Origin: Aphrocallistes beatrix
Lineage: Eukaryota > Porifera > Hexactinellida > Sceptrulophora > Aphrocallistidae
Direction: 5' to 3'
Length of the DNA stretch: 64,000 nucleotides
Assembly: GCA_963281255.1 (NCBI GenBank)
Contig: OY725496.1
Span: 1,116,001-1,180,000, forward strand
Positions 1 through 64,000 of the stretch are shown one piece after another (position 1 is the first letter of the stretch; each line of letters starts with the position of its first letter). A program made the position numbers and the translations under genes. The notes beneath the pieces were generated by a model, which saw only the letters and a program-made list of their open reading frames with translations, was not told the origin of the DNA and did not search any database.

Positions 1-639
1 TCACTCAAAGTTTCCATAAGAACAATGAAATTAGAAAATTTGTAAAGCAGCTGATGGCAATCCCTTTTTTACCTGCAAGTCTAATAAGTCCAACTTTCCT
101 ATTCATTCAAGCTCCGGATCTGTCTGCAACATAATCTATGAAAATGGATAAACTTGTTAAGTATTTCATATTAGTAATGTCAGATTATATAATATGCAAG
201 TACGTATATAGATATATTTATTAAACAAACTGACTCGACAATAACAAATTTATTACATGTATCAATTTTATTTTAGAGAATTCATATAATATCCAAGCCA
301 ATATTTATATTACACGAATCAAAAAATGTGTTAAATAATGCGTTTAATTGAGTAGGCAAAATGGCACTAATTTGTTATTAGTAAGCGAAATAAATGGGGG
401 TCAGTAAATTGGAGGTAGGTTTTGGCGGGCCAGAATTATTGGGGAAGCGGGCCGTAGGTTGGGGACCTCTGATCTATTCTTTTAACTATTATTTTTTAAT
501 CATTACTCTTTCATTACATTATTTCTTATTCATTTTTCATTTATTCAACATCAATTATTCATTCTTTCAAAATCAATTCACTTTTCAATCTTTATCAGTA
601 AAAAATTAGACAGTTTATTAGTAAAACTTCCAATAAAAA
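1..639. other. AT-rich spacer, no gene seen
   Basis: No coding, RNA or clear repeat signal. The open frame at 394-609 is low-complexity Phe/Tyr/Ile-rich sequence and is not supported as a gene. Confidence 0.5.
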
Positions 640-1076
640 AAGAGTCGATATATCGACAACCTCCTTAGAAGTACATTCGATCTATCAACAACCTCCTTAG
701 AAGTAAATTCGATCTATCGACAACCTCCTTAGAAGTACATTCGATCTATCAACAACCTCCTTAGAAGTAAATTCGATCTATCGACAAACTCCTTAGAAGT
801 AAATTCGATCTATCGACAACCTCCTGAGAAGTAGATTCGATCTATCGACAACCTACTTAGAAGTAGATTCGATCTATCGACAACCTCCTTAGAGTAGATT
901 CGATCTATCGACAACCTCCTGAGAAGTAGATTCGAACTATCGACAACCTCCTGAGAAGTAGATTCGATCTATCGACAACCTCCTTAGAAGTAGATTCGAT
1001 CTATCGACAACCTCCTGAAAAGTAGATTCGAACTATCGACAACCTCCTTAGAAGTAGATTCGATCTATCGACAACT
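640..1076. repeat. 32-bp minisatellite, about 13 copies
   Basis: Direct tandem repeat with a unit of about 32 bp: ATTCGATCTATCGACAACCT followed by CCTTAGAAGTAC. Units differ by a few substitutions (TCGAC/TCAAC, CTTAG/CTGAG, TAC/TAG/TAA). Consecutive units abut without spacers, so this is a satellite and not a CRISPR array. Confidence 0.93.
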
Positions 1077-1089
1077 GTCCATTTTCGAT

Positions 1090-1945
1090 CTATCGGCAGC
1101 TAAATAATTCGATCTAATGCAGGCGCCCCCAACATACCAATATAGTATTGCAAGGCTGACCTGGCATATGCATAATTCTAGCATGATTCTAACAGTATTA
1201 AGCCTACACCATAAATATATAATTCTAGCATGATTCTAGCATAAAGTTAACATTATGCAAGCAAATTTAATCTAGTAATATGGATAGCGATGGCTAAGAT
1301 ATGGTCAAATTATACAAGTATTAGACAATATTGAACCCCATCGATGTAAATAATTCAGCACAAAATAGAATAGTCGATCGTTGAGTTCAACATAACAGGT
1401 AGGAATTCAATGATATGTCTAAATCATTATGTAAAAGAATGTATTCCATTCTGATACTCCCACTGTGGTATAACAATGGAATTTGTTGGTTACATTTCTC
1501 ATGTTATTTTGAACCAAATTACTATTATTTATGCAAACCTAAACAGCAGTATAAACAACCATAATAGGTATAAATCAACTTCGTGTACTTTGTCGATGAG
1601 AACTACAAGCCAGTACAAAATGAATACTTCGTCATACAAACAAAATAAAAAATACATATTTCCGATCTCAATATATTCCACGAGCCCAGGTTTTTGGGCT
1701 CAATTCTATCATATGCAATCCCGGTCCCTCCTGTATCCTGTTTCTACACCTAAAAGCACCATTCACGTAATCACGCCTTAGCTTAAGGCTATGACCTGTT
1801 TTTTACCTGTCCCCACCATCACAATAGCACTTAATAATTATTGGATTTGACAATACAGAACAAAAATGCATATTTTCTAAAAAAAGTATCGCAAAAACAC
1901 CTTTTCAAATAAATCTCAAGAACTTATCAGTCACACTTTTAGTAT
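1090..1945. other. Spacer with a dispersed-repeat fragment
   Basis: No gene. Positions 1145-1320 resemble 17755-17905: both are rich in TCTAGCATGATT-like words and share a 'gatagcgatggctaagatatggtcaaa'-type segment (quoted only as a pattern). It is probably a degraded dispersed repeat of unknown class. Confidence 0.4.
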
Positions 1946-1948
1946 ACA

Positions 1949-2603
1949 CAAGCGCGCATCGCTTGCTTGCGCTGCGCGGCTGGCGGACGCGCCTAGGCTC
2001 ACATGGATTAATCATATGGTAGATAACATTTCTAAATAGGTCTGTCCTACTGTTATAATTGATATCACTAGAAAAATCACCAAATTTGTAAATTTGTAAA
2101 TTTTTGCTGAGTAATGATGACGTCATAACAGAGTGTGAGTCATCATTTTTTATTATAGTTGTATCATATTTGAGATGTATTAATATACATATTATATTAA
2201 ATTTTCAGCCTTCTATCACTTAAAATGGCTGAGTTATAGTTGAAAAACTGAAATTTTAATTATAAAAAGGTGACGATGACGTCATAATTTTCGTCTGAGG
2301 TCAGAACTTAGTGGAGCCATAACTAAAAATTCAGCTTTCTGTGCCTGACAGTGTCTTCAATCAATTCGTTATATTATACAGTCGACTCCGCTTAATAGGG
2401 CCACTGTTTAATCGGGCCACTTTTGGAAGGACCGGAATAGTTCTCACACATAGAAGCTAATACAAAATATTTCCGGTTAATAGGGTCCTCCGCTTAATCG
2501 GGGCAAAATGTCATCTGACCGATGTGGCCCTATTAAGCGGAGTCGATTATATATATATATATATATATACATAGATATATAAATCGAGTTTTGATAGTAA
2601 AGA
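1949..2603 (-). mobile_element. Heli-A non-autonomous Helitron copy
   Basis: Read on the minus strand, the element begins TCTTTACTATCAAAACTCGA at 2603 and ends at the GC-rich 3' terminus GCAAGCGATGCGCGCTTG near 1949. The body carries two CRE-like TGACGTCA sites and an AP-1-like TGAGTCA. A pogo-like MITE (2379-2548) sits in its TA-rich internal microsatellite. No coding capacity. The family call rests on the termini and on several copies in the window. Confidence 0.8.
2379..2548 (+). mobile_element. pogo/mariner-like MITE
   Basis: Terminal inverted repeats: CAGTCGACTCCGCTTAATAG on the left and CTATTAAGCGGAGTCGAT on the right, flanked by TA. About 170 bp with no coding. Copies at 7020-7207 and 20905-21087. 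TA target and CAG start are typical of the IS630/Tc1/mariner superfamily. Confidence 0.8.
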
Positions 2604-3555
2604 TTATGTGAAAAATATTTTATTATGTTGTAGTATGAGATGTTAGTGATTTTGTATGTATTCGTATATATGGGGACAGAAATATCCGTCCTCATATTTC
2701 CACTCGTATTAGAGTGTCAAGGTGTTTCCACTATAAATTAATAGAATTGTGAGATATTTGATCTAGTCATATACTCTAATAATATCACAGTCATCGAATC
2801 TGCAATTGTGTTGTATCTTGACTAGTTCATTGAAGATGATCAATTCAAGGACTTAATGGCTTTGCCCTAATTAATAGCAGATATTGTGATTAATTCAAAC
2901 ACTTTGAGTTTTTGCATTATTTTAGATGCTCATGCAACTTCTCAAATAACTGTATCTATTATGACTTTCAACCTTGTTAATTGCAATGTACGGAGTTGGA
3001 AGTTAGGCAATGATCTTAAGTCATTATAAAGGGGAAAGTTCACAAAATACACATAATAATCATGAAATTGATTAATAAGGAGACTAAGTGCTCAACTTGC
3101 ATCTAGCACTTACTTGGTCTCAGGTCGTTCAGTTTCTGTATAGCAATTGTACTGGGAAGGAGGTGACCATGCATGTGTGTAGAACATATCTTTTTACTGG
3201 ACTTTACCATCAAATTGCATAATTGTTCATGATATTAATTTGTTGAACGTTTCGGAACGGTTTCTTCATGCGGAGTCAAAGATAGCTCGATTGCAGCTTA
3301 GATTGAGAACGATAATATTTAAGAGAAGATTGTAAGATGGAATTCATGAGCTCATACCTCATTTGAGGTGTATCAAGTGGTTGATACTAGCGAGAAAGTT
3401 AAAAACTCGGAACGATTCAGGAGAGTAATCGAATATGTACTTTTGACCAAAACAAAATGAATGCAGGTAAATAGCACTGAATTTGAAAAATTATTCGATC
3501 CAACTGTTCTAAGAATGCTTACAATGTCGAAGTATGCTAATTATCCCTTATCGAA
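2604..3555. other. Spacer, nothing recognised
   Basis: About 950 bp with no open frame of coding character, no clear repeat termini and no RNA gene signature. Confidence 0.45.
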
Positions 3556-4348
3556 ACAAAAGTAAACAAATTGATCATCAAATTTACTCGAAAATATAAT
3601 ATTCGAAATCTAAACCCCTGAAAACCCCATGTCAATCGTTGAAAGCAAGTTTCTAGCATATTTTTGAGATTTGTTTACTTTATGTATCAATTGTAAACAA
3701 AAGTAAACAAATTGATCATCAAATTTACTCGAAAATATAATATTCGAAATCTAAACCCCTGAAAACCCCATGTCAATCGTTGAAAGCAAGTTTCTAGCAT
3801 ATTTTTGAGATTTGTTTACTTTATGTATCTATTGTAAACAAAAGTAAACAAATAATTTAGCATATAGTTCTGAAAATATGAAATTCGAAATTTACACCCC
3901 TGAAAACCCCAAGTCACCCGTTGGAATCTAGTCTCTAGCATTATTTTCAAAATTCATCAAATGGTGAGAAAATATGTATATAAAGGTGTGAAAATATGCA
4001 GATAATCTTTTTTATAGCCATACACTATAATACATTTAAGATATCAAACATAAGTTGTGGCTTTGAAGTATTAATAACAATGACGATCTATTTATTGTAG
4101 TGTCGTACTTGTACAATGATTTCTATTGTGATAGTGAAGTCATTTATTTTGTATAGAAAAGGTGCGAAAAATTGTTTTCCATTTTTTTTGCAGAGATGTA
4201 AAAATTTCGCTTAGATCTTAGAATTTAATCGTAGTCATATCATTTGACACCTACATGCCAATTTTCACACCTCTATAACTTCCCAATTCTTCAATCAATT
4301 CGGACAAACACACAAAAAAAAAAAAATCCTAGCATTTTAATATATAAG
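3556..4348 (-). mobile_element. Heli-B non-autonomous Helitron, 3'-truncated
   Basis: The minus-strand 5' end, CTTATATATTAAAATGCTAG, lies at 4348. The body contains a directly duplicated unit of about 150 bp (from 3556 and from about 3700) plus a diverged third unit. The GC-rich 3' terminus is absent. The 5' end abuts a second Heli-B at 4760, interrupted only by the hAT MITE at 4349-4751. Confidence 0.72.
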
Positions 4349-4751
4349 CAATGGTGTTTTGGGGGGGGGCGCGGGGGGGCGCTGCCCCCCACTTTTTTAC
4401 ATCGTATCATTATCACTATGTTGACTAAAACCTAAATATACTCGCAAACGCTTGTGATGAATTGGCGCGAAGCACAAAGTGGTAATCAGGTTACAGGAAG
4501 GAAATTCAAATCCCGTATGAGATTTGATAAGAATTGTACATTGATATTTGACCACCTTAAGTTTAAAAATTTTTCTGGGGGGCTACCCCCCAGACCCCCC
4601 ATTACCTGCGCTCGCTCCGCTCGCTTTTAGCCCCCCCTGATTCTAAACCCTGTAACCCTGCCATCAGGGGATTAAAGTTTCACGAAAAAACATATAACTT
4701 TTTACGGGAAGGAAGCGCCCCCCCACTTCTATTTTTGGCAAAACACCGCTG
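4349..4751. mobile_element. hAT-like MITE with 8-bp duplication
   Basis: Left end CAATGGTGTTTTG and right end CAAAACACCGCTG form terminal inverted repeats. The 8-bp target duplication TATATAAG is at 4341-4348 and 4752-4759. The interior has long G and C runs near each end and no transposase. An 8-bp duplication is characteristic of hAT elements. It inserted at a Heli-B/Heli-B junction. Confidence 0.88.
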
Positions 4752-4760
4752 TATATAAGA

Positions 4761-5514
4761 CAAGCACGCTTCGCTTGCTCCGCAGAGTCGCCCTGCGGGC
4801 GCCTAGAGTTATTCAATCTAACATATTTTGGGTTGTGGGTTTGAATTTTTTTCCTTTATATAAATATTGTTAACAAAGGTCAACGAATAATTTCTCATAT
4901 GGATCCGAAAATATAATATTCGAAATCTACAGCACTTAAAACCCCATGTCAACCGTTTGAAGCAAGTTTCTAGCATATTTATGAGATTTGTTTACTTTAT
5001 GTATCTATTGTAAACAAAAGTATACAAATTAATCATCAAACTTACTCGAAAATATGATATTCGAAATCTACACCCCTGAAAACCCCATGTCACCCGTTGG
5101 AAGCTAGTCTCTAGCATTATTTTAAAAAATCATCAAATGGTGTGAAAATGTGTATATAAAGGTGTGAAAATATGCACATAATCTTTTATATTGCAATGCA
5201 CTATAATATATTTAAGATATCAAACATAAGTTGTGGCTTTGAAGTATTGATAACAATGACGATATATTGTAGTGTCGTACAATGGTTTCTATTGTAATAT
5301 TGTAGTCATTTATTTTGTATAGAAAAGGTGTAAAAATTGTTCTCCATTTTTTTTGCAGAGGTGTGAACATTTCGCTTAGATCTTAGAACTTAATCGTAGT
5401 CATATCATTTGACACCTACATGCCAATTTTCACATATCTATGACTTCCCAATTCTTCAATCAATTCGTACAAACACAAAAAAAACAATAAATCCTAGCAT
5501 TTTAATATATAAGA
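4761..5514 (-). mobile_element. Heli-B non-autonomous Helitron copy, both ends present
   Basis: The 5' end is TCTTATATATTAAAATGCTA at 5514 (minus strand). The 3' end, GCAAGCGAAGCGTGCTTG, is near 4761 and is preceded by hairpins shared with Heli-A. About 750 bp, no coding. One of the most complete Heli-B copies here. Confidence 0.82.
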
Positions 5515-6284
5515 TATTATTTATGATGCAAAGTAATATGGTGTATCCAATACCTTTGGACATGCAGTGTACGTATACTGGTTATATTTAATGAATGAGT
5601 TGTTCCAGGCTGCTCGGATAAGTTTCCAATTCAACGCAGTATGTTAATTAATGGTAATTGATAATAATTTGAAATTAGTTTGTCGCTTACTTTTATGGAA
5701 TATTCTAGTCTATTATTATAACTCAAGTAATAATAGTTTTGTATGGTTAACTTTTCTAGATCATTAAGTTCTCCTACTATCACTATCAGGTTACTGAAGA
5801 TGTATGTATATGCATCAGGAATACTGAGTACTGCTATTATGCTACATTGCATTAGAGGTTTAATTCTGTTATAGCTCAAATGATATTTATTTTATTCTAG
5901 ATTATATTATCATCAGGTAATCAATGCTAGACAGGCAGCTTCAATTATCTAAACTTCAAAAATATCTTAAAAGAAGGCTAACTCTCGGTTATCCAAATGT
6001 TTTTGTTTATATTTAAGTACTTTAGATAATTGAGGTCCTGTCTTATTTCTAAATGGTATAGAAATATTATTTCCCGAAAAATATTATAATATGTCATCTA
6101 TTTACAAATATGATTAAAAGGATATGAGTATGGCATTAGGATCATTCGATCACGATCCTTTTTTGAAGAATGATTGAGGAACCTTGATCTGTTATTTTTC
6201 AAATGATCGGATGAATAATCGCATTTTTTTTTAAATTTGACTTTTTTTCTTTCTCATCATCATCACCTTATTTGTTAGAAATCA
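5515..6284. other. AT-rich spacer, nothing recognised
   Basis: No supported coding or repeat structure. Short open frames on both strands are AT-rich and lack any recognisable motif. Confidence 0.45.
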
Positions 6285-6733
6285 AGGTTGAAACCGATTG
6301 AACCGAATATCAGTATTCATGAATAGTTCCCTAACCGAATGCGAATACTGATAGTATTCGACTACTCTAACCGAATACAAATACTGATATTATTCGGGTA
6401 CTTCATAAATTCTAATACTGCGCAGCTGAAATAAATAATCATTAATAGAGGACTGTGAATTGTTATAGAACGGTATGTTGACATATTTTACAGATAGTGC
6501 CTGGATACGACAGGTAAATTAGTTATAAAATATATTATAACCAAGGTTGAAACCGATTGAACAGGATATGAATATTCATGAATATTCCCTAACCAAATAC
6601 GAATACTGATAATATTCTGTTACTTCAACCGAATACGAATACTGATATTCGGTTCCCAACCGAATATCAACTATTTGCCAAATAGTATTTGGTCTATCCG
6701 AATATTGAACTATTCGGTTGCAAACTTGGTTAG
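6285..6733. repeat. ACCGAATA-rich inverted-repeat element(s)
   Basis: Two related segments (6285-6410 and 6541-6733) are built from ACCGAATACGAATACTGAT words. The second begins CCAAGGTTGAAACCGATTG and ends CGGTTGCAAACTTGG, which is an imperfect terminal inverted repeat. It is probably a MITE, possibly hAT-like; no target duplication was settled. Confidence 0.5.
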
Positions 6734-6745
6734 AATACATTAGAC

Positions 6746-6809
6746 GGGGGGGGTCCCAGGGAGGGCATCCAGGGCATTTGCCCCGAGCTGTTTTTGCGGC
6801 CCCGGATTT
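6746..6809. mobile_element. Short GC-rich insertion with 8-bp duplication
   Basis: A 64-bp G/C-run-rich segment is bracketed by CATTAGAC at 6738-6745 and 6810-6817. The exact 8-bp duplication suggests a hAT-like MITE, but the inverted repeat is weak (GGGG.../...CCCCGGATTT). Confidence 0.45.
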
Positions 6810-7019
6810 CATTAGACTGATTTAAGCCAAGTCATAGTAAGGACCCAGGATTTCTTTCCTTTGTCCCCGCCTCACCCTAACCCTGGGCTTAATAAATGTA
6901 AATTCCTGCGATCACCCTGGATGGGAGTGTAAGGGGAAGATGAGAGTGTAAGGGGAAGAGACGCTGTCCGAGCAGCACTAACAAGCTCAGAACTTGGTTA
7001 ATAGCTATATATTTAAATA

Positions 7020-7207
7020 TAGTCGACTCTGCTTAATAGGGTCACTGTTTAATGGGGTCAACCACTTAATCGAGTCACTTTTGGCAGGACCGAAATAGCT
7101 CTCACACATAAAAACCAATACAAAATACTTTCAGTTAATAGGGTTCTCCGCTTAATCGGAGCAAAATGTCCTCTGACCGATGTGACCTTATTAAATGGAG
7201 TCGACTG
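7020..7207 (+). mobile_element. pogo/mariner-like MITE copy
   Basis: Same family as 2379-2548. The ends AGTCGACTCTGCTTAATAGG and GAGTCGACTG are inverted and TA-flanked. The internal sequence is shared and non-coding. Confidence 0.78.
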
Positions 7208-7423
7208 TATAACACAAAAATAAGTGACATAGTAGTAAATGATCAGAACCGATACCCGAATCGCGATCATCTCTTGTAAGATTAAGGGCATGCCTAATTT
7301 ACGGGACGGGACGGAAACATCCCGGAAAATCTAGGTACCCAATTTACGGGACGGGACAGGATCATTCCGGAAACTTTGTCCGTTCATAATTTGCCGGACG
7401 GGACAGAAAAATACCTAATTATA

Positions 7424-7943
7424 CAGTCGAGTCGATTCAAGGTATTGTGACATCGATTAATCGCGAAAACTGCTTAAATCTCCAGGAATAGAATCAGGGG
7501 CGGTCACAAGAGTTTTCTAAACCGGGGCAAGCGGAGAAACAAACTCGGGAAAATGACCCGGATGCCCCCCCCCTTGGGAACGCCCCTGAGTAGAATAGTT
7601 GTCATACATAGAATTTAGTATTAAATACAATTGGTTAATTGGGAATTCTGCTTAATCGGGACAAAGTATCACGACCCAATGTGTTCTGATTAAGCGGATT
7701 CATTGTACCTGAATAATTATATACAGTGAAGATTGGATATAACGACGTACTATCGGGCAAGAGATAAATGTCGTTATTTGCGATTTGTCGTTATATCCAA
7801 TCTTCACTGTAGTACATACTATATTGTGAATTGTAGAATAAATTTTGATATAATGAATAAAATACATAGTTAATAGAATATACGTAGTCTAGTGAATAAT
7901 GGGATGACTAAGTGTCACAATACACTGAATCGACTCGACTATA
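7424..7943. mobile_element. TA-flanked inverted-repeat element nested in 7286-8126
   Basis: Left end CAGTCGAGTCGATTCAAGG and right end CTGAATCGACTCGACTA are inverted. Another internal stretch, 7640-7705, recalls the pogo MITE right end (TAAGCGGATTCATTG). A 95-bp segment at 7497-7588 starts CAGGGGCGGTC and ends GCCCCTGA, a possible further small insertion. Confidence 0.6.
7724..7809. mobile_element. 86-bp foldback MITE
   Basis: Near-perfect inverted repeat: the arm CAGTGAAGATTGGATATAAC and its complement enclose a loop of about 40 bp. TA on both flanks. Mariner-like MITE with no coding. Confidence 0.82.
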
Positions 7944-8229
7944 TATTAAGGTATTTTTGTCCCGTCTCGCAAATTAAGTACTGACAAAAGTTTTCCGGAA
8001 TGATTCTGTCCCGTCCCGTAAATTATGCATCTTGACCCGTCCCGTCCCGTAAATTAGGCATCTTAACCCGTCCCGTCCCGTAAATTAGGCACCTTTTCTG
8101 TCCCGTACCGTAAATTAGGCATGCCCAAGATTAACTAGTGCCCAACTTATGAGTAAGCGAAATGTTAGTTGACACACCGATAACATTATGTGATAAAGAT
8201 GGATTAGAAAAGTAAATATGTAGGGATTT

Positions 8230-8348
8230 GGGCATGCCTAATTTCCGGGACGGGACGGCATCCCGTCCCGGAAATTAGGTATCTTAACCCGTCCCGTTCC
8301 GGAAATTAGGCATCTTGGCTCGTCCAGTCCCGGAAATTAGGCATGCTC
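8230..8348. mobile_element. Minimal GGGCATGCC hAT-like MITE
   Basis: A 119-bp version of the 7286-8126 family. Ends GGGCATGCCTAATTTCCGGG and its near-complement; exact 8-bp duplication AGGGATTT at 8222-8229 and 8349-8356. Confidence 0.85.
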
Positions 8349-8384
8349 AGGGATTTTGACAAATTTTATACACAAACAAGCTTT

Positions 8385-9262
8385 GTGCACCTGCATAGCG
8401 TGACTAGCAAACACTAGCGAACACGTGTCCACAGAATCGCTCTGCAGCCGTCTAGGAATTTAAACAAATTCAGAATCTCCTACGGGTGATAAATATTGAT
8501 ACTCTCACTAATCCATTGCAAATTTGCTTACTTTATGAATCTATTTTAACAATTGAAAGATCAATATAAGAAAATACAAAAATTGGAATCTACACCCTTA
8601 ATAACAACATGTCAATAGTTAGAAGTTAGTTCTATTACAAATTTTATATAGATTCAAAATGCAATATTCGAAATTTATACTCTTAAAACACCAAGTCAAC
8701 TGTTGAAAGCTAGTTTCTAGCTACGTAATCTTTACCTCTATTATGTAACCTATTGTAAAAAAGTAAACAAATATAAGTACAATCAACAATTTCGAGAATA
8801 CGACATTTGAAATATACATCACTAAAAAACCCAGGCCAATCGTTTTAAGCTAATCACTAACTTCACTTGTGCTTTATGCAACGATTGTAGACAAAAGTAA
8901 ACAAACAATGTATTATATACCTGTAGATTCGAAATTACGATATTTGAAACATAGAAACCCCATGTCAACCTTTGGAAGGTAGCTTCTAGTATATTTTTCA
9001 GAATTAGTCAAATAGTATGAATTTTGTATTTAAAAGTGTCAAAATATACACATAACCTTTTTATTGCTATATACTAGTATAATCAAATTAGGATATTTAT
9101 AGTTACTGCTTTGAAGTGTATTTAACGATGACAATCTATTGCAGTGTCGTACAACAAATGGTTAGAAAAGATGTTTTCCCAAACTTTTGCAGAGGAGCGA
9201 AAATTTTGCTTAGATTTTCGAATTCAATCGTAGACTTATCATTCCTACGTGCTCGTTTTTAG
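8385..9262 (-). mobile_element. Old Heli-B copy, degraded
   Basis: The left edge has a decayed GC-rich Helitron 3' end (TAGCGTGACTAGCAAACAC). Inside are Heli-B body words such as GTAAACAAA, 'AACCCCATGTCAACC' and TTTCGCTTAGAT-like sequence. The 5' terminus is not intact. Divergence suggests greater age than the copies at 4761 or 17912. Confidence 0.65.
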
Positions 9263-10026
9263 TTTGCCGACTATACTTCTGGAAGGAGTGCCCCCCCATA
9301 TTATTTTTCTCCGTAACGGATTTTGAGAATAGGTAATGAGCATGAGTTTAATGTGATTTTGTCGTAAGGTGTAGACCGTTCATGAATTCACGAGGTTGCT
9401 ATACGATTTCCAATCTAATAGCACTTCGCGACACATTTACAATTTTTAAAGTTCTGACAAGCTACAACTCAGAATCAATGAATGCAACACTATAATGTAT
9501 TGACGCTTAGATATTTTCCACACCTGTATTTGCAGATTTTTTCTATGATATGTTTCATCGTAACTTGATAACCATCGTAACATGATAACCACCATGGATG
9601 CACAACTTACGAGCACACTTGAAGTGTTAATTTGACAACCAACTTCCAATTTTAATAAATTCGATGTTAATGGAAAGAAGAGGAACAGACGTTTATGAAA
9701 ATGTGTTAAAATTTTGATTTTAATAATACCTTTTAGGCTAGTTAAGCCGAGCACAGCCTCAACAATTGTTAGTAGCTCATCTAAAAATTACAATTCAAGA
9801 CTTTGTACCCATATTTCTGAATAACAGACGTTTATGCGCCTAAAATTTCATAAGAAAATAATTCCAAATTTCTTGGGAACTATAGGTTGGTAAAATTGGC
9901 CTTCAGTTAGTCCGGACGTTCACCCCTCTTGCTAGTTACCAGAGTGAGAATGCTTTAAGCTTTCATATTTCAATCAATTGAAGACGTTCAATCAAAGTTA
10001 ACCAAAATCCGAAATTTTGAATACTG
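9263..10026. other. Spacer; fragment of a hAT MITE end
   Basis: GGAAGGAGTGCCCCCCCATA near 9280 resembles the right end of the 4349-4751 MITE. Otherwise nothing. A 102-codon open frame on the minus strand (9754-9446) has no recognisable features and is not called. Confidence 0.4.
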
Positions 10027-10034
10027 ACTTCTGG

Positions 10035-10593
10035 GGGGAGCCTGCACATGTCAGAATTTGGAGTTATGATTTTGTCAGAATATCTAGTTCTGCACATGTC
10101 AGAATCGGCTATTATAGAGTTCTGCACATGTCAGAATCGGTTTTCTAGAGTTCTGCACTTGTTTGAATGTAATTTCTATAGTTCTAGTAAATGCAACTCG
10201 ACCACCTCGTCACGAAATTAAAATGCCACTTTCAGACTCAAATGGACACTATTCCGAACATAAAATGCCCCTTTTCACACCTTTATTTTACATATTACTC
10301 TCGAAACTGCTCACTTTCGCTCTTCCATTCATTCTAAAAAGAAATAAAATGCCACTCAACCACCCTCCCACGAAACTAGAGTAGAACTTGACTCCCATTC
10401 TAACAAAGTCATAACTCGATAAAACTGATTCTGCCATGTGCAGAACTCTATAATAGCCGATTCTGACATGTGCAGAACTCGATAAAACTGATTCTGACAT
10501 GTGCAGAACTCTATAATAGCCGATTCTGACAAGTGCAGAACTAATTATTCTGACAAAATCATAACTAGAAATTCTGACATGTGCAGCTCCCCC
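10035..10593. mobile_element. GGGGAGCCTGCAC hAT-like MITE, copy 1
   Basis: Ends GGGGAGCCTGCACATGTCAG and CTGACATGTGCAGCTCCCCC are inverted repeats. Exact 8-bp target duplication ACTTCTGG at 10027-10034 and 10594-10601. The subterminal regions repeat TTCTGACATGTGCAGAACT in alternating orientation. Near-identical copy at 22929-23392. The small open frames inside are not genes. Confidence 0.9.
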
Positions 10594-10852
10594 ACTTCTG
10601 GCGATTTTTCAACATTTTTGCCCCAATTTTAGGGTTGATGCTCCATCAACGTATTCTTTATTACATTATATCTTATTTTAGATAATAAAAACATAGGGAT
10701 GCTAATCGACTTTTTGAATTATTTCATTTTTCTCAAATAACCTAATTCAATAGACATTACAACACCTTTCTATTCAAAAACTTTCATGATCAGGTGATAA
10801 TGATTCATCAATTATTCAATAACGTACAACATGTCCTAAAGATATTCGTTTG

Positions 10853-11016
10853 CCTCCACCTTTATGATATAGTCGCTATCCAGATATCATTAACCAAGTG
10901 AATATAGCCTGGCTCAGTTATTGCATAAATAAGTCCCACTGTGCTAGGCGATACTCAATTGATATCCCGGCGTATTTGGGGATATCTGGATGGCACTGCA
11001 TCATAAAGGTAGAGGT
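10853..11016. repeat. 164-bp foldback element
   Basis: CCTCCACCTTTATGATATAG at the left is matched by its near-complement at the right (CATCATAAAGGTAGAGG), and CCAGATATC pairs with GATATCTGG. It is a long imperfect hairpin, probably a small MITE. Confidence 0.6.
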
Positions 11017-11129
11017 AAACTGGGTATCTTTTTATATCTCTACGACTTGATCTATAATCAATTCAGACCAAAAATCATGGCGTTTCACTAAATAAGATTA
11101 AAACGCCAGGATTTTTTGTTTCTTATTTG

Positions 11130-11430
11130 AGAGAATTGTTTGAAGGACTAGCAAGTCATAGCAGTATGAAAATTGTCAAGTAGAGTTTCACACCTTTACA
11201 TACATAATTTCACACCATTTTACGAATTTTAGAAAATTGATAGAGACTAACTGCCAAAGGGTTGACTTGGGACTTTAGGGGACTTTATAGATTTCGAATT
11301 TCATATTTTCCAATCTATTGATAAATTATTTGTTTTCTTTTGTTTACAACGATTGCATAAAGTATATAAATTCTAAAATAGGATAAGGACTAGTTTCAAC
11401 TGCTGATATGTTTCTTTTTAGAATTCGTCA
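11130..11430 (+). mobile_element. Heli-B fragment, plus orientation
   Basis: Contains the reverse complement of Heli-B body words (TCACACCTTT, CACCATTTTACGAATTTT, TTGTTTACAA). Both termini are missing and it is diverged. Confidence 0.55.
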
Positions 11431-11555
11431 TGATCTTACTATATTGATATTTTTTTACAATATATTCATAATGTAAACAAATATGAAATGGAATGGTGAA
11501 ATTAAATTAATGCTGGAAATCGTTAGAACGTAGAGTTGTGTCTAATTATAGAAAA

Positions 11556-12405
11556 CAAACGCGCTTCGCTTGCTTGCGCTGCGCGGCATGCGGACATTGT
11601 GTCCGCAGAGGCACCTGGAGTTATTCAATCTAGCCTATTTTGGGAATTTGTTTACTTTATATATATATATAACAAAAGTTAACAAATAATTTCTCAAATG
11701 GATCCGAAAAGGTAATATTCAAAATCTACACCCCGGAAAACCTCATGTCAACAGCTGGATTCTGTCTCTAGCATATTTTTATAATTTTTCACTTTATGTA
11801 TCTAATCAAAAAAATTATCATATCGATCTGAAAATATGATATTCGAAATTTACATCCCTAAAAACCCCATTTCAACCGTTGGAAGCTAGTTTCTAGCTTA
11901 TTTTTGTAATTTGTTTACTTTATGTATCTATTGTAAACAAAACTGAACAAAAGATTTTTCATATCGATCTGAAAATAATATATTCGAATTATCCACCCCT
12001 AAAAACTCTATGTCAACCGCTGGAAGCTAGTCTCAAGCATATTTTTCAAAATTCGTCAAATGGTGTTAAAATATGTATATAAAGGTGTAAAATATACACA
12101 GAATCTTTTTTATTACTATACACTATAATATAATTGAGACATCTATATAAGTTATTGCTTTGAAGTATTAATAGCAATAACAGCCTACCATAGTGTCGTA
12201 CAATGATTTCTATTGTGAGAGTGAAGCCGTGCATAGTACCGTACATAGTAAGGTGTGAAAATTTCGCTTAGATTTTCGAACTTAATCCTAGTTTCATCAT
12301 TTGACACCTACATGCCAATTTTCGTATCTCCTTGAGTCGCCAATTCTTCAATCAATTCAAACAAACAAACAAACAAAAAAAATCCTATCGTTTTAATATA
12401 TAAGA
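11556..12405 (-). mobile_element. Heli-B non-autonomous Helitron copy, both ends present
   Basis: 5' end TCTTATATATTAAAACGATA at 12405; 3' end GCAAGCGAAGCGCGTTTG near 11556, preceded by the hairpin-rich segment GGACATTGTGTCC. Two to three internal units of about 150 bp. Non-coding. Confidence 0.82.
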
Positions 12406-12415
12406 TATTATATCA

Positions 12416-13543
12416 TACTGTCCAACCCTCCCGAAATCGTCGGGTTTCTCCCGAATCCCAACGCAAGTCCCGCCGGGAGCTATATAATCCCGATTTGACC
12501 TATTTTCTCCTCATTTAACCCGATATTCTACATTGTTAATTCAATATTTCCCTCAACTTTAAGACAATAACCACGCATATTGGGTTTTAGACCACTACTC
12601 TTTTGGATTTGCTAATGCATAGCCTACTCTAATAATGTCTCACAGTAGAATAACCAAGGATGCGGTAATAGCCGAATGGATTAATACACGATTAGCCTAA
12701 AAACGTTAACCATGCAGAATAGGCATTAATAATGTATTACTAGCGTATATAAACATGGTATCAAAGTATATATATCCGTTGTCAAAATTTCGATTAGTCA
12801 TCATATCATTGCGTAACAGGTCATTCTAAGGACAATTTTAGCGATTTTCGAAGCTGTTATAACCCTATTTCTAAATGGTATTAAGGTGTGATTTTTGTGT
12901 TGAACCAAGATTAGTACAAGTTGATTTGGAAAATTTAGAATTTTTCAATGGAATGTTATTACATTCCCACGTTGCTATGGTAAAGCATTTTGATCAGTTT
13001 GAGCCATATCCTGGAAACTGTAAGAACTAGGTCTTCAAATCTGATCGTATTTGATAGGCAATTGACTACTTCTTATTAGGTAATAATACAATTTAAACTT
13101 CTAAATTAACAGACTACAGAGTTATGCGACAATTTAGTGTTTTGGTCACATTCTTAAAATCAACCCATAACTCAAAACTCGTTGAATTTAGAAATTCAAG
13201 TTGTATTATCACCTAATAGGAAATAGTCCATTTCCTATCAAACACAATCAAATTTGAAGCTCTAGTCATTACAGTTTGCACGAAATGGCCCAAACTGACC
13301 AAAATGCTCTATCATAGCAACGCGGGAATGTAACAACATTTCATTGAAAAATTCTAAATTTTTCAAATCAACTTGTACTAATCTTCAACACAAAAATCAC
13401 ACCTTAATACCATTTAGAAATAGGGTTATAACAGCTTCGAAAATCGCTAAAATTGTCCTTAGAATGACCTGTGCACAATGATATGATGACTAATCGAACG
13501 TTAGATATCCCAATTTGAAGTAGCAACTAGGTTGGACAGTATG
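12416..13543. repeat. 1.1-kb long inverted-repeat element
   Basis: Outer ends TACTGTCCAACC and GGTTGGACAGTA are inverted. The inner arms of about 360 bp (from about 12780 and to about 13500) pair around 13120: for example CATTTTGATCAGTTTGAGCC on the left matches GGCCCAAACTGACCAAAATG on the right. It shares sequence with the 52030-54394 palindrome and with 27000-27540. No coding seen. Confidence 0.72.
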
Positions 13544-13551
13544 TTATATAT

Positions 13552-13640
13552 ACAAGCGCGCTTCACTTGCGTGCAATGCACTGTGGACCACCTTGTGTCC
13601 CAATGATTCGCCCTCTGTATGCCTGTGCTAATGCAATTAT
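13552..13640 (-). mobile_element. Helitron 3'-end remnant
   Basis: ACAAGCGCGCTTCACTTGC is the shared Helitron 3' terminus in minus orientation. The hairpins are decayed and the body is missing, replaced by the MITE at 13645. Confidence 0.6.
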
Positions 13641-13644
13641 AAAA

Positions 13645-13996
13645 GGGCATGCCTAATTTCCGGGACGGGACAGAAAAGGTACCTAATTTCAGAGACGAGA
13701 CGGGTTAAGATACCTTATTTCAAAAAGATGCCTATTTTCCGGTACGAGATCGGAACATCACGGAAAATCTTGCTACTTAATTTCAGGGACGGGTAAAATA
13801 TTTTTAATTTCTTCATTGGTTGACGTAATTAATCGGGGTCATATTTAGACTGAACCGAGAGGACAGTATCATTAGGTACCTTTTCAGTCAAGTCCCGCAA
13901 ATTAGGTACTTAGATTACCCGAGATGGTCCCGTCCCATAAATAAGGTATCTAGATTTTCCGGGAAGGTCCGTCCCCACCAGAAATAAGCATTAAGC
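13645..13996. mobile_element. GGGCATGCC hAT-like MITE, degraded
   Basis: Left end GGGCATGCCTAATTTCCGGG followed by GGGACAG/GAGACGGG words; the right end is a diverged complement (CCGGGAAGGTCCGTCCCCAC). Same family as 7286-8126 and 8230-8348, but older and without a clean duplication. Confidence 0.65.
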
Positions 13997-14014
13997 ACAT
14001 ATAATAAAATTCAA

Positions 14015-14492
14015 ACAAGCGCGAATCGCTTGCTTGTGCTGCGCGGCTGGCGGACACTTTGTGTCCGCCGGATACACTCTTCGGCTGCCAGGGCTCACAA
14101 TGATTAATTATAAGGGAGATTACATCTCTAAATATGTGTGTCTTACTGTTATAATCGATATCACTCGAAAAATTATCATTTTTATTTTTGATGGGTCATG
14201 AAGACGTCATAACACAGTGATGAGTCATCATTTCTGATGAGAGTTGTATCATATGTGAGATATATTAATATACACATTTATTAAAATTTCAGCCTTCTAT
14301 CACCTAAATGGCAGAGTTATAGTAAAAAATACAAGAAATAAAAAAGGTGACAATGACGTCATAATTCCATGATGAGTCGGCATTTTCGTCTGAATTCAGA
14401 GGTTAGTGGAGCCATATCCAAAAGACTCCCGCATGCCAAAAATCAGCTTTCTGTCCCTGGCAGTTTCTTTAATCAATTCGTTACAGGGATAT
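14015..14492 (-). mobile_element. Heli-A non-autonomous Helitron copy
   Basis: 3' terminus at 14015 (ACAAGCGCGAATCGCTTGC on the plus strand) with the GGCGGACAC...GTGTCCGCC hairpin; body up to CAATTCGTTACAGGGATAT. The expected minus-strand 5' end is not at the right edge. Instead 14500-14523 carries the 5' end word in the opposite orientation (TTACTATTAGAACTCGAT). Confidence 0.75.
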
Positions 14493-14544
14493 ATATATAT
14501 CGTTACTATTAGAACTCGATCAATGTGTGTGTGTATATATATAT

Positions 14545-15035
14545 AAGCGCGCTTCGCTTGCATGCGCTGTGCGGCAGGCGGAGACTTTGTGTCCGCCGGA
14601 GGCGCCCTGTGGGCGCCTGGGGTCACATTGATTAATTATAAGGGAGATGACATCTCTAAATACGTATGTCTTACTGTTATAATCGATATCGCACGAAAAA
14701 TCACCAAATTTGTTGATTTTTAACATTTTGATGCGTAATGATGACGTCATAACAGAGTGATGAGTCATCATTTTTTGATAACAGTGTGTCATATGTGAGA
14801 TATATGAATATACACATTCTATTAAAATTTCAGCCTTCTATATCGCACTTAAAATGGCTGAGTTATGTTCGAAAAACTGAAATTTCTAATTATTAAAAAG
14901 TGACAATGACGTCATAATTTCATGATGTGTCGACATTTTCGTCTGAGCTCTGAACTTACTGGAGCCATGACCAATAGACTCACAGGTCAAAAATCAGTTT
15001 TCTAGTCCTGGCAATTTCTTCAATCAATTCGTTAC

Positions 15036-15084
<49 letters not shown>

Positions 15085-15112
15085 CACATTAATCGAGTTT
15101 TAATAGTAAGGA
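14545..15112 (-). mobile_element. Heli-A non-autonomous Helitron, both ends present
   Basis: 5' end TCCTTACTATTAAAACTCGA at 15112 and 3' end GCAAGCGAAGCGCGCTTA near 14545, flanked A at the 5' side. The body has two TGACGTCA sites, an AP-1-like TGAGTCA and an internal (TA)n tract of about 45 bp. No coding. Confidence 0.85.
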
Positions 15113-15606
15113 TGTATATATTGTACGTATATATGTATGCAAGCGCGGTCCGCTTACTTGCGCTGCGCGGCTGGCGGACGCCCCCTTTGGGCGCCTGTGG
15201 TCATCATTGATTAATTACATGGGATAACATCTCTAAATACGTCTGTCCTACTGTTATTATCGATATCGCACGAAAAATCACCAAATTTGTCAATTTTAAA
15301 ATTTTTTGATGTGTAATGATGACGTCATAACAGAGTGATCAGTCATCATTTTTTGATGATTGTTTCATCATATGTGAGGTATTTTAATATACACATTCTA
15401 TTAAAATATCAGCCTTTTATCACTTAAAATGGCTCTAAATATAAAAAAGGTGACAATGGCGTCATAATTCCATGATGAGTCGACATTTTGGTGTGAACTC
15501 AGAACTTACTGGAGCCATAACCAAAATACTCCCACATGCCAAAAATCAGCTTTCTGGGCCTGACAGTTTCTTCAATCAATTTGTTACAGATATAGATATT
15601 TATATA

Positions 15607-15876
15607 CAGTAGAACTCGGTTAGTACGTACCCCTCCGGGAAACGGAAAAAAGTACGTACTAACCGAGTTGATATTGCATAGGAATCTATACAATAAATGA
15701 ATTTTGGTTCAGAGAAATGAGTACGTACTAAGCCGAAGTGCGTCTTATCCTGAGTACTCTCGGGGTCCGAATAAACGGGGCTTATTAATTTTTGAATAAA
15801 TTTCCACCCCCCCCGTGCTTATTCCAACCCCCCCGTTTATTCGGACCCCGAGAGACGTACTAACCGAGTTCTACTG
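15607..15876. mobile_element. mariner-like MITE with a second MITE inside
   Basis: Ends CAGTAGAACTCGGTTAGTAC and GTACTAACCGAGTTCTACTG are inverted and TA-flanked. It is interrupted at 15757-15854 by another inverted-repeat element. Confidence 0.85.
15757..15854. mobile_element. 98-bp foldback MITE, innermost
   Basis: CTCTCGGGGTCCGAATAAAC and its complement GTTTATTCGGACCCCGAGAG form perfect terminal arms around a C-run-rich loop. It is nested in 15607-15876, itself nested in a Helitron. Confidence 0.8.
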
Positions 15877-15923
15877 TATATACATATACTATAAACATTA
15901 ATCGAGTTTTAATAATAAGGATG

Positions 15924-16524
15924 TAACGAATTGATTGAAGAAACTGCCTGGCACAGAAAGCTGATTTTCGACATGTGGGAGTCTTTTGGCTATGGCTCCA
16001 ATAATTTCTGACCTCAGAGGAAAATGTTGACTCATCATGAAATTATGACGTCAGAAACTGCCTGGCACAGAAAGCTGATTTTCGACATGTGGGAGTCTTT
16101 TGGCTATGGCTCCAATAATTTCTGACCTCAGAGGAAAATGTTGACTCATCATGAAATTATGACGTCATTGTCACCTTTTTGTAGTTATATATTTCAGTTT
16201 TTCGACCATAACTCAGCCATTTTAGGTGATAAAAGCCTGAAATTTCGATAGAATGTGTATATTAATATTGCTCACAAATGATGTAACTATCAAAAAATAA
16301 TGACTCATCACTCTGCTATGACGTCATCATTAAGCATTAAAATTTAAAAAATTGCCAATTTGGTCATTTTTCGTACGCTATCGATCATAACAGTAGAACA
16401 GACGTATTAATAGCTGTTATCTCCCTTATAATTAATCAATGTAACCCCAGGCGCCCAAAGGGCGCCTCCGGCGGATATAAAGTGTCCGCCAGCCGCGCAG
16501 CGCAAGCAAGCGAAGTGCGCTTGT
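15924..16524 (+). mobile_element. Heli-A copy, plus orientation, with internal tandem duplication
   Basis: The body starts GTAACGAATTGATTGAAGAA directly next to the 5' end of the previous minus copy and ends with the full hairpin-rich 3' terminus (GCAAGCGAAGTGCGCTTG) at 16524. A 114-bp segment is duplicated in tandem without divergence (15940-16053 and 16054-16167). A stray minus-strand 5' end lies at 16540-16565. Confidence 0.82.
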
Positions 16525-16565
16525 AAATTTATAAATGCACATTAATCGAGTTTGAATAGTAAGGA

Positions 16566-17342
16566 TACAAACAGGACGTACAAGTATATTTTATGTCGGG
16601 GCATCCCTCGTCACTTTCTAGACATTAAACTAAGTATTACATTATTTTACATTTAGGTCGAAATTGTTACATTATGAGTGACAGAAAGTCAGGAAAATAA
16701 TTGGAAACTTGCGCCAATGATTTAACATTCTCATTTCGCTTGAAAGAAAAAAATGTTATTCTCCACATAGAAAATAAGCCCAATAGCTAAAAAGTATGAC
16801 CCATTATTAATTTATAGTATATACGTGCATAGGCGAAACTAGGGAGTTTTTGATTGGGCCATAACCTACTTAATACACGATCGTGTATGCCATCGAGAGG
16901 GCCAGTTTTAACACAGTTCAAAGTTTTTTTAGTTCCATAAATCAACAACCGCACACGATAGACCTTTGAAATGTAGTATTACCATATACAAACATCTTAT
17001 TAGAGTATGCAATTCAGTTGTCAAAAAGTTTGATATGTCATCATGTAATTGCGTAATAGGCTCTTTTTAGATCGAATGATTTATCTAGGACTTTGTCACA
17101 TCTCATCACTTCTCTATAGATCGTAACAAAATCGTAGACAATTCAGAGAATATTGAAAATGCACACGTGAATAGTATTATTTTCATTTAGAAATTAATAG
17201 CTTGCAGGTGAATTGTATAATTTTTTAGTCCCTAGGATTTATATTTTTGCGTTGTGGCTTAAACACACTTAACGTTTTGTTTCATAGTAATTGAGGAATG
17301 CATAGATTTTCCAATAAAGATTTTCAGAGTTTAGGATTAAGA
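16566..17342. other. Spacer with old repeat fragments
   Basis: No gene. 16850-17060 contains words shared with the long inverted-repeat family (TAATACACGATCGTGTATG, GTAATTGCGTAATAGG), so it is probably a degraded copy. Confidence 0.4.
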
Positions 17343-17420
17343 CCAGTGGCGGAGACAGGGTATGGCGCGGTAGGGCGACCGCCCCACCAGCCAAACATCT
17401 CGCCCCACCGGAGGTGGGGC
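17343..17420. mobile_element. Left end of a hAT-like element, cut by a gap
   Basis: CAGTGGCGGAGACAGGGTAT is a hAT-like terminus, followed by a GC-rich stretch ending in the assembly gap. The right end is not visible. Confidence 0.4.
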
Positions 17421-17620
17421 NNNNNNNNNNNNNNNNNNNNNNNNNNNNNNNNNNNNNNNNNNNNNNNNNNNNNNNNNNNNNNNNNNNNNNNNNNNNNNNN
17501 NNNNNNNNNNNNNNNNNNNNNNNNNNNNNNNNNNNNNNNNNNNNNNNNNNNNNNNNNNNNNNNNNNNNNNNNNNNNNNNNNNNNNNNNNNNNNNNNNNNN
17601 NNNNNNNNNNNNNNNNNNNN
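17421..17620. other. Assembly gap (200 N)
   Basis: Exactly 200 unresolved bases. The size is almost certainly a placeholder. Open frames that cross it are meaningless. Confidence 0.99.
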
Positions 17621-17910
17621 CACAATTCATTGGCGATTGTTTAGCTTAATTATTAGTAATAGCAATATTATAGAAGTGGAAATATCATGCAATAAGACTA
17701 AGATATAATCGCTATAGTAGTAAATGTCCTAGTATGTCATAAAACAGACCAATATATTTTTGCATGGCTGACATAGCATGTACACAATTATAGCATAATT
17801 ACTCTAACATTATACTAGCAACTTTAAGCTAGCATTATAGCTAGCGATGAAGGCTAGGCATGGTTAAATTTTGCTAGAATTATGCTAGATATGGCCAAGT
17901 TATATTAGAC
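17621..17910. other. Spacer with dispersed-repeat fragment
   Basis: No gene. Positions 17755-17905 resemble 1145-1320, with recurring AGCATTATAGCTAGC-like words. Confidence 0.4.
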
Positions 17911-17911
17911 A

Positions 17912-18935
17912 CAAGCGCGCTTCGCTTGCTTGCGCTGCGCGGCTTGCGGACACTACGTGTCCACAGAGTCGCCCTACAGGCGCCTGGAATGACTCAATCT
18001 AGCCTATTTTGGGAAATTGTTTAATTTATATAAATATTGTGAGCATAAGTTAACAAATACAGGGTGTAACAAAAGTGTTGTCACCTTTCATCTTAGCACA
18101 AATTCAAATTTGATAATGGGAAAGGAAAAGTGCATTTCGCAAATGGTGTGATGTCATAAAATATAGTAATGCGTGATAGCTAACGACAGGCTAAGAGTTT
18201 TGTATTTGATTACTATTGGTTCGAAATCAATCAAGCATAATAATGAATAATCTAGGGTGACAACACTTTTGTTACACCATGTAATTTCTCATATGGATAC
18301 AAAAATATAATATCCAAGATCTAAACCCCTGAAAACCCCATGTCAACCATTGGAAGCCATCCTCTAGCCTATTTTTGTAATTTGTTTACTTTATGTATCT
18401 ATTGTAAACAAAAGTAAACAAATAATTTATCATATCGATCTGAAAATATGATATTCGAAATCTACACCCCTAAAAACCCCATGTCAACCGTTGGAAGCTA
18501 ATCTCTAGCATAAAATTCACCAAATGGTGTTTTCAAAATTCACCAAATGGTGTGAAAATATGTATATAAAGTTGTGAAAATATGCAGATAATCTTTTTTA
18601 TTGCCATACACTATAATACATTTAAGATATCAAACATAAGTTGTGGCTTTGCAGTATTAATAACAATGACGATCTATTTATTGTAGTGTCGTACTTGTAC
18701 AATGATTTCTATTGTAATAGTGTAGTCATTTGTTTTGTATAGAAAAGGTGCGAAAAATTGTTCTCCATTTTTTTTGCAGAGATGTGAAAATTTCGCTTAG
18801 ATCTTAGAACTTAATCGTAGTCATATTATTTGACACCTACATGCAAATTTTCACACCTCTATGACTTCCCAATTCTTCAATCAATTCGGACAAACACACA
18901 AAAAAAAGAAAATCCTAGCATTTTAATATATAAGA
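17912..18935 (-). mobile_element. Heli-B non-autonomous Helitron, both ends, with MITE
   Basis: 5' end TCTTATATATTAAAATGCTA at 18935; 3' end GCAAGCGAAGCGCGCTTG near 17912, preceded by GGACACTACGTGTCC and other hairpins. A mariner-like MITE interrupts it at 18060-18281. Non-coding. Confidence 0.86.
18060..18281. mobile_element. mariner-like MITE inside Heli-B
   Basis: Ends CAGGGTGTAACAAAAGTGTT and AACACTTTTGTTACACCATG are inverted, with TA on both sides. 222 bp, no coding. Confidence 0.85.
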
Positions 18936-19100
18936 TTCATATTCGGTAATCAGTAATACTTATACAGCCATCGATTCGATCGGCTTAAGCATTGATTATT
19001 ACTAATTGTAGTGAGTCATATTGCTATCTATTGATAAATTATTGATGACATCCTTATTGAATTATGGCGATATCATCACGTGAGCTATATCACTGGATAC

Positions 19101-19185
19101 CAGTGCTCGATAAAATCAAAAGATGGTGGTGGTTATCTTAACCACCATTTTACTTTTTCTGGTGGTTCAGATTTGTCGAGCACTG
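19101..19185. mobile_element. 85-bp foldback element near an NHL gene
   Basis: CAGTGCTCGATAAAATC and GATTTGTCGAGCACTG are inverted; the middle also folds (TGGTGGTTA/TAACCACCA). It resembles a hAT MITE, but no clean 8-bp duplication is seen. The flanks 18936-19100 and 19186-19268 hold nothing else. Confidence 0.6.
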
Positions 19186-19268
19186 CTGCACCCTCTATCA
19201 CAAAATCAACGTTATGAAGTAAATGGCAGCAAAACAAAAAAGCAACAATTATGATTCAAAAATAAAAT

Positions 19269-20177
19269 TTATTGAGAAGAATATATTTGCAGTCCATACT
19301 TTTTGTTTGATGACACAATAACTAAGTTTAGTCTTGAAGTGAAAGCTAATCCATGAGGATATGAAAACTTCCCTACTTGGTGTCCATATTTCCCCAATGT
19401 TTGGATGAGAGCTCCATCATTTGAAAAGAACTCAATTTGGTGACCATAGTAATCGCTAAAAATTAGGCTCTTAGCGTCAACACAGAAGAATAGAGGTAGA
19501 TCCACTGGCATTCCATCACCACGTGTGATTAGAGAGCGTATCTTGAGTCCGGAGAGAGTAAATACGTGGACACATGGAGAATCTTCGGGACTAAGTACGT
19601 ATATTTCATCTGTCGTCAATTTTACGTCATAGGGTTTGTGCAAGGATGGATGTGTTACAACTCTAATAGGGTGTAGACAACTATCTAGGATCTGAATTCT
19701 GTCGTTATCTCTGTCAGCTATGTAGATGTCTCCGTTTGTAAAGATGCAGAGTTGGCGGGGTTCATCAAACTGCCCGATATCCGATCCTTTACTCCCTACC
19801 CTAGCTACCATACGGAGTTCAGTCTCTATCTTCAAGTGAAACACAGCGTGGACCATCCTGTCGGTTACATATACATTGTTTTGGTCTATGGCTATCCCCC
19901 ATAATGATTCCATGTTCTCGTGACTGTAGTTTTCTAAATATTCACCTGTCTCTGAAAATATGGACAATCTTGCAAACTTAGGAGATAGACGTCCTTCAGC
20001 CACAAATATATGGTCGTTAGATGGGTTAATAGCAACACCACGAGGCCCCCAAAGCTCACCAGGAGCTGTACCGCTGACCCCACGTGCTTCCACGTGATTG
20101 AAGATTGTGTTGATGTATACCTCCGTTGGATCTACAGGCTGTGAAGAAGGAGTAAAGTCAGGAAATGCTATGGCCAT
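19269..20177 (-). CDS. NHL-repeat beta-propeller protein (propeller only)
   Basis: 302-codon intronless reading frame starting MAIAFPDF. Six NHL-type blades can be read, roughly at residues 42-80, 90-120, 135-172, 182-212, 226-256 and 265-302, with typical PRGVAI, PRQLCI and PHGLAF turns and IQILD-like strands. NHL propellers bind proteins or RNA. This one has no RING, B-box or coiled coil, so an E3 ligase role is not supported. The start is fixed by the leader shared with the paralogues at 46740 and 56292 (...GTTGAATAG then ATGGCC). The stop codon overlaps an AATAAA poly(A) signal on the minus strand (19268-19273), implying a very short 3' UTR. It looks intact. Molecular function is unknown. 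Confidence 0.9.
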   Translation of the reverse strand: MAIAFPDFTPSSQPVDPTEVYINTIFNHVEARGVSGTAPGELWGPRGVAINPSNDHIFVAEGRLSPKFARLSIFSETGEYLENYSHENMESLWGIAIDQNNVYVTDRMVHAVFHLKIETELRMVARVGSKGSDIGQFDEPRQLCIFTNGDIYIADRDNDRIQILDSCLHPIRVVTHPSLHKPYDVKLTTDEIYVLSPEDSPCVHVFTLSGLKIRSLITRGDGMPVDLPLFFCVDAKSLIFSDYYGHQIEFFSNDGALIQTLGKYGHQVGKFSYPHGLAFTSRLNLVIVSSNKKYGLQIYSSQ

Positions 20178-20246
20178 CTATTCAACTTGAACGATTGCTA
20201 TTATTATAGTATTGTAAATTAAAGTTGAACAAGTGTATTTATATTG
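20178..20246 (-). promoter_or_regulatory. Conserved NHL-gene promoter and leader
   Basis: On the minus strand, CAATATAAATA (TATA box at 20236-20243) is followed by ACTTGTTCA, then ACAATACTAT and CAAGTTGAATAG just before the ATG. The same string of elements precedes the NHL genes at 46740 and 56292, indicating a shared ancestral core promoter. Confidence 0.7.
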
Positions 20247-20314
20247 AGAGTTTATCCAGTTTGGGGATCATGCTACATTTGTACTGTTGTAACTCGATCT
20301 TATTTACACGTAAG

Positions 20315-20450
20315 TCGATATCTATAGAATTAATTGAAGAAACTGCCAGTCACAGAAAGCTGATTTTGGAAAACCTATTATTCTGCCTTGACGTAAATGT
20401 CAACTCATTACGGGATGGTAACGTTATGGCAACCTTTTTTCGGAAAAAAA
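20315..20450 (+). mobile_element. Degraded Heli-A fragment
   Basis: GAAGAAACTGCCAGTCACAG and CAGAAAGCTGATTTT match the Heli-A body; both termini are gone. The following 20451-20900 shows nothing else. The open frames there are AT-rich and unsupported. Confidence 0.55.
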
Positions 20451-20904
20451 AAACAAATTTTCACAAATCTATCATTATTAGTCCTAGGAGTTTTTAAGGT
20501 AGTTATCACGCTTTCAAATCAAAAGCAACCCCAAACTCGGCCTTTTTTGATTCCGAAGTATAATAATTTCCTTAAAAGCACTTTTTCGAAAATCGAAAAA
20601 CAGTCATTCAGATCTTTTTTATATACTGAATACCTTTTGAGTTATGTTGCCACCGATAATACGAGGTTGGGAACCTTTTCCATTTCTGCGCCTCTTTGCC
20701 ATATATATATCTGAGTGTAAAATACTATTGAACGAGATGAATACATTTTTGAGCGAATGTAAATTTATGTTTATAAAATCAAAATCTTTGATTTTGATTC
20801 AAATTTTACAACAGAAACTAGATCTCCAGAGTTATTCTAAATTATTCCAAATATGTACACTAACGGACAGATTTGAGCATATTCTTTCCCATGCAAAAAG
20901 TAAT

Positions 20905-21087
20905 TCTGTCAACTCCGATTAATAGGGTCACATCAGTCAGAGGACATCTTTCCAAGATTAAGCGGAGAACCCTATTAACTGAAATATTTTTAATAGTTTG
21001 TGTGAGAGCTATCCCGGTCCTACCGAAGGTGGCCCAATTAAGCGGTTGACCCGATTAAACAGTGACCCTATTAAGCGGAGTCGACTA
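20905..21087 (-). mobile_element. pogo/mariner-like MITE copy, inverted
   Basis: Right end CTATTAAGCGGAGTCGACT; left end AACTCCGATTAATAGGGTCA. Same family as 2379-2548 and 7020-7207, in the opposite orientation. Confidence 0.75.
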
Positions 21088-22240
21088 TAAATTTGTTTTA
21101 TTAGTAGTATTAACTCCATTGCAAAATATTTTTTGTCGCTTAAGCTACGAAATCGATTGGAGAAGAAATGACTTCGACTGTGTTTCAAAGTAAAACACTT
21201 TAAAAACTTGGTTGAATATATCACGCTGTATTTCGTTCTATTAATTAACACTCATTTTTCATTACTCTAATTATTGGACTGCAATATTGATTTCTCTACA
21301 AAATTATTTTAGTGTTCAGTTAATCATATTTAAGTTTAAATTGTTATCATTAATTATGTGTGTTCTGTAATGTCTATCAAACACTATCTAATTACAACTA
21401 TGTTCAATTAATGGCGTTTACGACCTTACACTGCCATTGGTCAGACCATTTGTGTTTTGAGAGATGATGTGAAAATATGGATAATAGTTTCTCCAGGTGC
21501 AATACATACCAGATAGTGGAAGCACCAGTATGCTCCAAATTAGTAGATCAAATTCTAGTATAGTAGATCGTCAGTAATATTTAATTAGGTTATTTAATTA
21601 AAATTACTTATAAACCTTCAAATTTTAATGGTACAAGTATAATATTATAGAAAAGAGTTATAAATGTGTTTTAAAATGTGCAAAGATCCTTTAGAACATC
21701 CTTCAATATAATATACGTAGTATGTTATATTTCACGTAGCATGAGATGCAATAAAGTTCCTCTTTTACAATTATTTACTTTGACACAAAAGTCTACACAT
21801 CCGTTCTAATTCCATGCTTAATTAGTCCTTACTTAATTACGGAGGTCACGGTTGAATAAATTCTATGATTTTAATCTTTTGATTATAACTCCAAAACTAT
21901 TTGGAATATCAGTGTCAAATTAATACCAATTAAACACTATGGATCTCTCCACAAAAGTATGCTTACATCATAATGATGACGTTATGATGACACTACAAAC
22001 AATCGAAATCCACGTTTTTCCAACTGAATTCTTGCGAATAAAATGAGATATAAGTGAATACATGTTTGATAAAATGTTTAGTATGAATGTCTCTACAATA
22101 TTATGCAAACCACACCATTATAGTGTCATGATGAGTCAGCAAAAAAGTCCAAAGTTCAGCAGACCTCTCAACTCGTCGTGTGTCACGATTTAGAACCATT
22201 GTTCGTAATAATATATTCCCATATCTCACGATTTGTCACT
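21088..22240. other. AT-rich spacer, nothing recognised
   Basis: More than 1.1 kb without supported coding, RNA or repeat termini. Confidence 0.45.
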
Positions 22241-22244
22241 GGTC

Positions 22245-22304
22245 ATCACACGATTTAGTAACTAAATCGTGTGATGAGGGATGCGGTAGAATCTACCGCA
22301 TCCC
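22245..22304. repeat. Two adjacent perfect palindromes
   Basis: 22245-22275 has 15-bp arms (ATCACACGATTTAGT and its complement, one central A). 22278-22304 has 13-bp arms (GGGATGCGGTAGA and its complement, one central A). The first arm word recurs at about 58225; GGGATGCGGT recurs in the long inverted-repeat family. Confidence 0.85.
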
Positions 22305-22349
22305 TAGTCCCAAATCCGCAAGTTACTGTGAGGCCTTATATACAGTAGG

Positions 22350-22903
22350 CTATGCTCTAACCTATTTTTGGAATTTTTTTATTTTATGTAACTTTTGTAA
22401 ACAAAAGTAAACATAATTTATCATACATGTAGATATACGAAAATATGTTATTCGATATCTACATCCCTAATTACCCTAAATTAACCGTTGGAAGCTAGTC
22501 GCATATTTTCAAAATACATGAGCATATCTAAATGAGCATATCATGAGCATATCTAAAGGTGTGAAAATATAGACATGACCTTTTTTATTGCTATACATGA
22601 TAATAACATTAAGATAACCATATAAATTATTGCTTTAAAGTATTCATAACATGACAGTTTATTGTAGTGCCATATAGTGATTTCTACATATTGTGAGAGT
22701 GAAGCTATATGTATATTGTATAGAAAAGGTGTGAAAATTGATTTCTATTTTTTGCAGAGGTGCGAAAATTTTGCTTAGATCCTCGAACTTAATGGTAGAC
22801 TCATCATTTGACACTTACGCCAATTTTCATACCTATACGACTCGCTAATTTTTCAATCAATTCGGACAAAAATTCTCGCAACCTAGCGTTTTAATATATA
22901 AGA
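22350..22903 (-). mobile_element. Heli-B copy lacking the 3' terminus
   Basis: 5' end TCTTATATATTAAAACGCTA at 22903 and body words shared with other copies. The GC-rich 3' end is missing on the left. Confidence 0.72.
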
Positions 22904-22928
22904 TTCGGATAAATTTACTGTATATAAC

Positions 22929-23392
22929 GGGGAGCCTGCACATATCAGAATTTGGAGTTATGATTTTGTCAGAATATCTAGTTCTGCACATGTCAGAATC
23001 GGTTTTCTAGAGTTCTGCACTTGTTAGAATGTAATTTCTATAGTTCTAGTAAATGCAACTCGACCACCTCGTCACGAAATTAAAATGCCACTTTCAGACT
23101 CAAATGGACACTATTCCGAACATAAAATGCCCCTTTTCACACCTTTATTTTACATATTACTCTCGAAACTGCTCACTTTCGCTCTTCCATTCATTCTAAA
23201 AAGAAATAAAATGCCACTCAACCACCCTTCCACGAAACTAGAGTAGAACTTGACTCCCATTCTAACAAAGTCATAACTCGATAAAACTGATTCTGACATG
23301 TGCAGAACTCTATAATAGCCGATTCTGACAAGTGCAGAACTAATTATTATGACAAAATCATAACTAGAAATTCTGACATGTGCAGCTCCCCC
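22929..23392. mobile_element. GGGGAGCCTGCAC hAT-like MITE, copy 2
   Basis: Nearly identical to 10035-10593 but about 95 bp shorter in its repeated subterminal parts. Exact 8-bp duplication TATATAAC at 22921-22928 and 23393-23400. It inserted about 20 bp from the 5' end of a Heli-B copy. Confidence 0.9.
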
Positions 23393-23400
23393 TATATAAC

Positions 23401-23974
23401 TCCTCAAATAGCTAAAAGTCTTAAGCTGATCCTCAAATAGCTAAAAGTCTTAAGCTGATGAAAAGTCTTAAGCTTGACTTTCCACTTTTTTCACTTTTAT
23501 TGAGCAAATTCACTTGAATGTCCCTTTTGACATGGTATTTCTCATTATGTCTCACTTAATTGGATTCAATGCAATATAATTCTTTTGATTGCGTCATGCA
23601 ATATCCAACGGATTTCAAAGCTGCGTCCCCGCTTTTATCATGGTTCAGTGGGCATGTATGTGAAAACTGATTTCAAGATATAAAATCTAAACTCGTTTGA
23701 AACAATATGAAGAACTGATTTAATAGAATGTCTCATTCGTCAATAAACTCAGTTTGGGGACGCGGATCGATGGGATGCATAAGACACTACTTTTTGTTCG
23801 CTTTTCGAGCAGCACTAATAGCATGTGCTTTGGAATGCCATGTTTCTTACGACCAATTTATGCCCTATAAATAAAAGATAAATACTACATAGAATAGTCT
23901 AAAGCTACAAATCAATCAACTAAAATGTAGTCCATGGTATACTTAACTAAATGTCTAACCAAGTATATCGATAC
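23401..23974. other. Spacer downstream of an NHL gene
   Basis: A 27-bp direct repeat (CTCAAATAGCTAAAAGTCTT) stands at 23401-23460. No gene. The region holds the 3' flank of the minus-strand gene ending at 23975. Confidence 0.45.
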
Positions 23975-25240
23975 TCAGAAAAGTTGGATACAGTGGTTGG
24001 GGTTATGAGACACAACAACAATCCGTCCTTGTGAATCCAGAGTTATACCCGTTGGCTCAACGAATTCCCCTTTCTCTTCTCCTTCCTTCCCAAACTTGTG
24101 GATCAGTGCTCCTGTGTAGGAGAATATGCAGACACAGTGACGGTATGCATCGGCCATTATAATGTTGAGATCTGAATCAAGAAGTAGACTACCCGCAGAC
24201 CATACTTGACTATCACTATCTTCTCCCTTACTGATCATCTGTCTTGAGAGGTGGTGAGATGCATTGTAGATTCGAATACAAGGATTTCCCGAACATAATA
24301 CAACAATCTCCTCAGCTGTTAGTTTAACATCTTTGGCATGTTTAATATCAGAAATGAAACAATTGAATGAGAGATCTAGATTGAGACACTGGACACGGTT
24401 ATTATCAAATTCGCAAATATAAATTCGTCTCCATTCTGTAGAAACAGTGATACCTCTAGGATCCTTGAATTCAAGTTCTCCACCTCCTTCCTTTCCAATT
24501 GTATATAAGAAATTCCCTTGAAGAGAATAGATGTTAAGTGAACAACCAATAGATTGAGTGACATAAACCTTTTCTTGAAGAATACAGATTCCAATTGGAC
24601 CATTCATTCTCTCACTGAACATAAATAAGAATTGAAACATCCTATCAAACACTTGAACACGAGCATTCCCAAAGTCACAGATGTAAAAATTATTTATATT
24701 AATATCCACAGTGATACCCTCAGGATTGCCAAATGTACCACGATTTTCGGAATATAAATAATGGTTCCCGAATACTGCTAACGGAACTCCTTTCTTCTTG
24801 TATTCACTGATCAATTTATCACTCTTCTTCTCGCTATTAACACGTATTGCACCCAGTGTACTCAATTTAGATTCCAAATCTAGGCTCCATTCAAAATCCA
24901 CATTCCCCATTCCTTTCGTTTTGTCGCATAGTACTTGTATCTTTAGTTCTGAAATCTTCTCATCAATCTGAGCCATACTTTGTTGGAGAATTTCTTTCAC
25001 TCTATTGCCTTTCAGAGTATTTTCTAACTGTCCCTTGGAAACAGACAGTTGTTCAATCTCTTCAGCTATTCCTCTTCCATGAAACGTATCTTCCAACTCC
25101 TGTACTTCTGCTAATAAAGATGTTTCTCTCTCTTGTAACAAATGATGAGCTCTAGCGAACTTCTGTCGAATTTCTCCACGAGCTCTATCGAACTGATTCA
25201 GGTTGTCATCTTCCTTCCTTACTAACTCAGCGCTAGCCAT
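23975..25240 (-). CDS. Coiled-coil NHL-repeat protein (TRIM-NHL-like without RING)
   Basis: 421-codon intact frame starting MASAELVRKEDD. Residues about 10-135 are heptad-rich coiled coil (LLQERETSLLAEVQEL, then KISELKIQV). Residues about 165-421 form six NHL blades: NPEGITVD, GPIGICIL, DPRGITVS, KDVKLTAEE, AGSLLLDSD and EPTGITLD mark the blade starts. In TRIM-NHL proteins this pairing follows a RING and B-box; here the zinc-binding part is absent, so the protein is probably a scaffold or sensor rather than an E3 ligase (inference). The closest relative in the window is the gene at 28514, which shares the order and the PRGI/DLSF blade features. The ATG at 25238-25240 is the first in frame. 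Confidence 0.9.
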   Translation of the reverse strand: MASAELVRKEDDNLNQFDRARGEIRQKFARAHHLLQERETSLLAEVQELEDTFHGRGIAEEIEQLSVSKGQLENTLKGNRVKEILQQSMAQIDEKISELKIQVLCDKTKGMGNVDFEWSLDLESKLSTLGAIRVNSEKKSDKLISEYKKKGVPLAVFGNHYLYSENRGTFGNPEGITVDININNFYICDFGNARVQVFDRMFQFLFMFSERMNGPIGICILQEKVYVTQSIGCSLNIYSLQGNFLYTIGKEGGGELEFKDPRGITVSTEWRRIYICEFDNNRVQCLNLDLSFNCFISDIKHAKDVKLTAEEIVVLCSGNPCIRIYNASHHLSRQMISKGEDSDSQVWSAGSLLLDSDLNIIMADAYRHCVCIFSYTGALIHKFGKEGEEKGEFVEPTGITLDSQGRIVVVSHNPNHCIQLF

Positions 25241-25964
25241 GACAATCTATGAAATATCTGTTTAACTTCAAGTGTATCGTATCAATGAACTAATGATAGT
25301 AGAGTGTAAAATAAGAATATTAGAAACTGGTTATTATGTGTGCTTTATACTAGACTATATTCGCGCTAGAATTTGTTTTTATAGGATATCAGCCTATTCG
25401 CACTACTGCATTATACAACATTCCTATCCATGACATCATATTCAGCTATTGCAATCGAGGTTCGAAAATAGATCAGTGGTCTATCAGGATGTTGCATTCC
25501 CACGGAGATAGTAATATATTCTTGCTCTCTATGATATTTCCAGATTATCACCCAGTGAGATTTATTAATTAAACAAAGTAAAACTGCGCATTCCTCTGAG
25601 CAGTGATTTTGTATTCAGGGTATATTTTCATTTATGCTAAAATGAACTCAAATATTATCATGCATTTCAAGAGCGGATTTGTAATAGATGATGAACTGAT
25701 TCTAAATTTAATTTGAGAGGAAACTTTGGCTGTTCCTATGTCCAAAACTATTAATGTTTCGTCAAGTTTTGCGAATGATCTACTGTATCTGTATGATTTT
25801 TGTAATTACAGTAGAAACCGTTTTTTTCTTACACCGGGTTTTCCGTATTAATCGGTCGGTTTATTCTTCATATAGGTATCTTACATCGATTAATTCTTAC
25901 TACATATATACTTGTAGATCTTAAAGGATAAAGCAAAAATGTCGGTCGAAAGACCGATAGTGCA
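25241..25964. other. Upstream region of the NHL gene
   Basis: No clear TATA box or repeat. A possible MITE left end, ACAGTAGAAACCG, stands near 25808 with no partner. Nothing else seen. Confidence 0.4.
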
Positions 25965-26869
25965 GCTCCAGGAAGTGACTCAAAGGAATATGAAATGTAA
26001 ATATTGGAATACAACGGGAAACACTCATTTTAGGGCATTCTAAGTGTGAGAATTGGAATATATATATACATATACATATTAAAATTCCCTATATTAGCTG
26101 TTGAAAACTCGCTTTTAGCTCAAAATAAGTTTTTTTGCAAAAGGTGTGAATATATGTAGATATCAATATGTTAATAACTCATAAAATATTCATGTTATTA
26201 CTTTCAAAGCGCGAAAATCGGTCCTGCATTAGTTGAGATCTTGCTTATATCTTTAAATAAAGCTTTGCAGTGGTGGTGTTAAAATATGAATATATACTTA
26301 TAAAACCCGGAAGTGATGAGATTTTGCGAAAAAAATGTTGATGGTGCACATCTACATCATAAAGAGATTCTACATGCGAAATTTGGAAAAAATCGGACTG
26401 TTAGATTTCGCAGTAGCGCGCGTACAGACATCATACATACATACATACATACATACATACATACATACATACATACATACATACATACATACATACATAC
26501 ATACATACATACATACATACATACATACATACATACATACATACATACATACATACATACATACATACATACATACATACATACATACATACATACATAC
26601 ATACATACATACATACATACATACATACATACATACATACATACATACATACATACATACATACATACATACATACATACATACATACATACATACATAC
26701 ATACATACATACATACATACATACATACATACATACATACATACATACATACATACATACATACATACATACATACATACATACATACATACATACATAC
26801 ATACATACATACATACATACATACATACATACATACATACATACATACATACATACATACATACATACA

Positions 26870-26903
<34 letters not shown>

Positions 26904-26990
26904 CATACATACATACATACATACGGACGGACGGACGAGATACTCCGTCCATGCCATAAGGGCATCTCCCTATTGGAGCTGCACTAAAAA
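25965..26990. mobile_element. TAGTGCAGCTCC element with microsatellite (family C)
   Basis: Left end TAGTGCAGCTCCAGGAAGTG and right end TATTGGAGCTGCACTA are inverted repeats. A second copy of the body occupies 38985-40033 and a partial one about 46132-46500. The (CATA)n tract lies inside, before the right end CCGTCCATGCCATAAG. Non-coding; class unclear, probably a DNA-transposon MITE. Confidence 0.68.
26431..26924. repeat. (CATA)n microsatellite, about 490 bp
   Basis: Pure tetranucleotide tract with a single visible interruption near 26898, ending in a short (GGAC)n run. Open frames of up to 249 codons across it are artefacts of the repeat. Confidence 0.99.
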
Positions 26991-26999
26991 TGAAATTGG

Positions 27000-27560
27000 G
27001 ACCAGAAGGTTAGTTCATAATAAACGAATGTTCATATTAAGCGGGTTCATAATAAACAACCGGGTTCATAATAAACAACTGTAATAACTAGGTCTTGAAA
27101 TTTGATAGGCAATAGGCTACTTCATATTAGATAATAATACAACTTGAACTTCTAAATTCAAAGACTGTAGAGTTATGCTGCAATCTAGTATTCGGTCACA
27201 ATCTAAAAATAGACCCATAACTCAATCTCGCTGAATTTAGAAGATATCCCTAATAAGAAGTATCCTATTACCAATAAGCACCGAACCCGGGGGGCTGAGG
27301 GGACTCGAGCCCCCCTGGATTCGAAGATGACCCATATACGCAATACAAAAGTTAAGGCTGAGCCCCGTAGGACTGACAAATTGTTCATAGATTTACTAAT
27401 CTTGGTTTTACAAAAATTATACATTAATAACATTTAGAAGTAGGATAAACAGTTAGAAAATCGCTAAAATCGTCTTTAAAATAACTCATTTCGCAATGAT
27501 ATAATGACTAATCAAAATTTTATCAACATATTTATGCACTCTGACATCATATTATTATAT
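27000..27560. repeat. Partial copy of the long inverted-repeat family
   Basis: Shares words with 12416-13543 (CTAAATTCAAAGACTGTAGA, GATTTTGTT-like arms, ATGATATAATGACTAATCA). A G/C-rich insertion (CCCGGGGGGCTGAGGGG) stands at about 27285. No gene. Confidence 0.5.
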
Positions 27561-27702
27561 GCTGGAAATATATTATTAAGGTCTGTCCTGCACGGTTAAC
27601 GATTTTCGGCTAATCATGTATTATTTTAATCTGCTATTACTCCATCCCTAGTCTATAGTTTTCAGTCTACTGTGAGGCATTATATTGAGCAGGTTATGCA
27701 TA

Positions 27703-28158
27703 CACTGCCTAAACAAAAGTATTCATACACCCCATAATTCCCCATACAAATAGTTATAATACTGATTTATTTAGCGAGTCAAGGTATTTAATTGGTAAGA
27801 GATACGCTTAATTTAGCTTCAAATTCGAATTCTCCATATTCGAATGACTCACTTTTTATCTTTCAACTTATGTAAGGTTAAAAATTTCAAACTGTGCCAC
27901 CTCATACCACCAACGCCATCATATACAATGGTGATCACTCGCGACATGTGGCATAGGAAAGCAAATGCTGAAAATCCTTAATCTTGAAGAAGAGTAATTA
28001 AGTTGAAAACTTATAAAGTGGGTAATTTGAATGAATTCGAATTTGAAGTTAAATTAAGGGTATCTCTTAACAATTAAATACCTTGACTCGCTAAATCAGT
28101 ATTATAACTATTTGTATGGGGAATTATGGGATGTACGAATACTTTTGTTCAGGCAGTG
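27703..28158. mobile_element. Tc1-like MITE with long inverted repeats
   Basis: Ends CACTGCCTAAACAAAAGTAT and ATACTTTTGTTCAGGCAGTG, TA on both sides, with arms of nearly 200 bp around a short centre. Relatives at 45614-46085 and 48303-48768 and a half copy at 39187. Confidence 0.87.
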
Positions 28159-28513
28159 TAGATAAATTAATGAGTGTATTACCATATAGATATGTACATT
28201 GTACCTAGACGGACACTTATTTTAAATTAAGCATTCTTTGGATTTAGAGATTGGATATTGTTTTATCAACAGGTTGCCTAACTATACTTAGCTCCATATG
28301 AACACATATTCTGGTATAAACCAGGATATGTTTCCACATGGAGCTATATATAGATTAATATTACAGTAATACGTTGATCAAGCTACACTAAGTGTAATAT
28401 TAGACTCATTAGCCTTATAAACTCTATAAAGCTTATTTAATGTGAAATATTGAATTAGTACTTCTTGCTTAGTAGTGTATTGCGTTATAATATTATTGAG
28501 TTCTATCAAGTGA
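28159..28513. other. Upstream region of the NHL gene at 28514
   Basis: Contains a short imperfect inverted pair (ATATGAACACATATTCTGG / CCAGGATATGTTTCCACATG) at 28298-28343. No clear promoter motif seen. Confidence 0.4.
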
Positions 28514-29714
28514 ATGGCTACGCGTGAAGATATTGGAGGAAGTTTGGAGGGATTTCATCGGTTTGATGCTTTGACACAAGAAATAGAAAATAAGTTTTCG
28601 CACTTCCATTCACTCCTCGAAACACGAAGAGTGTCTCTTCTTGAGAGAGTGAAGAAGATGAGAGATCTCTACCAGCAGCATCAGGATCTGTCCGAAGCGA
28701 TAAAACAGCTGGAAGGAATGAGGAACGCTGCTAATGAAATGTTGAAAGGAAATTTTGTCGTTGGTGACAAGGATGATATCGTTCAAATACTGGATGGCAG
28801 GGTACAAAGAAAGAAAGGAAAAAAATCCGATTTAGAACTCATTTCTAATCAAAGGTTTCTCGACAATAGTGACGAGTTTACTGATTGTGTAAAAAGAATG
28901 CATTTGAGAGGATTAGAAGCAGTGGAGTATTGTAAGAGAAGAGAACCTTTAATCATGAAGGGGAAGAGAGGATACGGTGAAAGAGAAGTTATTGTTCCTT
29001 ATGGTATGGCTATTGATGTTACAAGTGATGAAGTGTTTGTAGTGGATTTCTATAACTCTCTAGTATGTGTCTATTCTTCTGAAGGAGAGTTAGTTAGAAA
29101 ATTTGGAGAAGAACAGTTGAATGGACCTTATGGTATCTGTCTATTTGGAAAATTCCTATTTGTATCAAGTTTCTTACGTTCAGTAATTTACAAGTTTGCT
29201 AAAACTGGAGAGTTTGTGAAGAGTACTAGCTTAGAAGGTGAGAATGCAATACAGCTTGAGAATCCAACTGGTATGTGTGTATATTTGTAATAAAGGACAT
29301 AACGGAATTGAATTGTTAAAACTAGATCTGTCATTTATTAAGAATTTCGGAGAAGATAAACTAGAATATCCACAAGATATCAAACCATTCAACTATCAGA
29401 TATTTGTCCTCGTTAAGCATGATAATACAATTCACACATTCAATACAGAACACAATTTTCTCCGTTCTATCCATTTCACTGGTCTACAGAGTCAGATATC
29501 TTATTCTTCATTCTTCTTCACAATTGACAATAAGGGTAGCTTTATAGTTAGTGTCAGAAAGGCTGGTTGTTTGAAAGTTTTCAATCCTTCAGGAGAATAT
29601 GTAGAGACACTAGGAGAAGGATTCCTACTTCAACCTCAGGGTGTTACAATGGATAATCAACAGCGTATTCTTGTTATTAGCGAGTCGAGATACAACTGTT
29701 TTCAAGCATACTAA
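28514..29714 (+). CDS. Coiled-coil NHL-repeat protein, one frame break
   Basis: Starts MATREDIGG at 28514. Residues about 10-90 are coiled coil (SLLERVKKMRDLYQQHQDL). NHL blades follow from about residue 160 (VPYGMAIDV, GPYGICLF). The frame breaks at about 29275, after NPTGMCV, and continues in another frame from about 29282 (YICNKGHNG, then LDLSF) to the stop at 29712-29714. Against the paralogue at 23975, about seven residues of the third blade are missing at the break. A short deletion therefore fits better than an intron, because the GTATGT there has no acceptor at a plausible distance. Either a young pseudogene or an assembly error. The last blades end PQGVTMD...NCFQAY. Confidence 0.8.
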
Positions 29715-29781
29715 CTTATCCTGTATTTTTCCTAATTCTCTAGTTTTCCTCTTTAGTAGCTTATTTTTGATTTTTTTGATT

Positions 29782-29981
29782 NNNNNNNNNNNNNNNNNNN
29801 NNNNNNNNNNNNNNNNNNNNNNNNNNNNNNNNNNNNNNNNNNNNNNNNNNNNNNNNNNNNNNNNNNNNNNNNNNNNNNNNNNNNNNNNNNNNNNNNNNNN
29901 NNNNNNNNNNNNNNNNNNNNNNNNNNNNNNNNNNNNNNNNNNNNNNNNNNNNNNNNNNNNNNNNNNNNNNNNNNNNNNNNN
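29782..29981. other. Assembly gap (200 N)
   Basis: Exactly 200 unresolved bases between the NHL gene's 3' flank and one arm of a long palindromic repeat. The missing arm is probably why assembly failed here. Confidence 0.99.
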
Positions 29982-30955
29982 GCATAGTTATTGCGGTTTT
30001 CAAGATATGACCTCAACTGATCAAAATGCGTTTCCATAGCAACGCTGGAATGTAGCAACATTCCATAAAAATTATTCACTTTTCGCATCAACCCATTCAC
30101 AGCTCAGTTCTATACAAAGAAACTATAATAAAACAACCACTTAGAAGTGCCCTTAAACAACCTCTGAAATTCACCAAATGTGTCGCAAATAAAACCTATT
30201 GTGCAATCATATGATGACTAATCGAAATTTTAACAACGGATATGGATACTCTGGCGTCATATTTATGTATGCTGGTAATACATTTCGAAGCTCTATTCTG
30301 CGTCGTTCATGATTTTTGGCAGATCATGTATTTGATCAACCATCTTCGACCGCATCCCTGGTCAATTTTTGAGATTTAGATGGGTGGCCTTATATACAGA
30401 GTGCTATGTTCGGACTAAATATCGGTTGTTTAGCAAATATTATCCCTCTAAAATTAGCTTTTCAACTCATTAGTGTCATTTATTGCATTCCTATTACATA
30501 GCAACAATAGCATTACACACTGGTTATGTTTAGTCTGTCTGTGGTCAAATATACAACAGACTTATAATTCCAAATGTACATATCAATTGCAGAATGTTGT
30601 AAGAATTAGTGATATTATAGAGGAAGACAAAAAAGCATTTTCAAAATGGTAGAATTGAGAGTTGTCAGGTCAATTGTATATTTTTACAAAAGGCATAAAA
30701 TTTTGAATTATATATAGAAAGCGTTTACAGGTACAAAAATGTGAATAACTCAAAGAGAACATATGGAAACCAAATAAAATTTTGTATACAATGAATTCTG
30801 AATATAAACAGTAAAACACCCAAAAATAAAACAGTTTCAAAAATATACATTTCTGTTACGTCATAGTTCCGGTTTGCTTCGGGAGTTGGTTTCAGTTCCA
30901 GTTTTCACGAAGAAAAGGAACTCAAAACTTAATTTACTCAAGTATTTCGTTTTCT
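29982..30955 (+). repeat. One arm of the 2.3-kb palindromic element
   Basis: Collinear with 53175-54394 (GCATAGTTATTGCGGTTTTC, then GACCTCAACTGATC) and extending to GGAACTCAAAACTTAATTT, which matches the outer edge of the other arm at 52030. It lacks the MITE found at 53698, so it provides the empty site. Confidence 0.85.
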
Positions 30956-31260
30956 CCATATGTAAAAACATAAGTATTGCAACTTATGAAAGAATTTGAT
31001 GAATATTTTTCGAGTTATTCGAGTTTGAAATGGGATGGTGGTTTTACCATTGTGAAAATCCTTGGTCAAACAGCAAAAATTCAAAAATCTGTGACGTCAT
31101 AACTCAAAAACCACATGACCGATTGATCTGAAATTTTCACAAAAGTAAAGGCATATCAGTGCCCTGTCACACAGCAAATTTCAGATCAATCGGTTGATGG
31201 TGGTGAAATTATTGGTTTTTTGACATGGAATTCCCCATATGTATATCTATCTATCTATCT
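30956..31260. other. Spacer with a short inverted pair and (TATC)n
   Basis: GATTGATCTGAAATTTTCAC near 31122 and GCAAATTTCAGATCAATCGG near 31175 can pair. A short (TATC)n tract ends at 31260. No gene. Confidence 0.45.
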
Positions 31261-31760
31261 GTAACGAATTGCTTGAAGAAACTGCAAGGCACAGAAAGCT
31301 GATTTCTGGCATGTTGGAGTCTTTTGGCTATGGCTAGTTCTGACCTAAGATGAAAAGTTCTGACCTAAGATGAAATTGTAGACACATCGTGGAATTATGA
31401 CGTCATTGTCACCTTTCTTATATAATTAGAAATTTCAGTTTTTCTACTATAACTCAGCCATTTTAGGTGATAGAAAGGTGTAATTTTAATAGAATGTGTA
31501 TATTAATACATTTCACATATGATACAACTCTCATCAAAAAATGATGACTCATCACTCTGTTATGTCGCCATCATTACACATCAAAAATTGAAAAATTTGG
31601 TGATTTTTCGAGCGTTATCGATTATAACAGTAGGACAGACATATTTAGAGATGTCATCTTCCTTATAATTAATCAATGTGACCTCAGGCGCCCAAAGGGC
31701 ACCTCCGGCGGGCACAAAGTGTCCGCCAGCCGCACAGCGCAAGCAAGCGAAGCGCGCTTG
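31261..31760 (+). mobile_element. Heli-A copy, plus orientation
   Basis: Body from GTAACGAATTGCTTGAAGAA to the 3' end GCAAGCGAAGCGCGCTTG followed by T. The hairpins GGGCACAAAGTGTCC and GGCGCCCAAAGGGC are visible. The 5' terminus is missing. Confidence 0.8.
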
Positions 31761-32184
31761 TACGTATATAAATATAGTGTAAAAGTATCCCAAATCCGTT
31801 GTTAGAATAAAGATTAGTCATCATATTATTGCGCAATAGGTTATATTTGTGACAAATTTAGTGATTTTCTAAGGCCATTTAAGGATACTTTTGAGTTTTT
31901 TATTATATAATTTTGTACAGAACTGACCTGTGTATCTGTTGATGCGAAAAATTTGAGCCTATGAGCCTAGGCTTGGGGGCGCCTCAGCTCGCTTGTGTTA
32001 TTGTTAATTGAGTATTGCAATTGAATAAACGATTAATACAACCCCTCTGCCTCTAGTGTTCTCCGGCAGAAAGGTTATATCCAGCAGCTGCGTTTTCCGG
32101 AAAGCGGCGCATGCATAAATATTTTGCTTGTTTCTCCTAATTTAAACTAAACATTATAGGTTTACAGCAGATTCTCCTAATAAA
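31761..32184 (+). promoter_or_regulatory. Upstream region of the VLIG-like gene
   Basis: 31790-31960 is a fragment of the long inverted-repeat family. The last 100 bp hold a possible TATA-like CATAAATATT at about 32113 and a leader ending CCTAATAAA before the ATG. Promoter assignment is tentative. Confidence 0.4.
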
Positions 32185-34320
32185 ATGGCAGGAGAGAATA
32201 AGAAGTTGGAAGTTGAACTCCAAAATCTTGGGCTCAAACAAAAGCCTTTGGAATTCATCCTGGAGAAAGGAGAAAAATTTATAGATTCACCAGAAATTTT
32301 AGCAAAAAAGTTCTCAATTCCTCTTACTTCAGCAAAACAAGCCTTGAATATTATAAAACGTCATAGGGACATACATATCTCCAAAGAAGTAAAGAGATTT
32401 GGAAAACACGTAAAAAAGAACCGAAATATGAATCTAAATGAGATAGCTCTATTATATGATTTTGACGATATTATAGTTACTGAGTTTTTAAAAGGCAAAG
32501 AAAAATCTTCATTAACTGATTTGGCGAAACAAGCGATAAAAGAAAAATATAACTCTGGGTATTCTATAACAGAAATCGCAAATCAATTAAGAGTATCTGA
32601 AATAAATATAGGAGAATATGTTGAGAATACCTTCATAACATTTACTGGAAGAGAAGGAAAGAGAGCTTTAGAAACAATTCAGAAATATTTTGAGATGTAT
32701 CCAATTATGAAGCTCAGAGAATTGATTGTAACAAAAGATGTTGAATTACAAGAGAAAATTTGCTTTGATTTGCTGAGAATAGATAAAAATGACTACGAAG
32801 ATATTGAAGAATATTTTATGAAGTTTGACGAGTCAGAAAATTTCTTTAAAATTGAAGAAGATTTAAGCATTGAAGCCAAGACATATATTAGGGCAAGCAG
32901 TATAGACAACACCAGAAAACTCAGCGTTCAAATAAATAGAATGCAAAAGGTGATCCGTGATTACCTACTACGGTTTGACCCAGATAAATCTCTCCTGCTT
33001 CATTGTGCTGAAGAGCAGTTACGAAAAATTCAAATATTTGGGGAAAGTTTCTGGTTTAAAACACTTATATCTCATACTACGTACAGATTGATCATTACAA
33101 ACTCATTTAGAGACTTAATTCAATATTCAAAGTCGTTGGTAGGTAGTTTACCAAAGAAGATACTTAACGAACTCTTACCATTAGCATTCTACTACATTAA
33201 GTGCAGTTTACCGTTAGATGAACTCACACAGATAATCTCTAATATAACTCACATACCGCTAACTACACTAGACCTATTCCATTTAATCTTTCAAATGTCA
33301 GATCCCGTAGTCAGAGGTCTATGTATAGAACACTATTCTTTCAGTAATCCAGTTCCATTCTACTATCCAATTCTCAGACCCTACTGCTTAGGACAAACAT
33401 CTTGTCAATTCGAAATCTGTAAAGAACTCTGGTATTCTCTACAACAGTTCAGTGGTTTAGTGTCATTTGGTTTAGGATGGGCTTCTTGGAATCCTATTGG
33501 AAAATCCCATTTGCTGGATTTAATGTTTGAAACTGATTTTGCTAAGGGAAGTCCTCAGAACAGTCCATTCCATCTAAATTCCATCGATATTCAGATGACT
33601 AAAAACCTCTTTGGACTAAAAGATGGTAATGAATCTACTCGATGGGCTTACATAGATTGTAACGGGTGCTCAGATTTCAACATCATTAAAGCAATATGCA
33701 AAAATTTGGACATTGCATTAATTCATGTTACTCATTCCGACTTTAGTGAGAACTATATACGCATAGAAGAAGAATTAAATATAATCACAGTCAATACAAA
33801 GCGTGTCTATGTATTTGTTCGAGACTGTCCAGAGAATGGTATAGAAATGCATAAGAATGTTATGAGTGCTCCAAAAATAACTGTACTTTTCATTCCTAAT
33901 CTAGTTAAGCAACAATTATCTTCAGATTTGAAAAAAATTGGTTATCAAGTTTTGCACTCTGATCCGAGATTTGCTGAGATCAATTTCCTTGGCCATCTGA
34001 TAAAAGAGTATGATAGTTGGGATAATTCAGATACCAAACTAATCGAAGCAATTAAGAAATACATTTACGCTGAAGTCCCGAGCAAATGTGAAGCTAATTT
34101 CCCTTTTTTAAGTTACTATCCACATTTTGTTGAATACATGAGTTGTTATTACGAAGCTTCTGGTTCTATGGACCAAAAAGAAATTGACGAACTAAATAGA
34201 AAATGTGAAATTCTTGCTAAACACCTTCAAAATACGAAAATTAGTGCAATAGTATGGTGCTTTAATGAAATTCTAGCTAAAGAAAATTCAACGCTTCTTT
34301 TATGGAAATTATTTCGTTGA
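32185..34320 (+). CDS. VLIG/GVIN-like very large GTPase, N-terminal part
   Basis: First of four successive frames of one gene spanning 32185-38706. Residues 1-200 contain four helix-turn-helix-like units spaced 44-49 residues (starting about 35, 84, 128, 177; the clearest is SITEIANQLRVSEINIGEYV). Residues about 240-700 match the region upstream of the GTPase in vertebrate VLIG proteins: DLFHLIFQMSDPVVRGL followed by NPVPFYYPIL corresponds to the family's 'D...IF.CSD..LRQ...K...CQ.A.PLLLP' block, and SFGLGWASWNPIGKSHLL to its 'F.RLG....SKS.LLN' block. In mammals the family is interferon-inducible and related to GBP/dynamin-like GTPases; a defence role here is inference. The ATG is the first in frame. 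The frame stops at 34320, but a GT-AG intron (34252-34337) would bypass the stop. Confidence 0.85.
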   Translation: MAGENKKLEVELQNLGLKQKPLEFILEKGEKFIDSPEILAKKFSIPLTSAKQALNIIKRHRDIHISKEVKRFGKHVKKNRNMNLNEIALLYDFDDIIVTEFLKGKEKSSLTDLAKQAIKEKYNSGYSITEIANQLRVSEINIGEYVENTFITFTGREGKRALETIQKYFEMYPIMKLRELIVTKDVELQEKICFDLLRIDKNDYEDIEEYFMKFDESENFFKIEEDLSIEAKTYIRASSIDNTRKLSVQINRMQKVIRDYLLRFDPDKSLLLHCAEEQLRKIQIFGESFWFKTLISHTTYRLIITNSFRDLIQYSKSLVGSLPKKILNELLPLAFYYIKCSLPLDELTQIISNITHIPLTTLDLFHLIFQMSDPVVRGLCIEHYSFSNPVPFYYPILRPYCLGQTSCQFEICKELWYSLQQFSGLVSFGLGWASWNPIGKSHLLDLMFETDFAKGSPQNSPFHLNSIDIQMTKNLFGLKDGNESTRWAYIDCNGCSDFNIIKAICKNLDIALIHVTHSDFSENYIRIEEELNIITVNTKRVYVFVRDCPENGIEMHKNVMSAPKITVLFIPNLVKQQLSSDLKKIGYQVLHSDPRFAEINFLGHLIKEYDSWDNSDTKLIEAIKKYIYAEVPSKCEANFPFLSYYPHFVEYMSCYYEASGSMDQKEIDELNRKCEILAKHLQNTKISAIVWCFNEILAKENSTLLLWKLFR

Positions 34321-34337
34321 ATGTAATGTCAAAACAG
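34252..34337 (+). other. Candidate intron 1 of the VLIG-like gene
   Basis: GTATGG...AAAACAG, 86 nt, phase 0. Removing it joins the first frame to the second exactly and omits the stop at 34318-34320; the product would read ...ISAI then FKTSYTLEILWRE. An indel is the alternative. Confidence 0.5.
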
Positions 34338-35702
34338 TTCAAAACTTCATATACTCTAGAAATTCTCTGGAGAGAAGCATTGCTATCTAATAAATATAAA
34401 GTCACTAGTGAAAATGAACAAGACATCTATGGCGAATTGTTTTCAGCAAACTTCAGTAGCCACGTAGAGAGAGGAGAACCATTTGAATTGATTGATGGTG
34501 ATAACCTCAGATTCTTTAACCAAGATATTGATGTTTTGTTATCCAAGTTATATGAAAAACAGTATGATAACATAAAAATAATTGAAGAGAACACACGGCC
34601 ACCAATAGTTGTGAGCATATTTGGACCTCAGAGTTCTGGGAAGTCTACACTACTGAATTACTGTTTCGGTTGTAAGTTCTTGACTAGTGCTGGCAGGTGC
34701 ACCAAAGGAATATATGCCTCTCTCTCAAAGCTCAGTCAACCGATCAGCAAATCTGATCATTTCCTTATTCTCGATACAGAAGGACTAGATCCGATTGAAA
34801 GAGGAAAAACTCTTAAGGATACTTCATGCGTTCACTTCGACAGGACAATGGTCTTGTTTTGTTTAGCGGTATCACAAGTTGTTATCATTAATGTGAAAGG
34901 GGACATTGGAGAAGAAATGCGGAATCTTTTACAAATATGTGCATACTCTCTCAACAAATTGAAAGTGAGTAAGGTAGCAGCTCCAAAAATATTCTTCGTT
35001 CTTAATCAACAAGCGGATCCAGATCCAAACAAACATTTGGAAACAATCAATACTCTTCTGGGAAAGCTTAATGAAGGGTCAGATTTAATGGAAACGGAAG
35101 GATTGAATATTTCAGATTTGATACAAGTTTCAAGAGAAAACCTTTTTGTCCTCACATCTGGATTCAACTCGCAATCTCTGAACACTGAAGCAACCAGACT
35201 ATTCGATTCGGATCTAGTTAAATTATCTCCAACAGTAAGTTTCGCAAAGAAGTGTGCTGATTTGCGCATGTCAATTATTAAACAGCTGAAGGAAGATTAT
35301 TTCGATAATTTAAGACCATTCAACACAATGAGTGAATGGATGGAAATGTCTGGTGTTATTTGGGACACTATCGTCAAATACCAAGACATCGTAAAGTTTA
35401 GAAACGTTGAAGAACTGAAGTGTAGCATCTCACTTAGCAAAATAGTGAGTGATATTATGAAATATACAATTCATTTCAATAAAGAACAGTATCGCGAGAT
35501 TACAGAAAAAATAATTAACCAAATTAAGAAAATTGAAGTATTGAGTCATCCCAAAGGAATATTGGAGAATATGAAGAAAGAATTAGACAATGTATTCAAA
35601 GATTATACAGAAAAGGCTCTCTCAGACTTTGAAGAACATTGTCAAGCAGATCCCTTACTCAAGAAAATGGTTTATATGTGTGATGAAGTTAAATCAACTT
35701 GA
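34302..35702 (+). CDS. VLIG/GVIN-like GTPase domain segment
   Basis: Second frame of the same gene. The real exon probably starts at 34338 (FKTSYTLEILWRE, like the conserved 'LEH..RE' block before VLIG G domains). By residues counted from 34302: the P-loop GPQSSGKSTLLNY is at 108-120, the switch-I-like GRCTKGIYAS at 131-140, the Walker B/G3 motif LILDTEGLDP at 155-164, and INVKGDIGEEMRNLLQI at 196-212, matching the family's 'INV.GE...EM...LQ'. FFVLNQQADP at 231-240 corresponds to the G4-like strand, with NQQA in place of the vertebrate HQNV. All nucleotide-binding residues look present, so GTP binding is expected. The rest is charged helix. The frame ends at 35702, bypassed by candidate intron 2. 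Confidence 0.9.
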   Translation: MEIISLNVMSKQFKTSYTLEILWREALLSNKYKVTSENEQDIYGELFSANFSSHVERGEPFELIDGDNLRFFNQDIDVLLSKLYEKQYDNIKIIEENTRPPIVVSIFGPQSSGKSTLLNYCFGCKFLTSAGRCTKGIYASLSKLSQPISKSDHFLILDTEGLDPIERGKTLKDTSCVHFDRTMVLFCLAVSQVVIINVKGDIGEEMRNLLQICAYSLNKLKVSKVAAPKIFFVLNQQADPDPNKHLETINTLLGKLNEGSDLMETEGLNISDLIQVSRENLFVLTSGFNSQSLNTEATRLFDSDLVKLSPTVSFAKKCADLRMSIIKQLKEDYFDNLRPFNTMSEWMEMSGVIWDTIVKYQDIVKFRNVEELKCSISLSKIVSDIMKYTIHFNKEQYREITEKIINQIKKIEVLSHPKGILENMKKELDNVFKDYTEKALSDFEEHCQADPLLKKMVYMCDEVKST

Positions 35703-35737
35703 GCAGGCTCATCTACATGGAAAAAAAGATTTATAAG
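35670..35737 (+). other. Candidate intron 2 of the VLIG-like gene
   Basis: GTTTAT...TTATAAG, 68 nt, phase 0, connecting ...LLKKM to DKIKFEIKARL. An alternative donor at 35688 (GTTAAA) with the same acceptor gives 50 nt, also phase 0. RNA is needed to choose between these and a simple frameshift. Confidence 0.4.
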
Positions 35738-36985
35738 GACAAAATCAAATTCGAAATTAAAGCAAGATTGACTGAAATAAAGTTAAAGGAGGATATGATT
35801 AATTTTCAAGAAGCTATTGAGAAGAATGTTGATAAATATTTAGAGTTAACCATTAAAGAACAGGAAATAGAATTTGAAAGTGTCTGGGTTGGTTGCTTCA
35901 GGAATGATGACAAAGATGAAGAAAAAACTGAGCGCGATGAAAAATTTGAGGATTTATATTCTGTATTCAGGATGGAATCAAAAACTATGGAAAACAAGCA
36001 AACAATTTATTCACTATTTCGCAATCAGAACTTTGACATGGATAACATAATTCAAACGCTTGAAGTGGAAATTCTAATCAGATTTTGTGGGGGTCTTCAT
36101 AACAATGCAGTATCTGATCAATTCATATATCCTTGGAAAGAGAGCCGAGTACCTTTAAAGGATATGAAACCTTATACAGGGAAAGAAAAATTTGAATACC
36201 TGAATGAAAATTCATTTTTCTTGAAAGGAGAAAGAAGAAATCGTGCAAGAAAGACGAAAATTCAGCTACGTTTTCAGGAATGGGTTCCATCAGATTGTTA
36301 TCCACTGGTAAGATATTGTTCAGGACACTACAACCATCCTGATATCATCTGGAATCCTGGGAAGAGAAAGCAAATTCTATTGCTAGCTTCCCAACTAAAA
36401 GATCCAAGAAATTTCACCAAGAGTACTTGGAAAAAATTTATTTATGACATATCTAAACGCGTTCAGGAGTTTATTCTTAAAGGTCAAAATATATCTCACT
36501 CAATTGTGAAGGAGATCGTAGACTTTCTGTGTCACATCTGCAAAGTAGTGAACTATGAAATTAATTTTATCGAAGCGAAATTGACAAATGCCGCTGAAAG
36601 GACGATATCAACATATGCATTCGCTTTTGCATTCAAATCACTTCTTGAATCCAAAATTAGGAAACAAAGAGAAGATAAATTAAATGAAAATGAAAGTAAA
36701 AAGATGAACCTTAAGTATTTCTTGCAAAAGGTTGAAAATCGGAAATTGGCAAGGGGAAATTGGGAACGAAAGGAAATGAGAGTGGGCGATCAGACAATAG
36801 CGAACAAATTTGCCAGAGATTTTCTATCCGCAGTATGGCGAAAGGTTTACACAGAGTGTGAACAGAGTATTCAAGAAGAACATTTCGATGCGAAAACAAA
36901 CATACTTTCACATCATAATATTTTATTCCTAGCAAATAAAAAGGTTACTGAAGAACTTGGCAATAGTGATAGAAGCGAAATATAA
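35699..36985 (+). CDS. VLIG/GVIN-like GTPase, helical linker segment
   Basis: Third frame of the same gene. There is no ATG at its start (the frame opens at a TTG; the first ATG is 35717), as expected for an internal exon. The sequence is mainly charged amphipathic helix (DKIKFEIKARLTEIKLKED; EAIEKNVDKYLEL), like the long stalk-like region after the G domain in VLIG proteins. The block CHICKVVNYEINFIEAKLT, followed by STYAFAFAFKSLLE, resembles the vertebrate segment ending 'A..YAF.F.FK.L'. The frame ends at 36985, bypassed by candidate intron 3. Confidence 0.82.
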   Translation: MSRLIYMEKKIYKDKIKFEIKARLTEIKLKEDMINFQEAIEKNVDKYLELTIKEQEIEFESVWVGCFRNDDKDEEKTERDEKFEDLYSVFRMESKTMENKQTIYSLFRNQNFDMDNIIQTLEVEILIRFCGGLHNNAVSDQFIYPWKESRVPLKDMKPYTGKEKFEYLNENSFFLKGERRNRARKTKIQLRFQEWVPSDCYPLVRYCSGHYNHPDIIWNPGKRKQILLLASQLKDPRNFTKSTWKKFIYDISKRVQEFILKGQNISHSIVKEIVDFLCHICKVVNYEINFIEAKLTNAAERTISTYAFAFAFKSLLESKIRKQREDKLNENESKKMNLKYFLQKVENRKLARGNWERKEMRVGDQTIANKFARDFLSAVWRKVYTECEQSIQEEHFDAKTNILSHHNILFLANKKVTEELGNSDRSEI

Positions 36986-37011
36986 TCAATGAAGGTAACT
37001 GCGTTATTCAG
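36944..37011 (+). other. Candidate intron 3 of the VLIG-like gene
   Basis: GTTACT...GCGTTATTCAG, 68 nt, phase 0, with a pyrimidine-containing acceptor. It joins ...FLANKK to FICNHNQNLRRVFQEE in the fourth frame, which is open from 36973. Confidence 0.5.
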
Positions 37012-38706
37012 TTCATATGCAACCACAATCAAAACTTGAGAAGAGTCTTCCAAGAAGAATGGCTCAAGATAATAAATGAATTTCATAATATAATTGTTGG
37101 AAGTATGAAAAAAAAATTCATAAAACAAATTGCAACAATAAAGCAAGTCTTAAAAGAGCTATCAGGTGGGCTTATTGAAAACTGTAAAACCAAAGAGCGT
37201 CCAGATGGCATAGGATTAGATTCAGATAGTAACTTTGAGATTGCTAGTGCTGGACAAAAAGAGGAATTTGCTAGCATTTCAGATCCTAAAATCCGAGAAG
37301 CACCTTTTAAAGCAATGGTACTATTTTTGAAAATGTACCTAAAACCAAGAGTAAACCAAGAAGATTTCAACAATATTTTTAATAACATCTTTGAAGTAGA
37401 TGATGTCAGAATGAAAAAGAATCAAGTAACTTACGTGTTATTTGAAAAATCACATAATCCAGCACTAGTGCTAGAAGAAGAAACTTTTAAAATGTTAACT
37501 GATACAAATATGTTCAGGAGCACTGAGACTATATTCAACATCAAAATATACGTACAGGAATTCCTGCGTACGTTAGATGGCTATGAATTTCAGGTAACTG
37601 AGGCTGAGTATGAAAAGATTTTAAAAGTCACTAAAGAAAAATTCGAATCTCGCATAGTTAATTGTCCATACCCATGTCCTAGTTGCGGTAAGTTTTGTGA
37701 AAAAGAAATACATCCGCATGGGGGAAAATGTCGAATTATGACAGGTCATCAGATATGTTCAATGGGAGGGAAGGTCTGGAATACTAACGAAGATAAAACT
37801 GCAATATTGTTAATGTGTGAAGACTACAACGATGATACTCAGGTGCTGATACCAGGACAGAACATGGAATGGGGTAAATTTAAAGAGAAGTGCGGAGATC
37901 AGTGGGATTGGACTCTTCCGATGGATCAAGAATATGTAACTTTACAAGAAGAGAATCGTGACAGAATGAAAAATATCTGGAATAAATTCGGAAGAGAAAT
38001 ACTCAAATATTACGGAAACAGAGGTACACATATCGCCTACATTCCTTACACCTCTCCTGAAGAGATATACGGATCTCTATTCTTACTAAAATACTACGTC
38101 TGTTTCGTCATTGATGGAACCAATCAAATGCCTATTGAATATATTAAAAAATGGGTTTCAGATACTATAACAGATTCTCAACTTGAAGGAAAATCGAAAT
38201 TCAGAGTAATCGTCTATCATGGTCATGACAGCACAGACTGTGTTGAAAAATTTCCAAATGGTTCTGGATTTACTTCAGATGCCAAGAGCATACAAGGCTT
38301 CCTTGAAAACATTACTACTTATGGCAATGAAAAGAACGAATTTGCGATGTTACATGGTCTAGCTACAGCAGGGAAGGAAAGTGATTGGAAATTGGGATTT
38401 GGGATTGAAAATATAATTGCTCACTATTATGTCGAACCTACAAATGGATGCTTCGATATATTTGCAGCTCAAGGAAAATGTGATCGAGGTTGTCTATTCG
38501 ATTGGAAAGAAGATATCAATGATAGAATAAATAAAATCAATATTCAATATAAACGAAGCAGGCTTATTCCGTACTCCCATCCTGAATATATTTCTAGAGA
38601 TATTACTTGTGCTAGTAGCGAAACTCCATCTGGTTTAAATCTTAATTTTGGAAAGAAATTTAGACCTAAAACACAGATTTTCATTGATTACAAAACAGAA
38701 AATTGA
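37012..38706 (+). CDS. VLIG/GVIN-like GTPase, C-terminal part with Cys/His and vWA-like domains
   Basis: Fourth frame of the gene, ending at the TGA at 38704-38706. Counting residues from 37036: 1-200 are helical; 210-241 hold a Cys/His cluster (C210, C214, C217, C221, H226, H228, C232, H238, C241), as in the C-terminal zinc-like cluster of VLIG proteins; about 354-475 look like a von Willebrand factor A fold of the type found in alpha-kinase and VWA proteins. That fold is seen as YVCFVIDGTNQM (degenerate MIDAS, DxTxx instead of DxSxS), FRVIVYHGHDSTD, SGFTSDAKSIQGFLENI and AMLHGLATAGKESDW. The vWA assignment comes from pattern recognition only. About 2,100 residues in total after splicing, close to vertebrate VLIG length. 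No poly(A) signal was identified near the stop. Confidence 0.85.
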   Translation, partial: FICNHNQNLRRVFQEEWLKIINEFHNIIVGSMKKKFIKQIATIKQVLKELSGGLIENCKTKERPDGIGLDSDSNFEIASAGQKEEFASISDPKIREAPFKAMVLFLKMYLKPRVNQEDFNNIFNNIFEVDDVRMKKNQVTYVLFEKSHNPALVLEEETFKMLTDTNMFRSTETIFNIKIYVQEFLRTLDGYEFQVTEAEYEKILKVTKEKFESRIVNCPYPCPSCGKFCEKEIHPHGGKCRIMTGHQICSMGGKVWNTNEDKTAILLMCEDYNDDTQVLIPGQNMEWGKFKEKCGDQWDWTLPMDQEYVTLQEENRDRMKNIWNKFGREILKYYGNRGTHIAYIPYTSPEEIYGSLFLLKYYVCFVIDGTNQMPIEYIKKWVSDTITDSQLEGKSKFRVIVYHGHDSTDCVEKFPNGSGFTSDAKSIQGFLENITTYGNEKNEFAMLHGLATAGKESDWKLGFGIENIIAHYYVEPTNGCFDIFAAQGKCDRGCLFDWKEDINDRINKINIQYKRSRLIPYSHPEYISRDITCASSETPSGLNLNFGKKFRPKTQIFIDYKTEN

Positions 38707-38984
38707 GATCTTTTTTCAGTTTTAAACATATATAGACTAACATTTCTTCTTTTTTAACTTTAGATCGTCCTCTTCTAGCGCGTGTATAGAACTAGATGCT
38801 TGTAGCAGCATTATACTATAGAACATTTGCTTAGTTGAGTGTGTTGTAATTATTATTTTACTTTGATTATTAAGATAACTTCCCTTAAAATAGATCACAT
38901 GGTTGTTCTTCGTGCTAATAGGTATGCAAGCATTTTTATTAATTGCTTTCGGAAACGCCCACCAGAAAGTTTTAAAATGTCGAT
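38707..38984. other. 3' flank of the VLIG-like gene
   Basis: T-rich sequence without a clear AATAAA; no gene. Confidence 0.4.
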
Positions 38985-39184
38985 CGACAGTTTGATAGTG
39001 CAGCTCTAATAAGTGACTAAAAGGAATGTTAAATGTGACTATCGTAAATCATCGAGGAAATACTAATTTTAGAGCATTCTAAGCGTGAAACTTAAAATCT
39101 ACACATCAAAATCCCTATATTAGCAGTTGGGAAATCGCTTCAGGCTTAAACTAAGATTTTTTTTTTCAAAGGGTGAAAATATGT

Positions 39185-39240
39185 ACACTGCCTGGACAAA
39201 AATATTTTTACACCTTAATAGTTGCCATCCATATATATTT
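39185..39240. mobile_element. Left piece of a Tc1-like MITE
   Basis: TACACTGCCTGGACAAAAAT matches the ends of 27703-28158. The remainder is replaced by Heli-A sequence. Confidence 0.6.
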
Positions 39241-39242
39241 AA

Positions 39243-39727
39243 GTAACGAATTGATTGAAAAAACTGCCAGGCACAGAAAGCTGATTTTTGGCATTTGAGA
39301 GTCTTATGACTCCACTAAGTTCTGACCTCAGACGGAAATGTTGACTCATCATGGAATTATGATGTCATTGTCACCTTTTTTATAATTAGAATTTTCAGTT
39401 TTTCGACTATAACTCAGTCATTCTACGAGATAGAAAGTTGATGTTTTAAAGAATGTGTACATCCATATATCACAAATATCACACAATTATCATTAAAAAA
39501 TGATGACTCATCACTCTGTTATAACGTTATCATTACTCATCAAAAATTAAAAAAATGATTATTTTGTGATTTTTCGAGTGATATTGATTATAACCATAAG
39601 ACATACGTATTTAGAGACGTTATCTAACTTATTATTAATCAATGTGAGCCCAGGTTCCTAAAGGGCGCCTCCGGCGGACACAATGTGTCCAGAAGTCGCG
39701 CAGCGCAAGTAAACGAAGTGCGCTTGT
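39243..39727 (+). mobile_element. Heli-A copy, plus orientation
   Basis: Body from GTAACGAATTGATTGAAAAA to the 3' end GCAAGTAAACGAAGTGCGCT then TGT. CRE- and AP-1-like sites are partly decayed. The 5' terminus is absent. Confidence 0.78.
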
Positions 39728-40033
39728 TACTTTTAAAGTGAGAAAATCGGATACATGGTAACAACCCAACATTAGTTTGTTGAGATTTTACTATAACTTT
39801 AAAGAAAGCTTTGTAAGGAAGTTGTACTGCAAATGAAGTGAAATTGGCGGTGCACATCTATACTACAAAGAAATCCTACATGCAAAATTTGGGAAAAGTC
39901 TAAATGTTCGATTTCGCAGTAGCATGCATATTGATATATGTACATACTACATGCATACGGACAGACGTGGTACGCCGTCCATGCCATAAATACCCATAAG
40001 ATCATCAGTTTATAGGAGCTGTACTAAAACAGT

Positions 40034-40266
40034 TGCATTTGGTAATGACAAAATTAGTAAATTGGCAAATAAAATATAATTAGATAGAGGCTACTTCAGT
40101 AAGGTGTAGTACACCTTTCATTCCAAAGGCTTTTGATTTAGAACAGGCAAATCACATCTGCATAGTAACATTTCAATCGTCCCATTTTTAGCAGGACATC
40201 CCTCTGTTTTAACTTCAATTGAGCCAATTTTACGAGGATTCCGCTTTTACATGAAATTTACCTGTT
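40034..40266. other. Spacer, nothing recognised
   Basis: About 230 bp of AT-rich sequence between family C and the Helitron 3' end. Confidence 0.4.
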
Positions 40267-40627
40267 ACAAGCGGGCTTCGCTAGCAAGCGCTGCAAGACT
40301 GACGGACACTTTGTGTCTGCTGGAAGCGTCCATTGGGCGCCTAGGCACACATTGATTAATTACTGTTACATTCGATTTCACTCGAGAAATCACAAAATTC
40401 GTCATTTTTCACTTTTTGATAATGATGGCACCATAAAATAATGATGAGTCATAATTTATTTGATGATAGTTGTACTATATTTGGAGAATCAATATAAACA
40501 GTCTTTGAAATTTCAGTCTTCTATCATCTAAAATGAATGAGTTAAAGTGGAAAAACCGAAATTTCAAATTATAAAAAAGGTTAAAATGACTTCATAATTC
40601 CATGATGAGTGATACTTTGGCTTGAAG

Positions 40628-41107
40628 TTAGAACTTAGTGGAGTCATAGCTAAAATACTTCCACATGCCAAAAGTCAGCTCTCTGTGCCTTGCAATTGTA
40701 TGTATACCTGTGGCAATCTCTGCGTCTATAAGACGTTTAGTAAACGACCTTACAGTCAAGCGAGTGCCATTACACAAACCCTGAACAGAATCAAGATTCC
40801 GCAGGAGAATGATAGATGCAAACTCTTTAAGCTTCAAACGATGAGGGGGCATACCATTAGGATTTAGAGAGTTCAAGAACTCCGTGGGGTATATGACAGC
40901 TTGCGTATCATCAACTGAATCTGCACTTAAAAATATTTGATCATCTCCAGGTATCTGTCGCATAACGTAATCGTTTATGGCATCTACTGTCTCATTCTTT
41001 GGAGACATTAAGATTCGGCGACTCATGAAATCCTGATCAAGGTAATTATTCACAATGTCACCATAGACAAGAAACCAAATCAGAAATATCATTTCCCGGG
41101 ACAACAA
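40628..41107 (-). pseudogene. Helitron PIF1-like helicase, C-terminal piece
   Basis: Reads PKNETVDAINDYVMRQIPG, IYPTEFLNSLNPNGMPPH, KLKEFASIILLRNLD and GLCNGTRLTV, a block highly typical of Helitron/PIF1 helicases. It then changes abruptly at about 40690, after AEIATG, into the Heli-A tail. The last helicase motifs (the 'LAFA.TINKSQGQT' region) are therefore missing. Confidence 0.88.
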
Positions 41108-41246
41108 ACTTGTCGTCGATGTGAATCATGTGATCCTCATCTTCGAGTTCAGTGGCCTCTCCAACCCTCAATAAGAAGTTGGAGAACTCACTCACTTCAA
41201 GTGAGTCCTGAGAAGATAATTTCCGTATGCGCATATTAATAGTCAA
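41058..41246 (-). pseudogene. Helitron helicase, internal piece
   Basis: INMRIRKLSSQDSLEVSEFS then NFLLRVGEATELEDED fits the 'NMR......F..WLLR.G.G' segment between helicase motifs. It continues the 41249-41989 piece in another frame. Confidence 0.75.
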
Positions 41247-41248
41247 AT

Positions 41249-41989
41249 TTAAACCTTAACATAACGCCAGAAAGATGACCTGTTGAGACATGCAGAAACA
41301 ACATCACCTCTGGTTCCTCGTCTAATTATAGGCAGAATCTGACGGAAATCACCTCCAAATACTATAACCTTGCCGCCAAATGGTAGATCGCAAGAGCACA
41401 GGTCTCTCAGAGTTCGATCCATGCACTCAACAACATGCTTATGAGACATTGGAGCCTCATCCCAGACCAATAAACTTGCACGCTGGATGAAGCGGGCAAG
41501 CACACTCTGCTTAGTAATGCTACACGCAGAATGTGCATTGGTCGAGAGAGGAACTTTCATTCTCGAATGTACAGTCCTGCCACCATTTAGGAGGAGTGCC
41601 GCAATCCCCGAAGAAGCCATTGCGAGGGCAATCTCTCTCCTAGAACGGACCTTAGCTAACAGTGTATTGTAAACGAAAGTTTTACCTGTACCGCCAGGTC
41701 CATCCACGAGGAACACCTTAGGATAGACCGCAGAATCATCAATGGCCTTCATCACAGTGTTGAAGACAATCAGTTGGTCTGCATTGAGCATTGGCACATT
41801 GACACGCACCATTTCCAACAGATCACTAACACAATAATCAAGTTCATTCTGTATGATTCTGGGTTCTTCGTACGGATTACGCATATGCTTAGGGACAGGC
41901 ATACCTGGGTAATCCTCTAAAGACTTTCCATGTCTCTGTAAGCGATTCTCAATATCCAACAATACACAGTTTAAAATGTGCTCATCCAA
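41249..41989 (-). pseudogene. Helitron PIF1-like helicase, N-terminal motifs I-III
   Basis: Walker A VDGPGGTGKTFVYNTLL, then ALAMASSGIAALLLNGGRTV, Walker B LLVWDEAPMSHK and motif III KVIVFGGDFRQILPI are all intact in this 246-codon stretch. Coding homology extends upstream to about 42240 (VLWEYNQASLSEDFLCRAKR). PIF1-family helicases unwind DNA during rolling-circle transposition. Confidence 0.92.
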
Positions 41990-42245
41990 TTGGACGTCAA
42001 GAACTACTCGCTTAGCACGACACAGAAAGTCCTCAGATAAAGAGGCCTGATTGTATTCCCAAAGGACTAAGAGATCAGCTGGGACACTAAATAGGAGGGT
42101 CGTGACAAAGAGCTGGCAATTTTTGATCCGTCATTGTCACCTTGGATATCGGCCCGATCAATTGGAGACTTTGATACTATCTAGTGGACTCCATTGCCTA
42201 CCTTCCATATCAATATCAAGTTTCTACTATTTATACTTTGGCTAA

Positions 42246-42470
42246 TATAGGAGAAATGGTAAGTGACAAAATGCTGTGTCATCATGCTGATTCAGCATAA
42301 ATCAAAAATCATATACCGAGGTGCACATTTCCATATCACTTTGCACCTCCTGTAAAAATTTCAAGACGATATCTCTTAAACTCCGGTCAGGATACGAATT
42401 TCGGACGGCCGGCCGGAACACCCTCATTTTAGTACTGTGCATCCTATGCTATTAGTATAGTAGCTATGCT
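42246..42470. other. Non-Helitron insert within the Helitron
   Basis: This segment does not continue either flanking Helitron reading frame. It contains CTATACTAATACTATAAATA and short inverted words (AGTATAGTAGCTATGCTAC). Probably a small MITE; termini not resolved. Confidence 0.45.
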
Positions 42471-42471
42471 A

Positions 42472-42829
42472 CTATACTAATACTATAAATAGGAAGCACA
42501 CTAAAAATGGATTGTATGATACAACCCATCTATTATCCAAGCGTGCCCCACACACATTAACAGCACGGTCGTCGTTTCTACGACGATACAATGGGTAGCC
42601 ATCTTCAAACGTTGTAGTAACTGCTGAAAATGCCTTTGGGAATCTCTTAGAGCATTTCCCGTCTTTTAAACAGGGAGCGCTCTTATTGGCAACACCACAT
42701 GCACCGTGCATCATACAGCGTTTAAGATAGCGTGCAGTCGAGGTTGGAGAATCGCGTCAGGGAACTCAGCACACACAATTCGATCATACTCACACAGTTC
42801 CCTGGGTTTATCATGATCCGATAGAATAA
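42472..42829 (-). pseudogene. Helitron Rep, HUH and zinc-like region
   Basis: From 42714 downward: MMHGACGVANKSAPCLKDGK, CSKRFPKAF, DGYPLYRRRN and RLDNRWVVSYNPFL, the standard Helitron Rep C-terminal block. Just upstream, in another frame (42829-42715), are the HUH residues in PHAHILIILSD followed by DKPRELCEYDRIVCAE. One frame change separates it from the piece at 42830. Confidence 0.86.
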
Positions 42830-43654
42830 TCAGAATGTGCGCGTGAGGAGACCTCTCTTTTGGAATTCTATAGTATAAACATGATCAAGGGGTTTACCCA
42901 AGATGTGTTTATTCATAAGATCCGAAATCAATTCACTCAACTTCAGTCTAAAGACTCTAACTACTAGTAAATCAAGGCGTTCATAAGCTTTCTGATCTAA
43001 TATGAGAGCGGATGTAATCTCATCCCATTGCGGATTACATGTAAATGCAATGAAATAGTCTGGCTTACCATATTTCCGGACAATACTCATTACATCCTGG
43101 TACAGCTCGAACATCTGCCGAGGAGAGCCAGTATAGGAGGAGGGAAGCACTATCTTATGTCCTAACTCTCTGGAGTCTACGTCACCCGCAGCGACTGCAT
43201 CAGCCAATCCATAGTAAAGATCCACACAAATCTTCTTCTGATTGGTCCTGATGTAGTTCAGACGCTGTTGTTCTATCTTGGCGTATACATCCACAGCATA
43301 CTGATGGAAAAGTCTACCACTCAGGTGTAGAGGACTCAAGCGGCTCCGTACCATCAGTCGGTATGGATAATACTCCATAGTGGTGACATTTCCTCTCTCT
43401 TTCGAGTGAAGAATGTTGAGATGCCAGCCGTCTTCACCTAGAGGGAATAGTAGGACATAGTGCAGTGTATCGTACGCACGGTGAGTCTCGGTAATGTGCT
43501 GAAGACCGCCCTTCCGCGCGTACAGCACTATATCCCTGCTGGCGACCTCTTCTCCATAACCATCATTCGGGAGAATGACAGCTATTTCCTGAGCAGTGGG
43601 AGCGTTATAACGTCGAGAATCTGGACACCCGTCTGCTTTGATCACCATTATCAC
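42830..43654 (-). pseudogene. Helitron Rep N-terminal domain
   Basis: 274 codons matching the Helitron-like N domain and the start of Rep: YDTLHYVLLFPLGEDGWHL, MVRSRLSPLHLSGRLFHQYA, VDVYAKIEQQRLNYIRTNQK, VLPSSYTGSPRQMFELYQDV and YFIAFTCNPQWDEI. The frame is lost just before the HUH motif. Confidence 0.92.
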
Positions 43655-43655
43655 G

Positions 43656-43960
43656 TCACCTCCACCCTACTCTCGCATCAGATGCCACATAAGGATTAAC
43701 TTCATGCAGCATATGCTGCAATCCTTTTAGCTCAGGGAGCGCAGCATCTCCAAGATGGCGCTGACGGTTCGCCACTTCGGCATCAGCGGTTCCGTCATGA
43801 ATGTAGATCTGTGCGAATGCGGGTGCCTCGCCTTCGTTAGGCATCAACCGTCCGATACGATGGTACATCACTCCGTGTATACGAAATGTGTACACTCCCC
43901 GCTTAGCATTAGCCAGACACTTATCGAAGTTCGCTCCAAGAGAAGCGAATGATATTAGGA
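43656..43960 (-). pseudogene. Helitron Rep protein, upstream piece
   Basis: SFASLGANFDKCLANAKRGV, YTFRIHGVMYHRIGRLMPNE, FAQIYIHDG and LQHMLHEVNPYV are a recognisable Helitron N-terminal block. The homology stops at about 43960-43970, marking the truncation. Confidence 0.86.
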
Positions 43961-44096
43961 CAAAACAAACTCAAAAAGTATTATATTGAAATAAAATAGG
44001 CCTAAGAGGAATGGCAATAGCGATGTGCGGGAATATTTCATGTATGTATTAAAATTCTACAACTAAATTGGTAAATTAGTAAACATTCATTTGGTT

Positions 44097-44290
44097 GCGA
44101 TGCGCGGCTGGCGGACACTTTGTGGGCGCCTGGGTTCATATTGATTAATCATAAAGGAAATATTATAATCGATATCGCACGAAAAATCACCAAGTTTGTC
44201 AATTTTTGAAATTTTGAGCGTAATGATGACGTCATAACAGAATGATGAGTCATCATTTTTTTGATGATAGTTGTATCATATGTAAATGAG
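44097..44290 (-). mobile_element. Heli-A 3' part, truncated
   Basis: TGCGCGGCTGGCGGACACTT and a following GGGCGCC are the 3' end in minus orientation. The CRE-like TGACGTCA is present. It is cut at about 44290 by the tandem-repeat block. Confidence 0.7.
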
Positions 44291-44320
44291 TGTGAAGTTG
44301 GCAGCGAAATAAATTAACAA

Positions 44321-44840
44321 AATCGAGCACACTTTAACACGCTATAATTGTGATTCCAGGACACGTAGAGAGGTGTCATTTGGAATATAATAATACTAGC
44401 CTAGGAGATTTATGTCATTTAATTTCATTTCAATCTGACATCCCAGTGGCACATGATGAGATTGCAAAATTATGGAAAATTTGAAAAAATATTCACTTTT
44501 CCTAAAATCGAGCACACTTTAACACGCTATAATTGTGATTCCAGGACACGCATAGAGGTGTCATTTGGAATATAGCAATACTAGCCTAGGAGATTTCTGT
44601 CATTTTAATTTCATTTCAATCTGACACCCCAGTGGCACATGATGAGATTGCAAAATTATGGAAAATTTGAAAAAATATTCACATTTCCTAAATCGAGCGC
44701 ACTTTAACACGCTATAATTGCAAATGCAGGACACGTAGAGAGGTGTCATTTGGAATATAGCAATGCTAGCCTAGGAGATTTCTGTCATTTTAATTTCATT
44801 TCAATCTGACATTCCAGTGGCACATGATGTGATTGCAAAG
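44321..44840 (+). repeat. 185-bp tandem repeat, about 2.8 copies
   Basis: Units begin AATCGAGCACACTTTAACAC at 44321, 44506 and 44691 and differ at few positions. It separates two Heli-A pieces. No coding. Confidence 0.92.
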
Positions 44841-45222
44841 TATGATTATACTTACATACTGAGTAACTCAGTATGTAAGTATATAGGGGACTGACACTGT
44901 CAGTCCCCACTGGGAGCACTGCTCAGGTTCAGGAGATACATCCTCATGACAGAGCTAACTGTTTCCCAGCTGCTACATGCTATTTAGTGTTGTTTGTGAG
45001 TGGGAATTAATCTGGAACTGTGGATCTTCTGTTGACAAATTGGATGGAATGACATGGAAGGAAATGAAGAGATATATTGTTTGTTTGTTTTAGTTTTTCT
45101 AGGTGCATTTCTCTACCATATATGCTCGAATAGTCGCAGTTCCTCGAATTCCCATTTCTCCAAAGAGGGTGTTACTTTCAGTCCAGCTGCTAGTACAGTG
45201 AGATAAATCTCAAATACTTCTG
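44841..45222. other. Spacer with two hairpins
   Basis: ACTTACATACTGAGT and its complement at 44852-44882, then GGGGACTGACACTGTCAGTC at 44884-44910, form two adjacent perfect hairpins. Nothing else recognised. Confidence 0.6.
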
Positions 45223-46131
45223 TACTACTGATATAATCGATATCGCACGAAAGATCACCCAATTTGTCAATTTTTAAAATTTTGATGCGTAATGATGACG
45301 AAATAATAGAGTGATGAGTCATCATTTTTTGATGACAGTTGCAGCATATGTGAGGTATATAATATACACATTCTATCGAAATTTCAGGCTTCTATCACTT
45401 AATTAAAATGGCTGAGTTATAGTCGAAAAACTGAAATTTCTAATTATAAAATGGTGACAATGACGTCATAATTCCATGATGAGTCGACATTTTCGTCTGA
45501 GCTCAGAACTTAGTGGAGCCATAGCCAAAAGACTCCCACATTCCAAAAATCAGCTTTCTGCGCTGCAGTTTCTTCAATCAATTCGTTGCAGATATATATA
45601 TATATATAGTATACACTTCCCTACCAAAAGTATTCGTACACCTCAATATTTCCCATTAATATAGTACTAAATGGCTATATTAAAATGATCATGCACTTAA
45701 AATATAAGAGATATAGTTATTTGATTTCAGATTCGTATTCTACGCATTTGAAATACCTATTTTCGAAGTTTCAAATCAATTGCTAATTGCCAAGGATAAA
45801 ATTCCGGACCTGTGCCACCATGTACCACTTTTCTAGAGTCTCCACCACTGTACCAGATGGTGATAGGTGACACAGGATAGCACAGGATGATAAATTTCGG
45901 CATAGTTAAAACTTAATTAATTTGAAAACTCTAAAATAGGTAATTCAAATGCGTAGAATACGAATCTGAAATCAAATATAGTGTATCTCGTCTAGTTTAA
46001 CTGCATGACAGTTCAGTAATAGACGCATTTAATACTATTTTAATGGGAAATATTGAGGTGTACGAATACTTTTGGTAGGGTAGTGTATATATATATATAA
46101 ATAAATATTAATCGAGTTTTAATAGTATGGA
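45223..46131 (-). mobile_element. Heli-A 5' part with nested Tc1-like MITE
   Basis: 5' end TCCATACTATTAAAACTCGA at 46131; the body ends at about 45223 without the GC-rich 3' terminus. A Tc1-like MITE (45614-46085) sits in its (TA)n tract. Confidence 0.8.
45614..46085. mobile_element. Tc1-like MITE with long inverted repeats
   Basis: Ends CACTTCCCTACCAAAAGTAT and ATACTTTTGGTAGGGTAGTG, TA on both sides, arms of about 200 bp. Same class as 27703-28158. Confidence 0.87.
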
Positions 46132-46500
46132 TATATTCATATTTAACACCACCACTGCAAAGCTTGGTTTAAAGATGCAAGCAAGATCTCAACGACTAAT
46201 GTAGGGTATTTCACCATGTAGGATCCGATTTTCGCGCTTTGAAAGTGGTAATCTAAGTATTTTATGAGTTTCTAACATACTATGTATATATGCATATTTT
46301 CACACCTTTTGAAGAAAATCTGATTTCGAGCTAAATGCGAGCTGTCAACGGCTGATATTTTAAGGTGTAGATTCCGATTTTCGCACTTTGAAAGAAATAA
46401 TGTGAATATTTTATGAGCTATTAAATATTGACGTATCCATATTTTCACTCCTATTGAAAAAAATCTTATTTTAGTCTAAAAGCGAGCTTTTCTCTAAAAC
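46132..46500. mobile_element. Family C fragment, inverted and internally repeated
   Basis: Contains the reverse complement of family C body (CCACCACTGCAAAGCTT, AAGATCTCAACGACTAATG). The word GATTTTCGCGCTTTGAAAG occurs twice, about 150 bp apart. No clear termini. Confidence 0.55.
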
Positions 46501-46669
46501 ACTGTATCAGTTGTTCAACACAATACTGATAGTATATCAGAATATCAGCGTAAAGCAAAACAAATTGTATCGAGATATAGAGACACAATTCTAATATTGC
46601 AATGGAATAAGATTGTTAATTATTACCATTCGTAACCAAATCCTTGTAAATACTAGTGTGCTGTTCCAA

Positions 46670-46739
46670 TATAAAATAGCCTTTCGAGACTTGTTCATTC
46701 ACAATACTATCCTATTAGTAATCTTCCAAGTTGAGTAGA
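46670..46739 (+). promoter_or_regulatory. NHL-gene core promoter and leader
   Basis: TATAAAA at 46670-46676, then CTTGTTCATTCACAATACTA and CCAAGTTGAGTAG directly before the ATG. The same order stands before the NHL genes at 56292 and 20177. The likely start of transcription is near TTCATTCACA. Confidence 0.72.
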
Positions 46740-47603
46740 ATGGCCATAGCATTTCCCGACCCACAGCCTGTAGACCACTTAACAGCTGTTGCGAGGAGAG
46801 GTAAAGCTCCTGGTGAACTCTGGAATCCTCGTGGAGTCGTTATAGACACAGCCACTAAACACATATATGTCGCTGAGGGAGGTTCATTTCATAATTTTGC
46901 GAGAGTGTCTACTTTTTCAGAGTCGGGTGAGTACCTAAACAGCTACACTCACGAGTACATGGAATCATTATGGGGAATCGCCGTACATGGAAACAACGTG
47001 TATGTAACGGACTGGGATGTACACGCTGTGTTCCACTTGAAGATAGAGACTGACTTCCGTATGGTGACTATGCAAGGGAGCAGAGGGTCTGGTATCGGAC
47101 AGTTTGATGAACCCCACCAACTCTCCATCTCTACTAATGGAGATGTGCACATAGCTGATGCAAACAACAACATAATCCAAATCCTAGATTGCTCTCTACA
47201 TCCGATGAGAGAGGTAACACATCCATCCATGCACAGACCTTGTGACGTGAAATCAACGGTAGAAGAAATGTACGAACTTAGTTATGTAGATTCTCCTTGT
47301 GTGCATGTATTCAATCATACCGGACATAAGATACGCTCTTTAATCACATGTAGTGGAGGAATACAGCTTGCCCCCATCTTCTTCTGTCTCGACTCCAAAA
47401 AGAATTTAATTATCAGCGATTCGAGTTCATACCAGATCAAGATATTCTCAAACGAAGGAGCTCTCCTCCACACGATAGGGGAACGTGGACACCAAGTAGG
47501 AATGTTTCGTCGTCCTCTTGGATTAGCTCTGACTTCAAATCTAAACTTAGTTACTGTGTCCTCTAACATTGACTACGGACTTCAAATATTTTCTACTCTA
47601 TAA
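46740..47603 (+). CDS. NHL-repeat beta-propeller protein (propeller only)
   Basis: 287 codons from the ATG at 46740 (MAIAFPDPQPVD), chosen over the in-frame TTG at 46731 because the ATG context is shared with both paralogues. Six blades: NPRGVVID, LWGIAVHG, PHQLSIST, PCDVKSTVE, PIFFCLDS and PLGLALTS mark the blade starts, each followed by a strand like VYVTDWDVHAVFHLK. No RING, B-box or coiled coil. Intact. Closest paralogue 56292-57156, then 19269-20177. The 3' flank (47604-47780) is shared with 57157-57330 and 58741-58900. Confidence 0.9.
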   Translation: MAIAFPDPQPVDHLTAVARRGKAPGELWNPRGVVIDTATKHIYVAEGGSFHNFARVSTFSESGEYLNSYTHEYMESLWGIAVHGNNVYVTDWDVHAVFHLKIETDFRMVTMQGSRGSGIGQFDEPHQLSISTNGDVHIADANNNIIQILDCSLHPMREVTHPSMHRPCDVKSTVEEMYELSYVDSPCVHVFNHTGHKIRSLITCSGGIQLAPIFFCLDSKKNLIISDSSSYQIKIFSNEGALLHTIGERGHQVGMFRRPLGLALTSNLNLVTVSSNIDYGLQIFSTL

Positions 47604-47784
47604 ATGTTTTTTTTTTGTGTCATTATGTGTTTGTTTTTCTTTAGTTCCTAATTATACTTTGTGATCTCTATCTCTATTTACTTAAACCTTATTTGCCATT
47701 ACTACCGCTTTAATATGGAACTAACGCCACATAACTATATCTCACAGGTCTTCGAATTCTAGGACAGTAGTGTTTAATAGTAAT
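47604..47784 (+). repeat. NHL-gene 3' duplicon, copy 1
   Basis: T-rich tail, TGTTTGTTTTTCTTTAGTTC, then CACATAACTATATCTCAC. Homologous blocks follow the NHL gene at 56292 (57157-57330) and stand alone at 58741-58900. Confidence 0.7.
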
Positions 47785-48260
47785 GTGGAAATAGTTCGAC
47801 TTTCCAAAATCCGAAATAGTTCGAAATACAGATTTAGGAAATAGTTCGTCTAAAATTGCATTAATTTGTTCGACTAAAAAGTAATTTCGGAAATGGTTCA
47901 ACTTTGCAAAAATAGGAAATAGTTCGACTATGCTCCAAGTGAGTAAAACAAGCAATAAATTTAGTGGAACTATTTCCTATTTGAGTGAGTCGAACTATTT
48001 CTGCAGTCCAATTTGGAAATAGTTCGATTTTCCAAATTGGAAATAGTTCGACTATGCTTTTCAAAAATATAAAATAGTTCGACTTTTTCCAATAGAGTTT
48101 AGTGGAACTTTTAAAGTCGAACTATTTCCGATTTCTGTAATTCGGAACTATTTCTGTTTTTTTAGTCGGACTATTTACTATTTGGTTAAGTCGAACTATT
48201 TTTGTATTCAATTTGGAAATAGTTCGACTTTCCAAAATCGGAAATAGTTCGACTTTTATT
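47785..48260. repeat. GGAAATAGTTCGAC cluster in alternating orientation
   Basis: At least 15 copies of the core GGAAATAGTTCGAC or its complement, in blocks that switch strand about four times (plus to 47935, minus 47955-48000, plus to 48095, minus to 48215, plus to 48260). Could be a multi-hairpin MITE or a scrambled satellite. No coding. Confidence 0.8.
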
Positions 48261-48302
48261 AGTTAACTTTATTACTTGGTACTACTAGTTCAGAACGATA
48301 TA

Positions 48303-48768
48303 CACTACCCAGACAAAAGTATTTGCACACTTCATTATCTTACGTGCATTTAATACTAAAATGGGTCTATTCATGAAGATTAAAACTCCGAAACGGTAAG
48401 TGATACAACTAATCGGGTTTCAAATTCGAAATCTTCGCAATCGAATTAGTTATTGTAGGATATTTCTGATCAATTACTAATTCCCAATTATTTCAAATTA
48501 TCAATCACTGCCACCTTGTGCTACTTATGTCCCTTTTTATCACTATACATGATGGTGATGTACTACCCCTTGTGCCACAAGTTGATAATTTTACTCATTG
48601 GGTTGAGCCATTTGTTAGAAATCTTCAATTATTACTAATTCGAATGTGAAGATTTCGAATCAATAATAGCTCTTAGAATTTGAATACTTTTCCCTTCATG
48701 AAAAGATCAGTTTAGTACTATTTGTATGGGGAAGAATATAGTGTACAAATACTTTTGTCCGGTTAGTG
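48303..48768. mobile_element. Tc1-like MITE with long inverted repeats
   Basis: Ends CACTACCCAGACAAAAGTAT and ATACTTTTGTCCGGTTAGTG with TA on both flanks. The arms are more diverged than in 27703-28158. Confidence 0.83.
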
Positions 48769-48823
48769 TATAAGAATAGTCTAGAAACTCAAATTAATTA
48801 AATCTTTTATTGTCGATTTAGTG

Positions 48824-49062
48824 CAGGGGTGCTCAAACTTTTAAATCTACGGGCCACTTTAAAAATTAGGCTCCGCCTTACGGGCCACAAATCATAGATC
48901 GCCTCTGGCTTTAGTTAAATTCTATATGGTGTTTAGAAAAAACAATTATTATCTGACGATTGAAGCACTTCAATCTACTGTATATATGTGAATAATGAAA
49001 ACAAGCGAATTATCCGCGGACCACAGCGAATGGTCTCGCGGGCCACCGTTTGAGCACCCTTG
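48824..49062. mobile_element. hAT-like MITE with 8-bp duplication
   Basis: Ends CAGGGGTGCTCAAACTTTT and CGTTTGAGCACCCTTG are inverted repeats resembling widespread hAT termini. Exact target duplication ATTTAGTG at 48816-48823 and 49063-49070. 239 bp, no coding. Confidence 0.9.
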
Positions 49063-49070
49063 ATTTAGTG

Positions 49071-49569
49071 CGTATTTCTCTAGGTTAACTTCTTCATAAC
49101 AAACTAACCTTAAATAGCGGACACTTTAGTAAATCTCTCTCCCTATAAATGGTCCTTTACTGATAATCTAATTATTTAGCTCTAACTTGTAAACTATCTC
49201 TTTTTTGTCAAAAAAATTATTGTGAAAGAGGATGTCAACTCTCAACCAACTTGAAGGAGAAAAACGAAGCTCTAAACTCTGGATTCATAATGGTAAAGGG
49301 TATTAAAGGAAAGAGAAACTCAAAGTAACCTGTTTCTTCGCTGTCGTTAATTAAAGAAAGACTACTGCAAAGGACGAGGAGTAATCAGAACAAATATGTT
49401 ACTACTGTAAACTACCATGAAACGGGATTTGTGGATTTGATTCAAAAATGGATGTTTCTATAAATGAGAAAATTAATTAAAAGTGATAACTGATGACAAT
49501 GAAGGTGAAAAAAGAAAACAAAATCTGAAAAATTTAAAAAGGAAAAAATGAAGGTGAAAAATGTAAACA
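49071..49569. other. Spacer, nothing recognised
   Basis: AT-rich sequence without a supported gene or repeat terminus. Confidence 0.45.
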
Positions 49570-50070
49570 AAGGATGCGGGATTGCAAAACTTAGTGGGAT
49601 TGCAGGACTTAGCGGGATTGCAGGACTTAGCGGGATTGTAAGACTTAGCGGGATTGTAGGACCTAGCGGGATTGCAGGACCTAGTGTAATTGCAAGACAT
49701 AGCGGAATTGCATTACTTAGCGGGATTGTAGGACCTAGCGGGATTGTGGGACCTAGCGGGATTGCAGGACTTAGCGGGATTGTAGGACTTAGCGGGATTG
49801 CAGGACCTAGCGGGACTGAAGAACTTAGCGGGATTGTATTACTTAGCGGGATTGTATTACTTAGCGGGATTGTATTACTTAGCGGGATTGTAGGACTTAG
49901 CGGGATTGCAGGACCTAGCGGGACTGAAGAACTTAGCGGGATTGTATTACTTAGCGGGATTGTATTACTTAGCGGGATTGTAGGACCTAGCGGGACTGCA
50001 GAACTTAGCGGGATTGCAGGACCTAGCGGGATTGTAAGAATTAGCGGGATTGCAGGACCTAAAAAAAAAT
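49570..50070. repeat. 18-bp minisatellite, about 27 copies
   Basis: Unit GGGATTGTAGGACTTAGC with variants (GCAGGACCTAGC, GTATTACTTAGC). Higher-order order is visible: a block of about 110 bp (GGACTGAAGAACTTAGC followed by GTATTAC units) recurs. 18 is a multiple of three, so long open frames of 211 and 237 codons appear on both strands; they are artefacts. The array runs straight into a Heli-B 3' end. Confidence 0.96.
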
Positions 50071-50077
50071 TCCCAAA

Positions 50078-50174
50078 ATATGTTAGATTAAGTAACTCCA
50101 GGCGCCCGCAGGGCGACTCTGCGAACACGCAGTGTCCGCAAGCCGCGCAGCACAAGCAAGCGAAGCGTGCTTGT
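50078..50174 (+). mobile_element. Heli-B 3' terminus joined to the minisatellite
   Basis: TTCCCAAAATATGTTAGATT, then GGCGCCCGCAGGGCG and the end GCAAGCGAAGCGTGCTTG followed by T. The Heli-B body is absent and the 18-bp array takes its place. Confidence 0.8.
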
Positions 50175-50359
50175 ATTTATTAATATGAATAGACATAATG
50201 TTAAGTAATTTTTAATAAGAATCGTTTATAGATTCCGTCATCATTTACTACAGATCCATCATATTTCCATCCAAAGTAAAGCGGGAAAGGAATTGTGGCT
50301 ACAGGCAAATGGAAACACGATATTTGAAGAGAACAAAACAGAAGAAATAATCCCGGCTA
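50175..50359. other. Spacer upstream of recombinase-related sequence
   Basis: An open stretch reading SIIFPSKVKREKELWLQANG can be seen at 50243-50305; it may be decayed coding sequence of the element that follows. Confidence 0.3.
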
Positions 50360-50650
50360 ATGGAGGAAAACGAAGATTATCACAATATGGATAGCGAAAG
50401 GTCAATTTCTGACGAAAATGATAGGTTCTCTAATGATATAAACGTCAAAAAAATATCATATCCTGATATATCCGATGAAGACTCTATAATCTACCCTGAG
50501 TCACCAACTACTTCGGATAATCTATAGGGAAGTGATGAGAACCAATTGCCCTCCAAAACTGACTTTCCAAATCAAAACGGAATATTTGAGATATTTTTCA
50601 GCATTCATGCTATTCTTACACCAGAATTACAAACACACATTCAATCTTGA
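50360..50650 (+). other. Acidic coding-like stretch upstream of the recombinase
   Basis: Reads MEENEDYHNMDSERSISDEN at its start and remains rich in Asp, Glu and Ser. Such acidic N-termini are common upstream of eukaryotic tyrosine recombinases, and its position 370 bp before the recombinase frame suggests the same element. Not intact. 50890-50925 is a Helitron 3'-end remnant (GCTAGCAAGCGAAGCGCGCT). Confidence 0.4.
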
Positions 50651-51015
50651 AATATACAGCAATATTGAAAAAAGAATTGAAAGGTAATTCCCATTTCTAT
50701 ATAATTTATTGTAAATATTACTATAGATGAGTAAGTTCATAATTTTGATGAATATATATTATTCATCTAAGCTGGTACTCGTAAAATCACATCGGAAATT
50801 TTTAATCATACTGAGGTATTTTACACAACAAAGTACTCGTCGTACATAGCGTATTACAATTCAAATATATAGTGACCACCCTAATATATAACCTCGCAGC
50901 GCTAGCAAGCGAAGCGCGCTTTATATATTAAATACTCATTTATTCCCATCTCTCATCCTGTTTATTAACAGAATATACTTAATATACAAAATTTTAAAAA
51001 CAACAATCAGAAATA

Positions 51016-51816
51016 GTGATTAATACATTTTTTAAAATACCTGATATCAACCTTGTTAGCAATTGTTTTAAGTATGTAAAAAACTTTTGTAGGTGGCATG
51101 TCAGCTTAAAAAAGATGTCAAAAAGGGAAAATATCGATAAGAGGAGAAAGTCTGAGCACGAGACACCCAACAACATCAGCTGTATTGAAAAATATCTGAC
51201 TAGCAACATTAGGGCGGAATTGTTGCAAGGAATATTAAATCATAGCAAAGACATAAAAATTTCTCAACAAAAATATTTTAACTATCGTGCAGCACTAATA
51301 GGGGAAGTAATCTATCGAAGTGCACAGAGAAGTGGAGTCATTCATGGCATGAAAAAAAAAGAAGTGGCCAATGCCAAATTTAATGGTGAAAATTTAAAGA
51401 TAATAGTGTATGAGCACAAAAATGGGAAATTAAAACCAGCTGTAGTGTTCTTAGAAAAATTAGCCTCAGAAGCATTTATAAAATTTCTGAAATATATCCT
51501 CCCAAAAATAGAAACGCCATTTGATTTAGATGGACCATTTTTCATTTCGTATAATGGAAATAAGATAAGCCATCAAGGGATAAAACAAAGTTTACAAAGG
51601 TTATCAACTTTATCAGGGACGCATAAGAGTATTACTTCTACACAATCAAGGATAGCGGCAGCCACTTTCATTGCTAATAATAATCCTGAGAGTACACAAA
51701 TTGTAGCAGACTATATGCAACATGAGGCCAGTACCGCAAATAAGTACTATCGCCAAATGGGAGGCGGAAGCCAACTCAAAAATGCATTTGATGTAATTGG
51801 AAAAATGAAATATTAA
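51016..51816 (+). CDS. Tyrosine recombinase (Crypton-like) catalytic domain
   Basis: 266 codons; no ATG at the left edge of the frame (first in-frame ATG at 51115, MSKRENIDKRRK), so the true start may lie in an upstream exon. Motifs along the frame fit the tyrosine-recombinase fold: the first catalytic Arg region YRSAQRSGVIHGMKKKEVA, the beta-hairpin Lys region VYEHKNGKLKPAVV, the box-II-like stretch THKSITSTQSRIAAATFIA (Arg in the expected place, the usual His shifted or replaced) and the C-terminal DYMQHEASTANKYYRQ carrying the His and the nucleophilic Tyr. The element could be a Crypton; a DIRS-type relative cannot be excluded, as no reverse transcriptase or termini are seen. The domain itself looks whole. 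Confidence 0.8.
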   Translation: MINTFFKIPDINLVSNCFKYVKNFCRWHVSLKKMSKRENIDKRRKSEHETPNNISCIEKYLTSNIRAELLQGILNHSKDIKISQQKYFNYRAALIGEVIYRSAQRSGVIHGMKKKEVANAKFNGENLKIIVYEHKNGKLKPAVVFLEKLASEAFIKFLKYILPKIETPFDLDGPFFISYNGNKISHQGIKQSLQRLSTLSGTHKSITSTQSRIAAATFIANNNPESTQIVADYMQHEASTANKYYRQMGGGSQLKNAFDVIGKMKY

Positions 51817-52029
51817 AGGAGTTAAGTACAAATATATTCAATAAACTAAAATAGATGGATCTAAATCATAAATATAGGATAAAGGAAACACAAGCAAGAG
51901 TTCCGAGGACAAGAAGCCAGAAAGAGATGATAAAGGAATTACAGAAATTAAGAATATAAAAAGAAAAGGATCTAGAGGAACTTAGAATTACAAACTATTA
52001 GCGTGAAATTGATTCAATTATTAACGAAA
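51817..52029. other. 3' flank of the recombinase gene
   Basis: A-rich, with lysine/arginine/glutamate-coding-like words (ACAAGAAGCCAGAAAGAGAT) but no supported frame. Confidence 0.35.
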
Positions 52030-54394
52030 ACTTGAGTAAATTAAGTTTTGAGTTCCTTTTCTTTGTGAAAACTGGAACTGAAACCAACTCCCGAAGCAAA
52101 CCGGAACTATGACGTAACAAAAATGTATATTTTTGAAACTGTTTTATTTTTGGGTATTTTACTGTTTATATTCATAATTCATTGTATAAAAAAATTCATT
52201 TGGTTTCCATATGTTCTCTTTGAGCTATTCACATTTTTGTACCTGTAAACGCTTTCTATATATAATTCAAAATTTTAGGCCTTTTGTAAAAATATAAAAT
52301 TGACCTGACAACTCTCAATTCTACCATTTTGAAAATGCTTTTTTGTCTTCCTCTATAATATCACTAATTCTTACAACATTCTGTAATTGATATGTGCACT
52401 TGGAATTATAAGTATGTTGTATATTTGACCGCATACAGACTAAACATAAACAGTGCAATGTTGTTGTTGCCATGTACGTAATAGGAATGCAATAAATGTC
52501 ACCAATGAGTTGAAAAGTTAATTTTAGAGGGCTAATATTTGCTAAACAATCCGATATTTAGTCCGAACATAGCACTCTGTATATAAGGCCACCCATCTAA
52601 ATCTCAAAAATGGACCAGGGATGCGGTCGAAGATGGTTGATCAAATACATGATCTGCCAAAAATCATGAACGACGCAGAATAGAGCTTCGAAATGTATTA
52701 CCAGCATATATAAATATGACGCCAGAGTATCCATATCCGTTGTTAAAATTTCGATTAGTCATAATATGATTGCACAATAGGTTATATTTGGGACACATTT
52801 AGTGAATTTCAGAGGTTGTTTAAGGGCACTTCTAAGTTTGTTTTAATATAGTTTCTTTGTATAGAACTGAGCTGTGAATGGGTTGATGCGAAAGTGAATA
52901 TTTTTCATGGAATGTTGCTACATTCCAGCGTTGCTATGAAAACGCATTTTGATCAGTTGAGGTCATATCTTGAAAACCGCAATAACTATGCATTCAAATT
53001 TGATCTTATTTGATAGCCAATAGACTATTTCCTATAAAGCCATAACATAATTTACACGTCTAAATTCAATGGTTTGCGAGTTATTAGACAAATTACCAAT
53101 TGTGACCAAAGTGATCATTTGTCAAATAACTCGCAAACCTTTGAATTTAGACGTGTAAATTATGAAATTTGAATGCATAGTTATTGCGGTTTTCAAGATA
53201 TGACCTCAACTGATCAAAATGCGTTTTCATAGCAACGCTGGAATGTAGCAACATTCCATGAAAAATATTCACTTTCGCATCAACCCACAGCTCAGTTCTA
53301 TACAAAGAAACTATATTAAAACAAACTTAGAAGTGCCCTTAAACAACCTCTGAAATTCACTAAATGTGTCCCAAATATAACCTATTGTGCAATCATATTA
53401 TGACTAATCGAAATTTTAACAACGGATATGGATACTCTGGCGTCATATTTATATATGCTGGTAATACATTTCGAAGCTCTATTCTGCGTCGTTCATGATT
53501 TTTGGCAGATCATGTATTTGATCAACCATCTTCGACCGCATCCCTGGTCCATTTTTGAGATTTAGATGGGTGGCCTTATATACAGAGTGCTATGTTCGGA
53601 CTAAATATCGGATTGTTTAGCAAATATTAGCCCTCTAAAATTAGCTTTTCAACTCATTAGTGACATTTATTGCATTCCTATTACATAGCAACAACAGGGG
53701 ATACAGACAATTCGTGACATTACAATTCATGACATACAATTCGTGACATTACAATTCGTGACATTATTGTAGTCGTGTAAACAATCATTAGTTGAGATTA
53801 AAGGGTTTCATTCAACACTTGTTTATTGATTAATTAATTAATTAAAGATGAAAGACAATGACAACTAAAAGAATTACTTCCCGAGAGAGAAATTCATTCT
53901 CACATTCTAATATTGAATTCATCAATTCTATGTTGAATAGTCACGAATTGCAATGTCACGAATTGTAATGTCACGAATTGTATGTCACGAATTGTAATGT
54001 CACGAATTGTAATGTCACGAATTGTCTGTATCCCCAACAACAGCATTACACACTGTTTATGTTTAGTCTGTCTGTGGTCAAATATACAACATACTTATAA
54101 TTCCAAGTGCACATATCAATTGCAGAATGTTGTAAGAATTAGTGATATTATAGAGGAAGACAAAAAAGCATTTCAAAATGGTAGAATTGAGAGTTGTCAG
54201 GTCAATTTTATATTTTTACAAAAGGCCTAAAATTTTGAATTATATATAGAAAGCGTTTACAGGTACAAAAATGTGAATAACTCAAAGAGAACATATGGAA
54301 ACCAAATGAATTTTTTTATACAATGAATTATGAATATAAACAGTAAAATGCCCAAAAATAAAACAGTTTCAAAAATATACATTTTTGTTACGAG
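52030..54394. repeat. 2.3-kb palindromic element
   Basis: Left arm 52030-53100 and right arm 53110-54394 are inverted copies meeting at a hairpin near 53103 (GGTTTGCGAGTTATT pairs with AATAACTCGCAAACC). The right arm carries a MITE (53698-54035). The outer part of the right arm is replaced by a Helitron 3' remnant at 54395. Related arms at 29982-30955 and a diverged element at 12416-13543. No coding; probably a foldback or MITE-type transposon. Confidence 0.88.
53698..54035. mobile_element. hAT-like MITE with TGACATTACAATTCG arrays
   Basis: Ends GGGATACAGACAATTCGTG and CACGAATTGTCTGTATCCCC, arms of about 70 bp made of repeated TCGTGACATTACAAT words. 8-bp duplication AACAACAG at 53690-53697 and 54036-54043. 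The unoccupied homologous site AACAATAG exists at about 30505, which confirms the insertion. 53814-53940 is unrelated loop sequence. Confidence 0.92.
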
Positions 54395-54425
54395 CCGCGC
54401 AGCGCAAGTAACCGAAGCGCACTTG
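54395..54425 (+). mobile_element. Helitron 3'-end remnant
   Basis: AGCCGCGCAGCGCAAGTAAC followed by CGAAGCGCACTTGT: only the terminal hairpin region, abutting the truncated palindrome arm. Confidence 0.65.
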
Positions 54426-54744
54426 TATGTAACATATTGTTTAAACATTCCAATATATACATATGTTTATTTCAGAGTTATTTATATCCGAATTTTTTAA
54501 ATTCAAATATTTCTAATTATTTACCTATTTAGCAAATATGACATTTAGCATAAACTGTCTGAAAACCTTGAACATAATTCACACAATTCTAATTCATATA
54601 AATGATTCATTACAGTTTCAAATTGATTGATTATACCATATAACACGCCTTGATTGTTGTTAACGTTTCGCACTGAAAATCGTGAATCATTCAAATATAT
54701 GTACTAAAATCTTATCAACTGTACATATTTCCTAACTTTCTTAA

Positions 54745-55037
54745 ATAGTCACATATGCTATTGATACGATGAATAGTAACTCGCGTGGGCAGAAAATCCC
54801 TATTTCCTCAGCTGCTGGTCTCCCTCACAACGAGATCGCCGCTCAGAAATACAGACAGGGTGGTCTGGTTCGATTGGAGAAGGGAGTGCTAGATGATCAC
54901 GAGGACAACTTCGCTATAGTGTTTGCTGCTATGGAGTCAACGTGGAAACAGCTAGGTTATTCGAACAGTGATTCATTCTGTGCTAGATTAATGACCAACC
55001 AGATACTAGAGTTTATGCATCTATAACCAGACTGTAA
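54745..55037 (+). pseudogene. V-ATPase subunit B fragment, central exon
   Basis: Reads [40 protein letters not shown] and [12 protein letters not shown], matching the catalytic-site region of V-type ATPase subunit B (family: [20 protein letters not shown]...). After FAAM, one base is missing and the match continues in another frame as VNVETARLF; a further stretch matches ANDPTIERIITPRL ([15 protein letters not shown]). Sequence 5' of 54745 (CTTAAATAG) looks like an acceptor site. With two or three frame changes and no flanking exons it cannot encode a working subunit. The 85-codon frame starting MNSNSRG is therefore part of a gene fragment and not a gene. The rest of the gene is not in order nearby. 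Confidence 0.88.
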
Positions 55038-55812
55038 AATTCATCCGCTATGATTGCCTCGCCAAGTGTATCCATGGTTCCATCAATACTTATTAGTTGT
55101 TTATTCAGGATTCAAATCATGACCAATTTGATGAACTTTGTCTGCTCGCATATGTGGAATTTCCTCTGCTTGTTTTCGTACAGATATCCCTACACATTCT
55201 ACCGAACGAAAGGCCGATCTTTCGTCGCATAAAGTTTCGTTAAGATTCTATTAAATGCTCCGATGTGTATCCTAGATTTAAATATTTATGTTTGTCGGTT
55301 GAAATGAATTTAATTGGGTCTTATTATTACTCAAATTAAGAGTTATTAAGTTCTATTTCATAATTATATTTCTTATCTACAGATACGTCACTATTATCAA
55401 GATGAAACGGATCAAGTTATATGATTAAATCACAGAAAGACAATCACTCCAACAGAAATGAAAGTGCAGAGAGTTATATCAGTGAGACTTTGAGGAATCT
55501 GTTTTCTCATCCAACACATTCCAGAGGAGACAACTTTCTAGTTCCAGTCCGACCTTTTCCTCTCAGCCAATCAGAATGCACAAGGAAGCATCTATAAATC
55601 ACAGCTGAGATAATGAATATCAGAGAGTATAATTTAAATTTATTCGTGTTTATTGACTTTGTTTCAATTTTTTTAAAGGTTGAAATGTGCTAAATTCAGT
55701 ATTTTTCTGTGTTTTCTCTAATGCACAGTATCAATTGATCATTACAATAATGCTACACTATTTCATTTTGAAGTGAAACAAATTGTGTCGCGATAAAGAG
55801 ACACAATTCTAG
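55038..55812. repeat. Duplicated V-ATPase-promoter-like block, copy 1
   Basis: 55381-55610 resembles 57500-57720: TACGTCACTATTATCAAGAT, AAATCACAGA, CCAACACATTC, then GAGACAAC and a CCTTTTCCTCTCAGCCAATC-type tail. In the second copy this leads into the V-ATPase B first exon; here it leads to the NHL promoter instead. 55040-55380 shows nothing else. Confidence 0.6.
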
Positions 55813-55814
55813 TA

Positions 55815-56146
55815 CAGTACACCCCCGATAGTCCGAACCTCGCCAATCCGAACCCTCGCTAATCCGAACACTTCATTCTTAAAATCCGAACACCCAAAAT
55901 ATAATTTTATCCGCCTCTATGCTTTGAATAAACGTTTATAAACTTAAATATATCAATAAGATTGAGAAACCTCATTAAATAAGCAATCATAGCGAAATAA
56001 TATCTTTGATATTCTAACAATGCAAATTTATTATAATTAATGCCCCATTGAATTAGTGTTATTTCACTAATCGGAACAAATTCACTAATCCCAACGATTT
56101 TTTCGATGATTGGAACAGAGCTGTTCGGATTAGCGAGGGTGTACTG
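55815..56146. mobile_element. pogo-like MITE in an NHL promoter
   Basis: Ends CAGTACACCCCCGATAGTCC and GGATTAGCGAGGGTGTACTG with TA flanks; ATCCGAAC words recur in the subterminal part. 332 bp, no transposase. The flanking sequence continues without it in the NHL copy at 46740 (about 46595), giving an empty-site comparison. It ends about 75 bp upstream of the TATA box. Confidence 0.88.
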
Positions 56147-56220
56147 TATTGCAATGGAATTAGAATACTAATTATTACCATTCGTAACCCAATTACTGTA
56201 TTACTGGTGCAGTGTCCCAA

Positions 56221-56291
56221 TATAAATAGCCTTGAGAGACTCCTGTTCATTCACAATACTATTCTATTAGCAATTTTCTAAGTTGAGTAGA
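56221..56291 (+). promoter_or_regulatory. NHL-gene core promoter and leader
   Basis: TATAAATAG at 56221, then CTGTTCATTCACAATACTAT and CTAAGTTGAGTAG directly before the ATG at 56292. Nearly identical to 46670-46739. Confidence 0.75.
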
Positions 56292-57156
56292 ATGGCCGTA
56301 GCATTTCCCGACCCACAGCATGTGGACTACTTAACAGCAGTTGTGAAGAAAGGTAAAGCTCCTGGTGACCTTTGGTCTCCTAATGGTGTCGCTATTGACC
56401 TAGCTACTAGCCACATCTATGTCGCTGAGGGAGGTGTATTTCCTAATTTCGCAAGTGTCTATATTTTCAGAGTCGGGAGAATACCTTAACAGCTACACTC
56501 ACGAGTACATGAAATCATTACGGGGTATCGGCATGAACGTAAACAACCTGTATTTAACGGACACGATGGTACACGCTGTGTTCCACTTGAAAATAGAGGC
56601 GGACTTCCGTCTGGTGGCTAGGCTAGGGAGCAGAGGGTCTGGTATCGGACAGTTTAATTATCCCTGCCAACTCTCCATCTCTACTAATGGAGACGTGTAC
56701 ATAGCTGATTCCAGGAACAATAGAATCCAAATCCTAGATTGCTCTCTGCATCCGATAAGAGAAGTGAAACATCCATCCATGCACAGACCTTATGACGTAA
56801 AATTGACGACAGAAGAAATGTACGTACTTAGTCTTGTTTATTCTCCTTGCGTGCATGTATTTAATCATACTGGACATAAGATACGTTCTCTAATCACACG
56901 TGGTAGAGGAATGCAGGTAGATACATCCTCCTTCTTCTGTCTCGATACCAAAAAGAATTTAATTATCAGCGATTGGGGTTCTCACCAGATCAGAATATTC
57001 TCAAACGAAGGAGCCCTCCTCCACACGATAGGGGAACCTGGACACCAAGTAGGAATGTTTCATTATCCTCAAGGATTAGCTCTAATTTCAGATCTAAACT
57101 TAATTACTGTGTCTAGTAACGATAACTACAGACTTCAATTTTTTTCCTTTTTATAA
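56292..57156 (+). CDS. NHL-repeat beta-propeller protein, one frame break
   Basis: Starts MAVAFPDPQHVDYL and reads as the paralogue at 46740 until about 56450 (FPNFAS), where two bases are missing relative to that copy (GCAAGTGTC against GCGAGAGTGTC). The match continues in the next frame from VSIFSESGEYLNSYTHEYM to the end (...LQFFSFL, stop 57154-57156). All six blades are otherwise present (NPNGVAID-like, LRGIGMNV, PCQLSIST, PYDVKLTTE, SFFCLDT, PQGLALIS). One simple break suggests a young pseudogene, an allele or a sequencing error; a functional protein is not supported by the frame as given. Confidence 0.82.
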
Positions 57157-57330
57157 GTGTTTTTTGTGTCTTTATTTGTTTGTTTCTTACTGAGTTCCAA
57201 ATCGAAATTGATCTCCATCTCTTTTCATAGAATTATTGTCATTAGTTCAAAACGGAATTATGGTCACATAACTACGTCTCACTTCTATCACTAGGAATGA
57301 TAAAGTGTAACACTAATATTGTTGGCACCT
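57157..57330 (+). repeat. NHL-gene 3' duplicon, copy 2
   Basis: T-rich tail, TTATTTGTTTGTTTCTTAC, AATTGATCTCCATCTCTTTT, then CACATAACTACGTCTCACTT and AATGATAAAGTG. Homologous to 47604-47784 and 58741-58900. Confidence 0.7.
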
Positions 57331-57499
57331 GATTTAATTTAAATTTTTATTTCTTTTTTGAGTCAAGTCAATTACTGACCTCAAAGACACTTCAAATTTT
57401 TCCCCCAAAACGAAATCTTCCTTATGTAAAAGCTAAATTTGATTTTGAAAACATTCTCTGAATTTTATATCCCCACTTATAATGTCCCATAGCCTAATT

Positions 57500-57762
57500 A
57501 CATCTCATATCAATCGACACGTCGCTATCTTTAAGATGAACAGATAAGGTACTACTAAATCACAGAGTTAATCTGTGTGAAATATCTAATCTCTTTGACA
57601 CCAACACATTCTCGAGACAGCTGTCAAAATAGACATATGCGTAAACCAATCAGGAAGCCGAGACCTTTCTAAACTCAGTCCCACCTTCTCTCTCAGTCAT
57701 TCAGAAGCAGTGCAGGACCTGAATGAACTACAGCTACTAACTCCTACTGTCAGCAGCTGTTG
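57500..57762 (+). repeat. Duplicated V-ATPase-promoter-like block, copy 2
   Basis: Resembles 55381-55610 (ACGTCGCTATCTTTAAGATG, CCAACACATTCTCGAGACA, CCTTCTCTCTCAGTCATTC) and leads into the subunit B first-exon fragment, so it is probably that gene's original 5' region. Confidence 0.6.
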
Positions 57763-57983
57763 GAGACGGAGGCGTTTAGGGAGCACGAAATGGCTGAGAC
57801 TCTACTTCCACCTCTCAGCCTCGAATCAAATACAAGACAGTGTCCGGTGTGAATGGACTTCTGGTCTTATTGGACCATGTCAAATTCCTTAAATTCGCTG
57901 AGATTGTGATACTCACATTGGCTGATGGATCTAAGCGTTCAGGACAAGAGCTGGAGGTGAATGGGAGCAAGGCAATCTTGCAG
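57763..57983 (+). pseudogene. V-ATPase subunit B fragment, first coding exon
   Basis: Codons from 57801 read [15 protein letters not shown], then [19 protein letters not shown] and [20 protein letters not shown], ending LQ at 57983. This is the N-terminal barrel of V-ATPase subunit B (family: ...[25 protein letters not shown]). The exon ends CAG followed by the donor GTGAGG, at the point where the family continues VFEGTSGID. Upstream, EAFREHEMA (57769-57795) is in a different frame, so the exon is broken once. No later exon is seen downstream up to 58700. Confidence 0.9.
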
Positions 57984-58740
57984 GTGAGGAGATGAGTTCA
58001 TATATTTTAACACCCTCTATGGCGAGAAAGAACGATTGTTTGAGCATACTAGATGAGATTCCTTAAATACAAGCTATAATATCTATATCCAATTTGATGA
58101 AATTTGGTTCCTCACGTATTTGATGATTAATTTCACTTTTAAATTAGTCATTTTAAAATTTCGCTCCTTCTAACGCCATTGCTACTTATGACCATATATG
58201 GCATGGCTCTCAACCTGTAATTTAACTAAATCGTGTGATAGCAAGTGAAAATCGTAAATATGGAAAAATTGTATTACTAACATTGATTCTCAATCCTGAG
58301 ACACGATGAGATCTGAGAGTTGAGAGACCTGATAAGGAGAGGCAGCAGTGAAATTAATATTATTGATGTAACTTATATTCAGAGTTACTTAGTACGATTA
58401 TTAAAATTCTTGGAAGTTTTGGGTGGAGATTTCCTTTTATTGTCTTTCACCTTGAAGTGTGTAAATTCATTGTTTTGCAGAGGACACTCGCTGATGATTT
58501 CTATAATCCAGCCTTATGTTTTGAATAATGTTCGCCAAATTAGGGAAGTTTTCAAGTTTTTACGCAATTTCAAATTTTAAAACCTGCTCGAGTGGTGCAG
58601 TGCTCTAGTGAGTTGGGAAACTGGTTCTTATCTTGCTGTGATCACTGCTTTTCATGCTCTATTATATTGCCTTGCCTGTGTAATCTGAGTATACATTCTT
58701 GTAAAACCTTTTTGAACTGAAGCGCATTTGCATCTCATTA
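57984..58740. other. Former intron and spacer
   Basis: 58210-58335 can fold: TCTCAACCTG near 58211 against GAGAGTTGAGAGACC near 58312, and it contains ACTAAATCGTGTGAT, also found at 22261. An acceptor-like TTTGTTTTGCAG occurs at 58480, followed by RTLADDFYNPALCFE in one frame, unrecognised. No gene called. Confidence 0.4.
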
Positions 58741-58900
58741 TTTGTTGTGTTTCTATTTCGTTCCTAATTTAACTTTAATATCCATCTAATATTTATATTT
58801 AAATTTCTTTAACATTCACTTCCATGAAGCTAAGCTTACATAACTACGTAGCACTTCTATCACCAGGAGTGACAGTGAATAACACTGATAGTATCGACTT
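58741..58900 (+). repeat. NHL-gene 3' duplicon, copy 3, without the gene
   Basis: TTTGTTGTGTTTCTATTTCG, CACTTCCATGAAGC, ACATAACTACGTAGCACTTC and AGGAGTGACAGTGAATAACA match the sequence after the NHL genes. No propeller coding lies upstream. Confidence 0.68.
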
Positions 58901-59678
58901 CTCTGTCGTCCGAGCTTTGTCTCACTAACTGCTCCATTGTGTCGATTAGAGGGTTGAGATAGACTCTCTCCCTCCTCAAAGAGAATATTTAAGATTATAA
59001 ATATAGATTATATATCTTCTATAGTTTTTAAGATATGACATCGCGCTCTTTCGGGACCATACAGAGGTATTAAGCCCGAACTATAATAAGCGATAACTCA
59101 CGAATAAAATGGTCGGATCTGAGCAATTCTTTAAATGATCAGAATATTTGTCACATCCACGCTGACCTTTTAGATGAAATCGATATACAAGATTCCAAAG
59201 GCATATCGGTGAGCCAGAACCAAGTTGCCTCAAGTGCGGAATGGAACAACAGATGCCATTTTTGATGATTTTAGATTTATTATGTCCTTGAATATATTTC
59301 ATTTTTTATCTAGAGTGGGGGGGCACGGTAATACCGCTCCATTTTTGTGTCCCCCTTCAACATTTACTGGGAGGTCCGCGCTCCCCCCTGTTTGCGCCTA
59401 TGCACACAACTTGTATAAATGATAAAACATGGCGTTGAATTTCGCGGGGTATGATGCGACACAAAAGAGAACTTATATTTGGGACCGACATAATGGGAAA
59501 AATTTATTTATAAACGAGACCTCGCGAAAATTAACTCAATGGAAGAATGTTAAAAGCGGGACATCACGATAAAAAATGGAAAGTTGGTATGTATGATATC
59601 AGTTCATTTATGCTTGTTACTTACTAAATACTGTTGATAGTGAAATATAAGCACTGTATTTCCTGTGGGAGGCTGATT
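58901..59678. other. Spacer with a GC-rich repeat fragment
   Basis: 59315-59405 (AGTGGGGGGGCACGG ... CGCTCCCCCCTGTTTGCGCC) looks like a MITE piece. The rest shows nothing. Confidence 0.4.
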
Positions 59679-59935
59679 CAAATTGCAGTGATTAAAATAT
59701 TTCAGATTTTGATTTATAAATCAAAATCATTAAATGATTTATATTGTATTCAACATTCAAAAATCAAAAGATATGATTTTGATTTATAGATCAAAATCAG
59801 AATGAGTTTTGATTTTTTAAATAATTCAATCTAAATCTAAATCAATTAATGATTTTGATTTATAAATCAAAATCATTAAGTGATTTAGATTTTATATTTC
59901 AACTAAAAAGTATTAAGTCTGTTAAGACGCCGCAC
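59679..59935. repeat. Palindromic GATTTTGATTTATAAATC cluster, probable hAT end
   Basis: Several copies of TTTTGATTTATAAATCAAAA and TTAATGATTTTGATTT, beginning with CAGTGATTAAAATATTTCAG at 59679. Clustered subterminal repeats and a CAGTG start suit the 3' end of the hAT element whose transposase ends at 60363; the matching right terminus was not found. Confidence 0.5.
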
Positions 59936-60362
59936 TGGTAAATTTAGATCATAAGGTTTTTGATTTGATTTTTATATAAACAAAGTTGTAACGTTTTGAT
60001 TGCAAAAATTATATCACTACCAGTGAGATTTAATTTTCCCAAGTTGCGTCATAATCGTTCTTATCTCATACAAAACGAAACACAAACATTATGAAAACTA
60101 TCTATCCCACGAAGGCTTGTTTAAATATTATTTAAGACTATTGTTAGGCAGTTTAATTAACTTAATGCTAATTCTCGTGATAAACAGAATACTCTTTATT
60201 TCTGTTGGTACAATCGGAATAAACTAAACTAACTCAACACAGTAAACTATTATAAACGACTAACATGTTAACCTAATAGTATAAAAACAATAGTAGTAGG
60301 GGTTATTAACACCCAAGTAGTCAAAAGTTTCTACGTTTCTACCCCGATTCTAGTAAGTTAAT

Positions 60363-61886
60363 CTAACTTATATTGCCATGTAGACTTGCTGGTTTATCAG
60401 CTCTCTCAGAATTACGATTATCCGACAGCATTCTGTGTTTGAGAGTTACAAGGAGCTCAATAGATTCAGGGCTCAACCTTGACCGATGGGGACGACAAAT
60501 TCGTCCCGCTACGCTGAATAACCTCTCAACATCTGCTGTAGAGGCTGGTGGTAATAAGTATACCATTGCTAACTGTGACATAAGAGAAAATTTCGTGGAA
60601 TTATGCATCCACCATTTAATAGGATCTATCGAAATTATCCCCTGCATTGCACGAGCTTCAGCTTTGAATAGTGTTATTTCCATATCAATAACGTCGTTAC
60701 AATATAGCTGTGTGTTAGAATCTGAGTATCTCTTAGTAGGGAATAAACTCTTCCTAGCTTTACTCCATATCCCAGTCTCTTTATCTGCATTTTCTTGGAT
60801 TTCACTACGCACCCCTTTGTTTCTATTTATTTCAGAGACAATCTTCAAAGCCCGTCTTAATATTTCCATGAAGAGTTCATTTTCATAAGCTTCTGTGGCA
60901 AAACGAGGGTCTAAACAGTTGGCTAACCAATAAAATTTGTCTGACATAATATTCTGAAATCTTTTCTTAAGAATATTGCTCAATATAGATGCCAACGAAT
61001 TGTCCATCATATTTAGGTCGCCATTCTGAAGTTCCTTCATCACCATCTCTAATGCAGGAATTGTCATTCCGCTGGTGCCATGGGTTGCCTGCATCTCCGA
61101 CGTAAATAATGTTATTGGTTGAAGGACGTCACATACCTCCCGAAATATGTTTATTTCGTATTTTTTAGGAACTTCAGATTTTAATGGTGGAAGCAAGTCG
61201 ATCAATTCTTTTTCGTCTGCGCTGATAATTGAGCGAAGCATATCATACATGCTGTTCCATCGAGTCGCGTTCATGCTCATTAAATTGAAACCTTTTTCCA
61301 TGAAGATCTCTGCACACTTTGTGGAACTTTTGGCAGATTTCACAAATTCTTGTGCTTTCTTCACAATGGCGTTAATTTCTCCACGATTGCCAAGGTCGGT
61401 CTTTAAAAAATCCTTAACAGCTAGTTGCGCAGTGTGGCATACACAGGGAAACCATAAAGGTAGTAAACCGTCCTTTCGTAAGCCTACGAGTAATGACTGT
61501 GGAGACGTTTCTTCTAATTCTTCTGTCAAGTTTTCTACAGCTTCCTTCATAATAGACTTATCAATTTCTTGTAATTCGAAGTTATCGAGGCTCTCATTAT
61601 ATCCATCAAAATAATCTTCCTCATAGATATAGTCTTCAGGAAGTTCACTCTCATCCAAATCTAACAGTTCATCAATTTGAGAAAAAGCTTTAACCATGTT
61701 CGAACCATTGTCAGTCCCTACGCGGACTATTTTATTGGCAATACACCAATCGTTACACGTATCGATGGTAAATCGAGCAATTCTTTCACCGGTATGTGGA
61801 CCTCGAAATAACGCAATAGACAAAACACTAGCCTTAGCATATGTTTCACCATGGTAGTGGACAATGATTCCCATCATCGATACCAA
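60363..61886 (-). CDS. hAT transposase, catalytic and dimerisation domains
   Basis: 507 codons. VGTDNGSNMVKAF carries the second catalytic Asp; the first (ITIDGW) lies just upstream at about 61930 in another frame. LPLWFPCVCHTAQLAVKDFL, FNLMSMNATRWNSMYDMLRS and the C-terminal dimerisation signature VYLLPPASTADVERLFSVAG then SRLSPESIELLVTLKHRML are all typical of the ZBED-like hAT group; the catalytic Glu is in the insertion/C-terminal part (VERLFS). A tandem copy of 28 bp at 61875-61902 and 61903-61930 shifts the frame and separates this stretch from the N-terminus. Otherwise well preserved, so the element is young. Confidence 0.92.
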   Translation of the reverse strand: MVSMMGIIVHYHGETYAKASVLSIALFRGPHTGERIARFTIDTCNDWCIANKIVRVGTDNGSNMVKAFSQIDELLDLDESELPEDYIYEEDYFDGYNESLDNFELQEIDKSIMKEAVENLTEELEETSPQSLLVGLRKDGLLPLWFPCVCHTAQLAVKDFLKTDLGNRGEINAIVKKAQEFVKSAKSSTKCAEIFMEKGFNLMSMNATRWNSMYDMLRSIISADEKELIDLLPPLKSEVPKKYEINIFREVCDVLQPITLFTSEMQATHGTSGMTIPALEMVMKELQNGDLNMMDNSLASILSNILKKRFQNIMSDKFYWLANCLDPRFATEAYENELFMEILRRALKIVSEINRNKGVRSEIQENADKETGIWSKARKSLFPTKRYSDSNTQLYCNDVIDMEITLFKAEARAMQGIISIDPIKWWMHNSTKFSLMSQLAMVYLLPPASTADVERLFSVAGRICRPHRSRLSPESIELLVTLKHRMLSDNRNSERADKPASLHGNIS

Positions 61887-61930
61887 ACGACGAGTGCTCC
61901 ATCATCGATACCAAACGACGAGTGCTCCAT
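61875..61930 (-). repeat. 28-bp tandem duplication in the hAT transposase
   Basis: The 28-bp segment ATCATCGATACCAAACGACG (plus AGTGCTCC) occurs twice in direct contact without differences. 28 is not a multiple of three, so it shifts the reading frame. Confidence 0.95.
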
Positions 61931-62096
61931 CCGTCAATTGTAATTGTCACAAAAGTACTGTGTGCCAACTCGTTCCGCAGATAACTATCACTCTCAAAGC
62001 GTTTTTTCTTTAGAATATTATTCTTTAATTTGTATATAGATGGTATCGTGTAAGCAGGATTAAGTGATTGACAAAATTTGATGAATTCCCCAAGTT

Positions 62097-62495
62097 TTAC
62101 AAAAGTAAAAGGTAGTTCTCGTCAATTTCTTTATTATCAATTTTGGTACTGCAAGAACAGATCTTATTCTGAACTTTACCTTTACGGGTAGGAGAGCCTA
62201 CTAGAAGTGTCTTTCTATTTTTGGTTTCTTGGTTTTGAGTTTTCCAAGCTTTGTATTTTTCACCACAATCATGATATTTTGCAGCAGCAAAGTGGCGAAG
62301 AAGGTTGGTGAGGGCATAGGGAACAGCCATCCCTTCAAACCCACATTCGACACATTTGTGTCGCTTTTCTTCTGTTCCTTCCACCGTTCGAAAAAAACGC
62401 AGGTACCATTCTGGGCGAGTTTTGGGAATACGATACTTGACTGCCATTTCAGTTTTCTCCGAAGATTCGGGAGTAACATTTTCTGCAAGGTCCAT
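62097..62495 (-). CDS. hAT transposase N-terminus with BED zinc finger
   Basis: 132 codons starting MDLAENVTPESSEK. YRIPKTRPEWYLRFF leads into a BED finger with CVECGFEG and LTNLLRHFAAAKYHDC (C-x2-C ... H-x(n)-C/H), the DNA-binding part of many hAT transposases. The region 62100-61930, in another frame, continues as LPFTFVKLGEFIKFCQSLNP, AYTIPSIYKLKNNI and VTITIDGWSTRR, the standard segment between BED and catalytic domain. So one frame change lies near 62105 and one at the 28-bp duplication. Confidence 0.85.
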   Translation of the reverse strand: MDLAENVTPESSEKTEMAVKYRIPKTRPEWYLRFFRTVEGTEEKRHKCVECGFEGMAVPYALTNLLRHFAAAKYHDCGEKYKAWKTQNQETKNRKTLLVGSPTRKGKVQNKICSCSTKIDNKEIDENYLLLL

Positions 62496-63233
62496 TCTAG
62501 TACCTAGAGCTGAATGTCAAAAGTAAATTATTTAATTTGAAGGAAAGTGGAAATAAAAGTAGATATCAAAATGACAAACTGACTAAATACATTACATAGT
62601 TGAAAACAAAGGGATAAATCAGGCCACTACATGAGTCACGTTCTTTACTATCAAGTCACGGATGACTTGTAACTAGGCATTAGAATCACGTGATCATTGA
62701 ATTCGCTTGTATGATTGGATGGGAGATTGCGATTTTTATAGCCGATTTCTTTGAGATTTGTGCTTCCTTCTCTCCTCACTATCATTAATTTATTCCATTT
62801 TTCTAAACTACCAATATGAGCTTTCTTCTAGCACCATATTGTTGCAAAAATGATCGAGATCGGGATCGCAATCTTTTTTGAAATTTTGATCTTGATTCAG
62901 AGTCGCCCTTACTTATAAATTCAATGACTTGAGTCACCAAGTCACTTGACTCATCACAATATTCGATTGATGCTGTAGAGTTACCGAGTCTGACTCGATG
63001 ACACATAACGACACGCGAGTCATCAAATCAAATTCTAGGGAGAGTAGAGGATTTTGGCTAAAATGACATGAAGTTGATATATTGAATTTCCTTTGGGAGT
63101 TTGAAATTGGAATCTGGACTCATTGATGAATGCAGAGACGTATTTACTATATGCATTTAATAAACACCCACAATCACTATTACCCATAATTTTAAAGTAT
63201 AAATAGTGACTAACTAGTATTAGTAGTATATAT
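62496..63233. other. 5' flank of the hAT gene
   Basis: Contains repeated AAGTCAC/GTGACTT words (ATCAAGTCACGGATGACTTG, CAAGTCACTTGACTCATC), possibly subterminal repeats of the element, but the terminus itself was not identified. Confidence 0.4.
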
Positions 63234-63605
63234 TATTTTACAATTGATTTGAAAGTCCACAAATGATTTACAATTGATTTGAAAAGTCCACAAATGATTT
63301 ACAATTGATTTAAAAAGTCCACAAATGATTTACAATTGATTTGAAAGTCCACAAATGATTTACAATTGATTTGAAAGTCCACAAATGATTTACAATTGAT
63401 TTGAAAGTCCACAAATGATTTACAATTGATTTAAAAAGTCCACAAATGATTTACAATTGATTTGAAAGTCCACAAATGATTTACAATTGATTTGAAAGTC
63501 CACAAATGATTTACAATTGATTTAAAAAGTCTACAAATGATTTACAATTCCACAAATGATTTACAATTGATTTAAAAAGTCCATAAATGATTTCCAATTG
63601 ATTTG
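63234..63605. repeat. 30-bp minisatellite, about 12 copies
   Basis: Unit ATGATTTACAATTGATTTGA followed by AAGTCCACAA, with one- or two-base length variants (GATTTAAAAAGT). Units abut directly; one shortened unit at about 63545. Confidence 0.95.
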
Positions 63606-63675
63606 AGGTAGAGCGAGAATTGATTTTGAAAAACGACGCACGTATATGCTGCAGTGCTAAGCGCGGCGGCAATAA

Positions 63676-63887
63676 TCCTTACTATTAAAACTCGATTATT
63701 GTTATATATAAATGGACAAATTTGGTGATTTTTCGAGTGATTTCGATTTTAAAACTAAGATGGACATATTTAGAGATGATATCTCCCTTATAATTAACCA
63801 ATGTCACTTCCAGGCAACCGAAGGGAGCCTCCGGCGGACACAAAGTGTCCGCCAGCCGCGCAGCGCAAGCAAGCGAAGCGCGCTTGT
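63676..63887 (+). mobile_element. Minimal Heli-A (212 bp), both ends present
   Basis: Starts TCCTTACTATTAAAACTCGA after an A and ends GCAAGCGAAGCGCGCTTG before a T. Most of the body is deleted, leaving the last 180 bp with all three 3' hairpins. The 71-codon frame across it is not a gene. 63888-64000 holds nothing recognised. Confidence 0.88.
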
Positions 63888-64000
63888 AATAATAATATTC
63901 GAATTAAGAATTCGCTGGGGATACTGAAAAATTAAAAATAATCATTTCTTAATATTTTCTGCGGGTTGTCAGGTAGTCCGTTAGAAATTGAGGCGGTAGC

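Follow-up and report, generated by a model that had tools for sequence, protein, structure and literature searches.

The window analysed here, i.e., the whole stretch of 64,000 nucleotides, harbors one frame-broken member of a lineage-expanded, intronless family of giant GTPases, whose intact members would most likely act as GTP-driven cytosolic defence machines. It spans positions 1116001-1180000 of contig C10. Taken as a whole, this explanation stands at about an even chance: the part concerning family and domains is highly likely, whereas the part concerning the defence mechanism is evenly balanced. The copy embedded in the window, being damaged or mis-assembled, is ordinary as such; the family surrounding it is distantly related to GVIN1, which coats invading bacteria in human cells, and carries unusual additional domains at its ends.

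One giant GTPase is encoded by four abutting frames of the forward strand (32146-38706; Table 1). The initial annotation had described consecutive frames with a P-loop and a DTEG motif, and our analysis agrees with it: the frames abut, and GPQSSGKST and DTEG are located at positions 34624-34650 and 34773-34784, respectively. Frames 1 to 4 align to consecutive stretches of full-length relatives, with best identities of 61%, 75%, 67%, and 61%, respectively, which excludes chance. The same annotation regarded the gene as a complete member; this does not hold, since the reading frame is broken three times.

Table 1. Features of the window, with positions counted from its first nucleotide.
Feature	Position	Strand	Details
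NHL-propeller gene	19269-20177	-	
NHL-propeller gene	23975-25246	-	
(TACA)n array	26423-26924		about 126 copies, perfect-looking
NHL-propeller gene	28514-29714	+	
Run of about 200 N	~29790-29990		assembly gap or masked stretch, between NHL copy and GTPase copy
GTPase frame 1	32146-34320 (first ATG 32185)	+	724 codons, stop-free; from 32185: HTH-like head, helical region, first large-GTPase domain (LG1); first frame break at its end
Three helix-turn-helix-like units	32239-32640	+	frame-1 model residues 19-152; from the helix pattern of the model
LG1	33337-34020	+	GBP/atlastin-type large-GTPase fold; model residues 385-612
GTPase frame 2	34281-35702	+	473 codons, stop-free; second large-GTPase domain (LG2), VLIG-like; URGCP_GTPase match at 34458-35075
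GTPase frame 3	35693-36985	+	430 codons, stop-free; lies between LG2 and the C-terminal portion; third frame break at its end
GTPase frame 4	36973-38706	+	577 codons, stop-free; helical part, Cys/His cluster, vWA-fold tail; runs to the stop codon
Cys/His cluster	37663-37749	+	frame 4, C231 to H259
vWA-fold domain	38071-38670	+	frame-4 residues 367-566; metal-site motif altered
Fragmented Helitron	40628-43970	-	Helitron_like_N, PIF1 helicase, and Pif1 2B domain in separate frames
NHL-propeller gene	46722-47603	+	
Tyrosine-recombinase-like frame	50998-51816	+	PF00589, 27.1 bits, just at the cut-off
NHL-propeller gene	56404-57156	+	
hAT transposase frame	60363-61901	-	512 aa

From the N- to the C-terminus, the protein comprises the HTH-like head, LG1, LG2, a helical stretch, the Cys/His cluster, and the C-terminal vWA fold, with the ends evolving faster than the core. 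The head of the window copy matches no Pfam family; HTH families score above the cut-off in the relatives P0032 and P0066, and in P0032 a unit resembling the third one of the window copy is repeated as a tandem array. An N-terminal repeat region had been proposed initially: an extra N-terminal region does exist, but what it contains is the HTH-like units. LG1, a domain that had been overlooked, lacks the first glycine of the classical P-loop, and GKS, DC, and RD are present in 52/52 aligned rows; its fold matches include atlastins and Sey1. LG2 carries the VLIG-like G domain claimed at the outset, frame 2 matching URGCP_GTPase (PF25683) with 101.7 bits (cut-off 55, E 4.9e-29), as well as RHD3_GTPase (PF05879; 58.8 bits, cut-off 42.4) and the GBP N-terminal GTPase (PF02263; 30.6 bits, cut-off 21.1), the last of which is not listed for the intact relative P0001. 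Nothing exceeds the Pfam cut-off in frames 1, 3, and 4, and neither the four frames nor P0001 match the GBP C-terminal helical domain in Pfam.

In the Cys/His cluster, C231, C235, C238, C242, C253, and H259 are found in 55/55 rows and H247 in 53/55, and the cluster is probably zinc-binding. The C-terminal domain does have the suspected vWA fold; its metal-site motif (DxTxS / RD) has been lost in the clade of the window copy, where it occurs in 0/12 rows, versus 41/43 of the other aligned rows. Both the Cys/His cluster and this loss had also escaped the initial annotation.

A search of the genome (100.5 Mb, 28 contigs) with the frame-2 protein gave at least 85 rows, which, after merging five same-gene pairs, correspond to at least 80 loci. 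The family of the window copy accounts for at least 62 of them, the window copy included, two being short fragments and one lying at a contig end; its copies are organized in arrays, and 19/62 loci showed, by eye, an uninterrupted frame of at least 2,180 aa, intact members being about 2,200-2,430 aa long. Membership of a family of this size had not been noticed before. The remaining 18 loci are distant (25-35% identity to the frame-2 protein) and are exactly those harboring the URGCP domain PF25496 (19 rows, two in one locus), which was detected at none of the 62 family loci and is absent from frame 1 and from P0001. One of these 18 loci, P0123, reaches 385.8 bits for URGCP_GTPase and 155.2 bits for PF25496. 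The label "VLIG-type" is correct in that the G domain passes the cut-off, but it needs qualifying for a copy that scores 101.7 bits and shows no PF25496. Judged from its sequences, the family is a divergent sister of the PF25496-bearing one and is VLIG-like rather than canonical VLIG, since 18 separate loci carry PF25496 and none of the 62 does. In a quick G-domain tree, the window copy falls within a clade of 23 rows (SH-aLRT 100), which is the part of the tree that was used, the branches to P0123, P0139, and P0140 being too long to place. Within the family, L015 and L017, located about 10.7 kb apart on C2, show blocks that are 99-100% identical beside blocks of 58-69%, as if the two neighbours had exchanged sequence; of six pairs compared, one shows such exchange clearly.

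P0001 gave 138 protein matches; among the 120 listed, the only ones with a named organism are P0040 and P0063. They come from a glass sponge, Oopsacas minuta, and share 43-44% identity with P0001 over 96-97% of its length, which agrees with the early-branching animal proposed initially and makes another glass sponge the most likely host of the window. Both belong to the same family and, unlike the clade of the window copy, retain the vWA metal-site motif; P0040, named "Interferon-induced very large GTPase 1", has its own URGCP_GTPase and VWA_4 matches. The C-terminal part of P0122 gave 89 protein matches, and the organism is named for four of these: P0040, P0063, P0139 of the ciliate Tetrahymena malaccensis, and P0140 of the rotifer Adineta steineri. 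The last two, matched by the C-terminal part only, are long proteins that pair a GTPase domain with a C-terminal VWA_4 exceeding its cut-off; URGCP_GTPase reaches 48 bits in P0139, i.e., below the cut-off of 55, and none is reported for P0140, whose source name is "VLIG-type G domain-containing". Judging from these matches, the pairing of GTPase and vWA domains probably extends beyond sponges. When the PDB was searched by sequence, P0001 retrieved five distinct entries with E values of at most 1, led by GBP2 (0.0032), and P0122 none with E of at most 0.1.

Each of the three frame breaks of the window copy is a -1 shift. Where neighbouring frames meet, their aligned parts share 1 base at two of the junctions, and a gap of 8 bases separates them at the remaining one. 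The intact paralogs of the same genome are uninterrupted where the window copy breaks and read through for up to 2,430 aa in a single frame. It might be argued from the common direction of the shifts that the four frames are exons, or that they yield one protein via programmed frameshifting; this is, however, extremely improbable, and both possibilities were rejected, because the paralogs are continuous in one frame and the junction geometry (1, 1, and 8 bases) allows no introns without losing conserved residues. The frames are still under purifying selection, with dN/dS of 0.14-0.30 and dS of 0.81-1.55 versus the four nearest of 12 long paralog frames, indicating that the gene remained functional over most of its history. 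Among the 20 best-scoring other copies, taken whole, 10 are single-frame (including L018, which is truncated) and 10 are broken.

It is possible, albeit doubtful, that the animal carries an intact gene and that the three shifts arose as consensus errors of the assembly, in which case the mechanism of the protein would be unchanged. When the window copy is counted together with the 20 others (n = 21), 11 -1 shifts, three +1 shifts, and five in-frame stops are found, so that all three window breaks fall in the class comprising 11/14 shifts; moreover, L019 is broken in the genome, and the database contains P0011, a 2,235-aa protein that is 99.6% identical to it over 1,333 residues. This case and the surplus of -1 shifts leave room for assembly errors in single copies, and the purifying selection on the frames points in the same direction. 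On the other hand, the in-frame stops, located in 4/20 other copies, are not explicable as indel errors and indicate that real decay occurs in the family, while about 28 reference residues are missing at the third break of the window copy. The same truncated frame-1 protein, of 711 aa, is also present in the database (P0141, from a contig of 115,827 bases), although it may derive from the same assembly. The window copy is a recently broken, or mis-assembled, family member, and it probably makes no full-length protein unless the breaks are assembly errors.

The GTPase copy is followed, some 2 kb downstream, by the fragmented Helitron; capture by this element is not supported, the copies being arranged in arrays with flanks shared within subgroups. 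In the 900 bases upstream of 13 copies, no family-wide promoter element was found, only stretches common to some pairs. The window also contains NHL-propeller genes of a very large, mostly single-frame family: a genome-wide search with the segment 28514-29287 gave at least 149 matches (2,015 candidates seen, 147 of them scored), with many open frames near 404 aa and many copies arrayed on the same contig. NHL exceeds the cut-off in three of the four frames scanned (those at 19269, 23975, 28514, and 46722), the copy at 28514 being frame-broken and below the cut-off. The tRNA scan (bacterial code) and the Rfam scan of the 64,000-nt window were empty.

Regarding function, the idea of a candidate cell-autonomous defence factor, put forward initially, is still the best guess for the family, but the copy to which it was applied is frame-broken. 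The intact members would work in the cytosol as GTP-driven machines that self-assemble, as GVIN1 and the GBPs do: the GTPase domains would pair upon nucleotide binding, the assembly would coat or trap an intracellular target, and the head and tail modules would choose it. By analogy with these systems, GTPase activity, assembly, target recognition, and a defence role are the most likely attributes of the intact members. The two GTPase domains, the lack of a membrane anchor candidate, the arrays, the mosaic pair, and the fast-evolving ends fit a diversified cytosolic defence machine assembling on its target; the incomplete P-loop of LG1, the absence of PF25496, the RHD3_GTPase match of LG2, and the clear sequence exchange in just one of six pairs stand against it. 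Interferon is not known from sponges, so that an induction of the vertebrate kind is not expected.

Since LG2 passes the RHD3_GTPase cut-off, membrane remodelling is conceivable, and the family might serve to shape membranes or organelles, as atlastin and RHD3/Sey1 do, for example in the syncytial tissue of glass sponges, without being immune at all. The score of LG2 (58.8 versus 42.4 bits) and the presence of atlastins and Sey1 among the fold matches of LG1 are in keeping with this alternative, which we nonetheless consider quite unlikely: hydropathy revealed no transmembrane candidate in P0001 and the relatives scanned with it, and tens of clustered, partly decayed copies would be unusual for a housekeeping membrane factor.

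If the intact members do coat microbes, then coat-forming giant-GTPase immunity would date back to sponges and would be equipped there with recognition modules that do not figure in descriptions of GVIN1. A pathogen that enters one region of a syncytial animal has thereby entered much of its tissue, and cell-autonomous immunity should therefore matter greatly there. A bolder picture, tentative and on balance unlikely, is that glass sponges, in which most of the tissue forms a single continuous cytoplasm, are defended by a large, sequence-exchanging repertoire of giant GTPases with sensor heads, in which the array-growing HTH head and a vWA tail with a repeatedly switched-off metal site would serve as interchangeable recognition modules on a conserved two-GTPase, coat-forming engine; this would be an intracellular counterpart of diversified immune-receptor families, and the GTPase-plus-vWA combination may predate animals. 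At the least, two GTPase families of one genome have been told apart, to which automatic annotation would give a single interferon-related name.

Compared with known systems, GBPs are about four times shorter, i.e., one-quarter of the length of the sponge giant GTPases, which differ from them in having two G domains and no GBP C-terminal domain. The likeness to atlastin, RHD3, and Sey1 concerns the two G domains, whereas the transmembrane candidate is missing. With GVIN1, VLIG, and URGCP, the very large interferon-inducible GTPases, the window copy shares the VLIG-like G domain and a Cys/His cluster toward the C-terminus; the order LG1-LG2 recalls the two tandem large-GTPase domains of human GVIN1, a protein of 1,808 aa according to PMC11974893. 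In that source and in PMC12133148, GVIN1 is reported to coat bacteria. The sponge family is longer and differs by its HTH-like head and vWA tail and by the absence of PF25496 from its 62 loci. In the open-access literature searched, no paper on the family was found; the word VLIG occurs in a prawn transcriptome paper (PMC6805343), and neither the Oopsacas genome paper (PMC10280926) nor that on Aphrocallistes (PMC10282587) uses the words GTPase, interferon, or GVIN in its main text. The latter describes AIG1-domain genes in single-exon tandem expansions and discusses them as immune, and these expansions represent a case parallel to that of the GTPase family.
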